From a virus: 48,901 bases of DNA. The notes beneath the pieces are model-generated. The model ran no database searches. It was given only the letters and a program-made list of their open reading frames with translations, and was not told the DNA's origin. The DNA is taken from positions 1 to 48,901 of IMG/VR virus record IMGVR_UViG_3300033148_009804; one strand, written 5' to 3'. Of the stretch, positions 1 through 48,901 are shown piece by piece. The first letter of the stretch is position 1. Each line of letters starts with the position of its first letter. The translations under genes and the position numbers were made by a program.

Positions 1-2
1 CG

Positions 3-392
3 GAAGGGCATGACGCCGGACGGCAAGAAGCGGCAGGTGGACCTGAACTACGCAGTGAGGCGATGGCCAACGCCTCGGAGCGTGGAGTGGAGAGGAACGG
101 GGCCGCCCGGGAGCAAATCGCAGGCCCATCGGCTCGCCCGCGGCTATCTGGATGCGACCGTCCAGGAGGCCGAGCATCCCTCGCCGCCTTCCGCGCCACC
201 GTCGGACGCGCCCAATGGGAGCATGACCCGGCGGACGGGCCAACTCAACCCCGCGTGGGTCGAGTGGCTCATGGGATTCCCAATCGGGTGGACCGCCTGC
301 GATGCCTCGGAAATGCAGTAGTGCCGCAAGTGGCCGAATGGATCGGGCGGCGGATCGTGGCCGCCATTACAATCCAGGAGGATCGAATATGA
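3..392 (+). CDS. C-terminal part of cytosine-5 DNA methyltransferase (gene begins at 48325)
   Basis: This is the 3' end of a Dcm-type DNA (cytosine-5) methyltransferase whose 5' end is at the right edge of the window. The reading frame is open from base 3 to the TGA at 390-392. The end of the translation carries RVDRLRCLGNAVVPQ followed by VAEWIGRRI, the conserved motif X region (GNAVxP) that closes the SAM-binding fold in this family. An ATG at 63 lies inside the gene and is not a real start. The frame joins the frame that follows base 48698 across the shared 33-bp end. The stop overlaps the start of the next gene at 389. Methylation probably protects phage DNA from host restriction; that role is inferred. 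Confidence 0.85.
   Translation, partial: EGHDAGRQEAAGGPELRSEAMANASERGVERNGAAREQIAGPSARPRLSGCDRPGGRASLAAFRATVGRAQWEHDPADGPTQPRVGRVAHGIPNRVDRLRCLGNAVVPQVAEWIGRRIVAAITIQEDRI
6..38 (+). repeat. Left terminal copy of the 33-bp end overlap
   Basis: Identical to 48869-48901; both lie inside the same methyltransferase gene when the ends are joined. Confidence 0.9.
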
Positions 393-1309
393 ACATTCTT
401 TTCTTGTCGGATCGGGAGCGATTCTGGCGGAACTGGTACGGAGCGATTCGCGAGTTGAGCGGTCGCGGCCACAAGTGCTCGTGCCTCACGGCGCCGGGCA
501 AAAAATGGGCGCAACTCGACGAGGCCATAGCGCGCCTGAATGATCTCGGCGTCGCCGGCCTCTACGCATGGGACGGTCGCTGCGACCTGCGGACGTGGTA
601 CGTGCAAACTCTCTGGAGCCAGGCGTGGGATGCGATCTGTCTTTGCCCCGAGCACGTCACGCCGATGCGCTGGACGCGATGGCTGCTGCATCCGCCCGAT
701 CCAAAACCCCGCCCCGCCCCGCCCGTCATTGCCATGGAACATGGTCTCGCGCAAGGCCCCTATCGCGGCCAGGGCCGCTACTGCGACCACTTCCTCTGCT
801 GGGGCGTGATCGGACGCGACCTCATGGCCGGCGCCGAGCCAAAATTGCACACGACGGGCACGACGCGATTTGATCAATATCGCGCGGGGGATGCGGTCGA
901 TGCCGGATTCGTCCTCGCCATCGCCTCGAGTCCGCACGACGAAACGGGCACTTTCCCGGGCCGAGGCTGGCTCGATCGTGCCCGCGCAGCCGCCGGCGCC
1001 CGCCCGCTCGTCGTCAAAGTGCATCCAAACGACGATCAATTCGTCCCGCCTGCCGACACCGCCTCGCTCCGCTGGCTCCGCGCCTGCGACCCGCCGCGGG
1101 AAGCGCTTCGAACCTGCCACGCCGTCTATCTCGATTACCCGTCGTCCTGTCTGATCGAGGCCCTGAGTTACGGCAAGCGCCTGATCCTCGACGGTTGGGT
1201 CAAGGAAGTCTTCGCGAGCAAAACGCTCGGCGATGCGCTGCTGCCAGGCGACGCCGCCGGCCGCATCGCCGACAAAATTCTCGAAATTGCACAGGAGGCC
1301 GGAGCATGA
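389..1309 (+). CDS. GT-B-like glycosyl/glycerophosphotransferase (CDP-glycerol transferase-like)
   Basis: A 306-residue protein that resembles the C-terminal half of CDP-glycerol glycerophosphotransferases and related GT-B enzymes of surface polysaccharide synthesis. Visible signatures are EHGLAQG near residue 113, VKVHPNDD near 208 and LDYPSSCLIEALSYGK near 247, the last being the usual donor-nucleotide-binding lobe. The start at 389 is chosen because AGGAGG at 376-381 lies 7 bases upstream; an upstream in-frame ATG at 302 lacks this. It is the first of six tightly packed sugar and methyl-transfer genes; its stop overlaps the next start. The acceptor is unknown. Class assignment is fairly sure, substrate is not. 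Confidence 0.7.
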   Translation: MNILFLSDRERFWRNWYGAIRELSGRGHKCSCLTAPGKKWAQLDEAIARLNDLGVAGLYAWDGRCDLRTWYVQTLWSQAWDAICLCPEHVTPMRWTRWLLHPPDPKPRPAPPVIAMEHGLAQGPYRGQGRYCDHFLCWGVIGRDLMAGAEPKLHTTGTTRFDQYRAGDAVDAGFVLAIASSPHDETGTFPGRGWLDRARAAAGARPLVVKVHPNDDQFVPPADTASLRWLRACDPPREALRTCHAVYLDYPSSCLIEALSYGKRLILDGWVKEVFASKTLGDALLPGDAAGRIADKILEIAQEAGA

Positions 1310-2037
1310 ATATAGCAATCGTCACCGCACGGGGCGGATCGAGCCGCCTCGCCGGCAAGCACACGATGCGCGTCGGGCCGAAACAATATCGGCTGATCGA
1401 ATATCCTCTCCGGGCGGCGCTCGACGCCGGACGAGTCGATGCCGTCTATCTCGCAACCGACAGCGCCGAACTCGGAGACATTGCGCAGGGGCTCGGCGCC
1501 CGGCTCCTGCGCCTGCCGCCGGGACTCTGCGGCGACGGCGGCACCCAGGCCGCCTCGCTCTGCTGGGCCGTCGGCAAACTCGATGTCGATTCGCAGTCGC
1601 CGATCAAAAACATTGTGACCCTGCTCGGCAACACGGTCATGATCGAGCCGGAAGATATCGACCTCGCCCTCGACACGCTCGACATGCGCCCCGAGGCGAC
1701 GTCGGTTATGAGCGTCTGGCAGGCCGAGGACGATCATCCGATGCGCGCGATGGAATTATCGTACGATGGATTTCTCGCGCCTTACAATCCGGCCTCGACG
1801 AGCGACGTCAGCAACGTCCAGACCTACTCGCCGGCCTATTATCACGATCAGGGCCTCTGGGCGTTTCGCAAAGAATGCGCCTACGAGCAGAGCGGACCGC
1901 CGCCCTGGACCTGGTGCGGCAAGCGCTGCCTCGCGCTCACTCGCCCCTGGTTCGTGGGCCGCGACGTCGATGTCAAGGCCGATCTCGAAATCGCCGAATG
2001 GTACCTGCAACGAAAGGAGACCGGAAATGGCCGTTGA
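1306..2037 (+). CDS. CMP-acylneuraminate synthetase-like nucleotidyltransferase
   Basis: A 243-residue nucleotidyltransferase of the NeuA/KdsB (CMP-nonulosonate or CMP-Kdo synthetase) superfamily, which activates an acidic sugar with CTP for a glycosyltransferase. The N-terminus IAIVTARGGSSRLAGK is the family's nucleotide-binding loop, YLATDS near residue 46 and DVKADLEIAEWYL at the C-terminus are also typical. The start overlaps the previous stop in an ATGA and has AGGAGG at 1293-1298. A phage with a sugar activator next to transferases probably makes its own donor for decorating the virion or the host surface; this is inference. Some family members act on other sugars, so the substrate cannot be named. 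Confidence 0.72.
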   Translation: MNIAIVTARGGSSRLAGKHTMRVGPKQYRLIEYPLRAALDAGRVDAVYLATDSAELGDIAQGLGARLLRLPPGLCGDGGTQAASLCWAVGKLDVDSQSPIKNIVTLLGNTVMIEPEDIDLALDTLDMRPEATSVMSVWQAEDDHPMRAMELSYDGFLAPYNPASTSDVSNVQTYSPAYYHDQGLWAFRKECAYEQSGPPPWTWCGKRCLALTRPWFVGRDVDVKADLEIAEWYLQRKETGNGR

Positions 2038-2710
2038 TCGCGTGAGCATTTACCGCATCGTAGACCTGAGCACGATCGTCGAACGCGACAATCCGCGCCT
2101 GCACAAACTGGCGCGATACAAACTGGACGAAACCTTTGACTATCACACAAAACTGACTTGTGACAGTCACCTCGGGACGCACGTCGAGAGTCCATATCAC
2201 TTTCACGACCACTGGCCGGACCTGGCGTCGCTGCCCGCGAGCGCGTTCATGGGAACGGCGTGCCTGGTCCGGTTGAAGGTGCCGCCAAGGGCGCCCATCA
2301 CGCCGGAAAATTTCTTCGACCAGCTACCGATCACTTACAACCATCTCTACGACATGATCGTCCTGCTCGACAGCGAGCATCATTGCGAGCCGTTCAGCGA
2401 GGACGAAAGCGACCAGCGGCCGCGCCTGACAAAGGAGCTTGCGGCCGAACTCGCCCGGGCCAGGATCAAGGCGCTCGGTTTCGGAGACGGGATTTCGATC
2501 GAGCACGACGTGCAGGAATCGCTTGCGATTCACGCGATTCTCATGTCCCGCAACATCGTCATGATCGAGGTCCTGCGAAACTGTGATCAACTCCACGATC
2601 CCGTCTTTTTCTTCGCCGCGCTGCCGATGCCGATTCGCGGCCTCGACTCCTCGTGCGTCCGTGCCGTCGCCATCGAGGGCATGCAGAATTTCACCCACCC
2701 GCTGCCATAA
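2027..2710 (+). CDS. Cyclase-family (kynurenine formamidase-like) metal hydrolase
   Basis: A 227-residue protein of the cyclase/arylformamidase family. The diagnostic metal-binding motif HxGTHxDxPxH is visible as HLGTHVESPYHFH near residue 49, with Glu in place of the usual Asp. Known relatives hydrolyse N-formylkynurenine or cyclise polyketides, but the family is broad and no substrate can be given. It starts inside the end of the sugar nucleotidyltransferase gene (11-bp overlap) behind AAAGGAGA, so it is cotranscribed. Its presence in a glycan-type operon suggests trimming of an acyl or amide group on a sugar; that is speculation. Confidence 0.72.
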   Translation: MAVDRVSIYRIVDLSTIVERDNPRLHKLARYKLDETFDYHTKLTCDSHLGTHVESPYHFHDHWPDLASLPASAFMGTACLVRLKVPPRAPITPENFFDQLPITYNHLYDMIVLLDSEHHCEPFSEDESDQRPRLTKELAAELARARIKALGFGDGISIEHDVQESLAIHAILMSRNIVMIEVLRNCDQLHDPVFFFAALPMPIRGLDSSCVRAVAIEGMQNFTHPLP

Positions 2711-2722
2711 GGAGATATTGAC

Positions 2723-3424
2723 GTGACTGAATCGCAACTCGCGGAGGCGCGGCGCCTCTACACGCTCTACTGGGGTGCGCACCCGAGATTCAACGTGCTC
2801 GAACGCATCCAGCCCGGGACGCACGTCCTCGACCTGGGCGCCGGCAGCGGACGCGCTGCCGACTGGTTCCTGCAGGATGGTCGCGGCACCGACCTTCTCT
2901 ACTGGCACGGCGTCGATCTGAACAAGCCGAAGCCGTCATACGCGAAACACGTAGAGTGGCGACAACTCGACCTCGACCAGGAACCGCTGCCCTGGCCGGA
3001 CGATTTCTTCGGCGCCGTCTGGGCGACGCACATTCTCGAACATCTCAAGAGGTTGCCCTTTACAATGAGAGAAATTGCGCGCGTGGCGCGCCCCGCAGCC
3101 ATCATCTACGCCGAGACGCCGACCCGCCACAGTCGCGTAGTGGCGACGCGCAGTGAACTCGCGTTGCGCGGCTACGAGGTCTCGATCGGCAATTTCAGCG
3201 ACGATCAGACGCATCAGCGGCCCTTCGAACCATGGGAATTGCGGGACAGGCTCGGCGCATATGGCTTCGCCCCCCTCGAACATGGCACGATCTGGAATGA
3301 TCGTCTCAGCTCAGTGCTGTTCGAGTCCGGGCGCGAAATCAACGACCCGCAAATGACAACGTGCGGCTGGTGGCTCAAAACCGGCTGGGCCGGCTACGCC
3401 ATCGGCAGAAAGCGAGGAGACTGA
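2723..3424 (+). CDS. Class I SAM-dependent methyltransferase
   Basis: A 233-residue methyltransferase with a GTG start preceded by AAGGAGAT at 2709-2716. Motif I (HVLDLGAGSGRAADWF, near residue 34) binds SAM, followed by HGVDLNK and by ATHILEHL near 101, the order seen in type 11/12 small-molecule and sugar methyltransferases. The C-terminal third has no recognisable substrate domain. The stop overlaps the next gene's ATG. In this operon a sugar or lipid O-methylation role is plausible but not shown. Confidence 0.8.
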   Translation: MTESQLAEARRLYTLYWGAHPRFNVLERIQPGTHVLDLGAGSGRAADWFLQDGRGTDLLYWHGVDLNKPKPSYAKHVEWRQLDLDQEPLPWPDDFFGAVWATHILEHLKRLPFTMREIARVARPAAIIYAETPTRHSRVVATRSELALRGYEVSIGNFSDDQTHQRPFEPWELRDRLGAYGFAPLEHGTIWNDRLSSVLFESGREINDPQMTTCGWWLKTGWAGYAIGRKRGD

Positions 3425-4020
3425 TGACTCCCGAAACCCTGTTGCGAGCGACCGAGGCCATGCGCGACCTGCCCTGGGAGCGAACGCGAAGCACCCGAAC
3501 CCTCGCCGCCGTGCTGCCCGGCCTCATGGTCGCCTGCGGCGCCCGCACCGCCGTCGAAATCGGCATCTGGAACGGCTTCGCGACCGCCGTTCTGGCCCGC
3601 ATCCTCGCCGCCATCGCCCCCGGCGACGGACTCCTGATCTCGTGCGACATCAATCCCGACTATTGCAAGCAGGGCCGCGCGGCCACCGCCGATCTCGGCG
3701 ACTCAATCCGCCACGAAGTGATCGCGAGCGACAGCCGCCTCGTCAACTGGCCCGCCGAACTCGCGAAAAACGACCGCGACGAGATTGACATCGCCTTCAT
3801 CGACGGCTGCCACGACTACGAAGTCGTCGCCGACGACATCTATCACCTCGCGCCGCTCGTCCGACCCGGCGGATTCCTTATCTGCCACGACTATACGCCG
3901 AAATATCCCGGCGTCTGGCAGGCAGTGAACGAGTTCGCGCTCGGCAGCCACATCTTCGTCATTCCATACGACGCCGAAAGCGGGTCGCTTCCCTGTGCCA
4001 TTCTCCAGAGGTCAGTCTGA
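3424..4020 (+). CDS. Class I SAM methyltransferase (family 24-like)
   Basis: A 198-residue O-methyltransferase-like protein. AVEIGIWNGFATAVLARIL near residue 41 is the SAM-binding motif I, IDIAFIDGCHDYEVVADDI near 121 is the typical 'DxxFIDGxHxYexvxxDi' signature, and GGFLICHDY follows. This pattern is that of the Methyltransferase_24 group, often found beside glycosyltransferases of cell-surface clusters. It overlaps the previous stop and the next start, so it is translationally coupled on both sides. Substrate unknown. Confidence 0.82.
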   Translation: MTPETLLRATEAMRDLPWERTRSTRTLAAVLPGLMVACGARTAVEIGIWNGFATAVLARILAAIAPGDGLLISCDINPDYCKQGRAATADLGDSIRHEVIASDSRLVNWPAELAKNDRDEIDIAFIDGCHDYEVVADDIYHLAPLVRPGGFLICHDYTPKYPGVWQAVNEFALGSHIFVIPYDAESGSLPCAILQRSV

Positions 4021-4838
4021 TGAAACACATCGGCCTGCTGACGTGCCGCAACGAGGTGGACATTATCGAATCCGGCCTCGCCGGCCACGCGCGATATTTC
4101 GACACCATCGTCGCCATCGACGGATCCGACGACGGCAGCCGCGAAGTGATCGAATGCTGTCCCGAGGTCGTGAAATGTTTCCACGACGAGGACATTCTCG
4201 CGCCCGGCGAGCGATTCAGCGACGGCCACCGCAGCGTCGCGCTCCAGTGGATCATCGAACACTACGGATTCAGGGACGTCTGGGTCACGCTCCTGCACCC
4301 TGACGAGTTCTGGGAAGACGATCCGGTCCTGATGGCAGAATTCGCCGCCGACGATGCCGCCACGTTCGTCCTCTGGGCCGAATTTCGCTTCTTTCTGCCC
4401 ACGGAACTGCAATTCTGGTGGCGAGACGCCCCGGCCCAATTCCTCAGTCTCACGGCCGAGAAGCGCCTCATGTATTATGCCGGCCCGTTCTTCGAGCGGC
4501 GGCAATTCTCGCTCAAAACGCACAGACACTACATCGTCGGTCGCGACCACGACACGCTGCCCGCCCCCGTTACGGTTCCGCACATGCGCTGGCACCACAT
4601 TCCCCGATTCCGCCACTACCCGTTTCGCAGCCCGGATCAGATTCAGAAACGCGCGAGCGAGCGTGGGCGGCGCATGATCCAACCCGATCACGACCCCTTC
4701 GTCGAGCAGCCCTTCGTTCGCGCCTTGCCCCAGCCGTCGAACTCGCCGCTCGCCGCCTGGGACAATGTCGGAATCTACGACGGCCCGGGCAGCCTCCCAA
4801 ACCCCGCATCGTTTCTGCCCGCCTGGTGGCGAGGCTGA
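4020..4838 (+). CDS. GT2-like glycosyltransferase
   Basis: A 272-residue protein whose N-terminus (IGLLTCRNEVDIIESGLAGH, then VAIDGSDDGSREVI near 37-50) matches GT-A glycosyltransferases of the family 2/92 'capping' type, which use a nucleotide-sugar donor and a DxD-like acidic motif. HPDEFWEDD near 95 is the probable metal-binding motif. The rest is rich in His, Trp and Phe and is not recognised. It is the last gene of the leftward end of the sugar block and is followed by a 334-bp non-coding stretch. Confidence 0.7.
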   Translation: MKHIGLLTCRNEVDIIESGLAGHARYFDTIVAIDGSDDGSREVIECCPEVVKCFHDEDILAPGERFSDGHRSVALQWIIEHYGFRDVWVTLLHPDEFWEDDPVLMAEFAADDAATFVLWAEFRFFLPTELQFWWRDAPAQFLSLTAEKRLMYYAGPFFERRQFSLKTHRHYIVGRDHDTLPAPVTVPHMRWHHIPRFRHYPFRSPDQIQKRASERGRRMIQPDHDPFVEQPFVRALPQPSNSPLAAWDNVGIYDGPGSLPNPASFLPAWWRG

Positions 4839-5043
4839 AAAAGGCCCTCGATCCGCCCCATCTGTCAAGCAATTCTTGCCGGATGGTGCGAACTATTTTC
4901 GCCGGCGCGCGTGTACTGTTTTCGCGCCGACGGTATCAAAAACGCGGTTGACCCCCCTGAATCAAACACGCAGGTCGCGTACTAATTTGCCAAAACAGTA
5001 CAGACCTCCTAAATCTCGCCTTCGCCGAGCCTATAATAAAGAT

Positions 5044-5157
5044 GAACGAGGGGCGGACTGACGACGCCCCGAGAAACAGACCCGGCCGGCCAGCCGGGAA
5101 CGTATTGAGGCAACGGCTGTGTGGAGCCACACCTCCCACAGCCGTTGCCTCTTTTTT
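5044..5157 (+). ncRNA. Candidate small structured RNA
   Basis: TATAAT at 5032-5037 would place a transcript start near 5044. The -35 position (CTAAAT at 5009-5014) is poor, so the promoter is uncertain or needs an activator. The product would be about 114 nt with three perfect hairpins: GGGGCG/CGCCCC (5050-5055 with 5065-5070), CCCGGC/GCCGGG (5081-5086 with 5093-5098), and the 15-bp terminator stem. An alternative is that the whole element is just the 3' end of the upstream operon. Confidence 0.35.
5107..5157 (+). terminator. Rho-independent terminator before the head operon
   Basis: A perfect 15-bp stem, GAGGCAACGGCTGTG at 5107-5121 paired with CACAGCCGTTGCCTC at 5137-5151, with a 15-nt loop and followed by six T. 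It ends transcription of the sugar/methyltransferase block on the plus strand. Confidence 0.9.
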
Positions 5158-5172
5158 GTGGCCTGGAGCCCG

Positions 5173-5352
5173 ATGAATCGCATCCTGACCGGCGCCTGCG
5201 ACCGCATGATCCATCCCCTACGGACGATTCTCGTCCTTTGCGGCGTCGCAGACGAACGTCTTGATCCTGAACCCTTCTCGCCGCCGCCCCACGCGGCACT
5301 GACGCGCACGGCCGCAAAGACCCCTGAGCCCCGCACCACGGAAGCCGCGTAA
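5173..5352 (+). CDS. Small hypothetical protein upstream of the head connector gene
   Basis: A 59-residue protein not recognised from sequence. GGAG at 5165-5168 precedes the ATG, and the TAA stop shares its last base with the next ATG, the coupling seen throughout this operon. The second half is Pro/Thr-rich. By position it could be a small head or packaging accessory, but the sequence gives no direct support. Confidence 0.5.
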   Translation: MNRILTGACDRMIHPLRTILVLCGVADERLDPEPFSPPPHAALTRTAAKTPEPRTTEAA

Positions 5353-5570
5353 TGGCCTTTACAACCTGGGCTGCGCTCAAAACCGCGATCCTGAACGACC
5401 TCGCCGACGGCTCGGTCCTGACCCAACACTATTCGATCGACGGACGCTCGCGCTCGTTTCACAGTCTCGCCGAGGTTCGTGAGTTTCTGGCGTTTTGCGA
5501 CTCGAAAATCATGTCCTCGAACGCCCAATACGACCGCCACACACACGTCAAGTTCGCGAGGCCCCGCTGA
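5352..5570 (+). CDS. gpW-like head-tail joining protein
   Basis: A 72-residue protein. The pattern 'LxxLxxGxxVxxxxxDGRxxxFxSLxEvxxflxxxxxxi' (DGRSRSFHSLAEVREFLAF near 30-48) follows lambda gpW (68 residues), which seals the DNA channel after packaging and builds the tail-binding platform. It sits directly before the portal gene, the lambda order W-B. The start overlaps the preceding stop and the stop overlaps the portal ATG. Confidence 0.7.
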   Translation: MAFTTWAALKTAILNDLADGSVLTQHYSIDGRSRSFHSLAEVREFLAFCDSKIMSSNAQYDRHTHVKFARPR

Positions 5571-7237
5571 TGAGCGCATCCCGCAGGAAATTCGTAGTTC
5601 CCGCCCCGAACGGCCTCGAACGCGCCATCGCGTTCGTGAGTCCGCGCCTGGGCGCCGACCGCTGGCGCTCGCGCGCCATGCTCGCCTGGATGCAGCACTT
5701 CGGCCCGTTCGGGTCGCGCGGCATCGAGGGCGCCGCCGGCCACCGACTCCGCGCCGACTGGACCAGCGCGATCAAAGACGCGGACACGGCGACGCGCTAC
5801 GACCGCAGCAAGGTCCGAAACATCGTCCGCGGCCTCATCCTCGGCAACCCCTACGCCGCCGGCGCGATACAGCGCCTCGTCACCAACGTCATTGGTCGCG
5901 GAATCAAACCCCAATGCCGCCTGCAGGCCGATACGGACAAAACGCCGCCCTACAATCGCAAACCCGGCTGGCAGCCTATCGCCGAACGCGAGGCCGAGCG
6001 CTTCCAGCTCGAGGCCGAGGCCCTCTTCGCCGAATTCGCCGAAGTCTGCGACGTCGGCCGCCGCCTGGATTTCTACGCCCTGCAGGATCTGATCGAACGC
6101 AAACTCGTCGAAGACGGCGAGATTCTGATTCATTTCCCCGGCGTCGATCGTCGACGCCGGCGCAACTACCCGGTCTCGTTCGGCATCGAACTGATCGAGG
6201 CCGACCGTCTCGGCACGCCCATAGACCGAATCACCGATGCCAACGTCCGCGACGGCGTCGAACTCGATCCCGAGACCCGCGAGCCGGTCGCCTACTGGAT
6301 TCAGACCGATCACCCCGGCGACGATAAAGCGATTTTCTCAATCGGCAAGCATCGCCGTATCCCGCGCCTGAATCGCGACGGCTCGCTGCGCATCATTCAT
6401 TTGTTCCCACCCCGCCGGCCGCGCCAGAGCCGCGGCTTCTCGGAATTCGCCCCCGCGCTGCACGTTTTCGAAGATTTGCAGCGCTACTGGGAAGCGGAAA
6501 TCATGCGGGCGCGCATCGCCGCGTGTTACAGCGCCTTCGTCAAATCCGAATCCGCCCTCGACTGGCAGCAAAACGCCGGCGACGCCGACGACGACGGCTA
6601 CAGGCAGCAGACGCTCGAACCGGGCACAGTCACCTATCTCAACAAGGGCGAAGACATTACGTTCGGGAACCCGTCGAGCCCGAACGCGCAGTTCGCCGCC
6701 TTCACCGAAGTGCTGCTGCGCGCGATCGGCGTCTGCCTGAACCTGCCGTTCGAGCTTATCGCGCTCGACTTCTCGAAGACGAACTATTCGAGTGCGCGCG
6801 CGAGTTTACTTGAGGCCCGGCGCAACTTCCAGAGTCGCCAGCAGTTCCTCATCACGAGCATCTGCAAGCCGATCTGGGAAATGGTCATTCGCGAGGGCAT
6901 CGCGACCGGCCGCCTGAGCGCGCCCTCATTCCGCGCCCGCTCGCGCGACTATCTCGCCTCGTCCTGGGTGCCCCCCGCGTGGGGCTGGGTCGATCCGGTC
7001 AAGGAAGAAACTGCCGCCCGCGAATCAATCGCCGCGCTACTCAGCACGCACGCCGACGAACTCGCCGCCCAGGGCAAAGACTTTGACCAGGTCACCGAAC
7101 AGGCCGCGCGCGAGCACAAGCGCCTCAGGGCCCTCGGTTTGCCGAGCCCCTGGGACGAGGTCGCCGCACCGGAACCAGCCGACTCTGCCGGCGGCGCCGC
7201 CGCCAAGAAGGAGATTGAAGATGCCCTCGCCGAATAA
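5570..7237 (+). CDS. Portal protein (lambda gpB family)
   Basis: A 555-residue portal protein of the lambda-type Phage_portal_2 family, which forms the dodecameric ring at one head vertex. Typical family segments are seen: RYDRSKVRNIVRGLILGNPYA near 80, TNVIGRGIKPQ near 105, GIELIEADRL near 205, and the highly conserved NYSSARASLLEARR near 403. The C-terminal 40 residues are Ala/Glu-rich. The ATG at 5570 overlaps the gpW-like stop. Its end overlaps the protease start by 17 bases. Confidence 0.93.
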   Translation: MSASRRKFVVPAPNGLERAIAFVSPRLGADRWRSRAMLAWMQHFGPFGSRGIEGAAGHRLRADWTSAIKDADTATRYDRSKVRNIVRGLILGNPYAAGAIQRLVTNVIGRGIKPQCRLQADTDKTPPYNRKPGWQPIAEREAERFQLEAEALFAEFAEVCDVGRRLDFYALQDLIERKLVEDGEILIHFPGVDRRRRRNYPVSFGIELIEADRLGTPIDRITDANVRDGVELDPETREPVAYWIQTDHPGDDKAIFSIGKHRRIPRLNRDGSLRIIHLFPPRRPRQSRGFSEFAPALHVFEDLQRYWEAEIMRARIAACYSAFVKSESALDWQQNAGDADDDGYRQQTLEPGTVTYLNKGEDITFGNPSSPNAQFAAFTEVLLRAIGVCLNLPFELIALDFSKTNYSSARASLLEARRNFQSRQQFLITSICKPIWEMVIREGIATGRLSAPSFRARSRDYLASSWVPPAWGWVDPVKEETAARESIAALLSTHADELAAQGKDFDQVTEQAAREHKRLRALGLPSPWDEVAAPEPADSAGGAAAKKEIEDALAE

Positions 7238-8249
7238 TAGTCCCGGCCCGAACCCGCAGCTCTTCTATCGCGCGCACACAATCCGCGCGACCGACGTCAA
7301 TGAGGAGACGCGCGAAGTGCGGCTGACTTTTTCCAGTGAGGCCCGCGTCAAGCGCTGGTTCGGCGTCGAGATTCTGAAGCACGGCCCCGAGAACGTCGAC
7401 CTGAGCCGCCTCGAGAATATCGGCGCCGTCCTGGTCAATCACGACCCCAACCAGATCGCAGGCGCCATTCGCGACGTTGAAATCGGCGCCGACCGCCGCG
7501 GCCACGCCGTCATCGCCTTCGACAAGGATCCCGCCGGCGAGGCGGCGTTTCTCAAGGCCCGGTCAGGCAGCCTGCGCGGCGTGTCGGTCGGTTACCTCAT
7601 CAACCAGGCTCGCCGCGTCCTCGAAGACGAAACGTACGTGGATCCAGACCTCGGCGAACTTGAGGGACCGACGTTGATCGCCGAACGCTGGACGCCGTAC
7701 GAAATCACACTCACCCCCATTCCCGCTGACGCCGATGTCGGCGTCGGCAGAGACGCAACCCGTTCGCTCGACGGGATCCTTATCGAGCAGGCAGCCGAGT
7801 CCACGGAAACGAAAGGAAAACCGATGGACGAGAAAGTCAAACAGTACCTCGTCAGCCGCGGGCTCGATCCCGAGGCAACCGAGGAAGTGGCCGAGCAGTT
7901 CCTGAAGGATCTGCCGGCGCTGGACGCCGCGCGGAAGCGCGAGGCCGAGACCGAGGCCGACCCGGAGCCGAACCCCGCGTCGCCGCCCGATTCGCCCCCG
8001 GCCCCCCGCGACGCGCTGGCCCTTTACAAGCGCTACCAGGCCGTGGAGATGGGCGCTCGCGCAATGGACCTTCTCGGCGAGGGCAAATCGGACGAGGAGA
8101 TCGAGGAAACGATCCTCTCCGAACTCGCCGCCGCGCGCGGCAAGCCCGCCGGCAACGTCAGCGACGAAGCCGGCCAGTCGAAGGCCGGCGAACTCGATCC
8201 CGAGGCGCTCGGCCGCGCCCTGAGCAACCCCGTCCTGAGTTTCGCATAA
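7221..8249 (+). CDS. HK97-family prohead protease fused to scaffold
   Basis: A 342-residue maturation protease. The N-terminal domain carries VLVNHDPNQIAGAI near 70 (catalytic His) and RSGSLRGVSVGYLI near 114-127 (catalytic Ser), both classic for the prohead serine peptidase. After residue 200 the chain becomes charged and helical with a Pro-rich linker, as expected for a scaffold that the protease later cuts. AAGGAG at 7207-7212 precedes the ATG, which lies inside the portal gene. An internal start at 7824 probably yields the scaffold alone. Confidence 0.9.
   Translation: MPSPNNSPGPNPQLFYRAHTIRATDVNEETREVRLTFSSEARVKRWFGVEILKHGPENVDLSRLENIGAVLVNHDPNQIAGAIRDVEIGADRRGHAVIAFDKDPAGEAAFLKARSGSLRGVSVGYLINQARRVLEDETYVDPDLGELEGPTLIAERWTPYEITLTPIPADADVGVGRDATRSLDGILIEQAAESTETKGKPMDEKVKQYLVSRGLDPEATEEVAEQFLKDLPALDAARKREAETEADPEPNPASPPDSPPAPRDALALYKRYQAVEMGARAMDLLGEGKSDEEIEETILSELAAARGKPAGNVSDEAGQSKAGELDPEALGRALSNPVLSFA
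7824..8249 (+). CDS. Nested in-frame scaffold protein
   Basis: An internal ATG at 7824 is preceded by AAAGGA at 7812-7817, a good ribosome binding site inside the protease gene. The 141-residue product begins MDEKVKQYLVSRGLDPE and contains only the charged C-terminal part with the Pro-rich linker. This reproduces lambda C/Nu3, where the scaffold is translated from within the protease gene in the same frame. Inferred; no independent protein evidence. Confidence 0.6.
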   Translation: MDEKVKQYLVSRGLDPEATEEVAEQFLKDLPALDAARKREAETEADPEPNPASPPDSPPAPRDALALYKRYQAVEMGARAMDLLGEGKSDEEIEETILSELAAARGKPAGNVSDEAGQSKAGELDPEALGRALSNPVLSFA

Positions 8250-8258
8250 ACCTGAATT

Positions 8259-8277
8259 CTCGAACTGAGAAGGAGAA
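8259..8277 (+). repeat. Duplicated ribosome-binding leader, copy 1
   Basis: CTCGAACTGAGAAGGAGAA lies just upstream of the decoration-type gene and contains its Shine-Dalgarno sequence. The same 19 bases recur at 8787-8805 before the major capsid gene. Confidence 0.9.
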
Positions 8278-8283
8278 AAACCC

Positions 8284-8769
8284 ATGGCAGTCAATGCAAA
8301 GCGCTGGCTGAGAGACGACGCCGGGAGCGAGAAGCCGCTCCGCATCCTCTTGCCGGTCGCCGCCGGCTCCACCGACACCATCAAGCGCGGCGAAATCTGC
8401 ACCGACAACAGCGGAGTCTGGCACCCGGGCGTATCCGGCGACACGACCACCGTCGTAATCGCCGACCAGGAGCAGAAGTCGGACGACGTAGCCCGTCACC
8501 TCTGGTTCATCGTTCCTCGCCCGCTCGACGTGTTCGAGTTCGCTCTCTCGGCGGCTCGCGCAGTCGGATACGGCGACCCGCTCGCGATCTCGGATTCCGA
8601 GACGCTCGCCTACACGGCCGCCGGCACCAACGCCATCGCCCGCGCCTGCGACAACTCGAACCGTCCGCTCCCGGCCGACGAGAGCACGACGAATCGAAGC
8701 GTCTCCTACGTCCAGTGCCACATCGACGAACAAGCGTCGTACATCACGCAACTGACCGGCAATTCCTGA
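8284..8769 (+). CDS. Probable head decoration (capsid cement) protein
   Basis: A 161-residue protein between the prohead protease and major capsid genes, where lambda encodes gpD. It is mostly predicted beta with repeated Gly/Thr (PVAAGSTDTIKRGEI, then SGVWHPGVSGDTTTVV near 40-60, and VGYGDPLAI near 95), a composition usual in small capsid cement proteins. No motif proves the role. It has its own strong ribosome binding site (AAGGAG 8270-8275) within a duplicated leader, implying high expression. Confidence 0.55.
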   Translation: MAVNAKRWLRDDAGSEKPLRILLPVAAGSTDTIKRGEICTDNSGVWHPGVSGDTTTVVIADQEQKSDDVARHLWFIVPRPLDVFEFALSAARAVGYGDPLAISDSETLAYTAAGTNAIARACDNSNRPLPADESTTNRSVSYVQCHIDEQASYITQLTGNS

Positions 8770-8786
8770 CCCAAAAGGCAAAAAAA

Positions 8787-8805
8787 CTCGAACTGAGAAG
8801 GAGAA
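8787..8805 (+). repeat. Duplicated ribosome-binding leader, copy 2
   Basis: Identical to 8259-8277; carries the Shine-Dalgarno sequence for the major capsid gene at 8813. Confidence 0.9.
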
Positions 8806-8812
8806 GTGACCC

Positions 8813-10039
8813 ATGGCAATTGACATTCAGTCCCGGCGCCTCGCCGAGCCGATTCGCATCGACGGGCACAGCGGCCTCGACATGGCTTCGCTGCGACACG
8901 TCGCGAAATCCGATCCGCAGGGATTCATGCGCGTCGTCCAGAAATCCATCGACGACGGCCACCTGAGCCTGTCGAGCGTTCGCGACCTCAAAGCACTGTA
9001 CCAGGCGTTCGCCGACATCGCGGTGCAGATCGAGGTCGACGATATGGGCATGAAGCGCGCCATCACGACCTCGGCGTTTCCGGTCCTGACCGGCAACATC
9101 GTCGTCAAGGCGATCAACGACGCCTATCAGGCCGTCCCCACCATCGGCGACCAACTCGTCACCGAACTCGACGACGCAAAAGCGGTGACAGTTATCGCCC
9201 GCATCGCCCCGCTCGACAATCACGCCGAGATGGTGCCCGAGGGCGAGGACTTTCCCGAAGTCGGCGTCTCGGAAGAGACGGTCGAGATCAAAGAGCGTCC
9301 GAATGGTCGGATGCTTCGAATCACGAAGCAAACGATCGAGCGAAACGACATCGCGAACATCGTCTCGCGCATCAACGCGCTCGGCAAGTTCGCCGCGACG
9401 TTCGTCGAAAAACTCACGCTCAAACGGGTGATCGATCTCTACGGTTCCGGAGCGACGCCCGCCGCGCCCTACGCCTACAACCCGTCGGGCTCCGGCACGC
9501 AGCTGTACAACTCGACGGACGACAACCCCGGCACTCGCGCCCCGAGCGGCACCCGCTACACCAACAACGCGCTGGCCGACGAAACGGACCTCGACAATGT
9601 CCGAGGCCGCCTGGCCCTGCACGAAGACGATAACGGGAATCCGATCCTCATCCCGATGCAGAACATGATCGTCCTCGTCCCCGACGCGCTGATCAGCACG
9701 CTGTCGAAAATCAAAGGGAGCGAGACCCTGGTGTCGACGGTCAACGCCAACGTAATCAACCCCTACGGCCCGCGCGGCATCTGGTCCGGCTGGCGTCCGC
9801 TCTCGACACCGTTCCTGGACCAGTGGTCGACGAACGCCTGGTACATGGGCGACTTCAAACAGCAGTTCACCCGCAAATGGGCGCTGCGCATGGAGTATGT
9901 CACGCTCGGCGAGGGCACGGAATCGTTCCTGCGCTCCCGGGTCGCGTTCCAGGCGCGCGTCGCGTGGAATTGCGAAGTCGGTGCTACGGACTACGTCTAC
10001 GTCATTCAGAGCCTCTCAGGCACCACGCCTCCGAGCTGA
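8813..10039 (+). CDS. Major capsid protein
   Basis: A 408-residue protein in the position and size range of HK97-fold major capsid proteins. It begins with a long charged helix region (to about 100), then a beta-rich middle with EMVPEGEDFPEVGVSEETVE near 143-162, a spine-helix-like segment NDIANIVSRINALGKFAATF near 181-200, and a C-terminal region ending in RSRVAFQARVAWNCEV and aromatic residues. The strong duplicated leader upstream and a GC hairpin just downstream fit the highest-expressed virion gene. Related phages of Mu gpT type show similar architecture; the exact subfamily is uncertain. Confidence 0.75.
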   Translation: MAIDIQSRRLAEPIRIDGHSGLDMASLRHVAKSDPQGFMRVVQKSIDDGHLSLSSVRDLKALYQAFADIAVQIEVDDMGMKRAITTSAFPVLTGNIVVKAINDAYQAVPTIGDQLVTELDDAKAVTVIARIAPLDNHAEMVPEGEDFPEVGVSEETVEIKERPNGRMLRITKQTIERNDIANIVSRINALGKFAATFVEKLTLKRVIDLYGSGATPAAPYAYNPSGSGTQLYNSTDDNPGTRAPSGTRYTNNALADETDLDNVRGRLALHEDDNGNPILIPMQNMIVLVPDALISTLSKIKGSETLVSTVNANVINPYGPRGIWSGWRPLSTPFLDQWSTNAWYMGDFKQQFTRKWALRMEYVTLGEGTESFLRSRVAFQARVAWNCEVGATDYVYVIQSLSGTTPPS

Positions 10040-10076
10040 CCGCCGTAACGGGAGCATGCCTCCTCGCTCCCGATCA

Positions 10077-10107
10077 GGGGCCGGACGCTCGCCCGGCGTC
10101 CGGCCCC
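10077..10107 (+). terminator. GC hairpin after the major capsid gene (no U tract)
   Basis: GGGGCCGGACGC at 10077-10088 pairs perfectly with GCGTCCGGCCCC at 10096-10107 around a 7-nt loop. There is no T run, so it is more likely an mRNA-stabilising or partial terminator element that lowers downstream expression than a full stop. Confidence 0.6.
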
Positions 10108-10134
10108 GCCGCCCCGACGCGGCAGGAGAAGTGA

Positions 10135-10515
10135 ATGTCGTTTCAAGCGCAGCTGAGCCTCGATCTCGCCCGCGCCGAATTCCTCGACTACGGCGAGGAG
10201 GTGTCCTACACCGCGAGCGGCGCCGCCGCCGCGACTGTCACCGCGATCGTTGTGCGTGAGGGCGTCGAACCCGAAGACGGGCCCGACGGCCTGACGCACC
10301 ACGTTCACGCAGATGTTCGGACTTTCGCCAGCGACACGCCAACGCCTTCTTCCGCCGACGTTTTCGCATTCGCGAAAGAGGCCGGCGGCACGGCGGTCGA
10401 CTGGAACGTCGTCGGGCTCCCGCTCGTACCCGGCGACGGCACCGTGCGCTGGCGCTGCTACAGGCGCGAGCCGGTCGAACGCGCAGCCGAGGGCCATCGC
10501 AGGGGGACACACTAG
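10135..10515 (+). CDS. Probable head-tail connector (gpFII-like)
   Basis: A 126-residue protein directly after the capsid gene, the place of lambda FI/FII. Overall length and pattern (VSYTASGAAAATVTAIVVREG near 22-42, then VHADVRTFASDTPTPSSADVF, ending in a WRCYRREP strand) resemble the small beta-barrel head-tail joining protein FII, but no diagnostic motif is present. AGGAGAAGTG precedes the ATG. The TAG stop overlaps the next GTG. Confidence 0.5.
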   Translation: MSFQAQLSLDLARAEFLDYGEEVSYTASGAAAATVTAIVVREGVEPEDGPDGLTHHVHADVRTFASDTPTPSSADVFAFAKEAGGTAVDWNVVGLPLVPGDGTVRWRCYRREPVERAAEGHRRGTH

Positions 10516-11006
10516 TGGCAGTGTCCGCAACCGGAATCGTGAGTTTGCCGCTCGAAAACCTCCGCACGCTCGTCGCCAACTCCGACGATTTTCAGACCTG
10601 GGTTTCAGCGGCCAGCGCCGCCGCCGCAAAAGCGCACATTTACGCCGTCGTCACGGACCCGCCTCTAGCCTCGAAACGCCCCTTCGCCTGCGTCCGCCAC
10701 TGCGCGCCGTCAGAGTTCAGCATCGACGCCGCGACCGGCGCCGATAGTGGCGCCATCGAACTCTGGTTCGAGGCAACAATCGCCGCCGGCAACCGGGACG
10801 ATGCCGCCGACGCCGAATTTGCCTTCACGAACGTCGTCGGCGCGATCATCTCCGACATTATCACGCTCTCGCACCAGGGCGGCTACATGCTGATTCGCGA
10901 AATCGAGTGCATCGACGGGCCCGCCCCCAACAGCAAAGACGAAACCGAGTCCGAAGGTCACTACTACGTCGCCCTCTATAAGGTTCACTGGGGAGTCCAG
11001 CCATGA
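10515..11006 (+). CDS. Putative neck/tail-completion protein
   Basis: A 163-residue protein of unknown family between the connector-like gene and the tail tube gene. GTG start overlapping the previous TAG, with AGGGGG at 10501-10506 upstream. The N-terminus has an Ala-rich helix (WVSAASAAAAKAH near 31-43). The position and the strand-rich C-terminal half ending YYVALYKVHWGVQP suggest a gpZ/gpU-type tail terminator. No firm assignment. Confidence 0.5.
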   Translation: MAVSATGIVSLPLENLRTLVANSDDFQTWVSAASAAAAKAHIYAVVTDPPLASKRPFACVRHCAPSEFSIDAATGADSGAIELWFEATIAAGNRDDAADAEFAFTNVVGAIISDIITLSHQGGYMLIREIECIDGPAPNSKDETESEGHYYVALYKVHWGVQP

Positions 11007-11956
11007 GCGTCACCGCCCTCCACACCCTCTACGCGGTCGATGTCGATCCCATCACGGAGGCCAACGCCGTTTTCGTCGATCAGGTCAACACCTTTTCGAT
11101 TGACCCCGCCCTGCAGAGCATTCTCCAATCGGGCGACGGCCAGGTCGACCCGACATTCGTCGCCGTCATGGCGCAAAGCCCGCGCCTGCGCTTCACCTCG
11201 ACGGCGCTCGCCACCATTCTCGCCGAGGTTTCGAGTGCGTTTCTCACCAGCGGCATCAAAATCGACAGCGACGGGACGCACGACGGCCTCGAGGCGTTTT
11301 TTCACCAAATCACAGAGGGCGGCACCCGCACCGCCGGCGCGAATCACATCAAGATGACGATCAACGAGGGCCTCCTGATCCCGCGCCCGCTCAATGCGGC
11401 GCAGGGCGGCGTCGCCTCACTCGATCTCGAGGCCGTAATCGGATACGACGGCACGAACGAGCCGGTCGTGATCGCGACGGGGCAGTCGCTCATCGGCACG
11501 CCGGCCGTCGGCGAGATCTTCACGCTCGGCCCGGTCTCGCTCAACGGCACCACGATCAATGGCGTCCAGTCAATCGCCTACGACCCCGGCCTGCAGATCA
11601 TCACCCAGAGCGGCGACGGTCAGGTCTGGCCGACGTTCGTCGCGATTATGAGTCGCCGCCCGCGCCTCGTCATCAACACCGTCGACGTCGGCGTATTTTC
11701 GACCTTCGGTCTCGACGGCACCGCGCAAAGCGCCACCGACTCCGTCGCCTATCTGCGCAAAATCGCCGAGGGCGGCACGCGCGTCGCCGATGGCACCGCC
11801 GAACACATCAAACTCACATTCGACGACGGAATCATCTACTGCGGGCCGATCTCGGGCAGCCAGGGCCAGGTGCTTGGCGCGCAACTCGTCCTCGAACCAA
11901 CCTACGACGGAACCAACGCCATCGTCGTAATCGATGCGGCGTCCGCGATCACATGA
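11003..11956 (+). CDS. Tail tube-like protein with duplicated domain
   Basis: A 317-residue protein made of two homologous halves. DPALQSILQSGDGQVDPTF near 35-53 is repeated as DPGLQIITQSGDGQVWPTF near 194-212; EGGTRTAGANHIKMT near 106 recurs as EGGTRVADGTAEHIKLT near 257, and YDGTNEPVVI recurs as YDGTNAIVVI. Position before the tail-assembly and tape-measure genes fits the major tail tube protein. A tube protein with two tandem tube folds would give hexameric symmetry from three subunits, or fewer copies per ring. The repeat is directly visible; the tube role is inferred from order. Confidence 0.6.
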   Translation: MSVTALHTLYAVDVDPITEANAVFVDQVNTFSIDPALQSILQSGDGQVDPTFVAVMAQSPRLRFTSTALATILAEVSSAFLTSGIKIDSDGTHDGLEAFFHQITEGGTRTAGANHIKMTINEGLLIPRPLNAAQGGVASLDLEAVIGYDGTNEPVVIATGQSLIGTPAVGEIFTLGPVSLNGTTINGVQSIAYDPGLQIITQSGDGQVWPTFVAIMSRRPRLVINTVDVGVFSTFGLDGTAQSATDSVAYLRKIAEGGTRVADGTAEHIKLTFDDGIIYCGPISGSQGQVLGAQLVLEPTYDGTNAIVVIDAASAIT

Positions 11957-11968
11957 CAGGAGGCGACT

Positions 11969-12772
11969 GTGGCCGGCTTTCTCTACTTTCTGCCCGGGGC
12001 GCTCGAACAAACGCCGGCGCAGTTCGTCGCCTCGCGTCCGGTCCCGTTCGAGGGGCTTCGCTCGCTCCCCGAATGTGCCGTGCTCGAAGGTCCCGACGGC
12101 AAAGCGGGTTTGACGCTCGCGCTGCCTGACGGGCGCTCGCCGAAATTCGTTCCCAACGGTCAGAATTGGCAACAACTCCCCGCCGGCTGGTGGCTCGGGA
12201 CCTGGCGCGACGCGCCCCCGACCCGCGACGATCTCGCGAAGCCCAGGATCCGCGCCGGCCACCCGGTCACGATCTGTGACCAACCCTGGACCGTGCCCGT
12301 CGCTCGCTATTGGCAGACGCTCGACGGCGCGCCGGTCTGGTCGCCGGCCACGCCGCAGACCTACACGCTCGGCAAAGACGGGGAGATTGCACTCGTCGAG
12401 GCCGCAGAGTGGCGCTGGTTCAGCGACATGGCGGAAAAATACTGGTCCGGCCTCGCGCACGGCTTCCAGGAATCGGACCTGAGCAAACTCGACATTTTCC
12501 GCATGGCCGCGCTCGCGCTCGGCGTCAACTACCGCGTCGGTACCGAGGAACTGCTCGTCCTGAAACTCCTGCGCGACGACGTAGCGATCCAGATTCTCAA
12601 CGCCATCGTCGACTGGCCGGGCTTCACGACGATACTGGCGGAACTGAACGCAAAAAAAAACGCCTCAGCGGACGCCTCCTCGCCTGGCAACTCTGGCGAG
12701 ACGGCCTCGCCGCAGGCTACCGACCGACCTTCGCCGACATCGAACTCTATAGCAGAGGCGACTGACGAATGA
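11969..12772 (+). CDS. Tail assembly gene with slippery site (gpG/GT-like)
   Basis: A 267-residue protein (GTG start, AGGAGGCGA at 11959-11967) lying between tail tube and tape measure, where tail assembly chaperones are encoded. The C-terminal third includes DIFRMAALALGVNYRVGTEELLVLKLL, reminiscent of tail-chaperone helical domains. A run of nine A at 12652-12660 contains the heptamer A-AAA-AAC in the zero frame. Beyond it the -1 frame is open to TGA 12763-12765 and reads as ordinary protein (RLLAWQLWRDGLAAGYRP), while the zero frame gives a Ser/Thr/Ala/Pro-rich tail. The zero-frame stop overlaps the next ATG. Function is inferred from order. Confidence 0.65.
   Translation: MAGFLYFLPGALEQTPAQFVASRPVPFEGLRSLPECAVLEGPDGKAGLTLALPDGRSPKFVPNGQNWQQLPAGWWLGTWRDAPPTRDDLAKPRIRAGHPVTICDQPWTVPVARYWQTLDGAPVWSPATPQTYTLGKDGEIALVEAAEWRWFSDMAEKYWSGLAHGFQESDLSKLDIFRMAALALGVNYRVGTEELLVLKLLRDDVAIQILNAIVDWPGFTTILAELNAKKNASADASSPGNSGETASPQATDRPSPTSNSIAEATDE
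12652..12700 (+). promoter_or_regulatory. Probable programmed -1 frameshift signal
   Basis: Nine A (12652-12660) followed by C give the slippery heptamer A AAA AAC in the zero frame. A 6-bp stem, CTCGCC 12679-12684 with GGCGAG 12695-12700, begins 17 nt downstream. The two products would share 230 residues and differ in the last 35-37. A sequencing undercall (ten A) would instead make the -1 frame the only real one. Confidence 0.5.
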
Positions 12773-13251
12773 TCGTGCTTCGCGCCAATATCGAACTCAT
12801 GGGCGGCTACGAAGCGCTGCGCAAGCGGACCCCGAGGATCGTCAAAGAGGCGTTGGCCGAGGCCGCAGCATACTGGCACAAGAAATTCGCGCCCCGGCAT
12901 TTTCGCTCGGGCGCCGCGACCCGTTATGGCTACACGCCGCGCTCAGAAAATTGGCGCCGCCGCAAGCGCCGCGTCAAGGGCCATGCGCTGCCCCTCGTCT
13001 GGACCGGGCGGACGAAGCGCCAGGTCACACGCGCGGCGCGCCTCACCGGCACTAGTCGCGCAATCACGCTCAACATGCATGTCGAACGCTACATCTTCTA
13101 CCGTAAACACAGCGCGCGCGGCGAAATCAACATGGCCGCAGAAATCACGCGCATCATCAGCCCCGAAAAACGCGAAATTCGCCGCCACATGGACCGCGTC
13201 CTCGAACGCGGGCTCAGCGGCGTCACCGACAGAGAGGTCATAAGGATCTGA
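12769..13251 (+). CDS. Putative tail completion/minor tail protein
   Basis: A 160-residue, very basic protein (about 24% Arg+Lys). ALRKRTPRIVKEALAEAAAYWHKKFAPRHF near the N-terminus recalls the helical start of HK97 gp10/Mu gpG-type tail completion proteins, and TRYGYTPRSENWRRRK follows, but the match is loose. Its ATG overlaps the stop of the assembly gene in ATGA. Precedes the tape measure gene by one base. Confidence 0.5.
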   Translation: MIVLRANIELMGGYEALRKRTPRIVKEALAEAAAYWHKKFAPRHFRSGAATRYGYTPRSENWRRRKRRVKGHALPLVWTGRTKRQVTRAARLTGTSRAITLNMHVERYIFYRKHSARGEINMAAEITRIISPEKREIRRHMDRVLERGLSGVTDREVIRI

Positions 13252-13252
13252 C

Positions 13253-14611
13253 ATGGCCCAACTGAAAACCATCTTCGCCGGCGACGCCGGCAAACTCATC
13301 CGCGAGCAGCAAAAGGCCATCGACAGCCTCAGCAAGATGGTCGACAAATTGCGCGAGACCGGCCGCGAGAGTCGCAAATCGAACACAGAACACAAAACCG
13401 GACTCAACAGCATCATCCAGGGTGTCGGCGCAGCCGCCCTTGGTTACATGGGCCTCAGCCAGGCCATCGGCATGGCCCGCCAGGCAATGCAGGCGCTGAA
13501 TGAGGAGCGCGAGCGCGCCGCCTCGCAGATTCGCGAGGGCGAATTCGCCCGATCTTCTCTCGCGCAACTCGCCGGCGGCGACCCCGCCGAGATGCGCCGC
13601 ATGCTCACGGCCGCCGGCGCCAGCCGCGTCGAATTCGGCATGCCCGACATCGCCGCGCATCAACTCCAATTCTCGCTCGAATCACTCGGCCTGGGCCGCG
13701 AGCGCAAACTCTTCGGCAGCCTCTACGGCGTGGTCGAGGAACCAGCCCAAATCGCCGAGGCCGTCGGCACACTCCAGGCCGCGATGGGTATCAAGGAAAC
13801 AGGAAACGCACGCCAGGTCCTGAACAAACTCCTGGCCGCGTCTGCGGTATCGAAAACAACGCTCGAAGAATTTGGCCCGGCCGTTACCAGATCAGCGCAG
13901 GAAATCAAAGGCATCGGCGGGCGCGACGAGGAACTACTCGCAAGCCTCGCAGTCCTGTCGCGCGGCACGGCGTCAGCAGAAGAGGCCAGCACGCGAATCG
14001 GCGCCCTCGCGCGCGCAGGCCTGCGACATGGCCTTGGCGGCAAAGGGCTTCTGTCACTTGTCGATGAACTCGAAGCCAAGAACTTGAGCGAACAGGACAT
14101 GATCAAGTTCCTCGGCCGCGCCCGAGCATATCAGGGCTATCAGCTTATTCGCGGCAATCGCGGGCTGATCGAGGAAACCCTGGGCAAAGTCAGCGCCGCG
14201 CAGGCCGTCGGCCCCCGGGACATGACCGCCGGCGTCCTCGCCACCGTCGAGAGCGACGCGCAGATCGCAGCGGCGCGGCAAACTCGGCGAACAGAACAGG
14301 AACTGCAGATCAGCGAAGAAGAGGCGTTTGGACCGCACGGGCTACGCCTGCGCGACGAAGAAGCTCGCCTGCGCCGAGGGCTCATCGCTCCCGGCATCCA
14401 AGGGCCTGAACGGCTCATACGCGGAGCGGCCATCGGCGCCGCACGCGAAATGACAGGCTCCGTAGCCATCATGCAGCGTCTCGACCGCATCGTCGACGTC
14501 TGGGAAAAAATGATGCGCCGCACGCCGAACATCTATGGCATCGCGTATCAGGCGGGTCTATTCGGCGGCACCGAGCCGGCGCCGACGCCCGCGCCGCGTC
14601 CGACGGAGTAA
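13253..14611 (+). CDS. Tape measure protein (short)
   Basis: A 452-residue, almost wholly alpha-helical Ala/Glu/Arg-rich protein with a coiled N-terminus (IREQQKAIDSLSKMVDKL near 16-33), a hydrophobic Gly-rich segment (IIQGVGAAALGYMGLSQAI near 55-73) and long amphipathic helices. Size, composition and position after the assembly genes mark the tape measure that sets tail length. At the usual ~1.5 angstrom per residue it implies a short tail of roughly 65-70 nm. The Pro-rich C-terminus (PAPTPAPRPTE) is probably disordered. Confidence 0.75.
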   Translation: MAQLKTIFAGDAGKLIREQQKAIDSLSKMVDKLRETGRESRKSNTEHKTGLNSIIQGVGAAALGYMGLSQAIGMARQAMQALNEERERAASQIREGEFARSSLAQLAGGDPAEMRRMLTAAGASRVEFGMPDIAAHQLQFSLESLGLGRERKLFGSLYGVVEEPAQIAEAVGTLQAAMGIKETGNARQVLNKLLAASAVSKTTLEEFGPAVTRSAQEIKGIGGRDEELLASLAVLSRGTASAEEASTRIGALARAGLRHGLGGKGLLSLVDELEAKNLSEQDMIKFLGRARAYQGYQLIRGNRGLIEETLGKVSAAQAVGPRDMTAGVLATVESDAQIAAARQTRRTEQELQISEEEAFGPHGLRLRDEEARLRRGLIAPGIQGPERLIRGAAIGAAREMTGSVAIMQRLDRIVDVWEKMMRRTPNIYGIAYQAGLFGGTEPAPTPAPRPTE

Positions 14612-14619
14612 GAAAGCAA

Positions 14620-15003
14620 ATGGCGAACCCGAGCATCGGCGGTTACGAATTCATCACAATCGGCGGCCGCCTGACGCCTGAGGCCGAGGAGCCCGTCCCC
14701 TTCACTCGGCCTGGCGTCGACGGGACAGGCTACGTCAAGGTCGGCGCGCGCGCGCCCGAACGCGAATTTATCGCCGAGCGTGATTTCGACAACGCGACCG
14801 ACCTGACCGCTGCCATAAACAGTTATACAGCCCTGCGCAGCACACTCGTCACCGTCGTCGATGATGTCGGCGTCTCGGCCGCAAATGTCATGGTCCTCGA
14901 TGTCGAGGTCGTCGGCACCAGGGCCGTCGCCAGCGCCGTCGGCGGCATCACAGCCGGCAACTATCTTCTGCGGATCCGATTCCGCCTCCAGATGACCTCA
15001 TGA
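14620..15003 (+). CDS. Small minor tail protein
   Basis: A 127-residue beta-rich protein without recognised motif, between tape measure and the large tail-tip gene. Family features are weak: IGGRLTPEAEEPVPFTRPGVDG near 16-37 and a C-terminal strand NYLLRIRFRLQM. Its location fits a distal-tail or hub adaptor. The stop overlaps the next ATG. Confidence 0.5.
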   Translation: MANPSIGGYEFITIGGRLTPEAEEPVPFTRPGVDGTGYVKVGARAPEREFIAERDFDNATDLTAAINSYTALRSTLVTVVDDVGVSAANVMVLDVEVVGTRAVASAVGGITAGNYLLRIRFRLQMTS

Positions 15004-17162
15004 GCACAGTCGATGCCGTCAAATGGATCGCCTCTACACGCGAGACCTGGGCCGCCGAATGGACCGAACGGCCCGCCCTCGAGGTCCTGCGAGTCCGGTC
15101 GTGTCTGCAGCCGCAGCGCCCGTCTGCCGTCCTGCGATGGCGCTATGGCGAGGTCATGAACCAGGACGAAACGTCCTACAGCGCCGAGTCGCGCCTCTCG
15201 CTCGGCCGCCACTATCTCAAACTCACCGCCAACGTCCCTTCCGGCACCCTCTCCTGGTACGGGCGCATCTGGGACACCGAAGATCGGCCGCACGGTCGCA
15301 GCGCGACCGCGAGCGGCGAGCAGATCTTCCACGCCTTCGGCCTCGAAGAGGAACTATCTCGCATTGCCGTGACCGTCGCTTATTTCCACGACCCGAACGA
15401 CGCCGACAATCCCGGCTGTATCGACTGGTCCCCGCCTTTCAATCTGCGCCACGATCGAGGCGCCGCGCCGCTCGGCAACGCGGCCACCGTCATCTACACC
15501 GCGCCGACAGGGACGCAGATCGTCTTTGCCGGCCGCGTCGACGGCATCTCGCCCGACACCTGGTCGTGGAAAGACATTGTCGACTATCTGTTCGCCAACA
15601 TTGTTTCGACCGAGGTCACGTGGTCGATTCGCGACACGTCGGCCTATCAGGATCTGGACTATTTCGCGTCCGTCGTACAGGCCGACGGGCGCAGCGTTCG
15701 CGACATTCTGAATAGTGTGCTTGATCGTCGCCGCGGCTTCGTCTGGCACGTCGAAATGGCCGGCGATGAATCCGCCGCCGAGATCGTGATCGACTCCGTC
15801 CTGTCGAGCGACATCACCGTCAATGGCCACACGGTTCGCGACAACGACGACCCCGATTCCGTAACCGCGCACGGGACCCAGACCGGCCCCGAGGTGAGCA
15901 TCCTGCAGGCCGAGTCGGCCCGATACGACGCCGTCGAGGTGGTCGCCGGTCGCCTCGTCACCTGTTTCAGCATCTCATATCAGGACGGGACGCTCGAACG
16001 CGCATGGACCGCAGCCGAAGAGGTCGCATATCTCGCCGGCGCGCAGGACGCAACCGGCTACGCCTCCTGGACCAAGGCCGAAAAGCAGGCGCGGAGCGAT
16101 CGTCGCCGCGCCGCCGAGGACTTGGCGCGCGTCTTTCGCCTTTTTCGCATCCCCGCCGATTGGGATTGGACGGCAAAAGGCGGCGTCGGCGGCCTCGACT
16201 TCGCCTACGCCAACCCCATTTACGCCGACGGCGAACTCGACACGGCGCACGCGGCCGAATATTGGAATTCGTTCCGCCGCATCCTGCCGTATCTGCCGCT
16301 TGAAGACGGCCGCAACTACGCCAGCATGCACTTCCCGAGCGCGCGCATCACCGGCGATGAGCCGCGCTACATGACTCCTTTCGCAGTCGTGCGCGATGAG
16401 GCCGACAGCACCTGGCGACTCGTTCATGCGTTAGGGATGCGCGAACTCGGCGTCCCGAACGGCAGCGTCCGCGCGATCTCGCGCGAGATGGCCGTCGAAG
16501 TCTCGATGCATCCTGCCTATCTTCTCGCGCGCAATCACTGGACCGGCGCCGAGCCGGGCAAGGCCGAGCCGCGATTCGACTGGCAGCGCATGATCTTGAC
16601 CGTCGCCATGGAGACGGACGAGCGTCTGCGCGTCGCCGTTGTGCGACCGGGCCACAGCATCAGCAACACGAGTCGCCTGCTGCGCATCTTCCAACCCGAC
16701 ATGACGCTCTGGTACCTGCTCCCGCAGACCGTCGTCGGCATCGACGCCGACGGCGACCTCGAGCGCGTCGCCGCCGGCGCGACAAAAGACAAACGGATAC
16801 TGCGGGACGATACGAGCCGGGCCAGGGCACTGGCCGAGGCCGCCATCGCCTATTACGGCGCCGAGCGCGCAGCCATGCGCCTGCGCTGGACGGGCATCGA
16901 CGATCATATCCCGCTCGCGCGCCTCATCACCACGGTCGACATCGCCACCGGCGAATCAATCACAGCCAACAGCATCGTCAGCGAAATCACATGGAACGCC
17001 GAATCGCAAACCACTGAGGCCGAGACCGACTTCCGCGAACTCGACATCAACGGTCTGTTTGGAATGGGCAAGCCGGGCGCGCCGACCGCGCGCAGCGCCC
17101 AGCAACTCTGGACGGTTGCCTACGACGCCGCCATGCGCCGGGCGCGCGAGGAGGAGCAATGA
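15000..17162 (+). CDS. Large tail hub / tail-tip protein
   Basis: A 720-residue protein after the tape measure, in the position of the baseplate hub or central tail-tip protein. Segments such as TQIVFAGRVDGISPDTWSW near 170, DYFASVVQADGRSVRDIL near 219-236 and SAEVVAGR-type strands near 310 fit the nested beta domains of gpD/gp27-like hubs. The C-terminal third has NSIVSEITWNAESQTTEAETDF near 660, similar to the closing domain of hub proteins. No enzyme motif is visible. Starts at ATG 15000 overlapping the previous stop; ends four bases into the next gene. Confidence 0.6.
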   Translation: MSTVDAVKWIASTRETWAAEWTERPALEVLRVRSCLQPQRPSAVLRWRYGEVMNQDETSYSAESRLSLGRHYLKLTANVPSGTLSWYGRIWDTEDRPHGRSATASGEQIFHAFGLEEELSRIAVTVAYFHDPNDADNPGCIDWSPPFNLRHDRGAAPLGNAATVIYTAPTGTQIVFAGRVDGISPDTWSWKDIVDYLFANIVSTEVTWSIRDTSAYQDLDYFASVVQADGRSVRDILNSVLDRRRGFVWHVEMAGDESAAEIVIDSVLSSDITVNGHTVRDNDDPDSVTAHGTQTGPEVSILQAESARYDAVEVVAGRLVTCFSISYQDGTLERAWTAAEEVAYLAGAQDATGYASWTKAEKQARSDRRRAAEDLARVFRLFRIPADWDWTAKGGVGGLDFAYANPIYADGELDTAHAAEYWNSFRRILPYLPLEDGRNYASMHFPSARITGDEPRYMTPFAVVRDEADSTWRLVHALGMRELGVPNGSVRAISREMAVEVSMHPAYLLARNHWTGAEPGKAEPRFDWQRMILTVAMETDERLRVAVVRPGHSISNTSRLLRIFQPDMTLWYLLPQTVVGIDADGDLERVAAGATKDKRILRDDTSRARALAEAAIAYYGAERAAMRLRWTGIDDHIPLARLITTVDIATGESITANSIVSEITWNAESQTTEAETDFRELDINGLFGMGKPGAPTARSAQQLWTVAYDAAMRRAREEEQ

Positions 17163-18826
17163 GCCGCGCCGGCATGGGCCTCGTCGCGCGTCCCAACGGC
17201 CTCATCCGCGTGAAAAACGAGAGCGCTGAAACCGCCCCGCAATACTGCGTCGCCTGGGTCAAAGAGCCCGACACCACCACCGGCGCCTGCAAAATCAACA
17301 AGCCCGGCAGCGCCTCGGGCTGGGCCAAATACAAACAGGTGATTCTGCAAGAGGACATTGTCTCCGGCGCCACGGGCCTCGCCCGCGCCTCCGGTACCTC
17401 ATACCTCTGGTCCGATTCCCCCTATGTACCGTCCCCGGACCACATGGGATTCTATAAGGTCCGATTCACCGGCTATGCCGGTTACTGGCGCGCCGCCGCC
17501 GACACCGGCGGCCCGTTTTACGGCATCGCCCAGATCGACACCAAAGACGTCAGCGGCACCCGCTACCTGCTCCTCGTCCACATCCTCGAGGAGGAGTTGC
17601 GCAACAACACACAGTATTCGAGTTCATCGTCGAGCAGCAGTTCCAGTCAGAGCAGCCCGTCAAGTTCATCCTCGACTTCTTCATCCAGTTCCAGCACCAG
17701 CAGTTCGTCCTCTTCATCGAGTTCATCGTCCAGCTCCAGCACAAGCTCTTCATCTTCATCGAGTTCATCGTCCAGCAGCAGTTCTTCGTCATCATCGTCG
17801 AGCAGTTCCAGCCAGAGCAGCCCGTCGAGCTCTTCATCCTCGTCCAGTTCCAGCGAATCGCTGTCGTCCAGTTCGTGGTCGAGTTCGAGTTCATCGTCCT
17901 CATCGTCGAGCAGCAGTTCGTCATCTTCGTCGAGCAGCAGCAGCAGCCAGAGCAGCCCGTCCTCGTCATCTTCTTCCAGTTCGGGATCGAGTTCGTCATC
18001 CGATTGGTGCGTCTGTCAGAACTATGGCGAGCCCGAGACCTGCACGGCCTGCGGCGACGACGCGACGCCGGGGGCAGTCTGCGTCGTCATCTCGGGCCAG
18101 ACGACGCCCGCCGGCGCCAACGGCACTTACCTTGCAACTCAGACCGCCGCCTGCAGCTACAGCGACGGCGACCTGACAGTATTTTTTGACACTAACTCAG
18201 TGCGCGTCGTCTGGAACGATGGCGTCCACATGGTCGAGTGGTTCATCGTCACAGCCTCGCCCTGCAGTTACGGCGGCGCCGTGCCGATCGCCGACTGGAG
18301 CGGCCCCGGCGCCACCGGCGACGGCACCTGCACCATTCAAATCTGCGTCAGTTCGTCTTCGTCGAGTTCGTCGTCTTCATCGTCGAGTTCGCCGTCATCC
18401 ACTTCGTCCTCGTCATCGAGCAGTTCATCGTCTTCCTCTTCGAGTTCTTCGTCATCCACTTCGTTCTCGTCATCGAGCAGTTCGTCATCTTCGTCGAGCA
18501 GCACTTCATCGTCCAGCGCTACCGGTGGCGGCGGAAATTCCTGCTGCGGCGAGTGCTATTGCTACGTGGAGGCTGGTTCGGCGCAAGAGCAGCTCGAATG
18601 CCAGATCGCCGGAGGATTCTGCGACAGTGACAACAACGGATGCAGCGGCGAAGACACGACCTACTGCACTTACAACAAGGGCAGCACGGATTGTGACGAA
18701 GGGCTCGGTGACGTTCGAGGCTCCTGGTGCGATCACACCAATTGTTCGGAAGCCGAGTTTGGGTTGCCACCGAATCATGTGCTTTACAATTACGCGAGCG
18801 ACGATTGTGTGGGAGAAATAACATGA
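17159..18826 (+). CDS. Tail-associated protein with two polyserine tracts
   Basis: A 555-residue protein. Residues 1-150 form a globular, virion-like domain. Residues about 154-281 are almost pure Ser with three QSSPSSSS units and single Trp/Glu/Leu breaks. Residues 282-395 form a Cys-containing domain (CVCQNYGEPETCTAC). Residues about 397-455 are a second Ser/Thr tract. The last 100 residues are Cys-rich (CCGECYCY, then CSGEDTTYCTY). All six Ser codons are mixed, so the tracts are kept by protein selection and not by triplet slippage. It follows the tail hub gene and precedes a glycosyltransferase, so it is probably an extended, possibly O-glycosylated fibre or adhesin. Confidence 0.7.
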   Translation: MSRAGMGLVARPNGLIRVKNESAETAPQYCVAWVKEPDTTTGACKINKPGSASGWAKYKQVILQEDIVSGATGLARASGTSYLWSDSPYVPSPDHMGFYKVRFTGYAGYWRAAADTGGPFYGIAQIDTKDVSGTRYLLLVHILEEELRNNTQYSSSSSSSSSSQSSPSSSSSTSSSSSSTSSSSSSSSSSSSSSTSSSSSSSSSSSSSSSSSSSSSSSQSSPSSSSSSSSSSESLSSSSWSSSSSSSSSSSSSSSSSSSSSSSQSSPSSSSSSSSGSSSSSDWCVCQNYGEPETCTACGDDATPGAVCVVISGQTTPAGANGTYLATQTAACSYSDGDLTVFFDTNSVRVVWNDGVHMVEWFIVTASPCSYGGAVPIADWSGPGATGDGTCTIQICVSSSSSSSSSSSSSSPSSTSSSSSSSSSSSSSSSSSSTSFSSSSSSSSSSSSTSSSSATGGGGNSCCGECYCYVEAGSAQEQLECQIAGGFCDSDNNGCSGEDTTYCTYNKGSTDCDEGLGDVRGSWCDHTNCSEAEFGLPPNHVLYNYASDDCVGEIT

Positions 18827-19380
18827 GCTGCCCGCATGAAACGGCGCGTCGGTTTCGACAAGGCCCTGACCATACGCTGATACCGTCGATCGAGTGCGCA
18901 CGCATGTTCGATGCCCTTGGCTGGACGGTCGCCGGGCCCCTCAGTATCTGCGAGGCATGCCAATCCGCGGGCGCAGATAAGTTGCCTGCTGAGGAATCGG
19001 AGTTTGGCCGCGCCCGGATCGCCACGTTGATTGGAGCACGCCTCCAACATGGCGATATGCCCGAATGGCAGGCCGCAAACCCGATTGACATTCATGCGCT
19101 TTTCACGCGCTACGCAGGCATGGTCACGCGCGAGAAACTCGAGACTTGTTACGACGCTATGACGCTGCGCTGGATCGCGACGCCGGAAACCCGGAACGGG
19201 AAAGCCTACGGACACAGCGAAGCGACGGCCCGCACCAAACTCAAAAAGATCGCCACCGACCACAAGCTTACAGCACGTTACATCGAGCACGCATCATGGC
19301 TGACGCGGGAAATAGCAGCCGGTCTCCTCGCAGATATGAGGGCGGGCGGCTGCACCGGCTGCAGGGGGGGCGCTGCATGA
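18823..19380 (+). CDS. Hypothetical protein between adhesin and glycosyltransferase
   Basis: A 185-residue protein, not recognised. The start at 18823 overlaps the previous stop (ATGA) and is chosen over upstream ATGs for that coupling. A helical core (LFTRYAGMVTREKLETCYDAM near 91-111) lies between Cys residues at both ends (ICEAC near 42; CTGC near 178). Its stop overlaps the glycosyltransferase ATG. It might be a chaperone or cofactor of the adhesin/transferase pair; this is only position-based. Confidence 0.55.
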   Translation: MSCPHETARRFRQGPDHTLIPSIECARMFDALGWTVAGPLSICEACQSAGADKLPAEESEFGRARIATLIGARLQHGDMPEWQAANPIDIHALFTRYAGMVTREKLETCYDAMTLRWIATPETRNGKAYGHSEATARTKLKKIATDHKLTARYIEHASWLTREIAAGLLADMRAGGCTGCRGGAA

Positions 19381-22268
19381 ACGCGACCGAAATTCTGGCG
19401 TCTGCAAAACGAACGCACTGCGGCTCCTGCGGCCAGCAGACGCCGCTCCAGGCGCGCGCGGCGCTGGCCGAGCCCGACTATCCCATGGACCTGATCCTGA
19501 CCTCGGTCCTGGCCGCCGGCGACGCCGTCGTGCTCTCGGCCGCGATTCGCGACCTGCATCGATGCTACGAGGGATGTTTCCGCACGCACGTTATCACCTG
19601 CGACGATTCGATGCTCTTCGACGCCGCGCCCTGGCAGACGCCCCGCGCAGATCTCGACGAACCGGAGCCGCTTGATCTTCATTACCCGGCGGTGAAGCGC
19701 TCGAATCAGCGCCAACTCCACTTCCTCGTCGGTTACATCGAGTATCTGAACGAGATGCTCGGCCTCAAGATCCGCCTCACGGAATTTCGCGGCGACCTGC
19801 ACCTGACCGACGACGAGCGCGCGATGCGCCCGATGCCCGAACCCTACTGGCTTCTGCTCGCCGGCGGCAAGAGAGATTATTCGGCAAAGACCTGGCCCGC
19901 TGCGCGCTGGCAGACCGTCGTCGATATGCTCAAGAGCCGAATCGCCTTCGTCCAGGCGGGCCACGTCGAGCATCAGCACCCGGCGCTGCGCGACGTCGTC
20001 GACGTGCGCTCGCAAACCAACCTCCGCCAACTCGCGCAGCTCGTCTATCACTCCGAGGGCGTCGCCTGCGGCGTCACGGGCGCCATGCACATGGCCGCCG
20101 CCTTCAACAAACCATGCGTCGTCGTCGCCGGCGGACGCGAGCCCCCCTGGTGGGAAGCATATACGCGGGCGAATCGCGACGCGACCCTGCGCCACTTCGA
20201 CCCGGACTACCCCCGCCTCGGCACCCAGGCCGACGACATGATCGAGCATCGCTTCCTCGACACCATCGGCCGCCTCGACTGCTGCAAGCGCCGCGGCTGC
20301 TGGCGGAGCAAGGTCCTCGACGGCGAGCCCCGCGAGCGCTGCCCTCACCTCCACGACGACGGCGACGGCCAGATCTACCCCGAATGCCTGAGTCTCATCG
20401 AGCCCGAGGACGTTGCCGAGGCAATTACGAGTTACGCTCTCGCGCCCGCACCCGTTCCGGCCCCCTGCGTCACTCTTGGCCGTTCGACAATCCGCAATCC
20501 GCAATCCGCAATCCGCAATCGTTTGCACGTGCTGGCGAATATGATCTGTCGCGGCGGCGGCGAATACTCGACGCTCGAACTCATGCGCCGCCTGCGCACG
20601 CGCAGCGAGCATGAGATTCACTTCTGGCCGCTGACGCCGATCAATCCCTCCTGGCGCGTCGAAGTCTTCAACGCCTGCGACCGGGTCCATCGCAAGTGGA
20701 CCGAGATCGACATCGCCGAGACCGATCATGTCTTGATCTACGCCAATGACTGGCCGTACAAACTCCAGGGCGCCGATGCCGATGTCTGGCGCGCGCGCCT
20801 CGAAAACGCCGCCTCGGTCCAGATCGTCCTCAACTTCGTCTGCGGCCCGATCCCGAAACAGCACTGGCTCGCGAAAAACCTGACCGGCGTCTATTTCCTC
20901 AGTTCGAGCCTCGAGGCCGGCTGGAAAAACGCCGTCGCCGCCGGCCCCCTCGCCGACGTCCCGACGTCTGTGCTGCCGCCGCCGACCGACCTCGAACCGT
21001 TTTTTGCCATAGATCATTCCGCAATCCGCAATCCGCAATCCGCAATTGTTATCGGTCGCCTGGGCGGCTCCGCGCACAAACTCCCGCCCGACGCCGCCGC
21101 CTGGTATCGCGCCCAGGCCGAGCGCCTGCCCGGGGCGCAATTCTGGTTCATGCCCGCGCCGCCGGATCTGGCCCGCGAATTCGCCGACGATCCGCAGTTC
21201 CGATTCCTGGCCCGGGACGAGATTCCCGTCGCCGAATTTCTCGCCGCCTCCGACATCTTCCTCTACCCGGTCTCGCCGCGGGTCAAGGACCAGGGCCCGC
21301 GCGTGGTCATGGAGGCGATGGCCGCCGGGTGCGCCGTCCTGACTGAGCCGCGCGACGGCTGCCTCGACCGGATCGAACACAATGTCACCGGCCTCCACGC
21401 CGCCTGGCCGGCAGCGATGGAAATTGTCCTGCATGAACTCGTCAAAGACGCGCCCCTTCGCGCCCGTCTCGGCGCCGCCGCCCGCGACCACGCCCGCACC
21501 TGGACCCCTGACGCCTGGGCCGATCAGATCATCGCCTACGCCGCGGCACCAGCAACGCCCCAAATGCGTGCCCCGGCGCCCGCGCGCCCGAACCCGCCCC
21601 CGCCAGGCGCAAAGACGTCACGCATCGCTCTCGCGTATAGTTTCCACGGTCCCCACCGCAAGCATTTTGGCGCGCAAGGCTATTATGACCTGCCCGCGGC
21701 CGAGCACTGGGAAATGCTCCGCGCCGCGCGCCGCCGCCATAACCCCGACAGTCGCTACCGCGAGATTCTGAGCGCCGTCGCGTTGCAGGACGATGTTCCG
21801 AACGACCTCGCGCGCGCAATGACAATCGTCAACATCGACGCCGAGCCTGGCTGGCAGCAGGGCGCCATGGACGCGATTCGCCAGGCCCTCGAAACCGCCG
21901 CCACGCTCGCCGCCGACTGGTTACTTTTCACGGCCGAAGACATCTTGCCGCTGTCGCTCGATTTCGTGTCCTCGCTCGTCGCGACCGCTCAGGAGCATGA
22001 GGCCGACTGGTGCGGCCAGCATCACAGCAGCGGCATCTGCACCCAGGTCTTTGCCGCTCGCGTCGCGTCATTCGTCGACGCTCGCGGCGCCTGCATCATT
22101 CCGCCCAAGCCTGGACATGGCGGCTGCGAGACATTCATTCTCAACTGGCTGCGCGAGAGCGGCCGGTCTTGGCACTTCGCCCCGAGCAAACGCTACGCGC
22201 ACGAACGCGATCTCGCCGCCATGGCCGCGCGCGTGCTGACGCTCGAACAGGAGGCCGCCTGTGCATAA
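19377..22268 (+). CDS. Three-domain glycosyltransferase (GT9 + GT4 + third domain)
   Basis: A 963-residue fusion. Residues about 85-340 match GT9 (heptosyltransferase-like): YWLLLAGGKRDYSAKTWP and VACGVTGAMHMAAAFNKPCVVV. Residues about 385-720 match GT4: DIFLYPVSPRVKDQGPRVVMEAMAAG is the donor-binding EX7E-type region. Residues about 745-963 (RIALAYSFHGPHRKHFG, and LAADWLLFTAEDI) form a third domain that resembles a GT-A fold with an acidic motif; this is less certain. Two heptanucleotide repeats are inserted in frame at or near domain joins. The ATGA overlap couples it to the gene before; the polyserine protein is two genes upstream. Confidence 0.75.
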   Translation: MNATEILASAKRTHCGSCGQQTPLQARAALAEPDYPMDLILTSVLAAGDAVVLSAAIRDLHRCYEGCFRTHVITCDDSMLFDAAPWQTPRADLDEPEPLDLHYPAVKRSNQRQLHFLVGYIEYLNEMLGLKIRLTEFRGDLHLTDDERAMRPMPEPYWLLLAGGKRDYSAKTWPAARWQTVVDMLKSRIAFVQAGHVEHQHPALRDVVDVRSQTNLRQLAQLVYHSEGVACGVTGAMHMAAAFNKPCVVVAGGREPPWWEAYTRANRDATLRHFDPDYPRLGTQADDMIEHRFLDTIGRLDCCKRRGCWRSKVLDGEPRERCPHLHDDGDGQIYPECLSLIEPEDVAEAITSYALAPAPVPAPCVTLGRSTIRNPQSAIRNRLHVLANMICRGGGEYSTLELMRRLRTRSEHEIHFWPLTPINPSWRVEVFNACDRVHRKWTEIDIAETDHVLIYANDWPYKLQGADADVWRARLENAASVQIVLNFVCGPIPKQHWLAKNLTGVYFLSSSLEAGWKNAVAAGPLADVPTSVLPPPTDLEPFFAIDHSAIRNPQSAIVIGRLGGSAHKLPPDAAAWYRAQAERLPGAQFWFMPAPPDLAREFADDPQFRFLARDEIPVAEFLAASDIFLYPVSPRVKDQGPRVVMEAMAAGCAVLTEPRDGCLDRIEHNVTGLHAAWPAAMEIVLHELVKDAPLRARLGAAARDHARTWTPDAWADQIIAYAAAPATPQMRAPAPARPNPPPPGAKTSRIALAYSFHGPHRKHFGAQGYYDLPAAEHWEMLRAARRRHNPDSRYREILSAVALQDDVPNDLARAMTIVNIDAEPGWQQGAMDAIRQALETAATLAADWLLFTAEDILPLSLDFVSSLVATAQEHEADWCGQHHSSGICTQVFAARVASFVDARGACIIPPKPGHGGCETFILNWLRESGRSWHFAPSKRYAHERDLAAMAARVLTLEQEAACA
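20489..20520 (+). repeat. (AATCCGC)n heptamer repeat 1
   Basis: About 4.6 perfect copies of AATCCGC. Read in frame it encodes the heptapeptide IRNPQSA repeated, between the GT9 and GT4 domains. Three heptamers equal 21 bases, so added triplets of units keep the frame. Confidence 0.9.
21016..21046 (+). repeat. (AATCCGC)n heptamer repeat 2
   Basis: About 4.4 copies of the same heptamer, the first with one mismatch, in the same reading phase (SAIRNPQSAI), between the N- and C-lobes of the GT4 domain. Confidence 0.9.
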
Positions 22269-22755
22269 GAGCAGTTACGAGGAGATGCGCATCGTCCTCG
22301 ACACCTATTTCGGCGACCGGCGCGAGACGCCGATGCGCGTGCTCGACGTTGGCAGCCGCGCCGTCGGCACCCAGAAAGGCACCTACCGCGAGCACATGGC
22401 GCCGTGCTGGCAATATCTCGGCTGCGACACGGAACCAGGCCGCAATGTGAATGTCGTCCAGCCCGACCCCTATCTCCTCCCGTTCAACGAGGCCACGTTC
22501 GATGTGATTCTCAGCGGCCAGTGCCTCGAACACGTGCCGAACCCGTTCCGCCTGGTCAATGCAATGGCCCGCGTCCTACGCCCGGCCGGCCTGATGATTC
22601 TGACCGCGCCCTGGCAATGGCGCATTCATCGCTACCCTATTGACTGCTGGCGGATCCTGCCCGACGGCATGAAGGTTCTGCTTGAAGACGCCGGCCTTGT
22701 GGCCCTGCGCACATGGACTCGTGAAAACGATTGCTGGGGAGTCGGCAAAAAATGA
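22261..22755 (+). CDS. Class I SAM methyltransferase (type 11)
   Basis: A 164-residue methyltransferase with GTG start and AGGAGG at 22250-22255. RVLDVGSRAVG near 26-36 is motif I, GCDTEPGRNVNVVQPDPYLLPFNEATFDVILSGQCLEH near 60-97 holds the acidic ribose ligand and the post-II region, and RVLRPAGLMILTAPW follows. The last residues (CWGVGKK) suggest a complete but short protein. It overlaps both neighbours. Directly after the glycosyltransferase, it may methylate the added glycan. Confidence 0.8.
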   Translation: MHKSSYEEMRIVLDTYFGDRRETPMRVLDVGSRAVGTQKGTYREHMAPCWQYLGCDTEPGRNVNVVQPDPYLLPFNEATFDVILSGQCLEHVPNPFRLVNAMARVLRPAGLMILTAPWQWRIHRYPIDCWRILPDGMKVLLEDAGLVALRTWTRENDCWGVGKK

Positions 22756-23090
22756 GCAACGGCCGCGACGCGCAGAGCGTGCTGATCGACGAGATCGATC
22801 AGGTGATCGGCGAGATTCGCAACACCGCGTCAGAGGTCGCCTGCTCCGCGCATCCGCCACTCGCCTCCGGCGTGATCGTCCTGCTCAAGTGCGAGCGCGT
22901 TCGGCAACAGCGCGTCCAGGGCGAGGAACTGCTCGAACATCACGGGCGGCAGGAATCCCGCCGCGACCTCAAGAACTTCCTGATCCGCTGCGCCATCGCC
23001 TGCGGATTCGTCTGCCTGGGCGCTGTCGCCGCCGCGATCATGCCGAATCTCACCATCTGGACGCGTCTTCTCGAGGTTTTCAAGCCGTGA
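22752..23090 (+). CDS. Single-span membrane protein
   Basis: A 112-residue protein with a charged helical N-terminal part and one transmembrane helix near 76-98 (FLIRCAIACGFVCLGAVAAAI). It overlaps both neighbours (ATGA, GTGA). Holin, spanin or membrane regulator are all possible; its place in the post-tail region would suit a lysis role, but no motif supports one. Confidence 0.55.
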   Translation: MSNGRDAQSVLIDEIDQVIGEIRNTASEVACSAHPPLASGVIVLLKCERVRQQRVQGEELLEHHGRQESRRDLKNFLIRCAIACGFVCLGAVAAAIMPNLTIWTRLLEVFKP

Positions 23091-23623
23091 CGCCGGACCA
23101 GGAACAACTCGTCCTTGACAATCTGACCGTCGTCTACGCCGCCGTGCGACGCCTGCACGTCTATCGTCGCGATGTCGACGACGCGCGCGCGGCCGGAATC
23201 CTCGGCCTGATCGAGGCGGCCGAAAAATGGGAGCCCGCGCGAGGCGACAACTTTGGAGGTTTTGCCTGGGTCTATGTGCGCCGTGAAATAGTCGCGTGGT
23301 TTCGTCAGCGCTTCGGGCGCCCGCCTCATTCGCACCCAGCGGCCCTGCCGCTGACTCGCAACATACTCGCGACAGTCGCCTCCGCGGACGCTGACCCCAG
23401 TGACGCCTGCACCCGCGCTGACACGGCCGCCGCGCTGCGCCGAATCGTCACCTCGCTCCCGCCCCGCGAGCGCTTCGTGATCGAGCAACTGTTTTTCCAC
23501 GACGAGACCCCGACCGCGGTCGCGCCGAGGCTCGGAATCTCGACCTCTCGCATTGCCCAGGTGCGCAACGAGGCCCTCAGCCGGCTGCGCTGCCGGTTGA
23601 TCGACAGGGGGATGAGGAACTGA
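23087..23623 (+). CDS. Sigma-70 family RNA polymerase sigma factor
   Basis: A 178-residue sigma-like protein (GTG start overlapping the previous stop). Region 2 is seen at about 27-70: RRDVDDARAAGILGLIEAAEKWEPARGD, then FGGFAWVYVRREIVAW, the core-binding and -10 recognition part. Region 4 is at about 122-172: SLPPRERFVIEQLFF followed by the helix-turn-helix TPTAVAPRLGISTSRIAQVR. It would redirect host RNA polymerase, probably to late or lysis promoters of this phage. Region 3 is short, as in minimal sigma factors. Confidence 0.85.
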   Translation: MTPDQEQLVLDNLTVVYAAVRRLHVYRRDVDDARAAGILGLIEAAEKWEPARGDNFGGFAWVYVRREIVAWFRQRFGRPPHSHPAALPLTRNILATVASADADPSDACTRADTAAALRRIVTSLPPRERFVIEQLFFHDETPTAVAPRLGISTSRIAQVRNEALSRLRCRLIDRGMRN

Positions 23624-24534
23624 TGATTGAATTCAATCTCGCGCGCCGCATGCGGATTCCGTTCGTCGCCATTTCCGACATTCACGCCGGCGCCGGCGAT
23701 GCAGCCGACAATCACGCACGGAACCGCGACGCACTGATCCGCTTCGTCGCCGAGATTCCACGCGACTGGCTCCTCGTCGGCATCGGCGACCTCTTTGAAC
23801 TCTGGGAATCGAGCGCCCGGGCCGTCGCCGAGCACAATCAACTCCTGATCCGCATCCTCTGGCAGCGCGGCGAGCAGTTTCGCTACCTGATCGGCAACCA
23901 CGACCGCGCCCTCGACGTTCTGCGCGACCTCGGACCGTTCCGCACGCGCCACCAATCGCCTGACGGCTGGTTCGCTGAGCACGGCCACTTTTGTGACCCG
24001 TGGAATCGACCCGGCACCTGGTCCGGGCGCATCGTCACCGCGCTCAACGCCGTCGCCGAACGCGCCGGGCTGCGTCCCGCCGCGACCCTGGCCCGCTTCC
24101 TCGAATCGCGTTTCGCCAAACATTGGGGGCTGGCGCGATTCGGCGCCCAGGACCCGACCCTCTACCTGCAGCGCGCCGCCACATTCTTCCGACGCACGGC
24201 GCGACGCGCCGCCGACGGCTCCGGCCGCCTCGAACTCGGCAACATTCACCTCTATCTCTGGGGCCACACGCACGAGGCCGGGATCTGGACCGCACAGGAC
24301 ATTCGACTCGCCACTGGGCTCGAAATTCCCGAGGGCGCCCTCGCCGTCAATACCGGCTGCTGGATCGACGAGCATCGCGACATCACCGTCGCCGCCGGCG
24401 CACGCCTCTGGCAGGGCAGGGTCGCCGATTGGCCCGCGATACTGGCCGCCGCTCGCCGCGAACTGGCCGTCGCCGAGGCCCCCTGCCGCCCGACCGTCAT
24501 CGAACTCACCGGATTTCACGCTCACGATTCATGA
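23623..24534 (+). CDS. Calcineurin-like metallophosphoesterase (LpxH-like)
   Basis: A 303-residue phosphoesterase. All five metal motifs are present: SDIHAG near 18-23, GDLFELW near 55-61, GNHD near 91-94, EHGH near 115, and WGHTHEAG near 210-217. The spacing resembles UDP-2,3-diacylglucosamine pyrophosphatase (LpxH) and related phosphatases, so a nucleotide-sugar or lipid substrate is possible. Starts inside the sigma-factor stop. It is one of two different enzymes of this superfamily within 3 kb. Confidence 0.82.
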   Translation: MIEFNLARRMRIPFVAISDIHAGAGDAADNHARNRDALIRFVAEIPRDWLLVGIGDLFELWESSARAVAEHNQLLIRILWQRGEQFRYLIGNHDRALDVLRDLGPFRTRHQSPDGWFAEHGHFCDPWNRPGTWSGRIVTALNAVAERAGLRPAATLARFLESRFAKHWGLARFGAQDPTLYLQRAATFFRRTARRAADGSGRLELGNIHLYLWGHTHEAGIWTAQDIRLATGLEIPEGALAVNTGCWIDEHRDITVAAGARLWQGRVADWPAILAAARRELAVAEAPCRPTVIELTGFHAHDS

Positions 24535-24544
24535 GGAGGCCACC

Positions 24545-25000
24545 ATGCGCCTGATGATGCCTCAACCGACGCGGGACGAGTGGGAAATGATCGGCTTGAT
24601 CGCTGCCGCTCTCGCCTGGGTCGTGTGCCTGATCGTCTTCGTGCTTCTGAGCGGATGCGGCGGCGGCCCGGAGACGCGCCAGGAGCAGGAGGCCGCGGCC
24701 ACGCCGCAGATCGAGGCCGGCGACCTCGCCGAGATCAATCAGACGCTGCAGCAGATTCAAAACACCACGTCCATCGTCAGACAAAATTTCGCGCTTGACG
24801 CCGAACGTGCCCGAATCGAATCGCAGCGCCTCCGCGTCGAAGAAAAACGCAACGCGGCCGTCTATCTCATGCTCGTCGGCATGATTCTCTTCGCGCTCCC
24901 GTTCAAACTCAACCCCGGCGCCCGGGTCAAGGCGATCATGCTCATCGTCGCACTGTGCCTGATCGCGTCCCCGGCGCTGATACTGCTCTGGCCCTTCTGA
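24545..25000 (+). CDS. Lipobox-bearing membrane protein
   Basis: A 151-residue protein. Residues 15-37 form a hydrophobic signal ending in LLSGC (Cys38), a good signal-peptidase II lipobox. A coiled-coil-like middle (about 48-100: EINQTLQQIQNTTSIVRQNF, then many Arg/Glu) is followed by two hydrophobic helices near 103-119 and 129-150. AGGAGG at 24533-24538 sets the ATG. The mix of lipoprotein signal, coiled coil and membrane helices recalls spanin/holin proteins of lysis cassettes, but two C-terminal spans are unusual for an outer spanin. Role uncertain. Confidence 0.6.
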   Translation: MRLMMPQPTRDEWEMIGLIAAALAWVVCLIVFVLLSGCGGGPETRQEQEAAATPQIEAGDLAEINQTLQQIQNTTSIVRQNFALDAERARIESQRLRVEEKRNAAVYLMLVGMILFALPFKLNPGARVKAIMLIVALCLIASPALILLWPF

Positions 25001-25015
25001 GGAGGCCGAGACGAC

Positions 25016-26206
25016 ATGAACGGCAAACGCTGGTCGGAGAAAGACGATAAAACCCTCCGCGCCCTCGCCGGCAAGCACCCCGTGGCCGAAATCGCGCGCA
25101 GGCTCGATCGAAGTTACGGCGCCGTCGCGCATCACGCCATGCGCCTCGGCATCGACCTCAGCAACGGCAAGGTCGGCGCCGCCCCGCGCGCGAAAACCAC
25201 GCGCGAACTGACCGACAATGCCCGCCTCGTGGCCCTGCGGAAAAAAAATCACGCGCTGAACCAGCGAATCACTGAACTGCAGGTCAATCTCGGCCACGAA
25301 CAAGAGGTCTCGGACCGCATCGTCAGCGCCGTCGAGACGCTGCCGCCGCTCCGCGCGTGGCGGCAGCGCGCGACCAAGCGCAGAAAAGCCGCCGTCACCG
25401 CCGTCGCGCAACTCGGCGACTGGCACATCGGCGAGGTCATTGTCGAGGAAGAAACGGTCGGCTACGGCGTCTACGATTGGGCGATTGCGCAGCGCCGCAT
25501 CCATCAGTTCTGCGCGGATTTTCTCGAGTGGATTCATACGCAGCGCCAGGGCTACAAGATCGACGAACTCGTGATTCCAGTCGTCGGCGACATGGTCTCG
25601 GGCGACATTCACGCGGAACTGAGCCTGACGAACGAGTTTCCTTCCCCCGTCGCCGCCTCGCTCGCCGGCCGCCTCCTGGCCGAGGTGACGCGCGAACTCG
25701 CCGGCGCGTTTCGCGCGACGCGCCTCGTCTGCGTGACGCCCGACAATCACGGTCGATTCAGCCGCAAGCCACCGTTCAAGCGCGCCGCCGAGCGCAACTG
25801 GAACTATATCGTCTACGAAATCGCATCTGCCTGGCTGCGCGATCTCGACCGCCTGACGATCAAGCGGTCGAAGGCGATTCGTTTCAGCGAGGAAATTCGC
25901 GACTGGACGTTTCTCATCGAGCACGGCCACACAGTTCGGGGCTGGATGGGAATTCCTTTCTACGGCATCGCGCGCCAGAAGGGCCGCGAGGCGATCAAGC
26001 ACATGGCCTTGCGCCGGCACTTTGATTGGCAATTGATCGGTCACTGGCACAAGCCGTTCGAGCTCGACGGCACAATCTGCAACGGCTGCCTGGCGGGCAC
26101 GACAGAACTCGATCATGGCGAGAGTCGCTTCGCCGCGCCTTCGCAAAACGGATTCCTCGTCGGCAAGCACGGTCCTTTCGGCCGCGTCCCCTTTCGCCTC
26201 GACTGA
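25016..26206 (+). CDS. Metallophosphoesterase with N-terminal Myb/HTH-like domain
   Basis: A 396-residue protein. Residues 5-48 (RWSEKDDKTLRALAGKHPVA, then EIARRLDRSYGAVAHHAMRLGI) form a SANT/Myb- or HTH-type DNA-binding domain. A coiled linker follows (about 66-105). The catalytic domain has LGDWHIGE near 138, GDMVSGDIH near 192, TPDNHGR near 241, EHGHTVRGW near 302 and GHWHKPFE near 341, the five calcineurin-like motifs. Such fused enzymes occur in phages and may be DNA end-processing nucleases or phosphatases; the DNA-binding head favours a DNA substrate. Strong AGGAGG lies upstream at 25001-25006. Confidence 0.8.
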   Translation: MNGKRWSEKDDKTLRALAGKHPVAEIARRLDRSYGAVAHHAMRLGIDLSNGKVGAAPRAKTTRELTDNARLVALRKKNHALNQRITELQVNLGHEQEVSDRIVSAVETLPPLRAWRQRATKRRKAAVTAVAQLGDWHIGEVIVEEETVGYGVYDWAIAQRRIHQFCADFLEWIHTQRQGYKIDELVIPVVGDMVSGDIHAELSLTNEFPSPVAASLAGRLLAEVTRELAGAFRATRLVCVTPDNHGRFSRKPPFKRAAERNWNYIVYEIASAWLRDLDRLTIKRSKAIRFSEEIRDWTFLIEHGHTVRGWMGIPFYGIARQKGREAIKHMALRRHFDWQLIGHWHKPFELDGTICNGCLAGTTELDHGESRFAAPSQNGFLVGKHGPFGRVPFRLD

Positions 26207-26217
26207 ATAGAATAAGC

Positions 26218-26574
26218 ATGGACCCCGCCGAACGGTTGCGCCGCCGCGCCCTGAGCATCCTGCGCCGCTTGGCCCGAGCCAACGGGCTCGGCGGATGGAT
26301 CTTCGCCGTCGAGATTCGCCCCCTGCCCGCGCGTGACATCGCCGAAATCACTTTCCATCTCGACGCCCAGGACGCGACCGTCTCGCTCGATTCACGCTGG
26401 CGCGAGAAATACAAAGGCGACCTCGCCCGCCTCCTCGGCCACGAACTCGCCCACATCCTCGTCGACGACATTATGACAGCGCTGCCTCGATCCAAACAGC
26501 GCGCCGCCGCCACCGAGCGCCTCACCGACCGCATCGGGGTCCTTCTCGCCCTCAATCTGCGCCGGGGCACGTAG
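26218..26574 (+). CDS. Small HExxH zinc metalloprotease
   Basis: A 118-residue protein with LLGHELAHILVDD near 72-84, a perfect HExxH zinc-protease motif with flanking residues typical of ImmA/IrrE- or SprT-like gluzincins. The N-terminus is basic and helical. No good ribosome binding site is visible, so it may depend on coupling to the previous gene 11 bases away. It may cut a virion or host protein or, like ImmA, a repressor; context (last gene of the late block, facing the immunity region) does not decide between them. Confidence 0.65.
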   Translation: MDPAERLRRRALSILRRLARANGLGGWIFAVEIRPLPARDIAEITFHLDAQDATVSLDSRWREKYKGDLARLLGHELAHILVDDIMTALPRSKQRAAATERLTDRIGVLLALNLRRGT

Positions 26575-26634
26575 CCGACACCACGATCTTCGCGCGACCT
26601 CACAAACGACCCCACGGCCGCAATTCAGAAACGC

Positions 26635-26667
26635 CCCTTACGCCCCCGTAAGGGCCGATCCCGGCCC
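26635..26667 (+). terminator. Two overlapping hairpins after the late block
   Basis: CCCTTACG (26635-26642) pairs with CGTAAGGG (26647-26654), and GGGCCG (26652-26657) pairs with CGGCCC (26662-26667). The two stems share three G, so they exclude each other. No U tract follows. Possible end of the late transcript or an RNA switch. Confidence 0.45.
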
Positions 26668-26708
26668 CCGCTCCCCAAAAAAACAGCAGAAATATTTCAG
26701 AATTCCCC

Positions 26709-26736
26709 TTGACACGTCCTATACATCATGTATAAT
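26709..26736 (+). promoter_or_regulatory. Consensus sigma-70 promoter
   Basis: TTGACA at 26709-26714 and TATAAT at 26731-26736 with a 16-bp spacer match both hexamers perfectly. It drives the rightward genes from 26772. The operator at 26720-26734 lies on top of it. Confidence 0.9.
26720..26734 (+). promoter_or_regulatory. Palindromic operator over the promoter
   Basis: TATACAT-C-ATGTATA is a perfect 7+1+7 inverted repeat covering the spacer and most of the -10. A bound dimer would block RNA polymerase. The candidate ligands are the XRE protein at 27770 or the CI-like repressor; the sequence differs from the operators near 31 kb. Confidence 0.75.
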
Positions 26737-26771
26737 ACAGGTAGATAGAGGGGAGCAAAAAGGAGACGGAG

Positions 26772-27032
26772 ATGAGCGAAACGAGGATGAGAATCGAGAT
26801 CGAGGAGATGGTTCGAGAGACCGCAAAAGCGTATCAGGTCGTGGTCGAGATCGATACCCCGGCCGGCCGACGCGGAACCCGGATCTGGCTCCCGAAATCG
26901 CAGACCGAGATGGGCGACGGGTTCGCAATCGTCCCCGGCTGGCTGCTCGGCAAAAAAGCCGCAGACATCGAGGATTACACCGGACACTGGGCCAATTTCA
27001 CAATGTTGTCAAAGGTCGCCGACGCGGCCTGA
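26772..27032 (+). CDS. Small early-type hypothetical protein
   Basis: An 86-residue protein, first gene under the strong promoter, with AAAGGAGA at 26759-26766. The N-terminal half alternates charged and hydrophobic residues (MRIEIEEMVRETAKAYQVVVEI), followed by RGTRIWLPKSQTEMGDG and a C-terminal KKAADIEDYTGHW. The pattern 'xxIWLPKSQ' occurs in small phage proteins of unknown role. No function can be given. Confidence 0.6.
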   Translation: MSETRMRIEIEEMVRETAKAYQVVVEIDTPAGRRGTRIWLPKSQTEMGDGFAIVPGWLLGKKAADIEDYTGHWANFTMLSKVADAA

Positions 27033-27081
27033 CCCCTACACGGGCCGGCCGGGAGCCCTCGACCCCGGCGAGGAGGGTAGG

Positions 27082-27306
27082 ATGATGGACGGGAGACGAC
27101 GACGGACGTGGGCGGCGCGGATCGATGCAGCACAGGACCAGACCGCCCTGAATATCCTGGTTGAGGAACTGCTCATTGAGGAGGGAATCGCGGATCAGAC
27201 GGACCTGAGTTTCGGCGAACAGGCCGCCCGGATTGCGGATTCGCATCCAAACGTAGCAGCGCTGCTCACCGCTGCCGAGACCCGCTGGTTTGAGTTGGAC
27301 AACTGA
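27082..27306 (+). CDS. Small hypothetical protein
   Basis: A 74-residue, mostly helical acidic protein (ALNILVEELLIEEGIA near 22-37), preceded by GAGGAGGGTAGG. Not recognised. Its stop lies in the first base pairs of duplicated leader copy A, so the hairpin begins right at the end of translation. Confidence 0.55.
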   Translation: MMDGRRRRTWAARIDAAQDQTALNILVEELLIEEGIADQTDLSFGEQAARIADSHPNVAALLTAAETRWFELDN

Positions 27307-27372
27307 CACCGGGGCTTCGGCCCCGTGGCCGCCGCCGGTGTGGCGACAGCAATGTAGGCCGATGCTGGAGGG
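27304..27372 (+). repeat. UUCG-hairpin leader repeat, copy A
   Basis: A 69-bp segment that matches 27659-27727 at 63 positions. It starts at the stop codon of one gene, folds into a GGGGC-UUCG-GCCCC stem-loop flanked by ACACCGG/CCGGTGT, and ends with GGAGGG, the ribosome binding site of the next gene. Looks like a mobile or duplicated intercistronic control element. Confidence 0.85.
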
Positions 27373-27379
27373 CCAATCG

Positions 27380-27661
27380 ATGAGCGTAGCAGAATGGACG
27401 CGGGACGAGGTCGCGAGTGTGCTGCGCAGCATGGGACACTGGAACACACTCGATGTGCGGCCAACACGGGGCGGATATACCATCGAGATGACGAGGCGTG
27501 TATTCGGTCGTATCACCGGCGAACGGTACTATGTGCGAGAGGCGGCGGCGAGAGAGTACGCGGCGCGAGAGTGGGCGAGGCAAGGCGGGCGTTTGGCCAT
27601 GCTCGCCGACTGCCGCAACGGGCAGCACCGCTGCACCCGCACAGGCGTCACCGTGCAGTGA
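27380..27661 (+). CDS. Small hypothetical protein after repeat copy A
   Basis: A 93-residue basic protein not recognised from sequence. MSVAEWTRDEVASVLRSMGHW at the N-terminus is helical; a Tyr/Arg-rich middle (GERYYVREAAAREYAAREWA) follows. The start is set by GGAGGG at the end of the repeat. Its stop falls at the beginning of copy B of the same repeat, so the gene is bracketed by the two copies. Confidence 0.55.
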   Translation: MSVAEWTRDEVASVLRSMGHWNTLDVRPTRGGYTIEMTRRVFGRITGERYYVREAAAREYAAREWARQGGRLAMLADCRNGQHRCTRTGVTVQ

Positions 27662-27727
27662 CGCCGGGGCTTCGGCCCCGTGGCCGCCGCCGGTGTGGCG
27701 ACGGCGACATTGGCCGATGCTGGAGGG
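27659..27727 (+). repeat. UUCG-hairpin leader repeat, copy B
   Basis: Second copy of the 69-bp element. It again begins at a TGA stop, carries the UUCG tetraloop hairpin and ends in GGAGGG before an ATG (27735). Confidence 0.85.
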
Positions 27728-27734
27728 CGGAACG

Positions 27735-27773
27735 ATGAGACTGTACTGGACTGACGGAGAGGGGATGAGATGA
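27735..27773 (+). CDS. Candidate 12-codon leader peptide
   Basis: ATG at 27735 follows GGAGGG of repeat copy B and opens a 12-codon frame (MRLYWTDGEGMR) whose TGA overlaps the ATG of the XRE gene in ATGA. It could be a translational leader coupling the repeat to the regulator, or a decayed gene remnant. Confidence 0.35.
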   Translation: MRLYWTDGEGMR

Positions 27774-28405
27774 ATTTCGCGCGCAGCCGTGACGCAGCGC
27801 ATTATCGAGCGATGTTCGCGCGCAATTCGCGCGCAAACATCGGCGCGTCGCTGATGGCCCAAGCGCTCGCGGCCGCCACAGACGGCCCGGGCGCGCCGGC
27901 GGACCGCGACACGCAGTTGCGTCTCCAAGACGAATTCGGCGACGCCGGCGTGCCGGCCGCTCGCGCCCTGGATATGCTCCGGGAGGCGGCCGCCGCTGAA
28001 ATGAAACGCCTCCGCACCCGCTGCGGCCTCTCGCAGGTTGCGATGGGGAAAAAACTCGGCGTGACGGGGAACACGATCGCGCGCTACGAGCGGGGCGAAC
28101 TCGAGATTCCCGAGGCCCGCATGGACCTGGCGCGGCGCATCGCCCAGGATTATGCGACCAACTGGCGGCGCGAGTTGCGCAGCCGCCTCGACGGCAGCCG
28201 CAGCCTCGCCCGACACGGCCGCTGCTCGCCGGCGCTGCGAGCGGCCCGGGCCGCCTGCGCCGCCCTGATCCGCCGATGCCGGGGCAAAGCCTGGGTCGAG
28301 GCGATCACGCCTGATGAGGCGCGCGCGGCCTGCGCCGCGCACGATCAGGCCGTCATGGCCCAGACCGGCGTCCGCCGACTCTCGCACCCACCGATGTATC
28401 CGTGA
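27770..28405 (+). CDS. XRE-type DNA-binding protein
   Basis: A 211-residue protein with a clear XRE helix-turn-helix near 78-115 (MKRLRTRCGLSQVAMGKKLG, then VTGNTIARYERGEL). The region before it is Ala-rich and unrecognised; the C-terminal 90 residues are Arg/Ala/Cys-rich. GGAGAGGGG at 27756-27764 lies upstream. It converges on the integrase with only three bases between stops. A role as regulator of the 26.7-kb promoter or of integrase is plausible. Confidence 0.7.
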   Translation: MNFARSRDAAHYRAMFARNSRANIGASLMAQALAAATDGPGAPADRDTQLRLQDEFGDAGVPAARALDMLREAAAAEMKRLRTRCGLSQVAMGKKLGVTGNTIARYERGELEIPEARMDLARRIAQDYATNWRRELRSRLDGSRSLARHGRCSPALRAARAACAALIRRCRGKAWVEAITPDEARAACAAHDQAVMAQTGVRRLSHPPMYP

Positions 28406-28413
28406 GTCTCACG
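28401..28413. terminator. Palindrome at the convergent stops
   Basis: CGTGAG-T-CTCACG spans the two stop codons of the convergent XRE and integrase genes. The loop is too small for a normal hairpin and no T run follows; it may only be a weak barrier. Confidence 0.25.
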
Positions 28414-29515
28414 CCCCGGACGCCAGGTCGAGGCGATCAGTCGCCCGCTGCAAATTCTCGGGCGCCCGGCCGACGTAGCGCTGCGTCGTCGAGACGAGGC
28501 GATGCCGCGCCAGACGCATCGCCGTAAAAACGTCGACCGTCTCGGTCAGCAGCGAGAGAAACGTTCGGCGCAGATCGTGCGGCGTGACGTGCCGAATCCC
28601 GGCCCGCCGCGCCGCGCGCTCGATCCGGCGCCGGATCGTGTGTCGTTCGAGCGGCTTGTCGAGCCGCTCATCACCCTGGACGCCGGCGCAGAACAGCGGC
28701 CCCTCGAGACGCCGGCCCATGGCCTCGGTGAGCACGCCCCTGATCGCCGCCGGGATCGGTACCGACTGCCGCCGACCGCCTGACGTCGACCTGTCGGTTT
28801 TCGCCTCCGGCAACCAGAGCATGTTCCGCCGCAGATCAACGTTTTCACATCGCAGCGCCGCGAGTTCTGACACTCGCAGCCCCGTGTGCAGCAGCGTCAG
28901 AATGATCCAGCGGAGTTTCGCGCCCCGCCGCCGCGGCTTGTGCGCGTCGAGCGCCCGGGCCCCCTTGAGCAGCGCCCGACATTCCTCGCGCGACAGCGGC
29001 TCCACCTCGCGCCGCCGATACGACAGTAATTTCACCCCCTCGGCCGGGCTGCGCTCGATGTAGCCCCAGACGACAGCCTTCCGCAGCATCCCGCGCAACA
29101 GAAATATCTCGTGATTGACCGTACAGGGCGATACGAGCCTGCGCCTGGCCGCGCGGTAGCCCTCACAATCCTCGGCTGAGATCTCGGCGAGCAGACGATC
29201 CGGCCCGAAATGGCGCGTCAGGTGCCGGAGGCCCCGCTTGAGTTGCACGCGATAACTCTCCGACCAGCCGGCGTCCGCCTTCTGGTACCAGCGATCAGCG
29301 AACTCGGCGAACGTCACCTCGTTGCCGGCCCGGTCGCCGCCCGGTTCCGCCTGATCTGAAACGGCTTCAAGTTTCGCGCGCAGCACCTCGCGCTCAAGCG
29401 CCTTGCGCGCCTCCTCTGCCGTCTCCGGGTCTTTTCCGACGGCCTGCCGAATTTTCTTGCCATCGAGAACGGCATAGACGTAGAAAACATCTCCCCGCCG
29501 ATACAAAGTCGCCAT
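28409..29515 (-). CDS. int: Tyrosine-type site-specific integrase
   Basis: A 368-residue tyrosine recombinase that inserts the phage genome at attB. An arm-binding/SAM-like N-terminal region (about 1-160) precedes the catalytic domain. Active-site residues are visible: Arg214 in TGLRVSEL, Lys239 in EAKTD, His313 and Arg316 in HDLRRTF, His338 in ARHRL, and the nucleophile Tyr347 in TTQRYVG. On the minus strand GGGAGG precedes the ATG. attP lies about 120 bp upstream of its start, the usual arrangement. Confidence 0.95.
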   Translation of the reverse strand: MATLYRRGDVFYVYAVLDGKKIRQAVGKDPETAEEARKALEREVLRAKLEAVSDQAEPGGDRAGNEVTFAEFADRWYQKADAGWSESYRVQLKRGLRHLTRHFGPDRLLAEISAEDCEGYRAARRRLVSPCTVNHEIFLLRGMLRKAVVWGYIERSPAEGVKLLSYRRREVEPLSREECRALLKGARALDAHKPRRRGAKLRWIILTLLHTGLRVSELAALRCENVDLRRNMLWLPEAKTDRSTSGGRRQSVPIPAAIRGVLTEAMGRRLEGPLFCAGVQGDERLDKPLERHTIRRRIERAARRAGIRHVTPHDLRRTFLSLLTETVDVFTAMRLARHRLVSTTQRYVGRAPENLQRATDRLDLASGA

Positions 29516-29552
29516 GATCCGAGCCTCCCTGCTGCGTTTGCGCCCCCAAACC

Positions 29553-29571
29553 AGGACACAAACAGGACACA
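29553..29571 (+). repeat. Candidate integrase arm sites, P side
   Basis: AGGACACA occurs twice, at 29553-29560 and 29564-29571, 11 bp apart (about one helix turn), between int and the attP core. The inverted form recurs on the other side of the core. Confidence 0.5.
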
Positions 29572-29631
29572 GTATCCACCACCAGCAAGAAGGCCGTCAC
29601 CCCTAAACCTAGCACCCCACTATACTTACAA

Positions 29632-29676
29632 TGGTGGGCGACACAGGACTCGAACCTGTGACCTCATGGGTGTGAT
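29632..29676 (-). other. attP: attP core: 3' half of a tRNA-Val(CAC) gene
   Basis: Read on the minus strand, these 45 bases give the anticodon loop (TCACAC, anticodon CAC), the 3' anticodon strand, variable loop, a full T-arm with CAGG-TTCGAGT-CCTG, the acceptor strand and CCA. The 5' half of a tRNA is absent. This is the standard phage attP that restores the 3' end of a host tRNA on integration. It is a tRNA fragment and not a functional tRNA gene. Confidence 0.9.
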
Positions 29677-29759
29677 GGGCTTGATGCGGGGCCTCGAACT
29701 GGTGGCTTAAGCGCTGTCTCGACAAAGACTTGCAACGACAAGAGGATGGCGCGGGGGCG

Positions 29760-30185
29760 TCAAACGGCGGCTGAGACAGCATAACCGACCCGCGCCTTAG
29801 ACCCCACCAGGGCCGATAGTATCTGCGCTGTGTCCTCGCGGGACACAGATTCAGGCACCGCAATGATGCGCCCCCAGCGGTCGCGGGCGTAGATCGTCAG
29901 GCCGATGCGCCGGCCGAGGAGTTGGGCTTCAAGGGCGGCCTTGGCCTCGGGTCCGCCGGGCTCGTCGAGCTCCGGGGCGTTCGTTCGGCGGAGCCTGATC
30001 TTCGTTCTCAGCCCCCAAGGATCTTCGACCTCGAACGTGTCGCCGTCGATCACACGCCGAACCAGATACGGCGTCGGCCAGGCTTCGGCGCCACACGGGG
30101 CGCGCACGGCGATCGTCAACAGCCCCACCGCGGCCAGGACGCAGAGCGCGAGCAGTATTCGTTCTGTCATATCATTGCCGCTCAT
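29760..30185 (-). CDS. Membrane/secreted SNase-like nuclease
   Basis: A 141-residue protein with an N-terminal hydrophobic signal or anchor (RILLALCVLAAVGLLTIAV, about 9-27) and a staphylococcal-nuclease-like domain: YLVRRVIDGDTFEVED near 40-55, KIRLRRTNAPELDEPG near 63-78, and YARDRWGRIIAV near 98-109. These supply the Asp, Arg, Glu and Arg positions of the SNase active site. An ATG at 30170, one base after the previous stop, is an equally good start. Carried in the lysogenic operon and exported, it might degrade incoming phage DNA (superinfection exclusion); that is inference. Confidence 0.75.
   Translation of the reverse strand: MSGNDMTERILLALCVLAAVGLLTIAVRAPCGAEAWPTPYLVRRVIDGDTFEVEDPWGLRTKIRLRRTNAPELDEPGGPEAKAALEAQLLGRRIGLTIYARDRWGRIIAVPESVSREDTAQILSALVGSKARVGYAVSAAV
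29829..29847 (+). repeat. Candidate integrase arm sites, P' side
   Basis: TGTGTCCT (29829-29836) and GGGACACA (29840-29847) are inverted and near-direct copies of the AGGACACA motif found left of the core. They lie inside the 3' part of the SNase-like gene. Confidence 0.45.
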
Positions 30186-30429
30186 AGAGAATCAGGCCCA
30201 CGAGGAACATGATCACACCCAGGAGAATGAGGATGCCATTGAACTGGCCGGCTGCCGGGTCCATGCTGGGTTCGCCGGTATAGGCGACCCAGATTGCGCC
30301 GGCGATGGCGACCATGCCGCAGTTTCGCAGGAATCGCTCGCCGTTGAAGAGTGGCCGGCCGCATCGCCGGCAGGCTTTTGCTTTTTTCGAAACCTCGCCG
30401 CCACAGTCACGACATTTGATCAGCGCCAT
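30172..30429 (-). CDS. Zinc-ribbon membrane protein
   Basis: An 85-residue protein. The N-terminus has a four-Cys zinc ribbon (CRDCGGEVSKKAKACRRCG, 6-24), then two transmembrane helices near 33-50 and 65-82 joined by a short loop. Located between the repressor and SNase-like genes on the minus strand, so probably expressed from the prophage. A superinfection-exclusion or membrane-anchor role is possible but unproven. Confidence 0.65.
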   Translation of the reverse strand: MALIKCRDCGGEVSKKAKACRRCGRPLFNGERFLRNCGMVAIAGAIWVAYTGEPSMDPAAGQFNGILILLGVIMFLVGLILYERQ

Positions 30430-30441
30430 GCCGTCGCCCCC

Positions 30442-31050
30442 TCAAAATTTGACGCCCCAGACCTTCATCGCGCGCTGAATCGCGCGCTCGCCGCAGACGT
30501 GCGGCTCATGCGTCGGATTGATCGCAACCAGAATCCACTGCTCGCCGTGAATATGGATGCGCTTGAAGCTGTGGGTTCCGTCTTTCATTTCGATCACGGC
30601 CAGGTCGCCGTCGGTCGGTCGCACGTCACGCAAGGCTAACACTACCTGACCGTCGAGGGCAAGGGGTTGCATCGAGTCGCCCCGCACCTCGAAGGCGATC
30701 AAGTCCCCGGGCACGGTCGTGTCGTAGGCTTCCAGCTCGTCCGAGACCTGCCAGTTCATGCCGCCGCCCGTGATGAAGGTCTTGATCGACGCCAACGCCG
30801 GTTGCTCAGGAAATGCCTCGCCCTGACCCGTCAGCAACCAGCGCGCGTCGCAGCCCGTCCCTTTGACGATGCGAGCCAGAAAATCGGCGCCAGGCATTGA
30901 TCCTTCAGAGCGCCAGCGGCTGATGATATTCGGCGTCAAGCCGGAGGCCCGTTCCAGGGCGGACGCGTTGCCGCGAAACCTCTCCGCGATTAGTTTTTCT
31001 ATCCTGGCGAGAAAAAGACCGCCTCGCGTATCTCCCGGTCCGCACGCCAT
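30442..31050 (-). CDS. CI/LexA-like repressor (HTH + S24 peptidase)
   Basis: A 202-residue phage repressor. Residues about 14-75 form an XRE helix-turn-helix (NASALERASGLTPNIISRWR). Residues about 105-202 form a S24 peptidase domain with the Ser nucleophile in RGDSMQP (Ser126) and the Lys base in SFKRI (Lys163). A clear Ala-Gly or Cys-Gly cleavage site in the linker is not seen. GGAGGTG precedes the ATG on the minus strand. It faces the Cro-like gene across a 357-bp region with two matching operators, so it should maintain lysogeny by repressing the rightward promoter. Confidence 0.88.
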   Translation of the reverse strand: MACGPGDTRGGLFLARIEKLIAERFRGNASALERASGLTPNIISRWRSEGSMPGADFLARIVKGTGCDARWLLTGQGEAFPEQPALASIKTFITGGGMNWQVSDELEAYDTTVPGDLIAFEVRGDSMQPLALDGQVVLALRDVRPTDGDLAVIEMKDGTHSFKRIHIHGEQWILVAINPTHEPHVCGERAIQRAMKVWGVKF

Positions 31051-31070
31051 TTACGACACCTCCGTGGCGC

Positions 31071-31088
31071 ATGATACTCGTATCCGAA
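31071..31088 (-). promoter_or_regulatory. Operator and -10 for the repressor gene
   Basis: CTCGTATCCGAA (31077-31088) matches 10 of 12 positions of the perfect palindrome at 31110-31121. It touches TATCAT (minus strand, 31076-31071), a good -10 for the repressor gene; no good -35 is visible, as in activator-dependent repressor-maintenance promoters. Confidence 0.55.
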
Positions 31089-31099
31089 GAAAAACCTCC

Positions 31100-31127
31100 T
31101 TGACATGTCCTCGTATACGAGTAGACT
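31100..31127 (+). promoter_or_regulatory. Rightward early promoter with operator
   Basis: TTGACA at 31100-31105 and TAGACT at 31122-31127 with a 16-bp spacer. The spacer is filled by CTCGTATACGAG (31110-31121), a perfect 12-bp palindrome. The first 12 bases (TTGACAtGTCCT) match the 26.7-kb promoter (TTGACAcGTCCT). Confidence 0.8.
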
Positions 31128-31288
31128 GCACTTATAGAGCATCCATGACGGGAACCTGGGGGAAGGATGGCAGGCGACCGAATTTCACGCCCAGCCCAAT
31201 CACCTGACAGAGCGCGGCGGCCTTTTGCCGTCCGAGAGGTTCCCGCCTCGCCGTCGCGCTCGCCCTTTTCCTCGATGCATCATCCTAC

Positions 31289-31355
31289 AAGAGCCGCCGA
31301 TCGGATTCAAGCCCCCGCCACGTCAATAACAGTATACGGCGCGGCTCTTTTTTTT
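31289..31355 (+). terminator. Leader terminator before the Cro-like gene
   Basis: AAGAGCCGC (31289-31297) pairs with GCGGCTCTT (31341-31349); eight T run from 31348 to 31355. The 43-nt loop is long. Transcripts from 31100 must pass it to reach the early genes, so it may be a target of attenuation or antitermination. Confidence 0.7.
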
Positions 31356-31407
31356 GCCACTTTCGTGACCGCTTTCGGTCTAACGATACCCCCCGGGCCA
31401 TTGGACC

Positions 31408-31719
31408 ATGTTTGAGAAAAAGTACGAGACGGAACTGATCATAGACCTCATTCGCTGCATCCCGAGCGCTCGGGCAGAGGGCGAAAAGGCCCGCGACACG
31501 CGCATCGCGCGGACCATAGGTATCTCGTATGCAACGCTTTGCAACTGGCGAAGCGAAACAGCCGACCAGCGAATCACGTTCGACGCGCTGTGCGGCCTGG
31601 TTGATCTGGCCGAGGAGTTCGACCCCCACGAGGTGGCCCGCATCCGAAAAAAACTTTTCCGGGCACTGGGGGGGGCGTTAGACCGCGCGCCGACAATTCC
31701 CCACCGCGACACGGGCTGA
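31408..31719 (+). CDS. Cro-like HTH regulator
   Basis: A 103-residue protein, first gene rightward of the repressor. RIARTIGISYATLCNWRS near 32-49 is a helix-turn-helix, with basic residues on the recognition helix. No strong ribosome binding site precedes the ATG. By position it should oppose the CI-like repressor and allow lytic growth. Confidence 0.7.
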   Translation: MFEKKYETELIIDLIRCIPSARAEGEKARDTRIARTIGISYATLCNWRSETADQRITFDALCGLVDLAEEFDPHEVARIRKKLFRALGGALDRAPTIPHRDTG

Positions 31720-31730
31720 GGAGGAGTGAG

Positions 31731-32180
31731 ATGAGGCGGTTTCGAGTGACGCATGTTAGCGAGGGGGCGCTTGGAGCGCCAATCGTGATTGACGGAGCCC
31801 CGGCCGCGCTGGCGACCCGCGCCGGCGTCCCGCTCCCACAGTTCATGCAGGCATGGGCGATGAATCCGCGCCGCCGCGCAGGCGACCAACTCGAATATTC
31901 GTCCACGTCGGGATTCACGCTCACGATCGAGGCGCTGGCCGAGCCGGACGACGAGCCGGCGAAGACGCAGAGAGACCCGGCGGAAGAGATTGACGCCCGC
32001 GACCCCGACGTGCTGCGCTTCGAATGTCTCAGGTGCGGACGGGAAATCAGGGTCCCGCGCGGGGCGCAATCGGTCTCGCGCCAACTACGCGCGCTGGGCT
32101 GGCGCCGGACGATGGTCGGCATCCATTGCCCCGACTGCGCGTCGCCGGTCGCCGCCGAGAAGGGGGCGTCATGGGCGTGA
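31731..32180 (+). CDS. Early protein with C-terminal zinc ribbon
   Basis: A 149-residue protein with GAGGAG upstream. The C-terminus has a four-Cys ribbon (CLRCG near 98-102 and CPDC near 132-135). The N-terminal half, which includes AALATRAGVPLPQFMQAWAM near 24-43, may hold a degenerate helix-turn-helix. The function is unknown; a DNA-binding regulator is likely from context. Confidence 0.55.
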   Translation: MRRFRVTHVSEGALGAPIVIDGAPAALATRAGVPLPQFMQAWAMNPRRRAGDQLEYSSTSGFTLTIEALAEPDDEPAKTQRDPAEEIDARDPDVLRFECLRCGREIRVPRGAQSVSRQLRALGWRRTMVGIHCPDCASPVAAEKGASWA

Positions 32181-32584
32181 CGCCCGCGATGACACCGCAC
32201 GAGCCGTCGCTCAATCTCGATCGACTCTGTGACCGGCTCGCCGCCCACCTGCTTCCGCATTTCACGGCGGCCATTGATGCCTGGCGCCGGCCGAACCTGT
32301 CGAAACAGGAGGTCAAAACGCTCCTGCGCATCACGCGCGACAAGACACTGCGCCAGTACGAGCGGCTGGGACTGCCGCACATTCAGATCCGGCCGAACGG
32401 GCCGCATCTCTATCCGCGCCGCGCGCTGCATATGTGGCTGTGGAAATTCGCCAAGGGCGACCCGGCGACGCTGCTCGAGGCCGCGCCCGATCCGACCCCC
32501 CAAGACCTCGACGCCCTCGCGAAAGGCTGGGTCGCTGAAGCGCTGGCCCGCAAAAAAAAGACCCGCAAGAAGGCCGGCCCCTGA
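32171..32584 (+). CDS. Excisionase-like DNA-binding protein
   Basis: A 137-residue protein. LSKQEVKTLLRITRDKTLRQ near 43-62 followed by YERLGLPHIQIRPNGPHLYP and RRALHMWLW is the winged-helix HTH_17/excisionase pattern. GGGGGCGTC precedes the ATG, which overlaps the previous gene. The C-terminal 25 residues are Lys-rich. As the early gene next to the Cro-like one it may be the directionality factor for integrase, or another DNA-binding adaptor. Confidence 0.6.
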   Translation: MGVTPAMTPHEPSLNLDRLCDRLAAHLLPHFTAAIDAWRRPNLSKQEVKTLLRITRDKTLRQYERLGLPHIQIRPNGPHLYPRRALHMWLWKFAKGDPATLLEAAPDPTPQDLDALAKGWVAEALARKKKTRKKAGP

Positions 32585-32596
32585 GCCGGCCGAACA

Positions 32597-32629
32597 GGGG
32601 AGGAGGCGACTGCCCCTCGCCTCCTCCCC
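32597..32629 (+). repeat. Intercistronic GC hairpin, copy 1
   Basis: GGGGAGGAGGCGA (32597-32609) pairs perfectly with TCGCCTCCTCCCC (32617-32629) around CTGCCCC. A near copy recurs at 32958-32988; the two bracket one small gene. Confidence 0.8.
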
Positions 32630-32666
32630 ACCCCCCAATAACAGGGGCATGGAGGAGGAGACGCTG

Positions 32667-32936
32667 ATGGCTGTGACATTGGGCAAGAGGTATCGGGACA
32701 CGTTCCTCGGGTTTGAAGGCATCGCTTACTCCCGGCACGAATATCGCACGGGCTGCACGCGCGTCACGCTCCAAAAACTGTCCGAGGACGGCGGCGCGAT
32801 CAAGATGGAAACGTTCGACGAGCCCGAACTGGAAGAAGTTCGGACCGCGCAGCCGGCAGCGCCGCCGCCGAAACAAGAATCCGACCGGGGCGGCCCGCAT
32901 GACATGCCGGCGGCCCGCCCCGCGCCCGAGCGCTGA
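32667..32936 (+). CDS. Small phage hypothetical protein (KRYxDT type)
   Basis: An 89-residue protein. GGAGGAGGAG at 32651-32660 sets the ATG at 32667 over one at 32649. LGKRYRDTFLGFEGIAYSRH near 5-24 followed by YRTGCTRVTLQ resembles a widespread family of small phage early proteins of unknown role. The C-terminal third is Pro/Ala-rich. Confidence 0.55.
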   Translation: MAVTLGKRYRDTFLGFEGIAYSRHEYRTGCTRVTLQKLSEDGGAIKMETFDEPELEEVRTAQPAAPPPKQESDRGGPHDMPAARPAPER

Positions 32937-32957
32937 GCAACAATCGGCCCAGGGGGG

Positions 32958-32988
32958 GGGGAGGAGGCGTGCCCCTCGTCTCCTCCCC
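32958..32988 (+). repeat. Intercistronic GC hairpin, copy 2
   Basis: GGGGAGGAG (32958-32966) pairs with CTCCTCCCC (32980-32988); both arms and most of the loop match copy 1. A run of ten G precedes it (32952-32961). Confidence 0.75.
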
Positions 32989-33029
32989 ACCCCTGTTTCT
33001 GCGACACACGAGGGGCCAGGAGAGATGAG

Positions 33030-33551
33030 ATGAGCAAACGCGCGAGAAAACCGAGGGCGCCGAGGCAGAGCTGCGGGCGGCACGGCGGCCCGACGCCAGC
33101 GCACAAGCCCGCGAGGACGGGACACGAGGCCGAGGTGATGGTGGCCGACTGCTGCGGATGCGGCGGCGGCAAGGCGCTGCTACGCATCGATGGCGTCTGG
33201 TTCCTGTTCGTCAAGGCGTCCGACGGCATGGTCATGTCCAACGGACCCGTCCACACCTGCCCGCACTGCGGCTGCCCGCTCGACGAGCAGGGCGCCGACG
33301 ATCTGGCCCTACGAATGGCGACACTCCTCAAGCAGCCCGTCCAGCCCGAAGAGATGCCCCTGGCGCCCGCGCGGCTGTATCGCTGGCGAGGCGAGTGGGA
33401 CGCGCATCTGACGCAGGTCATGGGCGCCGTCGCCCCGCCGCGCACGCAGCCGTTCAAGATTTCCAAGCCCGCCCAGGAAACAGTTACGGGGCCACCAGAT
33501 GAATCTATCGGTATCAACCAACCAGGTGCGTCGAATCCGCTCACGGTTTGA
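33030..33551 (+). CDS. Early zinc-finger protein
   Basis: A 173-residue protein with a basic N-terminus (MSKRARKPRAPRQ) and two Cys clusters (CCGCGG near 41-46 and CPHCGC near 77-82) that likely bind zinc. CAGGAGAGATGAG precedes the ATG. The C-terminal 80 residues have no recognised domain. Probably a regulatory or nucleic-acid-binding early protein. Confidence 0.55.
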   Translation: MSKRARKPRAPRQSCGRHGGPTPAHKPARTGHEAEVMVADCCGCGGGKALLRIDGVWFLFVKASDGMVMSNGPVHTCPHCGCPLDEQGADDLALRMATLLKQPVQPEEMPLAPARLYRWRGEWDAHLTQVMGAVAPPRTQPFKISKPAQETVTGPPDESIGINQPGASNPLTV

Positions 33552-33792
33552 GGCCAAAGCCAAGGCGTGGCCCGGGACGCGGCCCCAGTTGCGTCACGCC
33601 CTGGCGCTGGCGGCGATTCTGGCCGAATCTGCAACGAACAAGAAGCGGCAGATGCGCGAGCCGCCGGCCCGCCTGATCGAGAGCATCTGCCGTCGGCTCG
33701 GGGCCCCCACGCCGTCGATCGATATTGAAGCCTCCCGCGCCGGCATCCTCTACCTCGCCCGCGCGCTGAGAAAATTGCGGAGACCGGCATGA
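33499..33792 (+). CDS. Small hypothetical early protein
   Basis: A 97-residue basic, mostly helical protein (VRRIRSRFEAKAKAWPG near 10-26, LRHALALAAILAESATNKK near 31-49). It overlaps the preceding gene by 53 bases and the next by 4. No ribosome binding site stands out, so the exact start is uncertain. Confidence 0.5.
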   Translation: MNLSVSTNQVRRIRSRFEAKAKAWPGTRPQLRHALALAAILAESATNKKRQMREPPARLIESICRRLGAPTPSIDIEASRAGILYLARALRKLRRPA

Positions 33793-34256
33793 AGCCCCAT
33801 ACAGCATTCAAGAACGTCTGCGACAGCGGCGCGCGGGAAGAATTCGCAACCGGCAGCCGCCGCGACACGCGCGCGGGTAAGGGCCGATACGATCTCATCA
33901 CGCCGATCGGCCTCAAGCGCCTGGCCGTGCATTATGAAAACGGCGCCTGCAAATACGGCGACCGGAACTGGGAACGAGGCCAGCCCGTCTCGCGCTACCT
34001 CGACAGCGCGATCAGGCACCTCTACGCCTATCTCGCCGGTGACCGGAGCGAAGACCATCTCGCCGCTGCTGCCTGGAACGCGCTGGGGGCAATTCACACC
34101 GAGGAAATGACGGCGGCGGGCGTCCTGCCGCCGGCGCTGAACGACGTGCCGTCGGGAAAGGAGGCGTCAGGTGAGGAAGCAGGTGCAGGGGAGCGTGGGG
34201 GCGACGCTGGTGGCGCTGTTGCGTGCGAATGCTGCTGCGCATCGCGCGGCCGGTGA
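33789..34256 (+). CDS. dATP/dGTP diphosphohydrolase-like protein (DUF5664 family)
   Basis: A 155-residue protein. GAREEFATGSRRDTRAGKGR near 14-33, YDLITPIGLKRLAVHYENGA near 34-53, KYGDRNWERGQP near 55-66 and DHLAAAAWNALGAIHTEEM near 88-106 match the conserved core of a phage family annotated as dATP/dGTP diphosphohydrolase N-terminal domain, an all-alpha MazG-like nucleotide hydrolase. The last 40 residues are Gly/Ala/Cys-rich and overlap the next gene. It would adjust dNTP pools during replication. Confidence 0.78.
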   Translation: MKPHTAFKNVCDSGAREEFATGSRRDTRAGKGRYDLITPIGLKRLAVHYENGACKYGDRNWERGQPVSRYLDSAIRHLYAYLAGDRSEDHLAAAAWNALGAIHTEEMTAAGVLPPALNDVPSGKEASGEEAGAGERGGDAGGAVACECCCASRGR

Positions 34257-34374
34257 CGAGGCCCGCGCGGAGCGACTCGAGGCCGAGGCCGACAAACTCG
34301 TGGCCCGGCACGGACTGATAGTTTCGCAACCCGAAAGGAGGCTGGAGCCATGTACGGCAGAAAAGAAGATATGA
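34171..34374 (+). CDS. Small helical protein
   Basis: A 67-residue protein with GTG start behind a strong AAAGGAGG at 34157-34164, although it lies inside the end of the previous gene. Composition is Ala/Arg/Glu-rich and helical (AHRAAGDEARAERLEAEADKL near 23-43). Unrecognised. The ribosome binding site is the main support. Confidence 0.5.
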   Translation: MRKQVQGSVGATLVALLRANAAAHRAAGDEARAERLEAEADKLVARHGLIVSQPERRLEPCTAEKKI

Positions 34375-34514
34375 CGCCGCCGCTGGTAAAGGGCGGACAG
34401 GGCCGCAGCGACGCCGAAGTTCACGAAAACGGCTTGGCGCTGACGAATCTCGGCGTCGTCACCGCAATCGTTCTCGTGGTGGCGATAATTCTGATCTGGC
34501 TCGCGGGCTTGTGA
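34350..34514 (+). CDS. 54-residue membrane protein
   Basis: A short gene with AAAGGAGG at 34334-34341 and an ATG at 34350. The N-terminal 32 residues are polar; residues about 33-53 (NLGVVTAIVLVVAIILIWLA) form one transmembrane helix. Its stop is 10 bases before the HD-hydrolase gene. Function unknown. Confidence 0.55.
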   Translation: MYGRKEDMTPPLVKGGQGRSDAEVHENGLALTNLGVVTAIVLVVAIILIWLAGL

Positions 34515-34524
34515 GGAGGCTGTC

Positions 34525-35103
34525 ATGCAGATGCAAACTTACACGGGGCGCATGATCGATCCGCTGAATCTGCGCCCCGCAGACGTCGACATTATCGACG
34601 TCGCCCACGCGCTCTCGAACACCTGTCGCTTCGGCGGCCACACGCGCAGTTTTTATTCGGTCGCCGAGCATTCGCTTCTCGTCAGCCATCTCGTCCCGCA
34701 CGAGCACGCGCTCTGCGGGCTCCTGCACGACGCGCCGGAAGCCTATCTCGGCGACGTGATTTGGCCGCTGAAGCCCCGCATGTTCCTCCAGTTCGGCGAG
34801 ACGCCTGGTCCGTTCGGTCACTACGAAGATCGACTCTGGTGCGATGCCATCGCTCCGGCCTTTGACCTGCCAGCGTTCATGCCCCGCTGTATCAAAGAAG
34901 CCGACGACATGGCCGTCGCCGCCGAGGCGGAATTCTTCATGGGCCACGGCGCACCCGCAAGTTGGACAGAACTCCGCCTGCTGCCGAAGCCCCCAGTCGT
35001 AATCTTCAGTTGCTACGACCCGCCCGGTGCCCGGAAACGCTTCCTCGAACGCTTCCAGGAACTGAGCGCGCCCGCCGAAACCCCTGCAGGAGGCGTGAAA
35101 TGA
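34525..35103 (+). CDS. HD-domain nucleotide phosphohydrolase (YfbR/DatZ-like)
   Basis: A 192-residue HD-superfamily enzyme. CRFGGHTRSFYSVAEHSLLV near 34-53 and LLHDAPEAYLGDV near 66-78 (His68-Asp69) are the metal-binding motifs; the order matches phage YfbR-like dNTP phosphohydrolases. GAGGAGG precedes the ATG. Together with the diphosphohydrolase gene it suggests trimming of dATP or other dNTPs. No PurZ-type gene is present, so a 2-aminoadenine genome is not supported. Confidence 0.8.
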   Translation: MQMQTYTGRMIDPLNLRPADVDIIDVAHALSNTCRFGGHTRSFYSVAEHSLLVSHLVPHEHALCGLLHDAPEAYLGDVIWPLKPRMFLQFGETPGPFGHYEDRLWCDAIAPAFDLPAFMPRCIKEADDMAVAAEAEFFMGHGAPASWTELRLLPKPPVVIFSCYDPPGARKRFLERFQELSAPAETPAGGVK

Positions 35104-36242
35104 AAATCACGATGGATCGTAAGGCGCTGGAAGCGGCTGCGGTCGCCGCGGCGAAGGTTGCCGAGAAAAAATCCGTGAAGCCGATCCTCGAATGCGTCCT
35201 GATCGAGGCCACCGAAGGCGGCCTGGTGCGTCTTACTTCGACTGACCTCGAGGTCGCCATGCGCTACTTATTCATAGGCGGGACCGAACTCGCGGGCGAC
35301 GTCGTCGTCGACGACCCCGGCGCCGTCGTGATCGATGCCGGAGTCTTGGCGCAGATCGTTCGCGCCGGCGAGGCCGATCTTATCAGCATTTCACGCATCG
35401 ACGGCGAACCAGCGCACATCGTTTGCGGCGCCGACACATACGATCTGCCGGTCGCCGAGGCCGACGAGTTTCCCGTTTTTCCTGAGCCGCCGGAAAAGGG
35501 GCGACTTGCCCTCGAGCTGGACGCCGCGACCTTGTCCTGCGCTTTGCTGCAGGTCACTCACGCCGCGGCGTCGGTCCCAAGTTCCTACGCGCTGAACGGC
35601 GTCCTGCTCGCCTCAGAAGAACGAGGCGAGAGGGTCGGTCTCCGCCTGGTAGCGGCCAACGGGCACTGCCTCTGCACCCGCAGGATCGAAACGGAAGCGG
35701 TCGCGGGCAAAGCGCAGTCAACGATCGCGCCTGTGCCGGGCCTCGCGCGCCTGCACAACCTCCTGCCGAGCGAAGGCAACGTGACGCTGACGCTTTCGCC
35801 GAACCAGGTCCGCGCAGAGGCCGACGGCTGGGAACTGGCGATGATTCCGATCTCTGGTCAATACCCGGACTGGAACGATATTGTGCCGGAACCCGAGGAC
35901 GTGAGTCTCGCGGTGCCCGCCGACGCCCTGGCGGCGACGGTGGCGCGCGCAGCCATCGTGACGGATCCCGAGAGCGTCGGCGTCCAGGTGAAAATCGCCG
36001 GCGGTGAGGTGCTGATCACGGCCCAGGCGCCGAACAGGGGTCGCGCCGAGGCGCGCCTGCCCGTCCTCTACACCGGCGAGGCGATGGAGGCGGTGCTGAA
36101 CGCGAAATATCTCATTGCGACGCTCAAACCGCTCGACGGCACCGAGGTTCGTATCGAGATACGCGGAAACAACAAGCCGACGACGATCCGCACGGACGAT
36201 TTTATCGGCCTGATCATGCCCATCACACGCGAGGATGCGTGA
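35100..36242 (+). CDS. dnaN: DNA polymerase III beta subunit (sliding clamp)
   Basis: A 380-residue protein with the three-domain layout of the bacterial beta clamp (family about 365-380). MKITMDRKALEAAAVAAAKV at the start, ILECVLIEATEGGLVRLTST near 31-50, SSYALNGVLL near 161 and the C-terminal IGLIMPITR (the VMPMR-type clamp end) are typical. It encircles DNA and holds the polymerase. AGGAGG at 35089-35094 precedes the ATG, which overlaps the previous stop. No polymerase gene is seen, so it probably recruits host Pol III or other host enzymes. Confidence 0.92.
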   Translation: MKITMDRKALEAAAVAAAKVAEKKSVKPILECVLIEATEGGLVRLTSTDLEVAMRYLFIGGTELAGDVVVDDPGAVVIDAGVLAQIVRAGEADLISISRIDGEPAHIVCGADTYDLPVAEADEFPVFPEPPEKGRLALELDAATLSCALLQVTHAAASVPSSYALNGVLLASEERGERVGLRLVAANGHCLCTRRIETEAVAGKAQSTIAPVPGLARLHNLLPSEGNVTLTLSPNQVRAEADGWELAMIPISGQYPDWNDIVPEPEDVSLAVPADALAATVARAAIVTDPESVGVQVKIAGGEVLITAQAPNRGRAEARLPVLYTGEAMEAVLNAKYLIATLKPLDGTEVRIEIRGNNKPTTIRTDDFIGLIMPITREDA

Positions 36243-36245
36243 CGG

Positions 36246-37157
36246 ATGAACTCTGCCTTTCGCGAGCAGGTGCGGGCGGCGAATGCCGTCGAAGAGGTGG
36301 CGCGCGAGCGCCTGGGACCGCCCGCGCGCACGGAGCCGAGCGGTCTCAAGTGGTGCTGCCCGTTCCACGACGAAGAGACCCCGTCGTTCAATGTCCAGCC
36401 AGGGCACAAGGGCTTCAAGTGCTTCGGCTGCGGCGCGAGCGGCGATGTTTTCCAATTCGTGATGCTGCTCGACAACTGCGATTTTCCCACGGCGCTACAA
36501 ACCCTTGCCCAGCGGGCCGGGATTCCCCTGCCTGACGATGCCCTTACCCATCGCCAGGCGCGACGCCCCCACACGTCGCCGTCCCGGCCCGCTCCTCCTC
36601 GCAAACGTCCGGCGCAGAAACCGTCGCGTCCGAAAGAGCCGCCCCGCGGCTGCATGGTCGAGGCGCTGGCCGAGGCGAAGGGCGTCTCGCCGGCGCTGCT
36701 CGCCGAGTATGGCGTCGTGCAGTCGGGCAAGAACGTGCGGATCGAGTATCGCCTCGAGGACGGCGCCCCCGCGCCCCGTCAACGCTTGCGCCTCGACGTG
36801 ACGGCACGGCGCGGGAGCCGTTGGCTCGGCAAGGGGTCGCTCACGCCCTACGGCCTCTGGCGACTGGCCCATGCACGCGAGCAGGGCTACCTGGTCCTGG
36901 TCGAGGGCGAGTCTGACTGTTGGGCGCTGTGGGCGCACGGATTTCCCGCGCTCGGGATCCCCGGCGCGACACAGCCGCGGACGCTCGAGGCAGAGCATCT
37001 GCGCGGAATCAACACGCTCTACATTCTGGACGAGGGCGACGGCGGCGGCGCGACCTTTCTCGCCGGCCTGGCGATCCGCTTGCGCGAAATCAAGTTCGCC
37101 GGCGACGTGAAGATCGTTCACACGTCGAACAGCAGCGAGGGAAATAATGACGATTGA
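36246..37157 (+). CDS. DNA primase (CHC2 zinc finger + Toprim)
   Basis: A 303-residue primase. The CHC2 zinc finger is complete: Cys38, His41, Cys59 and Cys62 in CCPFHDEETPSF and GFKCFGC, followed by ASGDVFQFVM. After a Pro/Arg linker (about 103-135) a Toprim-like domain is seen with YLVLVEGESDCWALW near 215-229 and YILDEGDGGG near 259-268. It would make RNA primers for the neighbouring SF3 helicase. It is shorter than DnaG because the central RNA polymerase domain is reduced, as in many phage primases. The tRNA gene begins two bases after its stop. Confidence 0.88.
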   Translation: MNSAFREQVRAANAVEEVARERLGPPARTEPSGLKWCCPFHDEETPSFNVQPGHKGFKCFGCGASGDVFQFVMLLDNCDFPTALQTLAQRAGIPLPDDALTHRQARRPHTSPSRPAPPRKRPAQKPSRPKEPPRGCMVEALAEAKGVSPALLAEYGVVQSGKNVRIEYRLEDGAPAPRQRLRLDVTARRGSRWLGKGSLTPYGLWRLAHAREQGYLVLVEGESDCWALWAHGFPALGIPGATQPRTLEAEHLRGINTLYILDEGDGGGATFLAGLAIRLREIKFAGDVKIVHTSNSSEGNNDD

Positions 37158-37159
37158 GA

Positions 37160-37235
37160 CGCGGGTGGCTGGGCCTGGTGGTCCGGCGGGGTTCATGTCC
37201 CCGCGAGCCGGGTTCGATTCCCGGGCCCGCTCCCA
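37160..37235 (+). tRNA. tRNA with CAU anticodon (Met, possibly initiator-like)
   Basis: A 76-nt cloverleaf: acceptor CGCGGGT/GCCCGCT, D-arm CTGG/CCGG, anticodon arm CGGGG-TTCATGT-CCCCG, variable CGAG, T-arm CCGGG-TTCGATT-CCCGG, discriminator C and encoded CCA. Anticodon CAU reads Met (or Ile if lysidine-modified). An unpaired 1-72 (C/T) and three G-C pairs closing the anticodon stem are initiator-tRNA marks. Against that, base 8 is G instead of U, base 26 is missing, and pair 11-24 is of elongator type. It may be functional or partly decayed. Confidence 0.7.
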
Positions 37236-37256
37236 ATTCGCACTGTAGCGAGGCCG

Positions 37257-39068
37257 ATGACGACAGCCGAGGCGGAAACGACGAAAGATCCTGCTGCGCT
37301 GCTGGTAGCCGTGGGCGCTGAGGCGTTTCCAGACAGGTTTCAGGCATGTCTGGATGCGGCTGAGCCTCTCAAGGAGCCGCCGGCGGATGAACCGCCGCAC
37401 GGGGCGCCTGCAGGAAGCGGCGAGACACTTGCGCCGCTGATGTTCGCGCCCCGGGTGATTGCCGAGGCGTTTATCGAGTCGGGCTGGCGGCTGCGCTACC
37501 ATCGCGGGGCATGGTATCGGTTCGACGGGCGTGCTTATGCGCCGCTGGCCGAGGAAGAATTGGCGGCCAGGGTGGCGGAATTGATTCGAGATCGCGTATG
37601 GCTGAAGATCACACGCAAGGAGCCGACGGAATTCGCCGGCGATCCGAGCCGCGCGACAGTCAATAATGTCCTGGTGAATCTCAGCGGCGAGGCCGTGATT
37701 TCGGGCGCACTCGAGCCGCCCTGCTGGCTTGACGGCCGCTCGGCGCGTAACGTCCTGATTCTGCGCAACGGCCTCCTCGATTTGGATCGGTTCTTCGACG
37801 GCGCCCGTGAGGAAATCGAACGCCGCCCGCGTGTCGAATTGATTCCAGGCGACATGCAACCCCGCGCGCGCGTCACGTTTCCGGACGAAGCCCCACGCGA
37901 GGTGACGCTCTCGGACGAAGGGGTCTGGTCATGCGAGTGCGAAGAATTCGCGCGCACGGCGACCTGCGTCCATGCGGAAGCGGCCTCTATGGCCGACGAG
38001 GTCGGGCTCGACGACGATCTTCGCCTCAAGGGCTGCCCCCGCGCCCCCTTACATTTCCGAGCGGAATCAGGACTCGCCGATCACACGCCGGACCTCTTCG
38101 CAGTAAACAGCCTCCCTTATGAGTTCGACCCGGACGCTGAATGCCCCGCGTGGGAGGCGTTTCTGGGCCGTGTTTTACCAGACACGGGTTGCCAGCGCGT
38201 CCTGTCCGAGTGGTTCGGTTGGTGTCTGATTCCATGCCAGGCGTATCAGAAACTCCTCCTGCTGCGCGGCGAGGGCGCAAACGGCAAGAGCGTGGCGATG
38301 GGTGTGTTGCGGAATCTGGTCGGCGCCCGCAACTGCTCGGCCGTGCCGCTCGAACAACTGCACCTTCCGCACTCGCTGGCGCCGCTCGTCGGGAAGTTGC
38401 TGAATCTGGCCACCGAGTGGGGGCACATCGATAGAATCGGCCTTATGACCCTCAAGGCGGTGACGGGTGGCGATTCGGTGACAATCAACCCCAAGCATCG
38501 GGCTCAATTCGAGGCGCTCCTGCCGACCCGATTCATCGTCGCCAGCAACGAGGCGCCGCGTGTGATTGATCGAAGCAACGCCACCTGGCGACGTCTAATG
38601 GTGATGCCCTTGGACGTGACGATTCCGCTCACAGAGCAGCGTCCGCTCGAAACGCTGATTAGTGAGTTGTGCGACGAGTTGCCGGGCATCCTGCTCTGGG
38701 CGCTCCGAGGTCTGTGGAGGTTACGGCGTCGGGGTCGATTCGCATTGCCGGAGGCGATGCGCCGGGCTGCTGTTGATATTCGAGAAGAGTCGAATCCGGC
38801 GGCGTCGTGGTGCGATGAGAACCTCGAGGCGACGCAGGTCGAGGGCGACTTCGTCGTGTTGACTGAAGCCTATTCCAAGTACAGGCGCTTCTGCGACACA
38901 GGCGGGTACAAGCCGTTGAATCGGAATCATTTCGCGAGGGAAATCAGGCGCTGGTTTCATCGCCAGACTGGCACGACGGCAGACGTGCGACGTGAGCGGC
39001 AGGCGGGGCGGCGCGTGCGCGTGCTGCATGGAATCACGCTGCCGTTCAGGCTCGAGGGGGAGGACTGA
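37257..39068 (+). CDS. P4/D5-type SF3 helicase with SWIM insertion
   Basis: A 603-residue replicative helicase. The D5 N-terminal region has LRNGLLDLDRFFDG near 169-182. Normally the chain continues into the 'FAVNSLPYEFDPDAECPAW' segment (281-299), but here about 60 residues are inserted with CECEEF...CVH (Cys226, Cys228, Cys237, His239), a SWIM zinc finger. The ATPase follows with GEGANGKS (Walker A, 338-345), a LNLATEWG segment near 381 and NATWRRLMVMPL near 441. It unwinds DNA at the origin, probably loaded next to the iteron-rich region just downstream. Confidence 0.88.
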   Translation: MTTAEAETTKDPAALLVAVGAEAFPDRFQACLDAAEPLKEPPADEPPHGAPAGSGETLAPLMFAPRVIAEAFIESGWRLRYHRGAWYRFDGRAYAPLAEEELAARVAELIRDRVWLKITRKEPTEFAGDPSRATVNNVLVNLSGEAVISGALEPPCWLDGRSARNVLILRNGLLDLDRFFDGAREEIERRPRVELIPGDMQPRARVTFPDEAPREVTLSDEGVWSCECEEFARTATCVHAEAASMADEVGLDDDLRLKGCPRAPLHFRAESGLADHTPDLFAVNSLPYEFDPDAECPAWEAFLGRVLPDTGCQRVLSEWFGWCLIPCQAYQKLLLLRGEGANGKSVAMGVLRNLVGARNCSAVPLEQLHLPHSLAPLVGKLLNLATEWGHIDRIGLMTLKAVTGGDSVTINPKHRAQFEALLPTRFIVASNEAPRVIDRSNATWRRLMVMPLDVTIPLTEQRPLETLISELCDELPGILLWALRGLWRLRRRGRFALPEAMRRAAVDIREESNPAASWCDENLEATQVEGDFVVLTEAYSKYRRFCDTGGYKPLNRNHFAREIRRWFHRQTGTTADVRRERQAGRRVRVLHGITLPFRLEGED

Positions 39069-39516
39069 ATGGTTGCCAGGCGCAGTGATTTACCGGGACA
39101 CGACCGGGACAGGCGGGGCGATTTGTGCCACGACCCGGCGGAGTCATGTCACTCACAGAGAATTGGGGCGCGGGGTGTCCCGGCCATGGCCCGCGTGGCC
39201 CAGTCATGTCCCGATCAATCTGGTTTATCGGGCCGGGGTCAAGGTCTTGCGGCAGCGCGAGTTAGGACAGGCTGGGACCGGTCACCCAGTCAATTTCTAT
39301 CTACACGCGTGAGAAAACAAAAGAGAACGCGAAAAACGTGTTTGCATACGCGTATATGGAAATTGATCGGGCCACCGGGACAATGGCTACAAACACGGCG
39401 CGAACCAGACCGGCAGAACGGGTCCTTCCTGCCCACCCCAAGCCGGGCAGTTAGAGGTGATGGCGTGGAAAAAGGGACAATGACCGGTCGGTTTGGGCCG
39501 GCAGGGGAGGCGCTGG
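39069..39516 (+). other. Candidate replication origin with GGGACA iterons
   Basis: A 448-bp stretch between helicase and terminase. CCGGGACA occurs at 39093, 39104 and 39375; its complement TGTCCCGG at 39176 and TGTCCCGA at 39207; GGGACA again at 39474. GACCGGTC palindromes lie at 39276-39283 and 39482-39489. An AT-rich segment (about 39290-39370) could be the unwinding element. The one long frame across it has shadow-like composition and is not accepted as a gene. Confidence 0.55.
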
Positions 39517-41730
39517 ATGGCTAAGCCCCTCGTCTTCGGCGAACCGGTCGCCGCTGCGCGCCTCGCCGGCGATGCGACCGACGTCGCGCGCCGCCGCTCG
39601 CGCCGCGCCACCGCCCGGGATGTCGCTATCGCCCCGGTGGCGGATCCCGCGCGCCGCGAGCGGTGCCGCCTGGACCTGCGCGCCTTCTGCGAGCTCTACC
39701 TCCCGGACCTCTTCACCCTCGCCTGGTCGCCGGATCACCTGACCATCATCGCACGCCTCGCCGACTGCATTCTCTACGGCCGCCGTTACTGTCTCGCGGC
39801 TGCCCGCGGCACCGGCAAAAGCACGCTCGTCATCGCCGCCTGCCTCTGGGCTATACTTTACGGACACCGCAGTTTTGTCGTCATCCTCGGCGCGACTCAC
39901 GAGGACTCGAAGGCGCGGCTCGAGTCCATTCGCCTCCTGATCGAAACTTGCGACGCGATTCACGCCGACTTCCCCGGCCCGTGCTCGTGCGTCCGTGCCT
40001 TGGAAGGCGCATGGAACCGGAGCAACGCACAGACCGTCGCCGGCGAGCGCACGCACATCAAGTGGGGCGGTACATTTTTGAGCGTCTTTCCAATGATCGA
40101 CGGCGAGCCATCCAGCGGCGCCGTCGTCGCGACACGCTCAATGGATTCTTCGATTCGCGGCATCCAGCACACAAAACCCGACGGGACAATTATCCGCCCC
40201 GATCTCGTCCTGCTCGACGATCCGCAAACGCCTGAACAGGCGGCCAGCGAATTCCAGGTCAACAAACTCGAAAACAGAATCAAAGGGGATGTTCTGAACC
40301 TTGCCGGCCCGAACGTCAGCCTCGCCGCGTTCATGCTCATCACCGTGATCGCCGAAGACGACATCGCCATGCGCTTCCTCGACCACCAGCGCCACCCGAC
40401 CTGGCGCGGGCAGCGCTTCCAGTTGATTTACAAGCCGCCCACGAATCAGGGCCTATGGGAGCGATACGACGTAATTCGGCAGACCTCGCTCGACAAGCAC
40501 GGCGACGAACGCCTCGCCGCCGAGTTCTACGCGGCCCATCGCGAGGCCATGGACGAGGGCGCCGAGGTCGCCTGGACCGAACGATACCGCCCCGAGCGCG
40601 GCGAAATCTCCGCAGTGCAATTCGCGATGAATGAGCTATTCGATTTGGGGCCCGCCGTCTTCCGCGCTGAGTATCAGAACGAGCCGCCGCCACGCGAAGA
40701 TCTCGCCGCCCTCGTCCTCGATGCCTATAGAGTCGAAACCAAATCGAGCGGGCTGGCACGCGGCGCCGTCCCCGAAAACGCCCTGAGCCTCGTCAGCGGA
40801 TGGGACGTGGGCAAATTCGGCATCTACTGGATCGTCGCCGCCGTGGGACCCCATCGCGTCGTCAGCATCATCGACTACGGCATGCAGGAAATCGACGCCC
40901 CGACGGGCCGCATCGACCCCGCCGACATGGCCCGGACGCAGGCCCTCGAAATCGCCATCCTCAACGGTTGCCGGCGGCTCCACGACAAATTCACCGCCGA
41001 CCCCTACGTCTGCCCCGCGACCGGCGAGGCGCATGAAGTCGACTTGACGCTCATCGACGCCGGCTACCAGGCGGTGGCCGTTCACAAGTTCTGCAGCGAA
41101 GATCCTGCGCGCCTCGGCGCCGTGCGCGGATGCGGCACCGCGCGCCACCAGCCGAATTTCTACATCCCGCGCAAGACGCTGATCACGCACGACGGCAATC
41201 TCTACCTCAAACCCGACGCCTCCGGCCGCCGCGTCCACTACGCGAATGTCGATGTCTACAAAGAGCAGGTGCAGGGCGGATTCATCCTCGAACCCGACGC
41301 CCCCGGCTCGCTCGCGCTCTTCGAGCCCGAGCATCGCCGCACGCACCACAGCATCGCCCGTCACATCACCGCCGAGATTCAGACCGAAGTCGACCCGGGC
41401 GTTTTCAAATGGACCAAAGCCCGCGGCCGACCCGACAACCACTGGCTCGACGCCACCGGCTACGCGCTGGCCTGCATTTCCATCCTCGAACACAGTCGCC
41501 CGCTCCTGGCCGTCGATTCGCCCGAGCTGGAAGAACCCGAGGAGCCGGACGACACGCCGCAACCGCGAAAGCAGCGCCAGCGCCGCGACCCGCCGCCCAG
41601 GAGACAAAACGCGCGGCGCGCCGCGAAGCCCCCGCGCAGCCGGCCGCGCAACGCGAACGCACGCAACCGCGACAGCGGGCGCGAATCGCGCCCCTGGATC
41701 AACGCCCCCGGCCGAAAACCATGGATCTGA
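39517..41730 (+). CDS. terL: Terminase large subunit
   Basis: A 737-residue packaging motor. AARGTGKST near 95-103 is Walker A and LVLLDDPQT near 230-238 is Walker B with the catalytic acidic residue. The C-terminal nuclease fold is seen as SGWDVGKFG near 419, DLTLIDAGY near 508 and DNHWLDATGY near 639. The last 70 residues are Arg/Pro-rich and probably disordered. GGGGAGG precedes the chosen ATG. No small terminase is recognised beside it, and the portal gene is about 12.7 kb away around the circle. Confidence 0.92.
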   Translation: MAKPLVFGEPVAAARLAGDATDVARRRSRRATARDVAIAPVADPARRERCRLDLRAFCELYLPDLFTLAWSPDHLTIIARLADCILYGRRYCLAAARGTGKSTLVIAACLWAILYGHRSFVVILGATHEDSKARLESIRLLIETCDAIHADFPGPCSCVRALEGAWNRSNAQTVAGERTHIKWGGTFLSVFPMIDGEPSSGAVVATRSMDSSIRGIQHTKPDGTIIRPDLVLLDDPQTPEQAASEFQVNKLENRIKGDVLNLAGPNVSLAAFMLITVIAEDDIAMRFLDHQRHPTWRGQRFQLIYKPPTNQGLWERYDVIRQTSLDKHGDERLAAEFYAAHREAMDEGAEVAWTERYRPERGEISAVQFAMNELFDLGPAVFRAEYQNEPPPREDLAALVLDAYRVETKSSGLARGAVPENALSLVSGWDVGKFGIYWIVAAVGPHRVVSIIDYGMQEIDAPTGRIDPADMARTQALEIAILNGCRRLHDKFTADPYVCPATGEAHEVDLTLIDAGYQAVAVHKFCSEDPARLGAVRGCGTARHQPNFYIPRKTLITHDGNLYLKPDASGRRVHYANVDVYKEQVQGGFILEPDAPGSLALFEPEHRRTHHSIARHITAEIQTEVDPGVFKWTKARGRPDNHWLDATGYALACISILEHSRPLLAVDSPELEEPEEPDDTPQPRKQRQRRDPPPRRQNARRAAKPPRSRPRNANARNRDSGRESRPWINAPGRKPWI

Positions 41731-41750
41731 GGGACTCGAAAGGAGACGAG

Positions 41751-42200
41751 ATGGCCGACGAGCAGAAAGAGAGAAAGAAACGCCGCCAGCCCGCGAGCAG
41801 CCCGCCGCCCGAGCGGCTCAATGTCCGAGAAAAGCCGATTCTCTGGAAGCCGCGCGCCCTGATTCAGTGCCCGGCGTGCAAAAAGCGCAAATATCAGAGC
41901 GGCATTCGCGACGTCGTCTGCTACGCCGCCCGCGCAGGCGTCCACTACCTGCGCTGCAACGTCTGCGATTTGCGATTCAAGGCCATCGATCCGCGCGAGA
42001 AACGCCTCGCCGAGGCTCGACAGCGCGCCGAACGCGACGAGATCACACGCGCGAACCTCAAGACGGCCGGCATCCGCCTCCGCATGGCCGTCAAGGAATT
42101 TCGCGCCAGCCGCCGCACGCGGGACGATGCCATCGCCGAAATCAAGCGCGCCCGGGCCGCCCGCGCCGAGTTCGAGGCGGAGGCGGAGAAAAAATCGTGA
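41751..42200 (+). CDS. Zinc-ribbon and coiled-coil protein after terminase
   Basis: A 149-residue protein set by AAAGGAGACGAG. A basic N-terminus is followed by a four-Cys ribbon (CPACKKRKY near 38 and CNVCDLRF near 67) and a charged coiled coil to the end. It could be a terminase partner or transcription-type regulator; the sequence does not decide. Confidence 0.55.
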   Translation: MADEQKERKKRRQPASSPPPERLNVREKPILWKPRALIQCPACKKRKYQSGIRDVVCYAARAGVHYLRCNVCDLRFKAIDPREKRLAEARQRAERDEITRANLKTAGIRLRMAVKEFRASRRTRDDAIAEIKRARAARAEFEAEAEKKS

Positions 42201-42448
42201 CGCGCATCCCGACAGTCATCAAATCGTCGAGCGAGGCATATCGACGCGGCCAATATCAATGCAGCGCCTGCTGGGAAGTCGTCGACGGCCGGCGCTTCGA
42301 TTCGGCCAGCGCCCTGTGCGTGAATTGCGCGCGGGAACTCGGCTACCTGCCGAAGGGCGCCGGCGCCCCAACGCCGGTCCGATTCGACACCGACACCGAT
42401 CCACTTCACACCCTCACCCACCCATTCGCCTGCGAGAAAGCGACGTGA
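42197..42448 (+). CDS. Small zinc-ribbon protein
   Basis: An 83-residue protein with GTG start overlapping the previous stop. CSAC near 22-25 and CVNC near 42-45 form a four-Cys ribbon; the remainder is polar. One of at least five zinc-ribbon proteins of this phage. Function unknown. Confidence 0.55.
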   Translation: MTRIPTVIKSSSEAYRRGQYQCSACWEVVDGRRFDSASALCVNCARELGYLPKGAGAPTPVRFDTDTDPLHTLTHPFACEKAT

Positions 42449-42449
42449 A

Positions 42450-43304
42450 TTGAGCACAACGCAACCGACACGGCCTGTGCTTCGATACCACGGCGGCAAG
42501 TGGCAACTCGCGCCCTGGATCATCGCGTACTTCCCCCCGCATCGAGTCTACGTCGAGCCATTCGGCGGCGCAGCGTCCGTCCTGCTGCGCAAACCGCGGA
42601 GCTATGCGGAAATCTACAACGACATCGACGGCGAAGTCGTAAATCTCTTTCAGGTCGTTCGGGATCGAGGAAAAGAGCTCGCGGCGGCGCTGACGCTGAC
42701 GCCCTTCGCCCGGGCCGAATATCGGGCAGCATTCCAGCCCTCAGACGATCCGCTCGAATCCGCGCGCCGCCTCATCGTCCGCAGTTTCATGGGCTTCGGG
42801 TCCGATTCGATACTCCTCAGCCGCGCGAGCGGATTCCACGCCAGCAGTAACCGTTTGGGAACGACGCCCGCCCATGACTGGCGTCATTATCCCGCCTGCC
42901 TCGCGGCAATAATCGAGCGCCTGCGCGGAATCGTGATCGAGCAACGCCCCGCCCTCGAAGTCATGCAGCAACACGACGGCCCGGGCACCCTGCATTATTG
43001 TGACCCACCTTACGTCCAGGACACGCGCTCCAGCCTGGCTCATCAGGCGAGATGCTACAAGCACGAAATGAGCGCCGCCGATCACGTCGCCTTGGCGGAA
43101 TTTCTCCACGCCTGTCAGGGATTCGTGGTTCTGAGCGGCTACGACTGCGAATTGTACCAGGGCCTCTACGGCGATTGGCCATCGACGCACAAAGAGGCCC
43201 TGGCGGACGGCGCCCGCCCCCGCGTCGAGCATCTCTGGCTATCGCCCAGGACCGAGGCCGCACTACTGCCGCTCTTCGCCAATCTGCATGAGGACACGAC
43301 ATGA
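42450..43304 (+). CDS. DNA adenine-N6 methyltransferase (Dam/D12 class)
   Basis: A 284-residue Dam-like enzyme. RYHGGKWQLAPWI near 12-24 (the GGK start typical of D12 enzymes), VEPFGGAASVL near 35-45 (SAM-binding motif I), YNDID near 56-60 and CDPPY at 184-188 (the catalytic DPPY) are all in place. The only usable start is TTG at 42450; an in-frame ATG is not present before motif I. Methylation may block restriction or regulate transcription. It overlaps the next gene by four bases. Confidence 0.9.
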   Translation: MSTTQPTRPVLRYHGGKWQLAPWIIAYFPPHRVYVEPFGGAASVLLRKPRSYAEIYNDIDGEVVNLFQVVRDRGKELAAALTLTPFARAEYRAAFQPSDDPLESARRLIVRSFMGFGSDSILLSRASGFHASSNRLGTTPAHDWRHYPACLAAIIERLRGIVIEQRPALEVMQQHDGPGTLHYCDPPYVQDTRSSLAHQARCYKHEMSAADHVALAEFLHACQGFVVLSGYDCELYQGLYGDWPSTHKEALADGARPRVEHLWLSPRTEAALLPLFANLHEDTT

Positions 43305-44278
43305 CGCCGAATAGCGCGACGATCAAGAGGGACGAATCACGAATCCACGTCGTGCGCGAGCGGGGGGGGATGGGCGACTGGATCTGTATCAGCGCCGCGC
43401 TCGACGGCCTCGCCGAGAAATGGCCGCGCCGCCCGATCACGGTCTGGGGTCCGGCGAAATATCGCGACCTCATCCTGCAGGGGCACTGCGACGGCATGGA
43501 CCGACCCAACTGCGCCTGGCAGGCGACCGACGAACTCACCCTCCGCGACCGACCCGACGCGCCGCTGCGCCCGCAATTCGACGGCACCGTCATTGATCTG
43601 AACGGGCCATGTCCCGCGAAAGCGCACGAGCGCGCCACCGCCGGCAAGCCGTTCAGGTCACGAATCGAACTTTTCGCCGAGGCGGCCGGCGTCACAGCGC
43701 AGCGGCCAGTCTTCAGCCTCAACCCCGACGAACTCACGACGGCCACGAGCCAGCGCCAGGATCTGTCGCGCAGCATCGCGATTGCGCCGCACGCCGCCGC
43801 AATCGTCCGATCGTGGCCGCCGTCACATTGTCGAATGCTCGCCGCGCATCTCGAGCAGGCCGAGATTCCCGTCTTGTGGCTCGACGAGACCGAGGACTAT
43901 ATTCGCGACCTGCCCGGGCTCAAATCCTGGGGCCTGAGTTGGAGCGAACTGGCAATTACGCTGATTCGCTGCCGCTGTCTGATCAGCGTCGATACCGGCA
44001 TCCTGCACCTGGCCGGCGCCCTGACCGTGCCCGCGCTCGGGCTCTTCGGCCCGACCGACGCGCGCCTCGCGGTGAACTTCTACCCCCTCTCGGCCGCGAT
44101 TCAGGGCTCGCGCCCGCCCGGCCTGGACTGCCCCTGTCACTATCAGAACGAGCGCGGATTCGGCGCCCTCGCCTGCGGCGCCGGCGAGCCCGGATGCGGC
44201 TCGATGCGCTCTTTGAAGCCCGCCGAAGTGGCCCGCGCCCTCGTCGTCACCCTGAAAAATTCGAGGCTGCCAAAATGA
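43301..44278 (+). CDS. GT9-family (heptosyltransferase-like) glycosyltransferase
   Basis: A 325-residue protein. RERGGMGDWICISAALDGLA near 19-38 is the N-terminal glycine loop of GT9 enzymes, and SVDTGILHLAGALTVPALGL followed by FGPTD near 228-252 is their donor-binding C-terminal signature. Heptosyltransferases transfer ADP-heptose to LPS core, but GT9 also covers other sugars. It overlaps its neighbours by four bases on each side. Substrate unknown. Confidence 0.82.
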   Translation: MTPNSATIKRDESRIHVVRERGGMGDWICISAALDGLAEKWPRRPITVWGPAKYRDLILQGHCDGMDRPNCAWQATDELTLRDRPDAPLRPQFDGTVIDLNGPCPAKAHERATAGKPFRSRIELFAEAAGVTAQRPVFSLNPDELTTATSQRQDLSRSIAIAPHAAAIVRSWPPSHCRMLAAHLEQAEIPVLWLDETEDYIRDLPGLKSWGLSWSELAITLIRCRCLISVDTGILHLAGALTVPALGLFGPTDARLAVNFYPLSAAIQGSRPPGLDCPCHYQNERGFGALACGAGEPGCGSMRSLKPAEVARALVVTLKNSRLPK

Positions 44279-45408
44279 CCAGGACCGCGCGCAAGACCTA
44301 TAAAAACATCGCGCTGATCAGCGACGCCGACTCGCCGGGGCCGTTCCGGCATCAGATCGACGACTGGCAGATCAATGGCGTCGAGGCGCTGGCCTGGGCG
44401 CTGACGCACAAAGATCGAACCGTCACCGTCTGGCACGGGACGGAGCCCGATGAGGCATTTCTCAACACGATCTGTGGACATTGTGACGCCGTTCTGATCA
44501 ACCTCAAACACTCGCTCTGGGACGCAGCGCCGATCATCGCGCATCGCGCGCGCGCCGCCGGCATCGCGGTGTGGGGCTATCAGGAAGGACCCTCGAACCT
44601 GCTCGGCCTGCTCGCGCCCGGGCCGCTCGAACGATTCCGCGAGGCCATGCGCGCCTGCGACCGCATATTCCTCTATGACCGGCGCGCGCTCGATCTCTGG
44701 CGCGCGGCACTGCCGGGAATTCCTGTCTCGTGGCTGCCGCTGCCGGCGCCGGTCGAGGTCTATGAGAAATATCGCATCCCGCTCAAAGATCGACCTGGCG
44801 GGACAGGGAGCCGCGAGCCGGCGCGCGTCGCCCTCTGCCAGCCGATCAGCGCGAAACGCGGCGCTGCGCTCTCGATCACGCTCGCGGCACAGATGGGCAC
44901 CCGGCGGAAGCCCGTCAGCATCTTATGCCAGGGCCACTCGCCGTGCGACGTGGGTCTCGCAGCGCGCCTCATCACCGAGACGAATCTCGGCGCAACGATC
45001 CCTGATGCGTTCGGCCACCTGCCATGGACCCGCCGGCGTTCGCTGAGCGCTCCCCGCAACGAAACCACGACCCCGCGCCGGCGCCCGCGGCGGCGAATCT
45101 GGCTCCACGAACTCGCGCGATGCCGCCTGGCCATAAACCTCGACACCGCTACCTGCTACGGGCGCTTCCAGGCCGATTGCGCCGGCCTCGGCGTGCCCTG
45201 CATCGGCAGCAAGGCGCCGTTCATGCAGGATGAGCTCTGGCACGAACTCGCCTTCACCGGCTGGCGCGAATTCAGCCATGGGGTGACTCTCGGCCGCTCG
45301 CTTCTGACCAATCCGGCCGAGGCCGCCCTCTATGTGGCCCGGGCTGATCGCCGCCGCCACCAATTCACACCCTCCAGAATTCGCGCACTTTTTGAGGAGG
45401 GGGCATAA
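44275..45408 (+). CDS. GT-B-like putative glycosyltransferase
   Basis: A 377-residue protein coupled to the GT9 gene. GIAVWGYQEGPSNLLGLLAP near 99-118, followed by CDRIFLYDRRALDLWRAAL and VSWLPLPAPVEVY near 145-161, has the look of the middle of GT4/spore-protein-type GT-B transferases; the C-terminal LARCRLAINLDTATCYGRFQ and CAGLGVPCIGS segments fit the donor lobe. A basic RR-rich loop near 250-280 is unusual. Assignment is moderate. Confidence 0.62.
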   Translation: MTRTARKTYKNIALISDADSPGPFRHQIDDWQINGVEALAWALTHKDRTVTVWHGTEPDEAFLNTICGHCDAVLINLKHSLWDAAPIIAHRARAAGIAVWGYQEGPSNLLGLLAPGPLERFREAMRACDRIFLYDRRALDLWRAALPGIPVSWLPLPAPVEVYEKYRIPLKDRPGGTGSREPARVALCQPISAKRGAALSITLAAQMGTRRKPVSILCQGHSPCDVGLAARLITETNLGATIPDAFGHLPWTRRRSLSAPRNETTTPRRRPRRRIWLHELARCRLAINLDTATCYGRFQADCAGLGVPCIGSKAPFMQDELWHELAFTGWREFSHGVTLGRSLLTNPAEAALYVARADRRRHQFTPSRIRALFEEGA

Positions 45409-45695
45409 TCTACATCGATGCCCCAACGGCCTACGCGATGGGATTCGCCGCCCGGTTGCCGCGCCGGCACGGGCGCCGCTGGAGTCATCTCTGGTGTGAC
45501 GCGGGCGATGAGGACGCTCTACACGCCATGGCCTTGAGGATTGGCCTTCGCCGTGACTGGTATCAGCGGAGCCGAATTCAAAACCATTACGATGTGACGC
45601 CGCGTAAACGATTAGAGGCGATTGCCGCTGGCGCGCAGCCCATGAGTTTTCGCTCATGGTGGCGAGTAAAACGGCAGACCAAGAAGGAGGGTTGA
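45405..45695 (+). CDS. DUF4031 protein with a non-ATG start
   Basis: The family opens with a YxDxA-type strand, here IYIDAPTAYAMG, which lies before the first ATG (45438). The in-frame codons ahead of it are ATA (45405) and ATC (45408), right behind a strong GAGGAGGGGG. The rest matches the family: WSHLWCDAGDEDALHAMALR, then IGLRRDWYQ and HYDVTPRKRLEAIAAGA. Either a rare ATA/ATC start is used or an ATG has mutated. Length about 96 residues from ATA (85 from ATG). Function of DUF4031 is unknown; it is common in phages. Confidence 0.65.
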   Translation: MIYIDAPTAYAMGFAARLPRRHGRRWSHLWCDAGDEDALHAMALRIGLRRDWYQRSRIQNHYDVTPRKRLEAIAAGAQPMSFRSWWRVKRQTKKEG

Positions 45696-45696
45696 T

Positions 45697-46476
45697 ATGA
45701 ACTCGCTGCTGATGGACGGCGAGAGCGTTCGGGGAACCCTTGCTGAGCAGAAGTGGCAGACCAGGCGACTCGTGAAGCCGCAGCCGCCGGAGGACACTGT
45801 GAGGATCATGGTTGGTGAAGCCGTGCGGAATGGGACGTGGGCCATTGCGTACGATGATGCTGGCCATGGGCTGCCTTGGAATGCGCGCTGCCCCTACACG
45901 GTCGGGCAGGTGCTCTATGTGCGCGAGACGTGGGGTGTGCGGGCCTATGGAACTGATGCTCCTGCGCTGATGACGACGCAGTCGGATGGCCTCCGACTCT
46001 ATCTGGAATATAAGGCGGACGACGACTGGGGGGCTGGTATACGACGCACCTACGTCCCTGATGATCCTGACTATGCCCGCATCCGCGCGCTCGTGAAATG
46101 CCACGAAGACGAGACGCGCTGGCGCTCCTCGCGCTTCATGCCTGCATGGGCGGCCCGTCTATTCGTGCGGATCACGCGGATCAGGGCCGAGCGCGTGCAG
46201 GATATAAGCATGTCTGATATCCTGGCCGAGGGCAGACGGGGGGATTCGGCAGACCTGCGGCCGTGGTTCCGCGACCGCTGGAACGGTCTCCACGCGAAGT
46301 TCAAGCGGGCGAAGCGCAATCCGTGGATGGGCACGCCAGAGGAATGCTTGGTTTCATATCCGTGGGGCAGCGGTACGGGGGCGACGAACCCAGTCAATGG
46401 CCGAATCCTGTACACAATCGGCAACCCCTGGGTTTGGGCCTATGACTTCGGCCGCGCCGAGAAAGGAGAGGACTGA
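45697..46476 (+). CDS. Phage ASCH-like protein
   Basis: A 259-residue protein whose start (KWQTRRLVKPQPP near 19-31) and GQVLYVRETWGVRAYG near 71-86 match a phage family related to ASCH/PUA domains, which bind RNA or nucleotides. ARLFVRITRIRAERVQDIS near 153-171 and the final WVWAYDFGRAEKG fit the same family. AAGGAGGG precedes the ATG. Its stop overlaps the DUF5131 gene; the two often travel together in phages. Confidence 0.7.
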   Translation: MNSLLMDGESVRGTLAEQKWQTRRLVKPQPPEDTVRIMVGEAVRNGTWAIAYDDAGHGLPWNARCPYTVGQVLYVRETWGVRAYGTDAPALMTTQSDGLRLYLEYKADDDWGAGIRRTYVPDDPDYARIRALVKCHEDETRWRSSRFMPAWAARLFVRITRIRAERVQDISMSDILAEGRRGDSADLRPWFRDRWNGLHAKFKRAKRNPWMGTPEECLVSYPWGSGTGATNPVNGRILYTIGNPWVWAYDFGRAEKGED

Positions 46477-47426
46477 TGAGTGCGACGAAAATCGAATGTG
46501 CCGAAGAATCGTGGAGCCCCGTCACAGGCTGCACGCCGATCAGCGAAGGCTGCGCGAATTGCTACGCAAAGCGCATGGCCCAACGCCTTCGCGGTCGATT
46601 CGGCTACCCCGCCGACGATCCGTTCCGCGTGACGCTACATGAAGATAGGCTCGATGATCCTCTCTATCTGGGCTGGGGCAAACCCCGGCGCGTATTCGTG
46701 TGCTCAATGTCGGACCTGTTCCATGACGACGTGCCTGATCAATTCATCAAGCAGGTGCTGTGGCAGGCGTTTACGGCCCCCAAGCATAGGTTTCTCGTCC
46801 TCACCAAGCGGCCGAGACGCATGCGGGCCTTTTTCACCAGTGGCCGCCTGTCACGAAGGCGCGCGGGTGATCCATGCCGGAATCTCTGGCTTGGCGTCAG
46901 TGCCGAGAATCAGGCGCGCGCGGATGAGCGGATTCCGATCCTGCTCCAGATTCCCGCCGCCGTGCGTTTCGTGTCCTATGAGCCTGCGCTGGGGCCGGTG
47001 GATTTTACGCGGGTCCTTGATGTGCCTGCTGGGATGTCGATTGATGCGTTGCGGGGCGACAGACGGCATCACATAGGCTGTGACGAGGGTGGCCGAGCCA
47101 TGTTCGAGAGCGTGGCGGACCATATCAGCACTAAACTCGACTGGATCATCGCCGGGGGCGAAAGCGGGCCGGGCGCGCGACCCGCGCATCCCGACTGGTT
47201 CCGCCGGGTCCGCGACGACTGCGAGGCTGCGGGCGTCCCATTCTTCTTCAAACAGTGGGGGGCGTGGACGCCGGAAAGTGGACGAGACTGGCATGAGTCT
47301 GAGGTACATGCTTGGCCGGACGGTACGCGGATGTATCGGCATGGTGCCGAGCTCAAGGTTCGGGGTCGGCATCGCCTGCTCGACGGCCGCGAGTGGAACG
47401 AATATCCCGAGGAGGCCACGAGATGA
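46476..47426 (+). CDS. DUF5131 (Gp37/Gp68-like) protein
   Basis: A 316-residue protein. ESWSPVTGCTPISEGCANCY near 11-30 has the invariant CxxxxxxCxxC, and VFVCSMSDLFHDDVP near 73-87, KHRFLVLTKRPRRM near 104-117, LWLGVSAENQ near 138-147 and WIIAGGESGPGARP near 224-237 follow in the family order. The Cys triad and barrel-like layout recall radical-SAM enzymes, but no activity is established. It overlaps its neighbours on both sides. Seen in many phages and some defence-linked loci. Confidence 0.85.
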   Translation: MSATKIECAEESWSPVTGCTPISEGCANCYAKRMAQRLRGRFGYPADDPFRVTLHEDRLDDPLYLGWGKPRRVFVCSMSDLFHDDVPDQFIKQVLWQAFTAPKHRFLVLTKRPRRMRAFFTSGRLSRRRAGDPCRNLWLGVSAENQARADERIPILLQIPAAVRFVSYEPALGPVDFTRVLDVPAGMSIDALRGDRRHHIGCDEGGRAMFESVADHISTKLDWIIAGGESGPGARPAHPDWFRRVRDDCEAAGVPFFFKQWGAWTPESGRDWHESEVHAWPDGTRMYRHGAELKVRGRHRLLDGREWNEYPEEATR

Positions 47427-48328
47427 GCACGAAGTTGAAACGGGTCGAAGAACGGGAGGCGTGGGCGCCGCGCAGCGCCCTCACGGCCGAGCAGTGGCGC
47501 GCCGCAACCCAATACGCGCTCGTTTTCCCGGACGGGGAAATCAGTTACAGCGACGACGGCGATGCGACAGAGCATCTCGACGGCAACGAGCATGCCGTCG
47601 CCGTAGCCCGCCTCGCGGTAAGAGGCCTGTGCCCCGTCTGCGGATACGAAGGCGAGTTCGGGCCGATCACGAACGGCAACGCGCGGGAATCGATGCAGTG
47701 TCCGGACTGCCAGGCGACAAGTCGCCAGCGCGCCGTAGCGCATGGAATCATGCGCAGCATCGAATTGCCCGGCGAGCGATATATGACGCTGCCTGTATGG
47801 ACCCAGAAAGTAACACAGCACGTATACCAAGTGGGACGGGATCGATTGACGCCCTTTCTTGACGACACCATGGATGTTCGCGTCAGCGAAAACAGCCTGC
47901 GGCCTGGCTGCGACTGTCAGAACCTCGAGCGACTCGCGTATCCGTCCGCGTCGTTCACTCTGATCGTCTGTTCCGAGGTTCTCGAACACGTCCGACTCTA
48001 TCGCTACGCGCTCGCCGAACTGAGCCGCGTCCTGAAGCCGGGCGGGAGTCTGATCTTGACCGTCCCGCTGGTCGGCGGCGACGCGCACGAAACGTTCTGC
48101 GAGATCGTCACCGACAAATGCCCCGAGGCCGACATTTGGTCGCCCGACGCACCCGTCCACGCCGACCCGCTCGATCCCGCCGGCTGCCGCGTCTATCGCC
48201 ACTACAGCCGGATGCAACTCATGTCCGAATGTCGCGCCATCGGACTCGACGGCACCATCACCGCCCCCAATATCCCCGCCCACGCCATCGTCAACTGCGA
48301 GGTCTTTTTGCTCAGGAGGCTACCGTGA
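47423..48328 (+). CDS. Zinc-ribbon SAM methyltransferase
   Basis: A 301-residue protein with an N-terminal zinc ribbon (CPVCGYEGEF near 70 and CPDCQATSRQR near 93) joined to a class I methyltransferase in which VRVSENSLRPGCDCQNLERLA near 153-173 and FTLIVCSEVLEHV near 179-191 align with the post-I to motif II region, then SRVLKPGGSLILTVP. This ribbon plus methyltransferase pairing is found near glycosyltransferases. GAGGAGGCCACG precedes the ATG. Target unknown. Confidence 0.75.
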   Translation: MSTKLKRVEEREAWAPRSALTAEQWRAATQYALVFPDGEISYSDDGDATEHLDGNEHAVAVARLAVRGLCPVCGYEGEFGPITNGNARESMQCPDCQATSRQRAVAHGIMRSIELPGERYMTLPVWTQKVTQHVYQVGRDRLTPFLDDTMDVRVSENSLRPGCDCQNLERLAYPSASFTLIVCSEVLEHVRLYRYALAELSRVLKPGGSLILTVPLVGGDAHETFCEIVTDKCPEADIWSPDAPVHADPLDPAGCRVYRHYSRMQLMSECRAIGLDGTITAPNIPAHAIVNCEVFLLRRLP

Positions 48329-48741
48329 CTTTGACGCATGGCAGCCTCTTCTCCGGCATCGGCGGCCTCGATCTCGGCTTTGAGCGGGCCGGAATCGAGA
48401 CGATCTGGCAGGTCGAGATTGAACCCTATGCCCGGCGCGTCCTTGAAAAGCACTGGCCCAAGGTGAGGCGACATGACGACATCAGAACCTTCCCGCCCGA
48501 CGGATCATGGCCGACGCCCGACATCATCAGCGGAGGATTCCCCTGCCAGGACCTCTCAGTTGCCGGGAAAGGAGCCGGAATCCATGCTGGCCGGTCGGGT
48601 CTTTGGTGGGAAATGCTCAGGGTCATTCGCCTCATGGGACCGCGAATCGTCCTCGTGGAGAACGTCCCAGGGCTCCTTTCTGGAGAAGGGGGGGGGATGG
48701 GTGCGAACGTTTTTCGGGTCGCTGGCCCCGAGCGGGTTTGA
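48325..48741 (+). CDS. Cytosine-5 DNA methyltransferase, N-terminal part (frameshifted)
   Basis: GTG start with CAGGAGG upstream. The product has SLFSGIGGLDLGFERAGIE (motif I), GGFPCQDLSVAGKGAGI (motif IV, catalytic Cys) and VENVPGLLSGEGGG (motif VI). After nine G (48688-48696) this frame runs into unrelated sequence and stops at 48741, while the +1 frame continues the methyltransferase. Eight G would restore one frame. The full protein, joined to 3-392, is about 310 residues, a normal short Dcm. A sequencing overcall or a true frameshift are both possible. Confidence 0.85.
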   Translation: MTLTHGSLFSGIGGLDLGFERAGIETIWQVEIEPYARRVLEKHWPKVRRHDDIRTFPPDGSWPTPDIISGGFPCQDLSVAGKGAGIHAGRSGLWWEMLRVIRLMGPRIVLVENVPGLLSGEGGGMGANVFRVAGPERV

Positions 48742-48901
48742 TGCGGAATGGGACCTTATTCCAGCGGCGGCAGTTGGCGCCCCGCACCTCCGTTACCGGG
48801 TGTTCGTCGTGGCCTACGCCCACCGTTCCGAACGGTGGGCGGAGTCCGAAGGGCGGCATGTCTCGGACGGGCATGACGCCGGACGGCAAGAAGCGGCAGG
48901 T
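48698..48901 (+). CDS. Cytosine-5 methyltransferase, middle part after the frameshift
   Basis: From 48698 the frame reads WVRTFFGSLAPSGFDAEWDL and then AAAVGAPHLRYRVFVVAYAH, the motif VIII region (usually QxRxR, here HLRYR) of Dcm enzymes. It stays open to the window end and, through the shared 33 bases, joins the frame of 3-392 with the family's C-terminal motif X. Confidence 0.8.
48869..48901 (+). repeat. Right terminal copy of the 33-bp end overlap
   Basis: Identical to bases 6-38. The five bases before it differ from bases 1-5 at one position (CGGAC against CGGAA). It marks circular closure or terminal redundancy of the assembly. Confidence 0.9.

Follow-up and report, generated by a model that had tools for sequence, protein, structure and literature searches.

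A candidate phage-encoded poly-serine O-glycosylation system centered on a Cys-finger GT9 glycosyltransferase

In the serine-rich repeat (SRR) adhesins of Gram-positive bacteria, the acceptor is encoded beside the GtfA/GtfB transferases and sugars are added sequentially. A further case is found in the BAHT family (TibC/Aah; PDB 4RAP, 4RB4) of dodecameric enzymes with ADP-heptose as donor, where the protein-Ser O-heptosyltransferase TibC accepts Ser, not Thr, requires the four Cys of its finger as iron ligands for activity, and needs both Lys230 and Arg286 (PMC4358343). For phages, passages of PMC12619734 and PMC11256854 that refer to Freeman 2023 describe mycobacteriophages that encode the enzymes glycosylating their capsid and tail tube. 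Here, we analyzed the IMG/VR virus record IMGVR_UViG_3300033148_009804 over its whole length of 48,901 bases (the window), for which an original prediction had proposed a phage-encoded O-glycosylation system with the SRR adhesins as its parallel.

Phage setting and gene anatomy of the poly-serine locus

Judged by its gene content, which includes a prohead protease and a capsid protein in addition to the features listed below, the window phage is a temperate tailed phage. The ends of the record share a 33-bp overlap (6-38 = 48869-48901), which identifies it as a circular assembly, so that 43-48.9 kb and 0-5.5 kb are contiguous and form one cassette block between terminase and portal. No close relative was found among GenBank phages, and the relatives of the enzyme in Planctomycetota and Bacteroidota are a suggestive hint, and only that, to the host. 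The features relevant to the analysis are as follows.

5495-7237: lambda-type portal
13253-14611: PhageMin_Tail protein (Pfam)
15000..17162, + strand: 720-aa tail-module protein, following the PhageMin_Tail protein and directly 5' of the poly-Ser gene
17159..18826, + strand: 555-aa poly-Ser protein, proposed acceptor
17618..18001, + strand: Ser tract 1, residues 154-281 (115/128 Ser)
18350..18517, + strand: Ser tract 2, residues 398-453 (51/56 Ser)
18823..19380, + strand: 185-aa small protein, translationally coupled
19377..22268, + strand: three-domain glycosyltransferase, 963 aa (ATG at 19377)
19470..20459, + strand: domain 1, finger-type GT9, proposed Ser O-glycosyltransferase (alignments, AF2, Foldseek)
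20280..20387, + strand: four conserved Cys codons (at 20280, 20298, 20340 and 20385), candidate metal finger
20488..20515, + strand: (CAATCCG)n heptamer array, located in the linker between GT9 and GT4; possible length switch
20517..21581, + strand: domain 2, GT4-type (GT-B; PF00534/PF13692), proposed extension enzyme
21018..21045, + strand: second (CAATCCG)n heptamer array, within the GT4 domain
21582..22265, + strand: domain 3, GT-A-like (weak NTP_transf_3 in Pfam; AF2 model)
22261..22755, + strand: class I methyltransferase, 164 aa (GTG start; PF08241/PF13489, Methyltransf_11), proposed glycan cap
28409-29515, minus strand: tyrosine integrase
39493-41730: terminase

The candidate glycosylation unit comes after the PhageMin_Tail protein and two more genes of the tail module. 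The stop codon of the 720-aa gene overlaps the poly-Ser start codon (ATGA), an AGGAGG-type ribosome-binding site precedes the poly-Ser gene, and every stop/start pair overlaps across the poly-Ser, small protein, transferase and methyltransferase genes. The anatomy described in the original prediction was confirmed, namely the 555-aa protein with two Ser tracts and multiple Cys (23 in total), the four genes with overlapping stop and start codons, and a GT9-GT4-third-domain transferase followed by a methyltransferase, the last two according to Pfam matches. A sigma-70-like factor (regions 2 and 4; 22682-23623) is encoded directly 3' of the glycosylation genes, the start of its ORF at 22682 overlapping the methyltransferase gene. 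Elsewhere, the phage encodes a DNA polymerase III beta clamp (34962-36242) and, near the record end, a DUF5131 protein (46476-47426).

Both tracts are ~90% Ser, with a longest pure run of 23 residues, and tract 1 is broken by three QSSP interruptions. A strict poly-Ser DNA pattern matched twice in the window vs 0 matches expected in shuffles, and the exact QSSP-type DNA pattern had no match in viral contigs. All six Ser codons (mixed TCN and AGY) occur in the tracts at frequencies similar to those seen genome-wide, and AT-rich phage relatives encode the same tracts with other Ser codons, so that Ser is evidently kept at the protein level; on the same grounds, we reject the idea that the tracts arose by DNA slippage or are a chance ORF. 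The poly-Ser protein has no family match in Pfam or PHROG, and reading its sequence by eye revealed neither LPXTG nor a signal-like N-terminus. Its N-terminal domain has no relatives in viral contigs or GenBank phages, and the label "tail" thus rests on gene position. Searches with the 720-aa protein gave no match in Pfam, PHROG or phage sequences, those with the 720-aa protein or the full-length transferase found no relatives in viral contigs and GenBank phages, and the 185-aa protein had no Pfam match and no relatives among the fetched loci.

The original prediction also placed further donors and transferases at 389-4838 and 43301-45408. These cassettes contain the following candidates.

1766-2710: putative cyclase
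2723-4020, + strand: two methyltransferases, possible accessory cassette (2723..4838)
4020-4838, + strand: weak GT2, same possible accessory cassette
43301..44278, + strand: second GT9, possibly accessory (PF01075; no C...CW (Cys-Trp finger) motif)

Thus, the additional transferases were recovered in the form of the second GT9 and the weak GT2, and the proposed donors were not, as neither cassette yielded a nucleotide-sugar synthesis gene.

The three-domain transferase and its finger-type GT9 domain

Domain 1 matches the Pfam GT9 family (PF01075) and, on its alignments, belongs to a GT9 subfamily that appears so far undescribed. In the subfamily alignment of 88 sequences, four Cys, the GD motif and the Lys motif each reach ~99% conservation. 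The finger Cys are residues 302, 308, 322 and 337 of the window transferase; the last three are in register with TibC Cys342/358/370, the first lies near Cys339, offset by a gap, and TibC Cys342-Trp343 aligns with the finger Cys column. A PDB profile search with the GT9 alignment matched LPS heptosyltransferases and TibC, the latter being the only PDB sequence match that runs through the Cys region. TibC Lys230 and Arg286 fall on conserved columns of the phage alignment, two of the five TibC functional residues differ in the phage family (Thr226 to Asp, Trp305 to His), and TibC Asp110 was matched to the GD motif solely on the analogy with WaaC.

AlphaFold2 modeled domain 1 with pLDDT 94.5 and pTM 0.93. 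Foldseek matched the model to GT9 enzymes and TibC alike (TM about 0.6, prob 1.00), and LPS enzymes of the WaaC/WaaF type fit the fold about as well as TibC, with 3tov matching too. The N-terminal beta-barrel of TibC is missing, since ~30 residues precede the GT9 domain and the model opens with a Rossmann-like strand/helix. A viral-structure search returned an uncultured Caudovirales protein auto-named "Glycosyltransferase Aah/TibC", meaning that the resemblance had already been noticed by annotation software; we found no paper on it in the open-licence literature. The finger-GT9 subfamily had no match in 50,697 GenBank phages, and searches of phage and plasmid records with its representatives likewise found none, leaving the subfamily with no cultured phage model.

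The fold also accommodates a different reading, in which the transferases modify host LPS or capsule (serotype conversion, superinfection exclusion), the poly-Ser tracts are plain flexible linkers, and the two are merely neighbors in an accessory zone. GT9 enzymes are typically LPS heptosyltransferases, the WaaC/WaaF and 3tov matches agree with such a role, the phage is temperate by its integrase, and a passage of the Teredinibacter genome paper (PMC2699552) describes poly-Ser linkers in bacterial polysaccharide-degrading enzymes. The bearing of the gene pairing on this reading is taken up below.

Relatives of domain 2 occur in the poly-Ser loci L055, L095, L108 and L053. For domain 3, the structure prediction called for at the outset returned a GT-A fold (AF2, pLDDT 75), with COLGALT1 (collagen galactosyltransferase) and nucleotide-sugar transferases as top structure matches. 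Homologues of domain 3 are present in L370, L403 and L414, and the one in L370 is likewise fused to a finger-GT9. In that locus, a fusion of finger-GT9, FkbM methyltransferase and Erv1/Alr sulfhydryl oxidase (L370:7811-11329) lies beside a Cys-rich poly-Ser protein whose ORF overlaps the GT9 start, the same arrangement as in the window. L108 carries a DegT aminotransferase, and L054/L407, like L370, carry methyltransferase fusions; these additions are consistent with variable elaboration of a putative glycan.

Neither heptamer array in the window transferase gene is a multiple of three in length, and both are absent elsewhere in the window and from the fetched loci. By computation, loss or gain of one unit would shorten the product to 386-414 or 652-658 residues, leaving the GT9 domain by itself or together with a portion of GT4. 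The arrays might act as a phase switch controlling glycan extension, or might simply be a repeat that is common in such genomes.

Genetic pairing of poly-serine genes with finger-type GT9 genes

We scanned viral contigs by transferase sequence alone, using the GT9-domain alignment A1, and kept 80 of the 179 relatives obtained. Although A1 was built from poly-Ser-associated loci, the new loci lie on other contigs, with only L363 falling in a known record (that of L033). We counted a locus as positive if it contained an ORF in which 14 or more of 20 residues are Ser; this applied to 32 of the 80 GT9 loci, compared to 2/120 and 0/120 in two control sets (2/240; p = 8e-20). The GT9 loci are individually longer (1,366 kb in total, with 2,160 kb covered by the 240 control loci), which cannot account for the pairing because the difference per kilobase is roughly 25-fold. 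When poly-Ser was defined more strictly and the loci were dereplicated at 70% identity, 20 of 51 clusters were positive. For the majority of finger-GT9 clusters, the ~10 kb fetched contains no poly-Ser ORF; several negative loci have Ser-rich ORFs that are weaker, or poly-Ser in another part of the record. Only Ser was enriched at GT9 loci in a residue test that also covered Thr, Gly, Ala, Pro, Asn, Gln, Glu and Lys.

The two genes also lie close together. The median gap between poly-Ser and GT9 genes is 370 bp and usually <1 kb, at most one gene intervenes in 17/24 pairs, and 22/24 pairs share a strand, giving a combined p = 5e-15 for gap and strand relative to random placement inside the same loci, a comparison that removes effects of composition and lineage. 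On the GT9 tree, the poly-Ser label requires 16 changes vs a shuffled mean of 16.9, so it is scattered over the whole tree, and this test gave no sign of confinement to a clade. The pairing is not due to chance. It might still be a lineage artefact, with some phage groups carrying both poly-Ser genes and GT9 cassettes without functional coupling, given that most loci come from uncultured phages of probably few host phyla and that the controls were not host-matched. The within-locus gap test, the scatter of labels on the tree and the occurrence of the pair in non-phage loci (see below) make this explanation quite improbable.

The converse search began from the acceptor side. Scanning 2.9 million viral contigs with the poly-Ser DNA pattern gave at least 119 stretches; matches to the pattern among controls were antisense readings of collagen-like or acidic repeats. 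A phmmer search with the window transferase found relatives within the listed poly-Ser loci L099/L117, L095, L108, L054, L071, L055 and L053, and finger-GT9 ORFs were found, among the matches listed, at 7/119 poly-Ser loci vs 0/240 controls. We then ran family searches over whole records, comparing 50 poly-Ser records with 50 controls (25 collagen-like, 25 random). GT9 was present in 9/50 vs 0/50 (p = 0.0013), GT4 in 18/50 vs 7/50, and either family in 26/50 vs 7/50 (p = 5e-5), p-values that are somewhat optimistic in that the poly-Ser records include near-duplicates. Against the collagen-like tail-gene controls alone, the figures for either family were 26/50 vs 6/25 (p = 0.018), with GT9 in 0/25 and GT4 in 6/25 of these neighborhoods. 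The linkage in phages anticipated by the original prediction was thus recovered from both directions. Ser-rich genes without transferase neighbors, which it had named as evidence to the contrary, account for about half of the records: 24/50 had no GT9 or GT4 match, many of them fragments, and poly-Ser therefore extends more broadly than the finger-GT9 enzyme.

In each of five cases (L093, L108, L096, L050 and L430), two or three distinct virion-type proteins of one phage end in or carry poly-Ser tails, the tails often being broken by a single R, K, L or Q. In these phages, poly-Ser looks as if it were a portable tag.

Among bacteria, a scan of 84,980 species genomes for finger-GT9 returned one strong relative, in Rhodocytophaga aerolata (L441), located 267 bp upstream of a gene whose 820-aa product contains a poly-Ser tract. 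Ordinary GT9 enzymes that lack the finger are encoded at the remaining 79 loci, and poly-Ser was found in 0/79. We also sampled three phyla and obtained five matches from 392 Planctomycetota genomes, one from 395 Bacteroidota genomes and five from 388 Verrucomicrobiota genomes. Counting L528-L530 as one and including the fragmentary L532, there are 7 distinct bacterial finger-type loci, 3 of which contain poly-Ser (L441, L531 and L533). L531 (Planctomycetota) encodes a 657-aa protein with SSSSSP repeats on a 7.7-Mb contig, and L533 (Planctomycetota) a 227-aa near-pure poly-Ser protein with a Tat-like N-terminus, on a short contig of limited context. The finger-GT9 loci L539 and L540 of Verrucomicrobiota are devoid of poly-Ser in the fetched stretch, as are three Verrucomicrobiota relatives that lack the finger motif. 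By these sequence matches, the pair appears to occur outside recognizable phages as well, in Rhodocytophaga aerolata and two Planctomycetota genomes, where the loci either sit on long contigs of bacterial origin or show no recognized phage genes. In L533 (6680-7363 and 2505-3716), the near-pure poly-Ser protein and finger-GT9 are accompanied by a Cys-rich protein resembling a radical-SAM/SPASM maturase.

These data bear on what the transferase modifies. That the enrichment is Ser-specific, that collagen-like neighborhoods are poor in these families (GT9 0/25, GT4 6/25), that the median gap is 370 bp, and that the finger subfamily pairs with poly-Ser in bacterial genomes too, all argue against modification of the host surface, which we regard as unlikely. 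Glycosylation of other virion proteins, such as capsid or tail tube, with a separate role for the poly-Ser neighbor, has a precedent in the mycobacteriophage accounts cited above; because it accounts neither for the Ser specificity nor for the pairing seen where a poly-Ser protein stands isolated, as the 227-aa protein of L533 does, we judge it improbable. Hypermodification of phage DNA, with poly-Ser present by coincidence, would accord with phage GTs for DNA (Pyle 2024, as cited in a passage of PMC12619734) and with the D12 and C5 methylases of the window, of which the C5 cytosine methylase (48118-48741, near the record end) covers its family profile only in part. The finger, however, resembles that of a protein-modifying enzyme, and a non-systematic look around finger-GT9 genes revealed no linkage to base-hypermodification genes, rendering this last option very improbable.

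Proposed system and comparison with known systems

We consider it likely, from the genes and their pairing, that the phage makes a poly-Ser tail-region protein together with the enzymes that glycosylate its Ser tracts. Phages with this pairing probably sugar-coat their own particles, given that it recurs across numerous unrelated phages and in a handful of bacteria. The scheme that we infer for catalysis, the sugar, the sequence of steps, the place in the virion and the biological role is as follows. Domain 1, the four-Cys-finger GT9, would act in the cytoplasm, either while virions assemble or earlier, and attach the first sugar straight to the side chains of Ser in the flexible tracts; the donor would probably be host ADP-heptose, supplying a heptose, or a related compound. 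This sugar would then be extended by the GT4 and GT-A domains, and the methyltransferase (22261-22755) would cap the glycan. The product would be a tail bristle with dense glycosylation, whose possible roles are to protect the particle, to withstand proteases or to promote adhesion.

We further lean, modestly, towards a widespread and previously undescribed poly-Ser O-glycosylation system. In it, finger-GT9 enzymes of numerous uncultured tailed phages, and of certain Planctomycetota and Bacteroidota, would start glycans on poly-Ser tracts, and these tracts would serve as portable glycosylation tags on several virion proteins. If so, poly-Ser virion proteins and orphan GT9 cassettes of uncultured phages would become one testable enzyme-substrate system, TibC-type Ser glycosylation would extend beyond autotransporters, and poly-Ser could provide a simple artificial acceptor for protein glycosylation.

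Compared to described systems, the core of the original prediction, a phage-encoded O-glycosylation system, is strongly supported by the Ser-specific, two-way gene linkage and the TibC homology, whereas the donor-synthesis component was not found and the SRR adhesins proved to be the wrong parallel. They share with the window a Ser-rich protein encoded beside transferases, but the window system has no DUF1975 (Pfam search), accessory Sec, signal peptide or LPXTG, and its first enzyme is a GT9 rather than the GtfA/GtfB GT4 pair; assignment to the Gram-positive SRR adhesins was rejected on the absence of DUF1975 and LPXTG. The LPS heptosyltransferases WaaC/WaaF have the GT9 fold with its GD and K motifs in common with domain 1 but no Cys finger, and fingerless chromosomal GT9 genes are not near poly-Ser genes (0/79). 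Mycobacteriophages, as portrayed in the passages cited above, resemble the window phage in having phage-encoded GTs proposed to act on their own structural proteins; there, the C-termini of capsid and tail tube are modified, whereas here a dedicated candidate poly-Ser acceptor is paired with a finger-GT9.

The closest functional parallel of domain 1 appears to be TibC. With the BAHT family it shares a GT9-like GT-B catalytic domain, a four-Cys finger after the C-lobe with the last three Cys in register (iron binding is predicted here), conserved Lys230 and Arg286, and a gene adjoining that of a Ser-containing acceptor. It differs in the absence of the TibC N-terminal beta-barrel (about 97 residues), in the replacement of Thr226/Trp305, in its candidate acceptor (a poly-Ser protein, either of a phage or secreted, where BAHT enzymes have a beta-helical autotransporter), and in its frequent fusion to further GT or methyltransferase domains. 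Because the barrel and the two sugar-site residues are missing, we do not file the phage GT9 family as BAHT, and propose instead that the phage finger-GT9 works like a member of that family.
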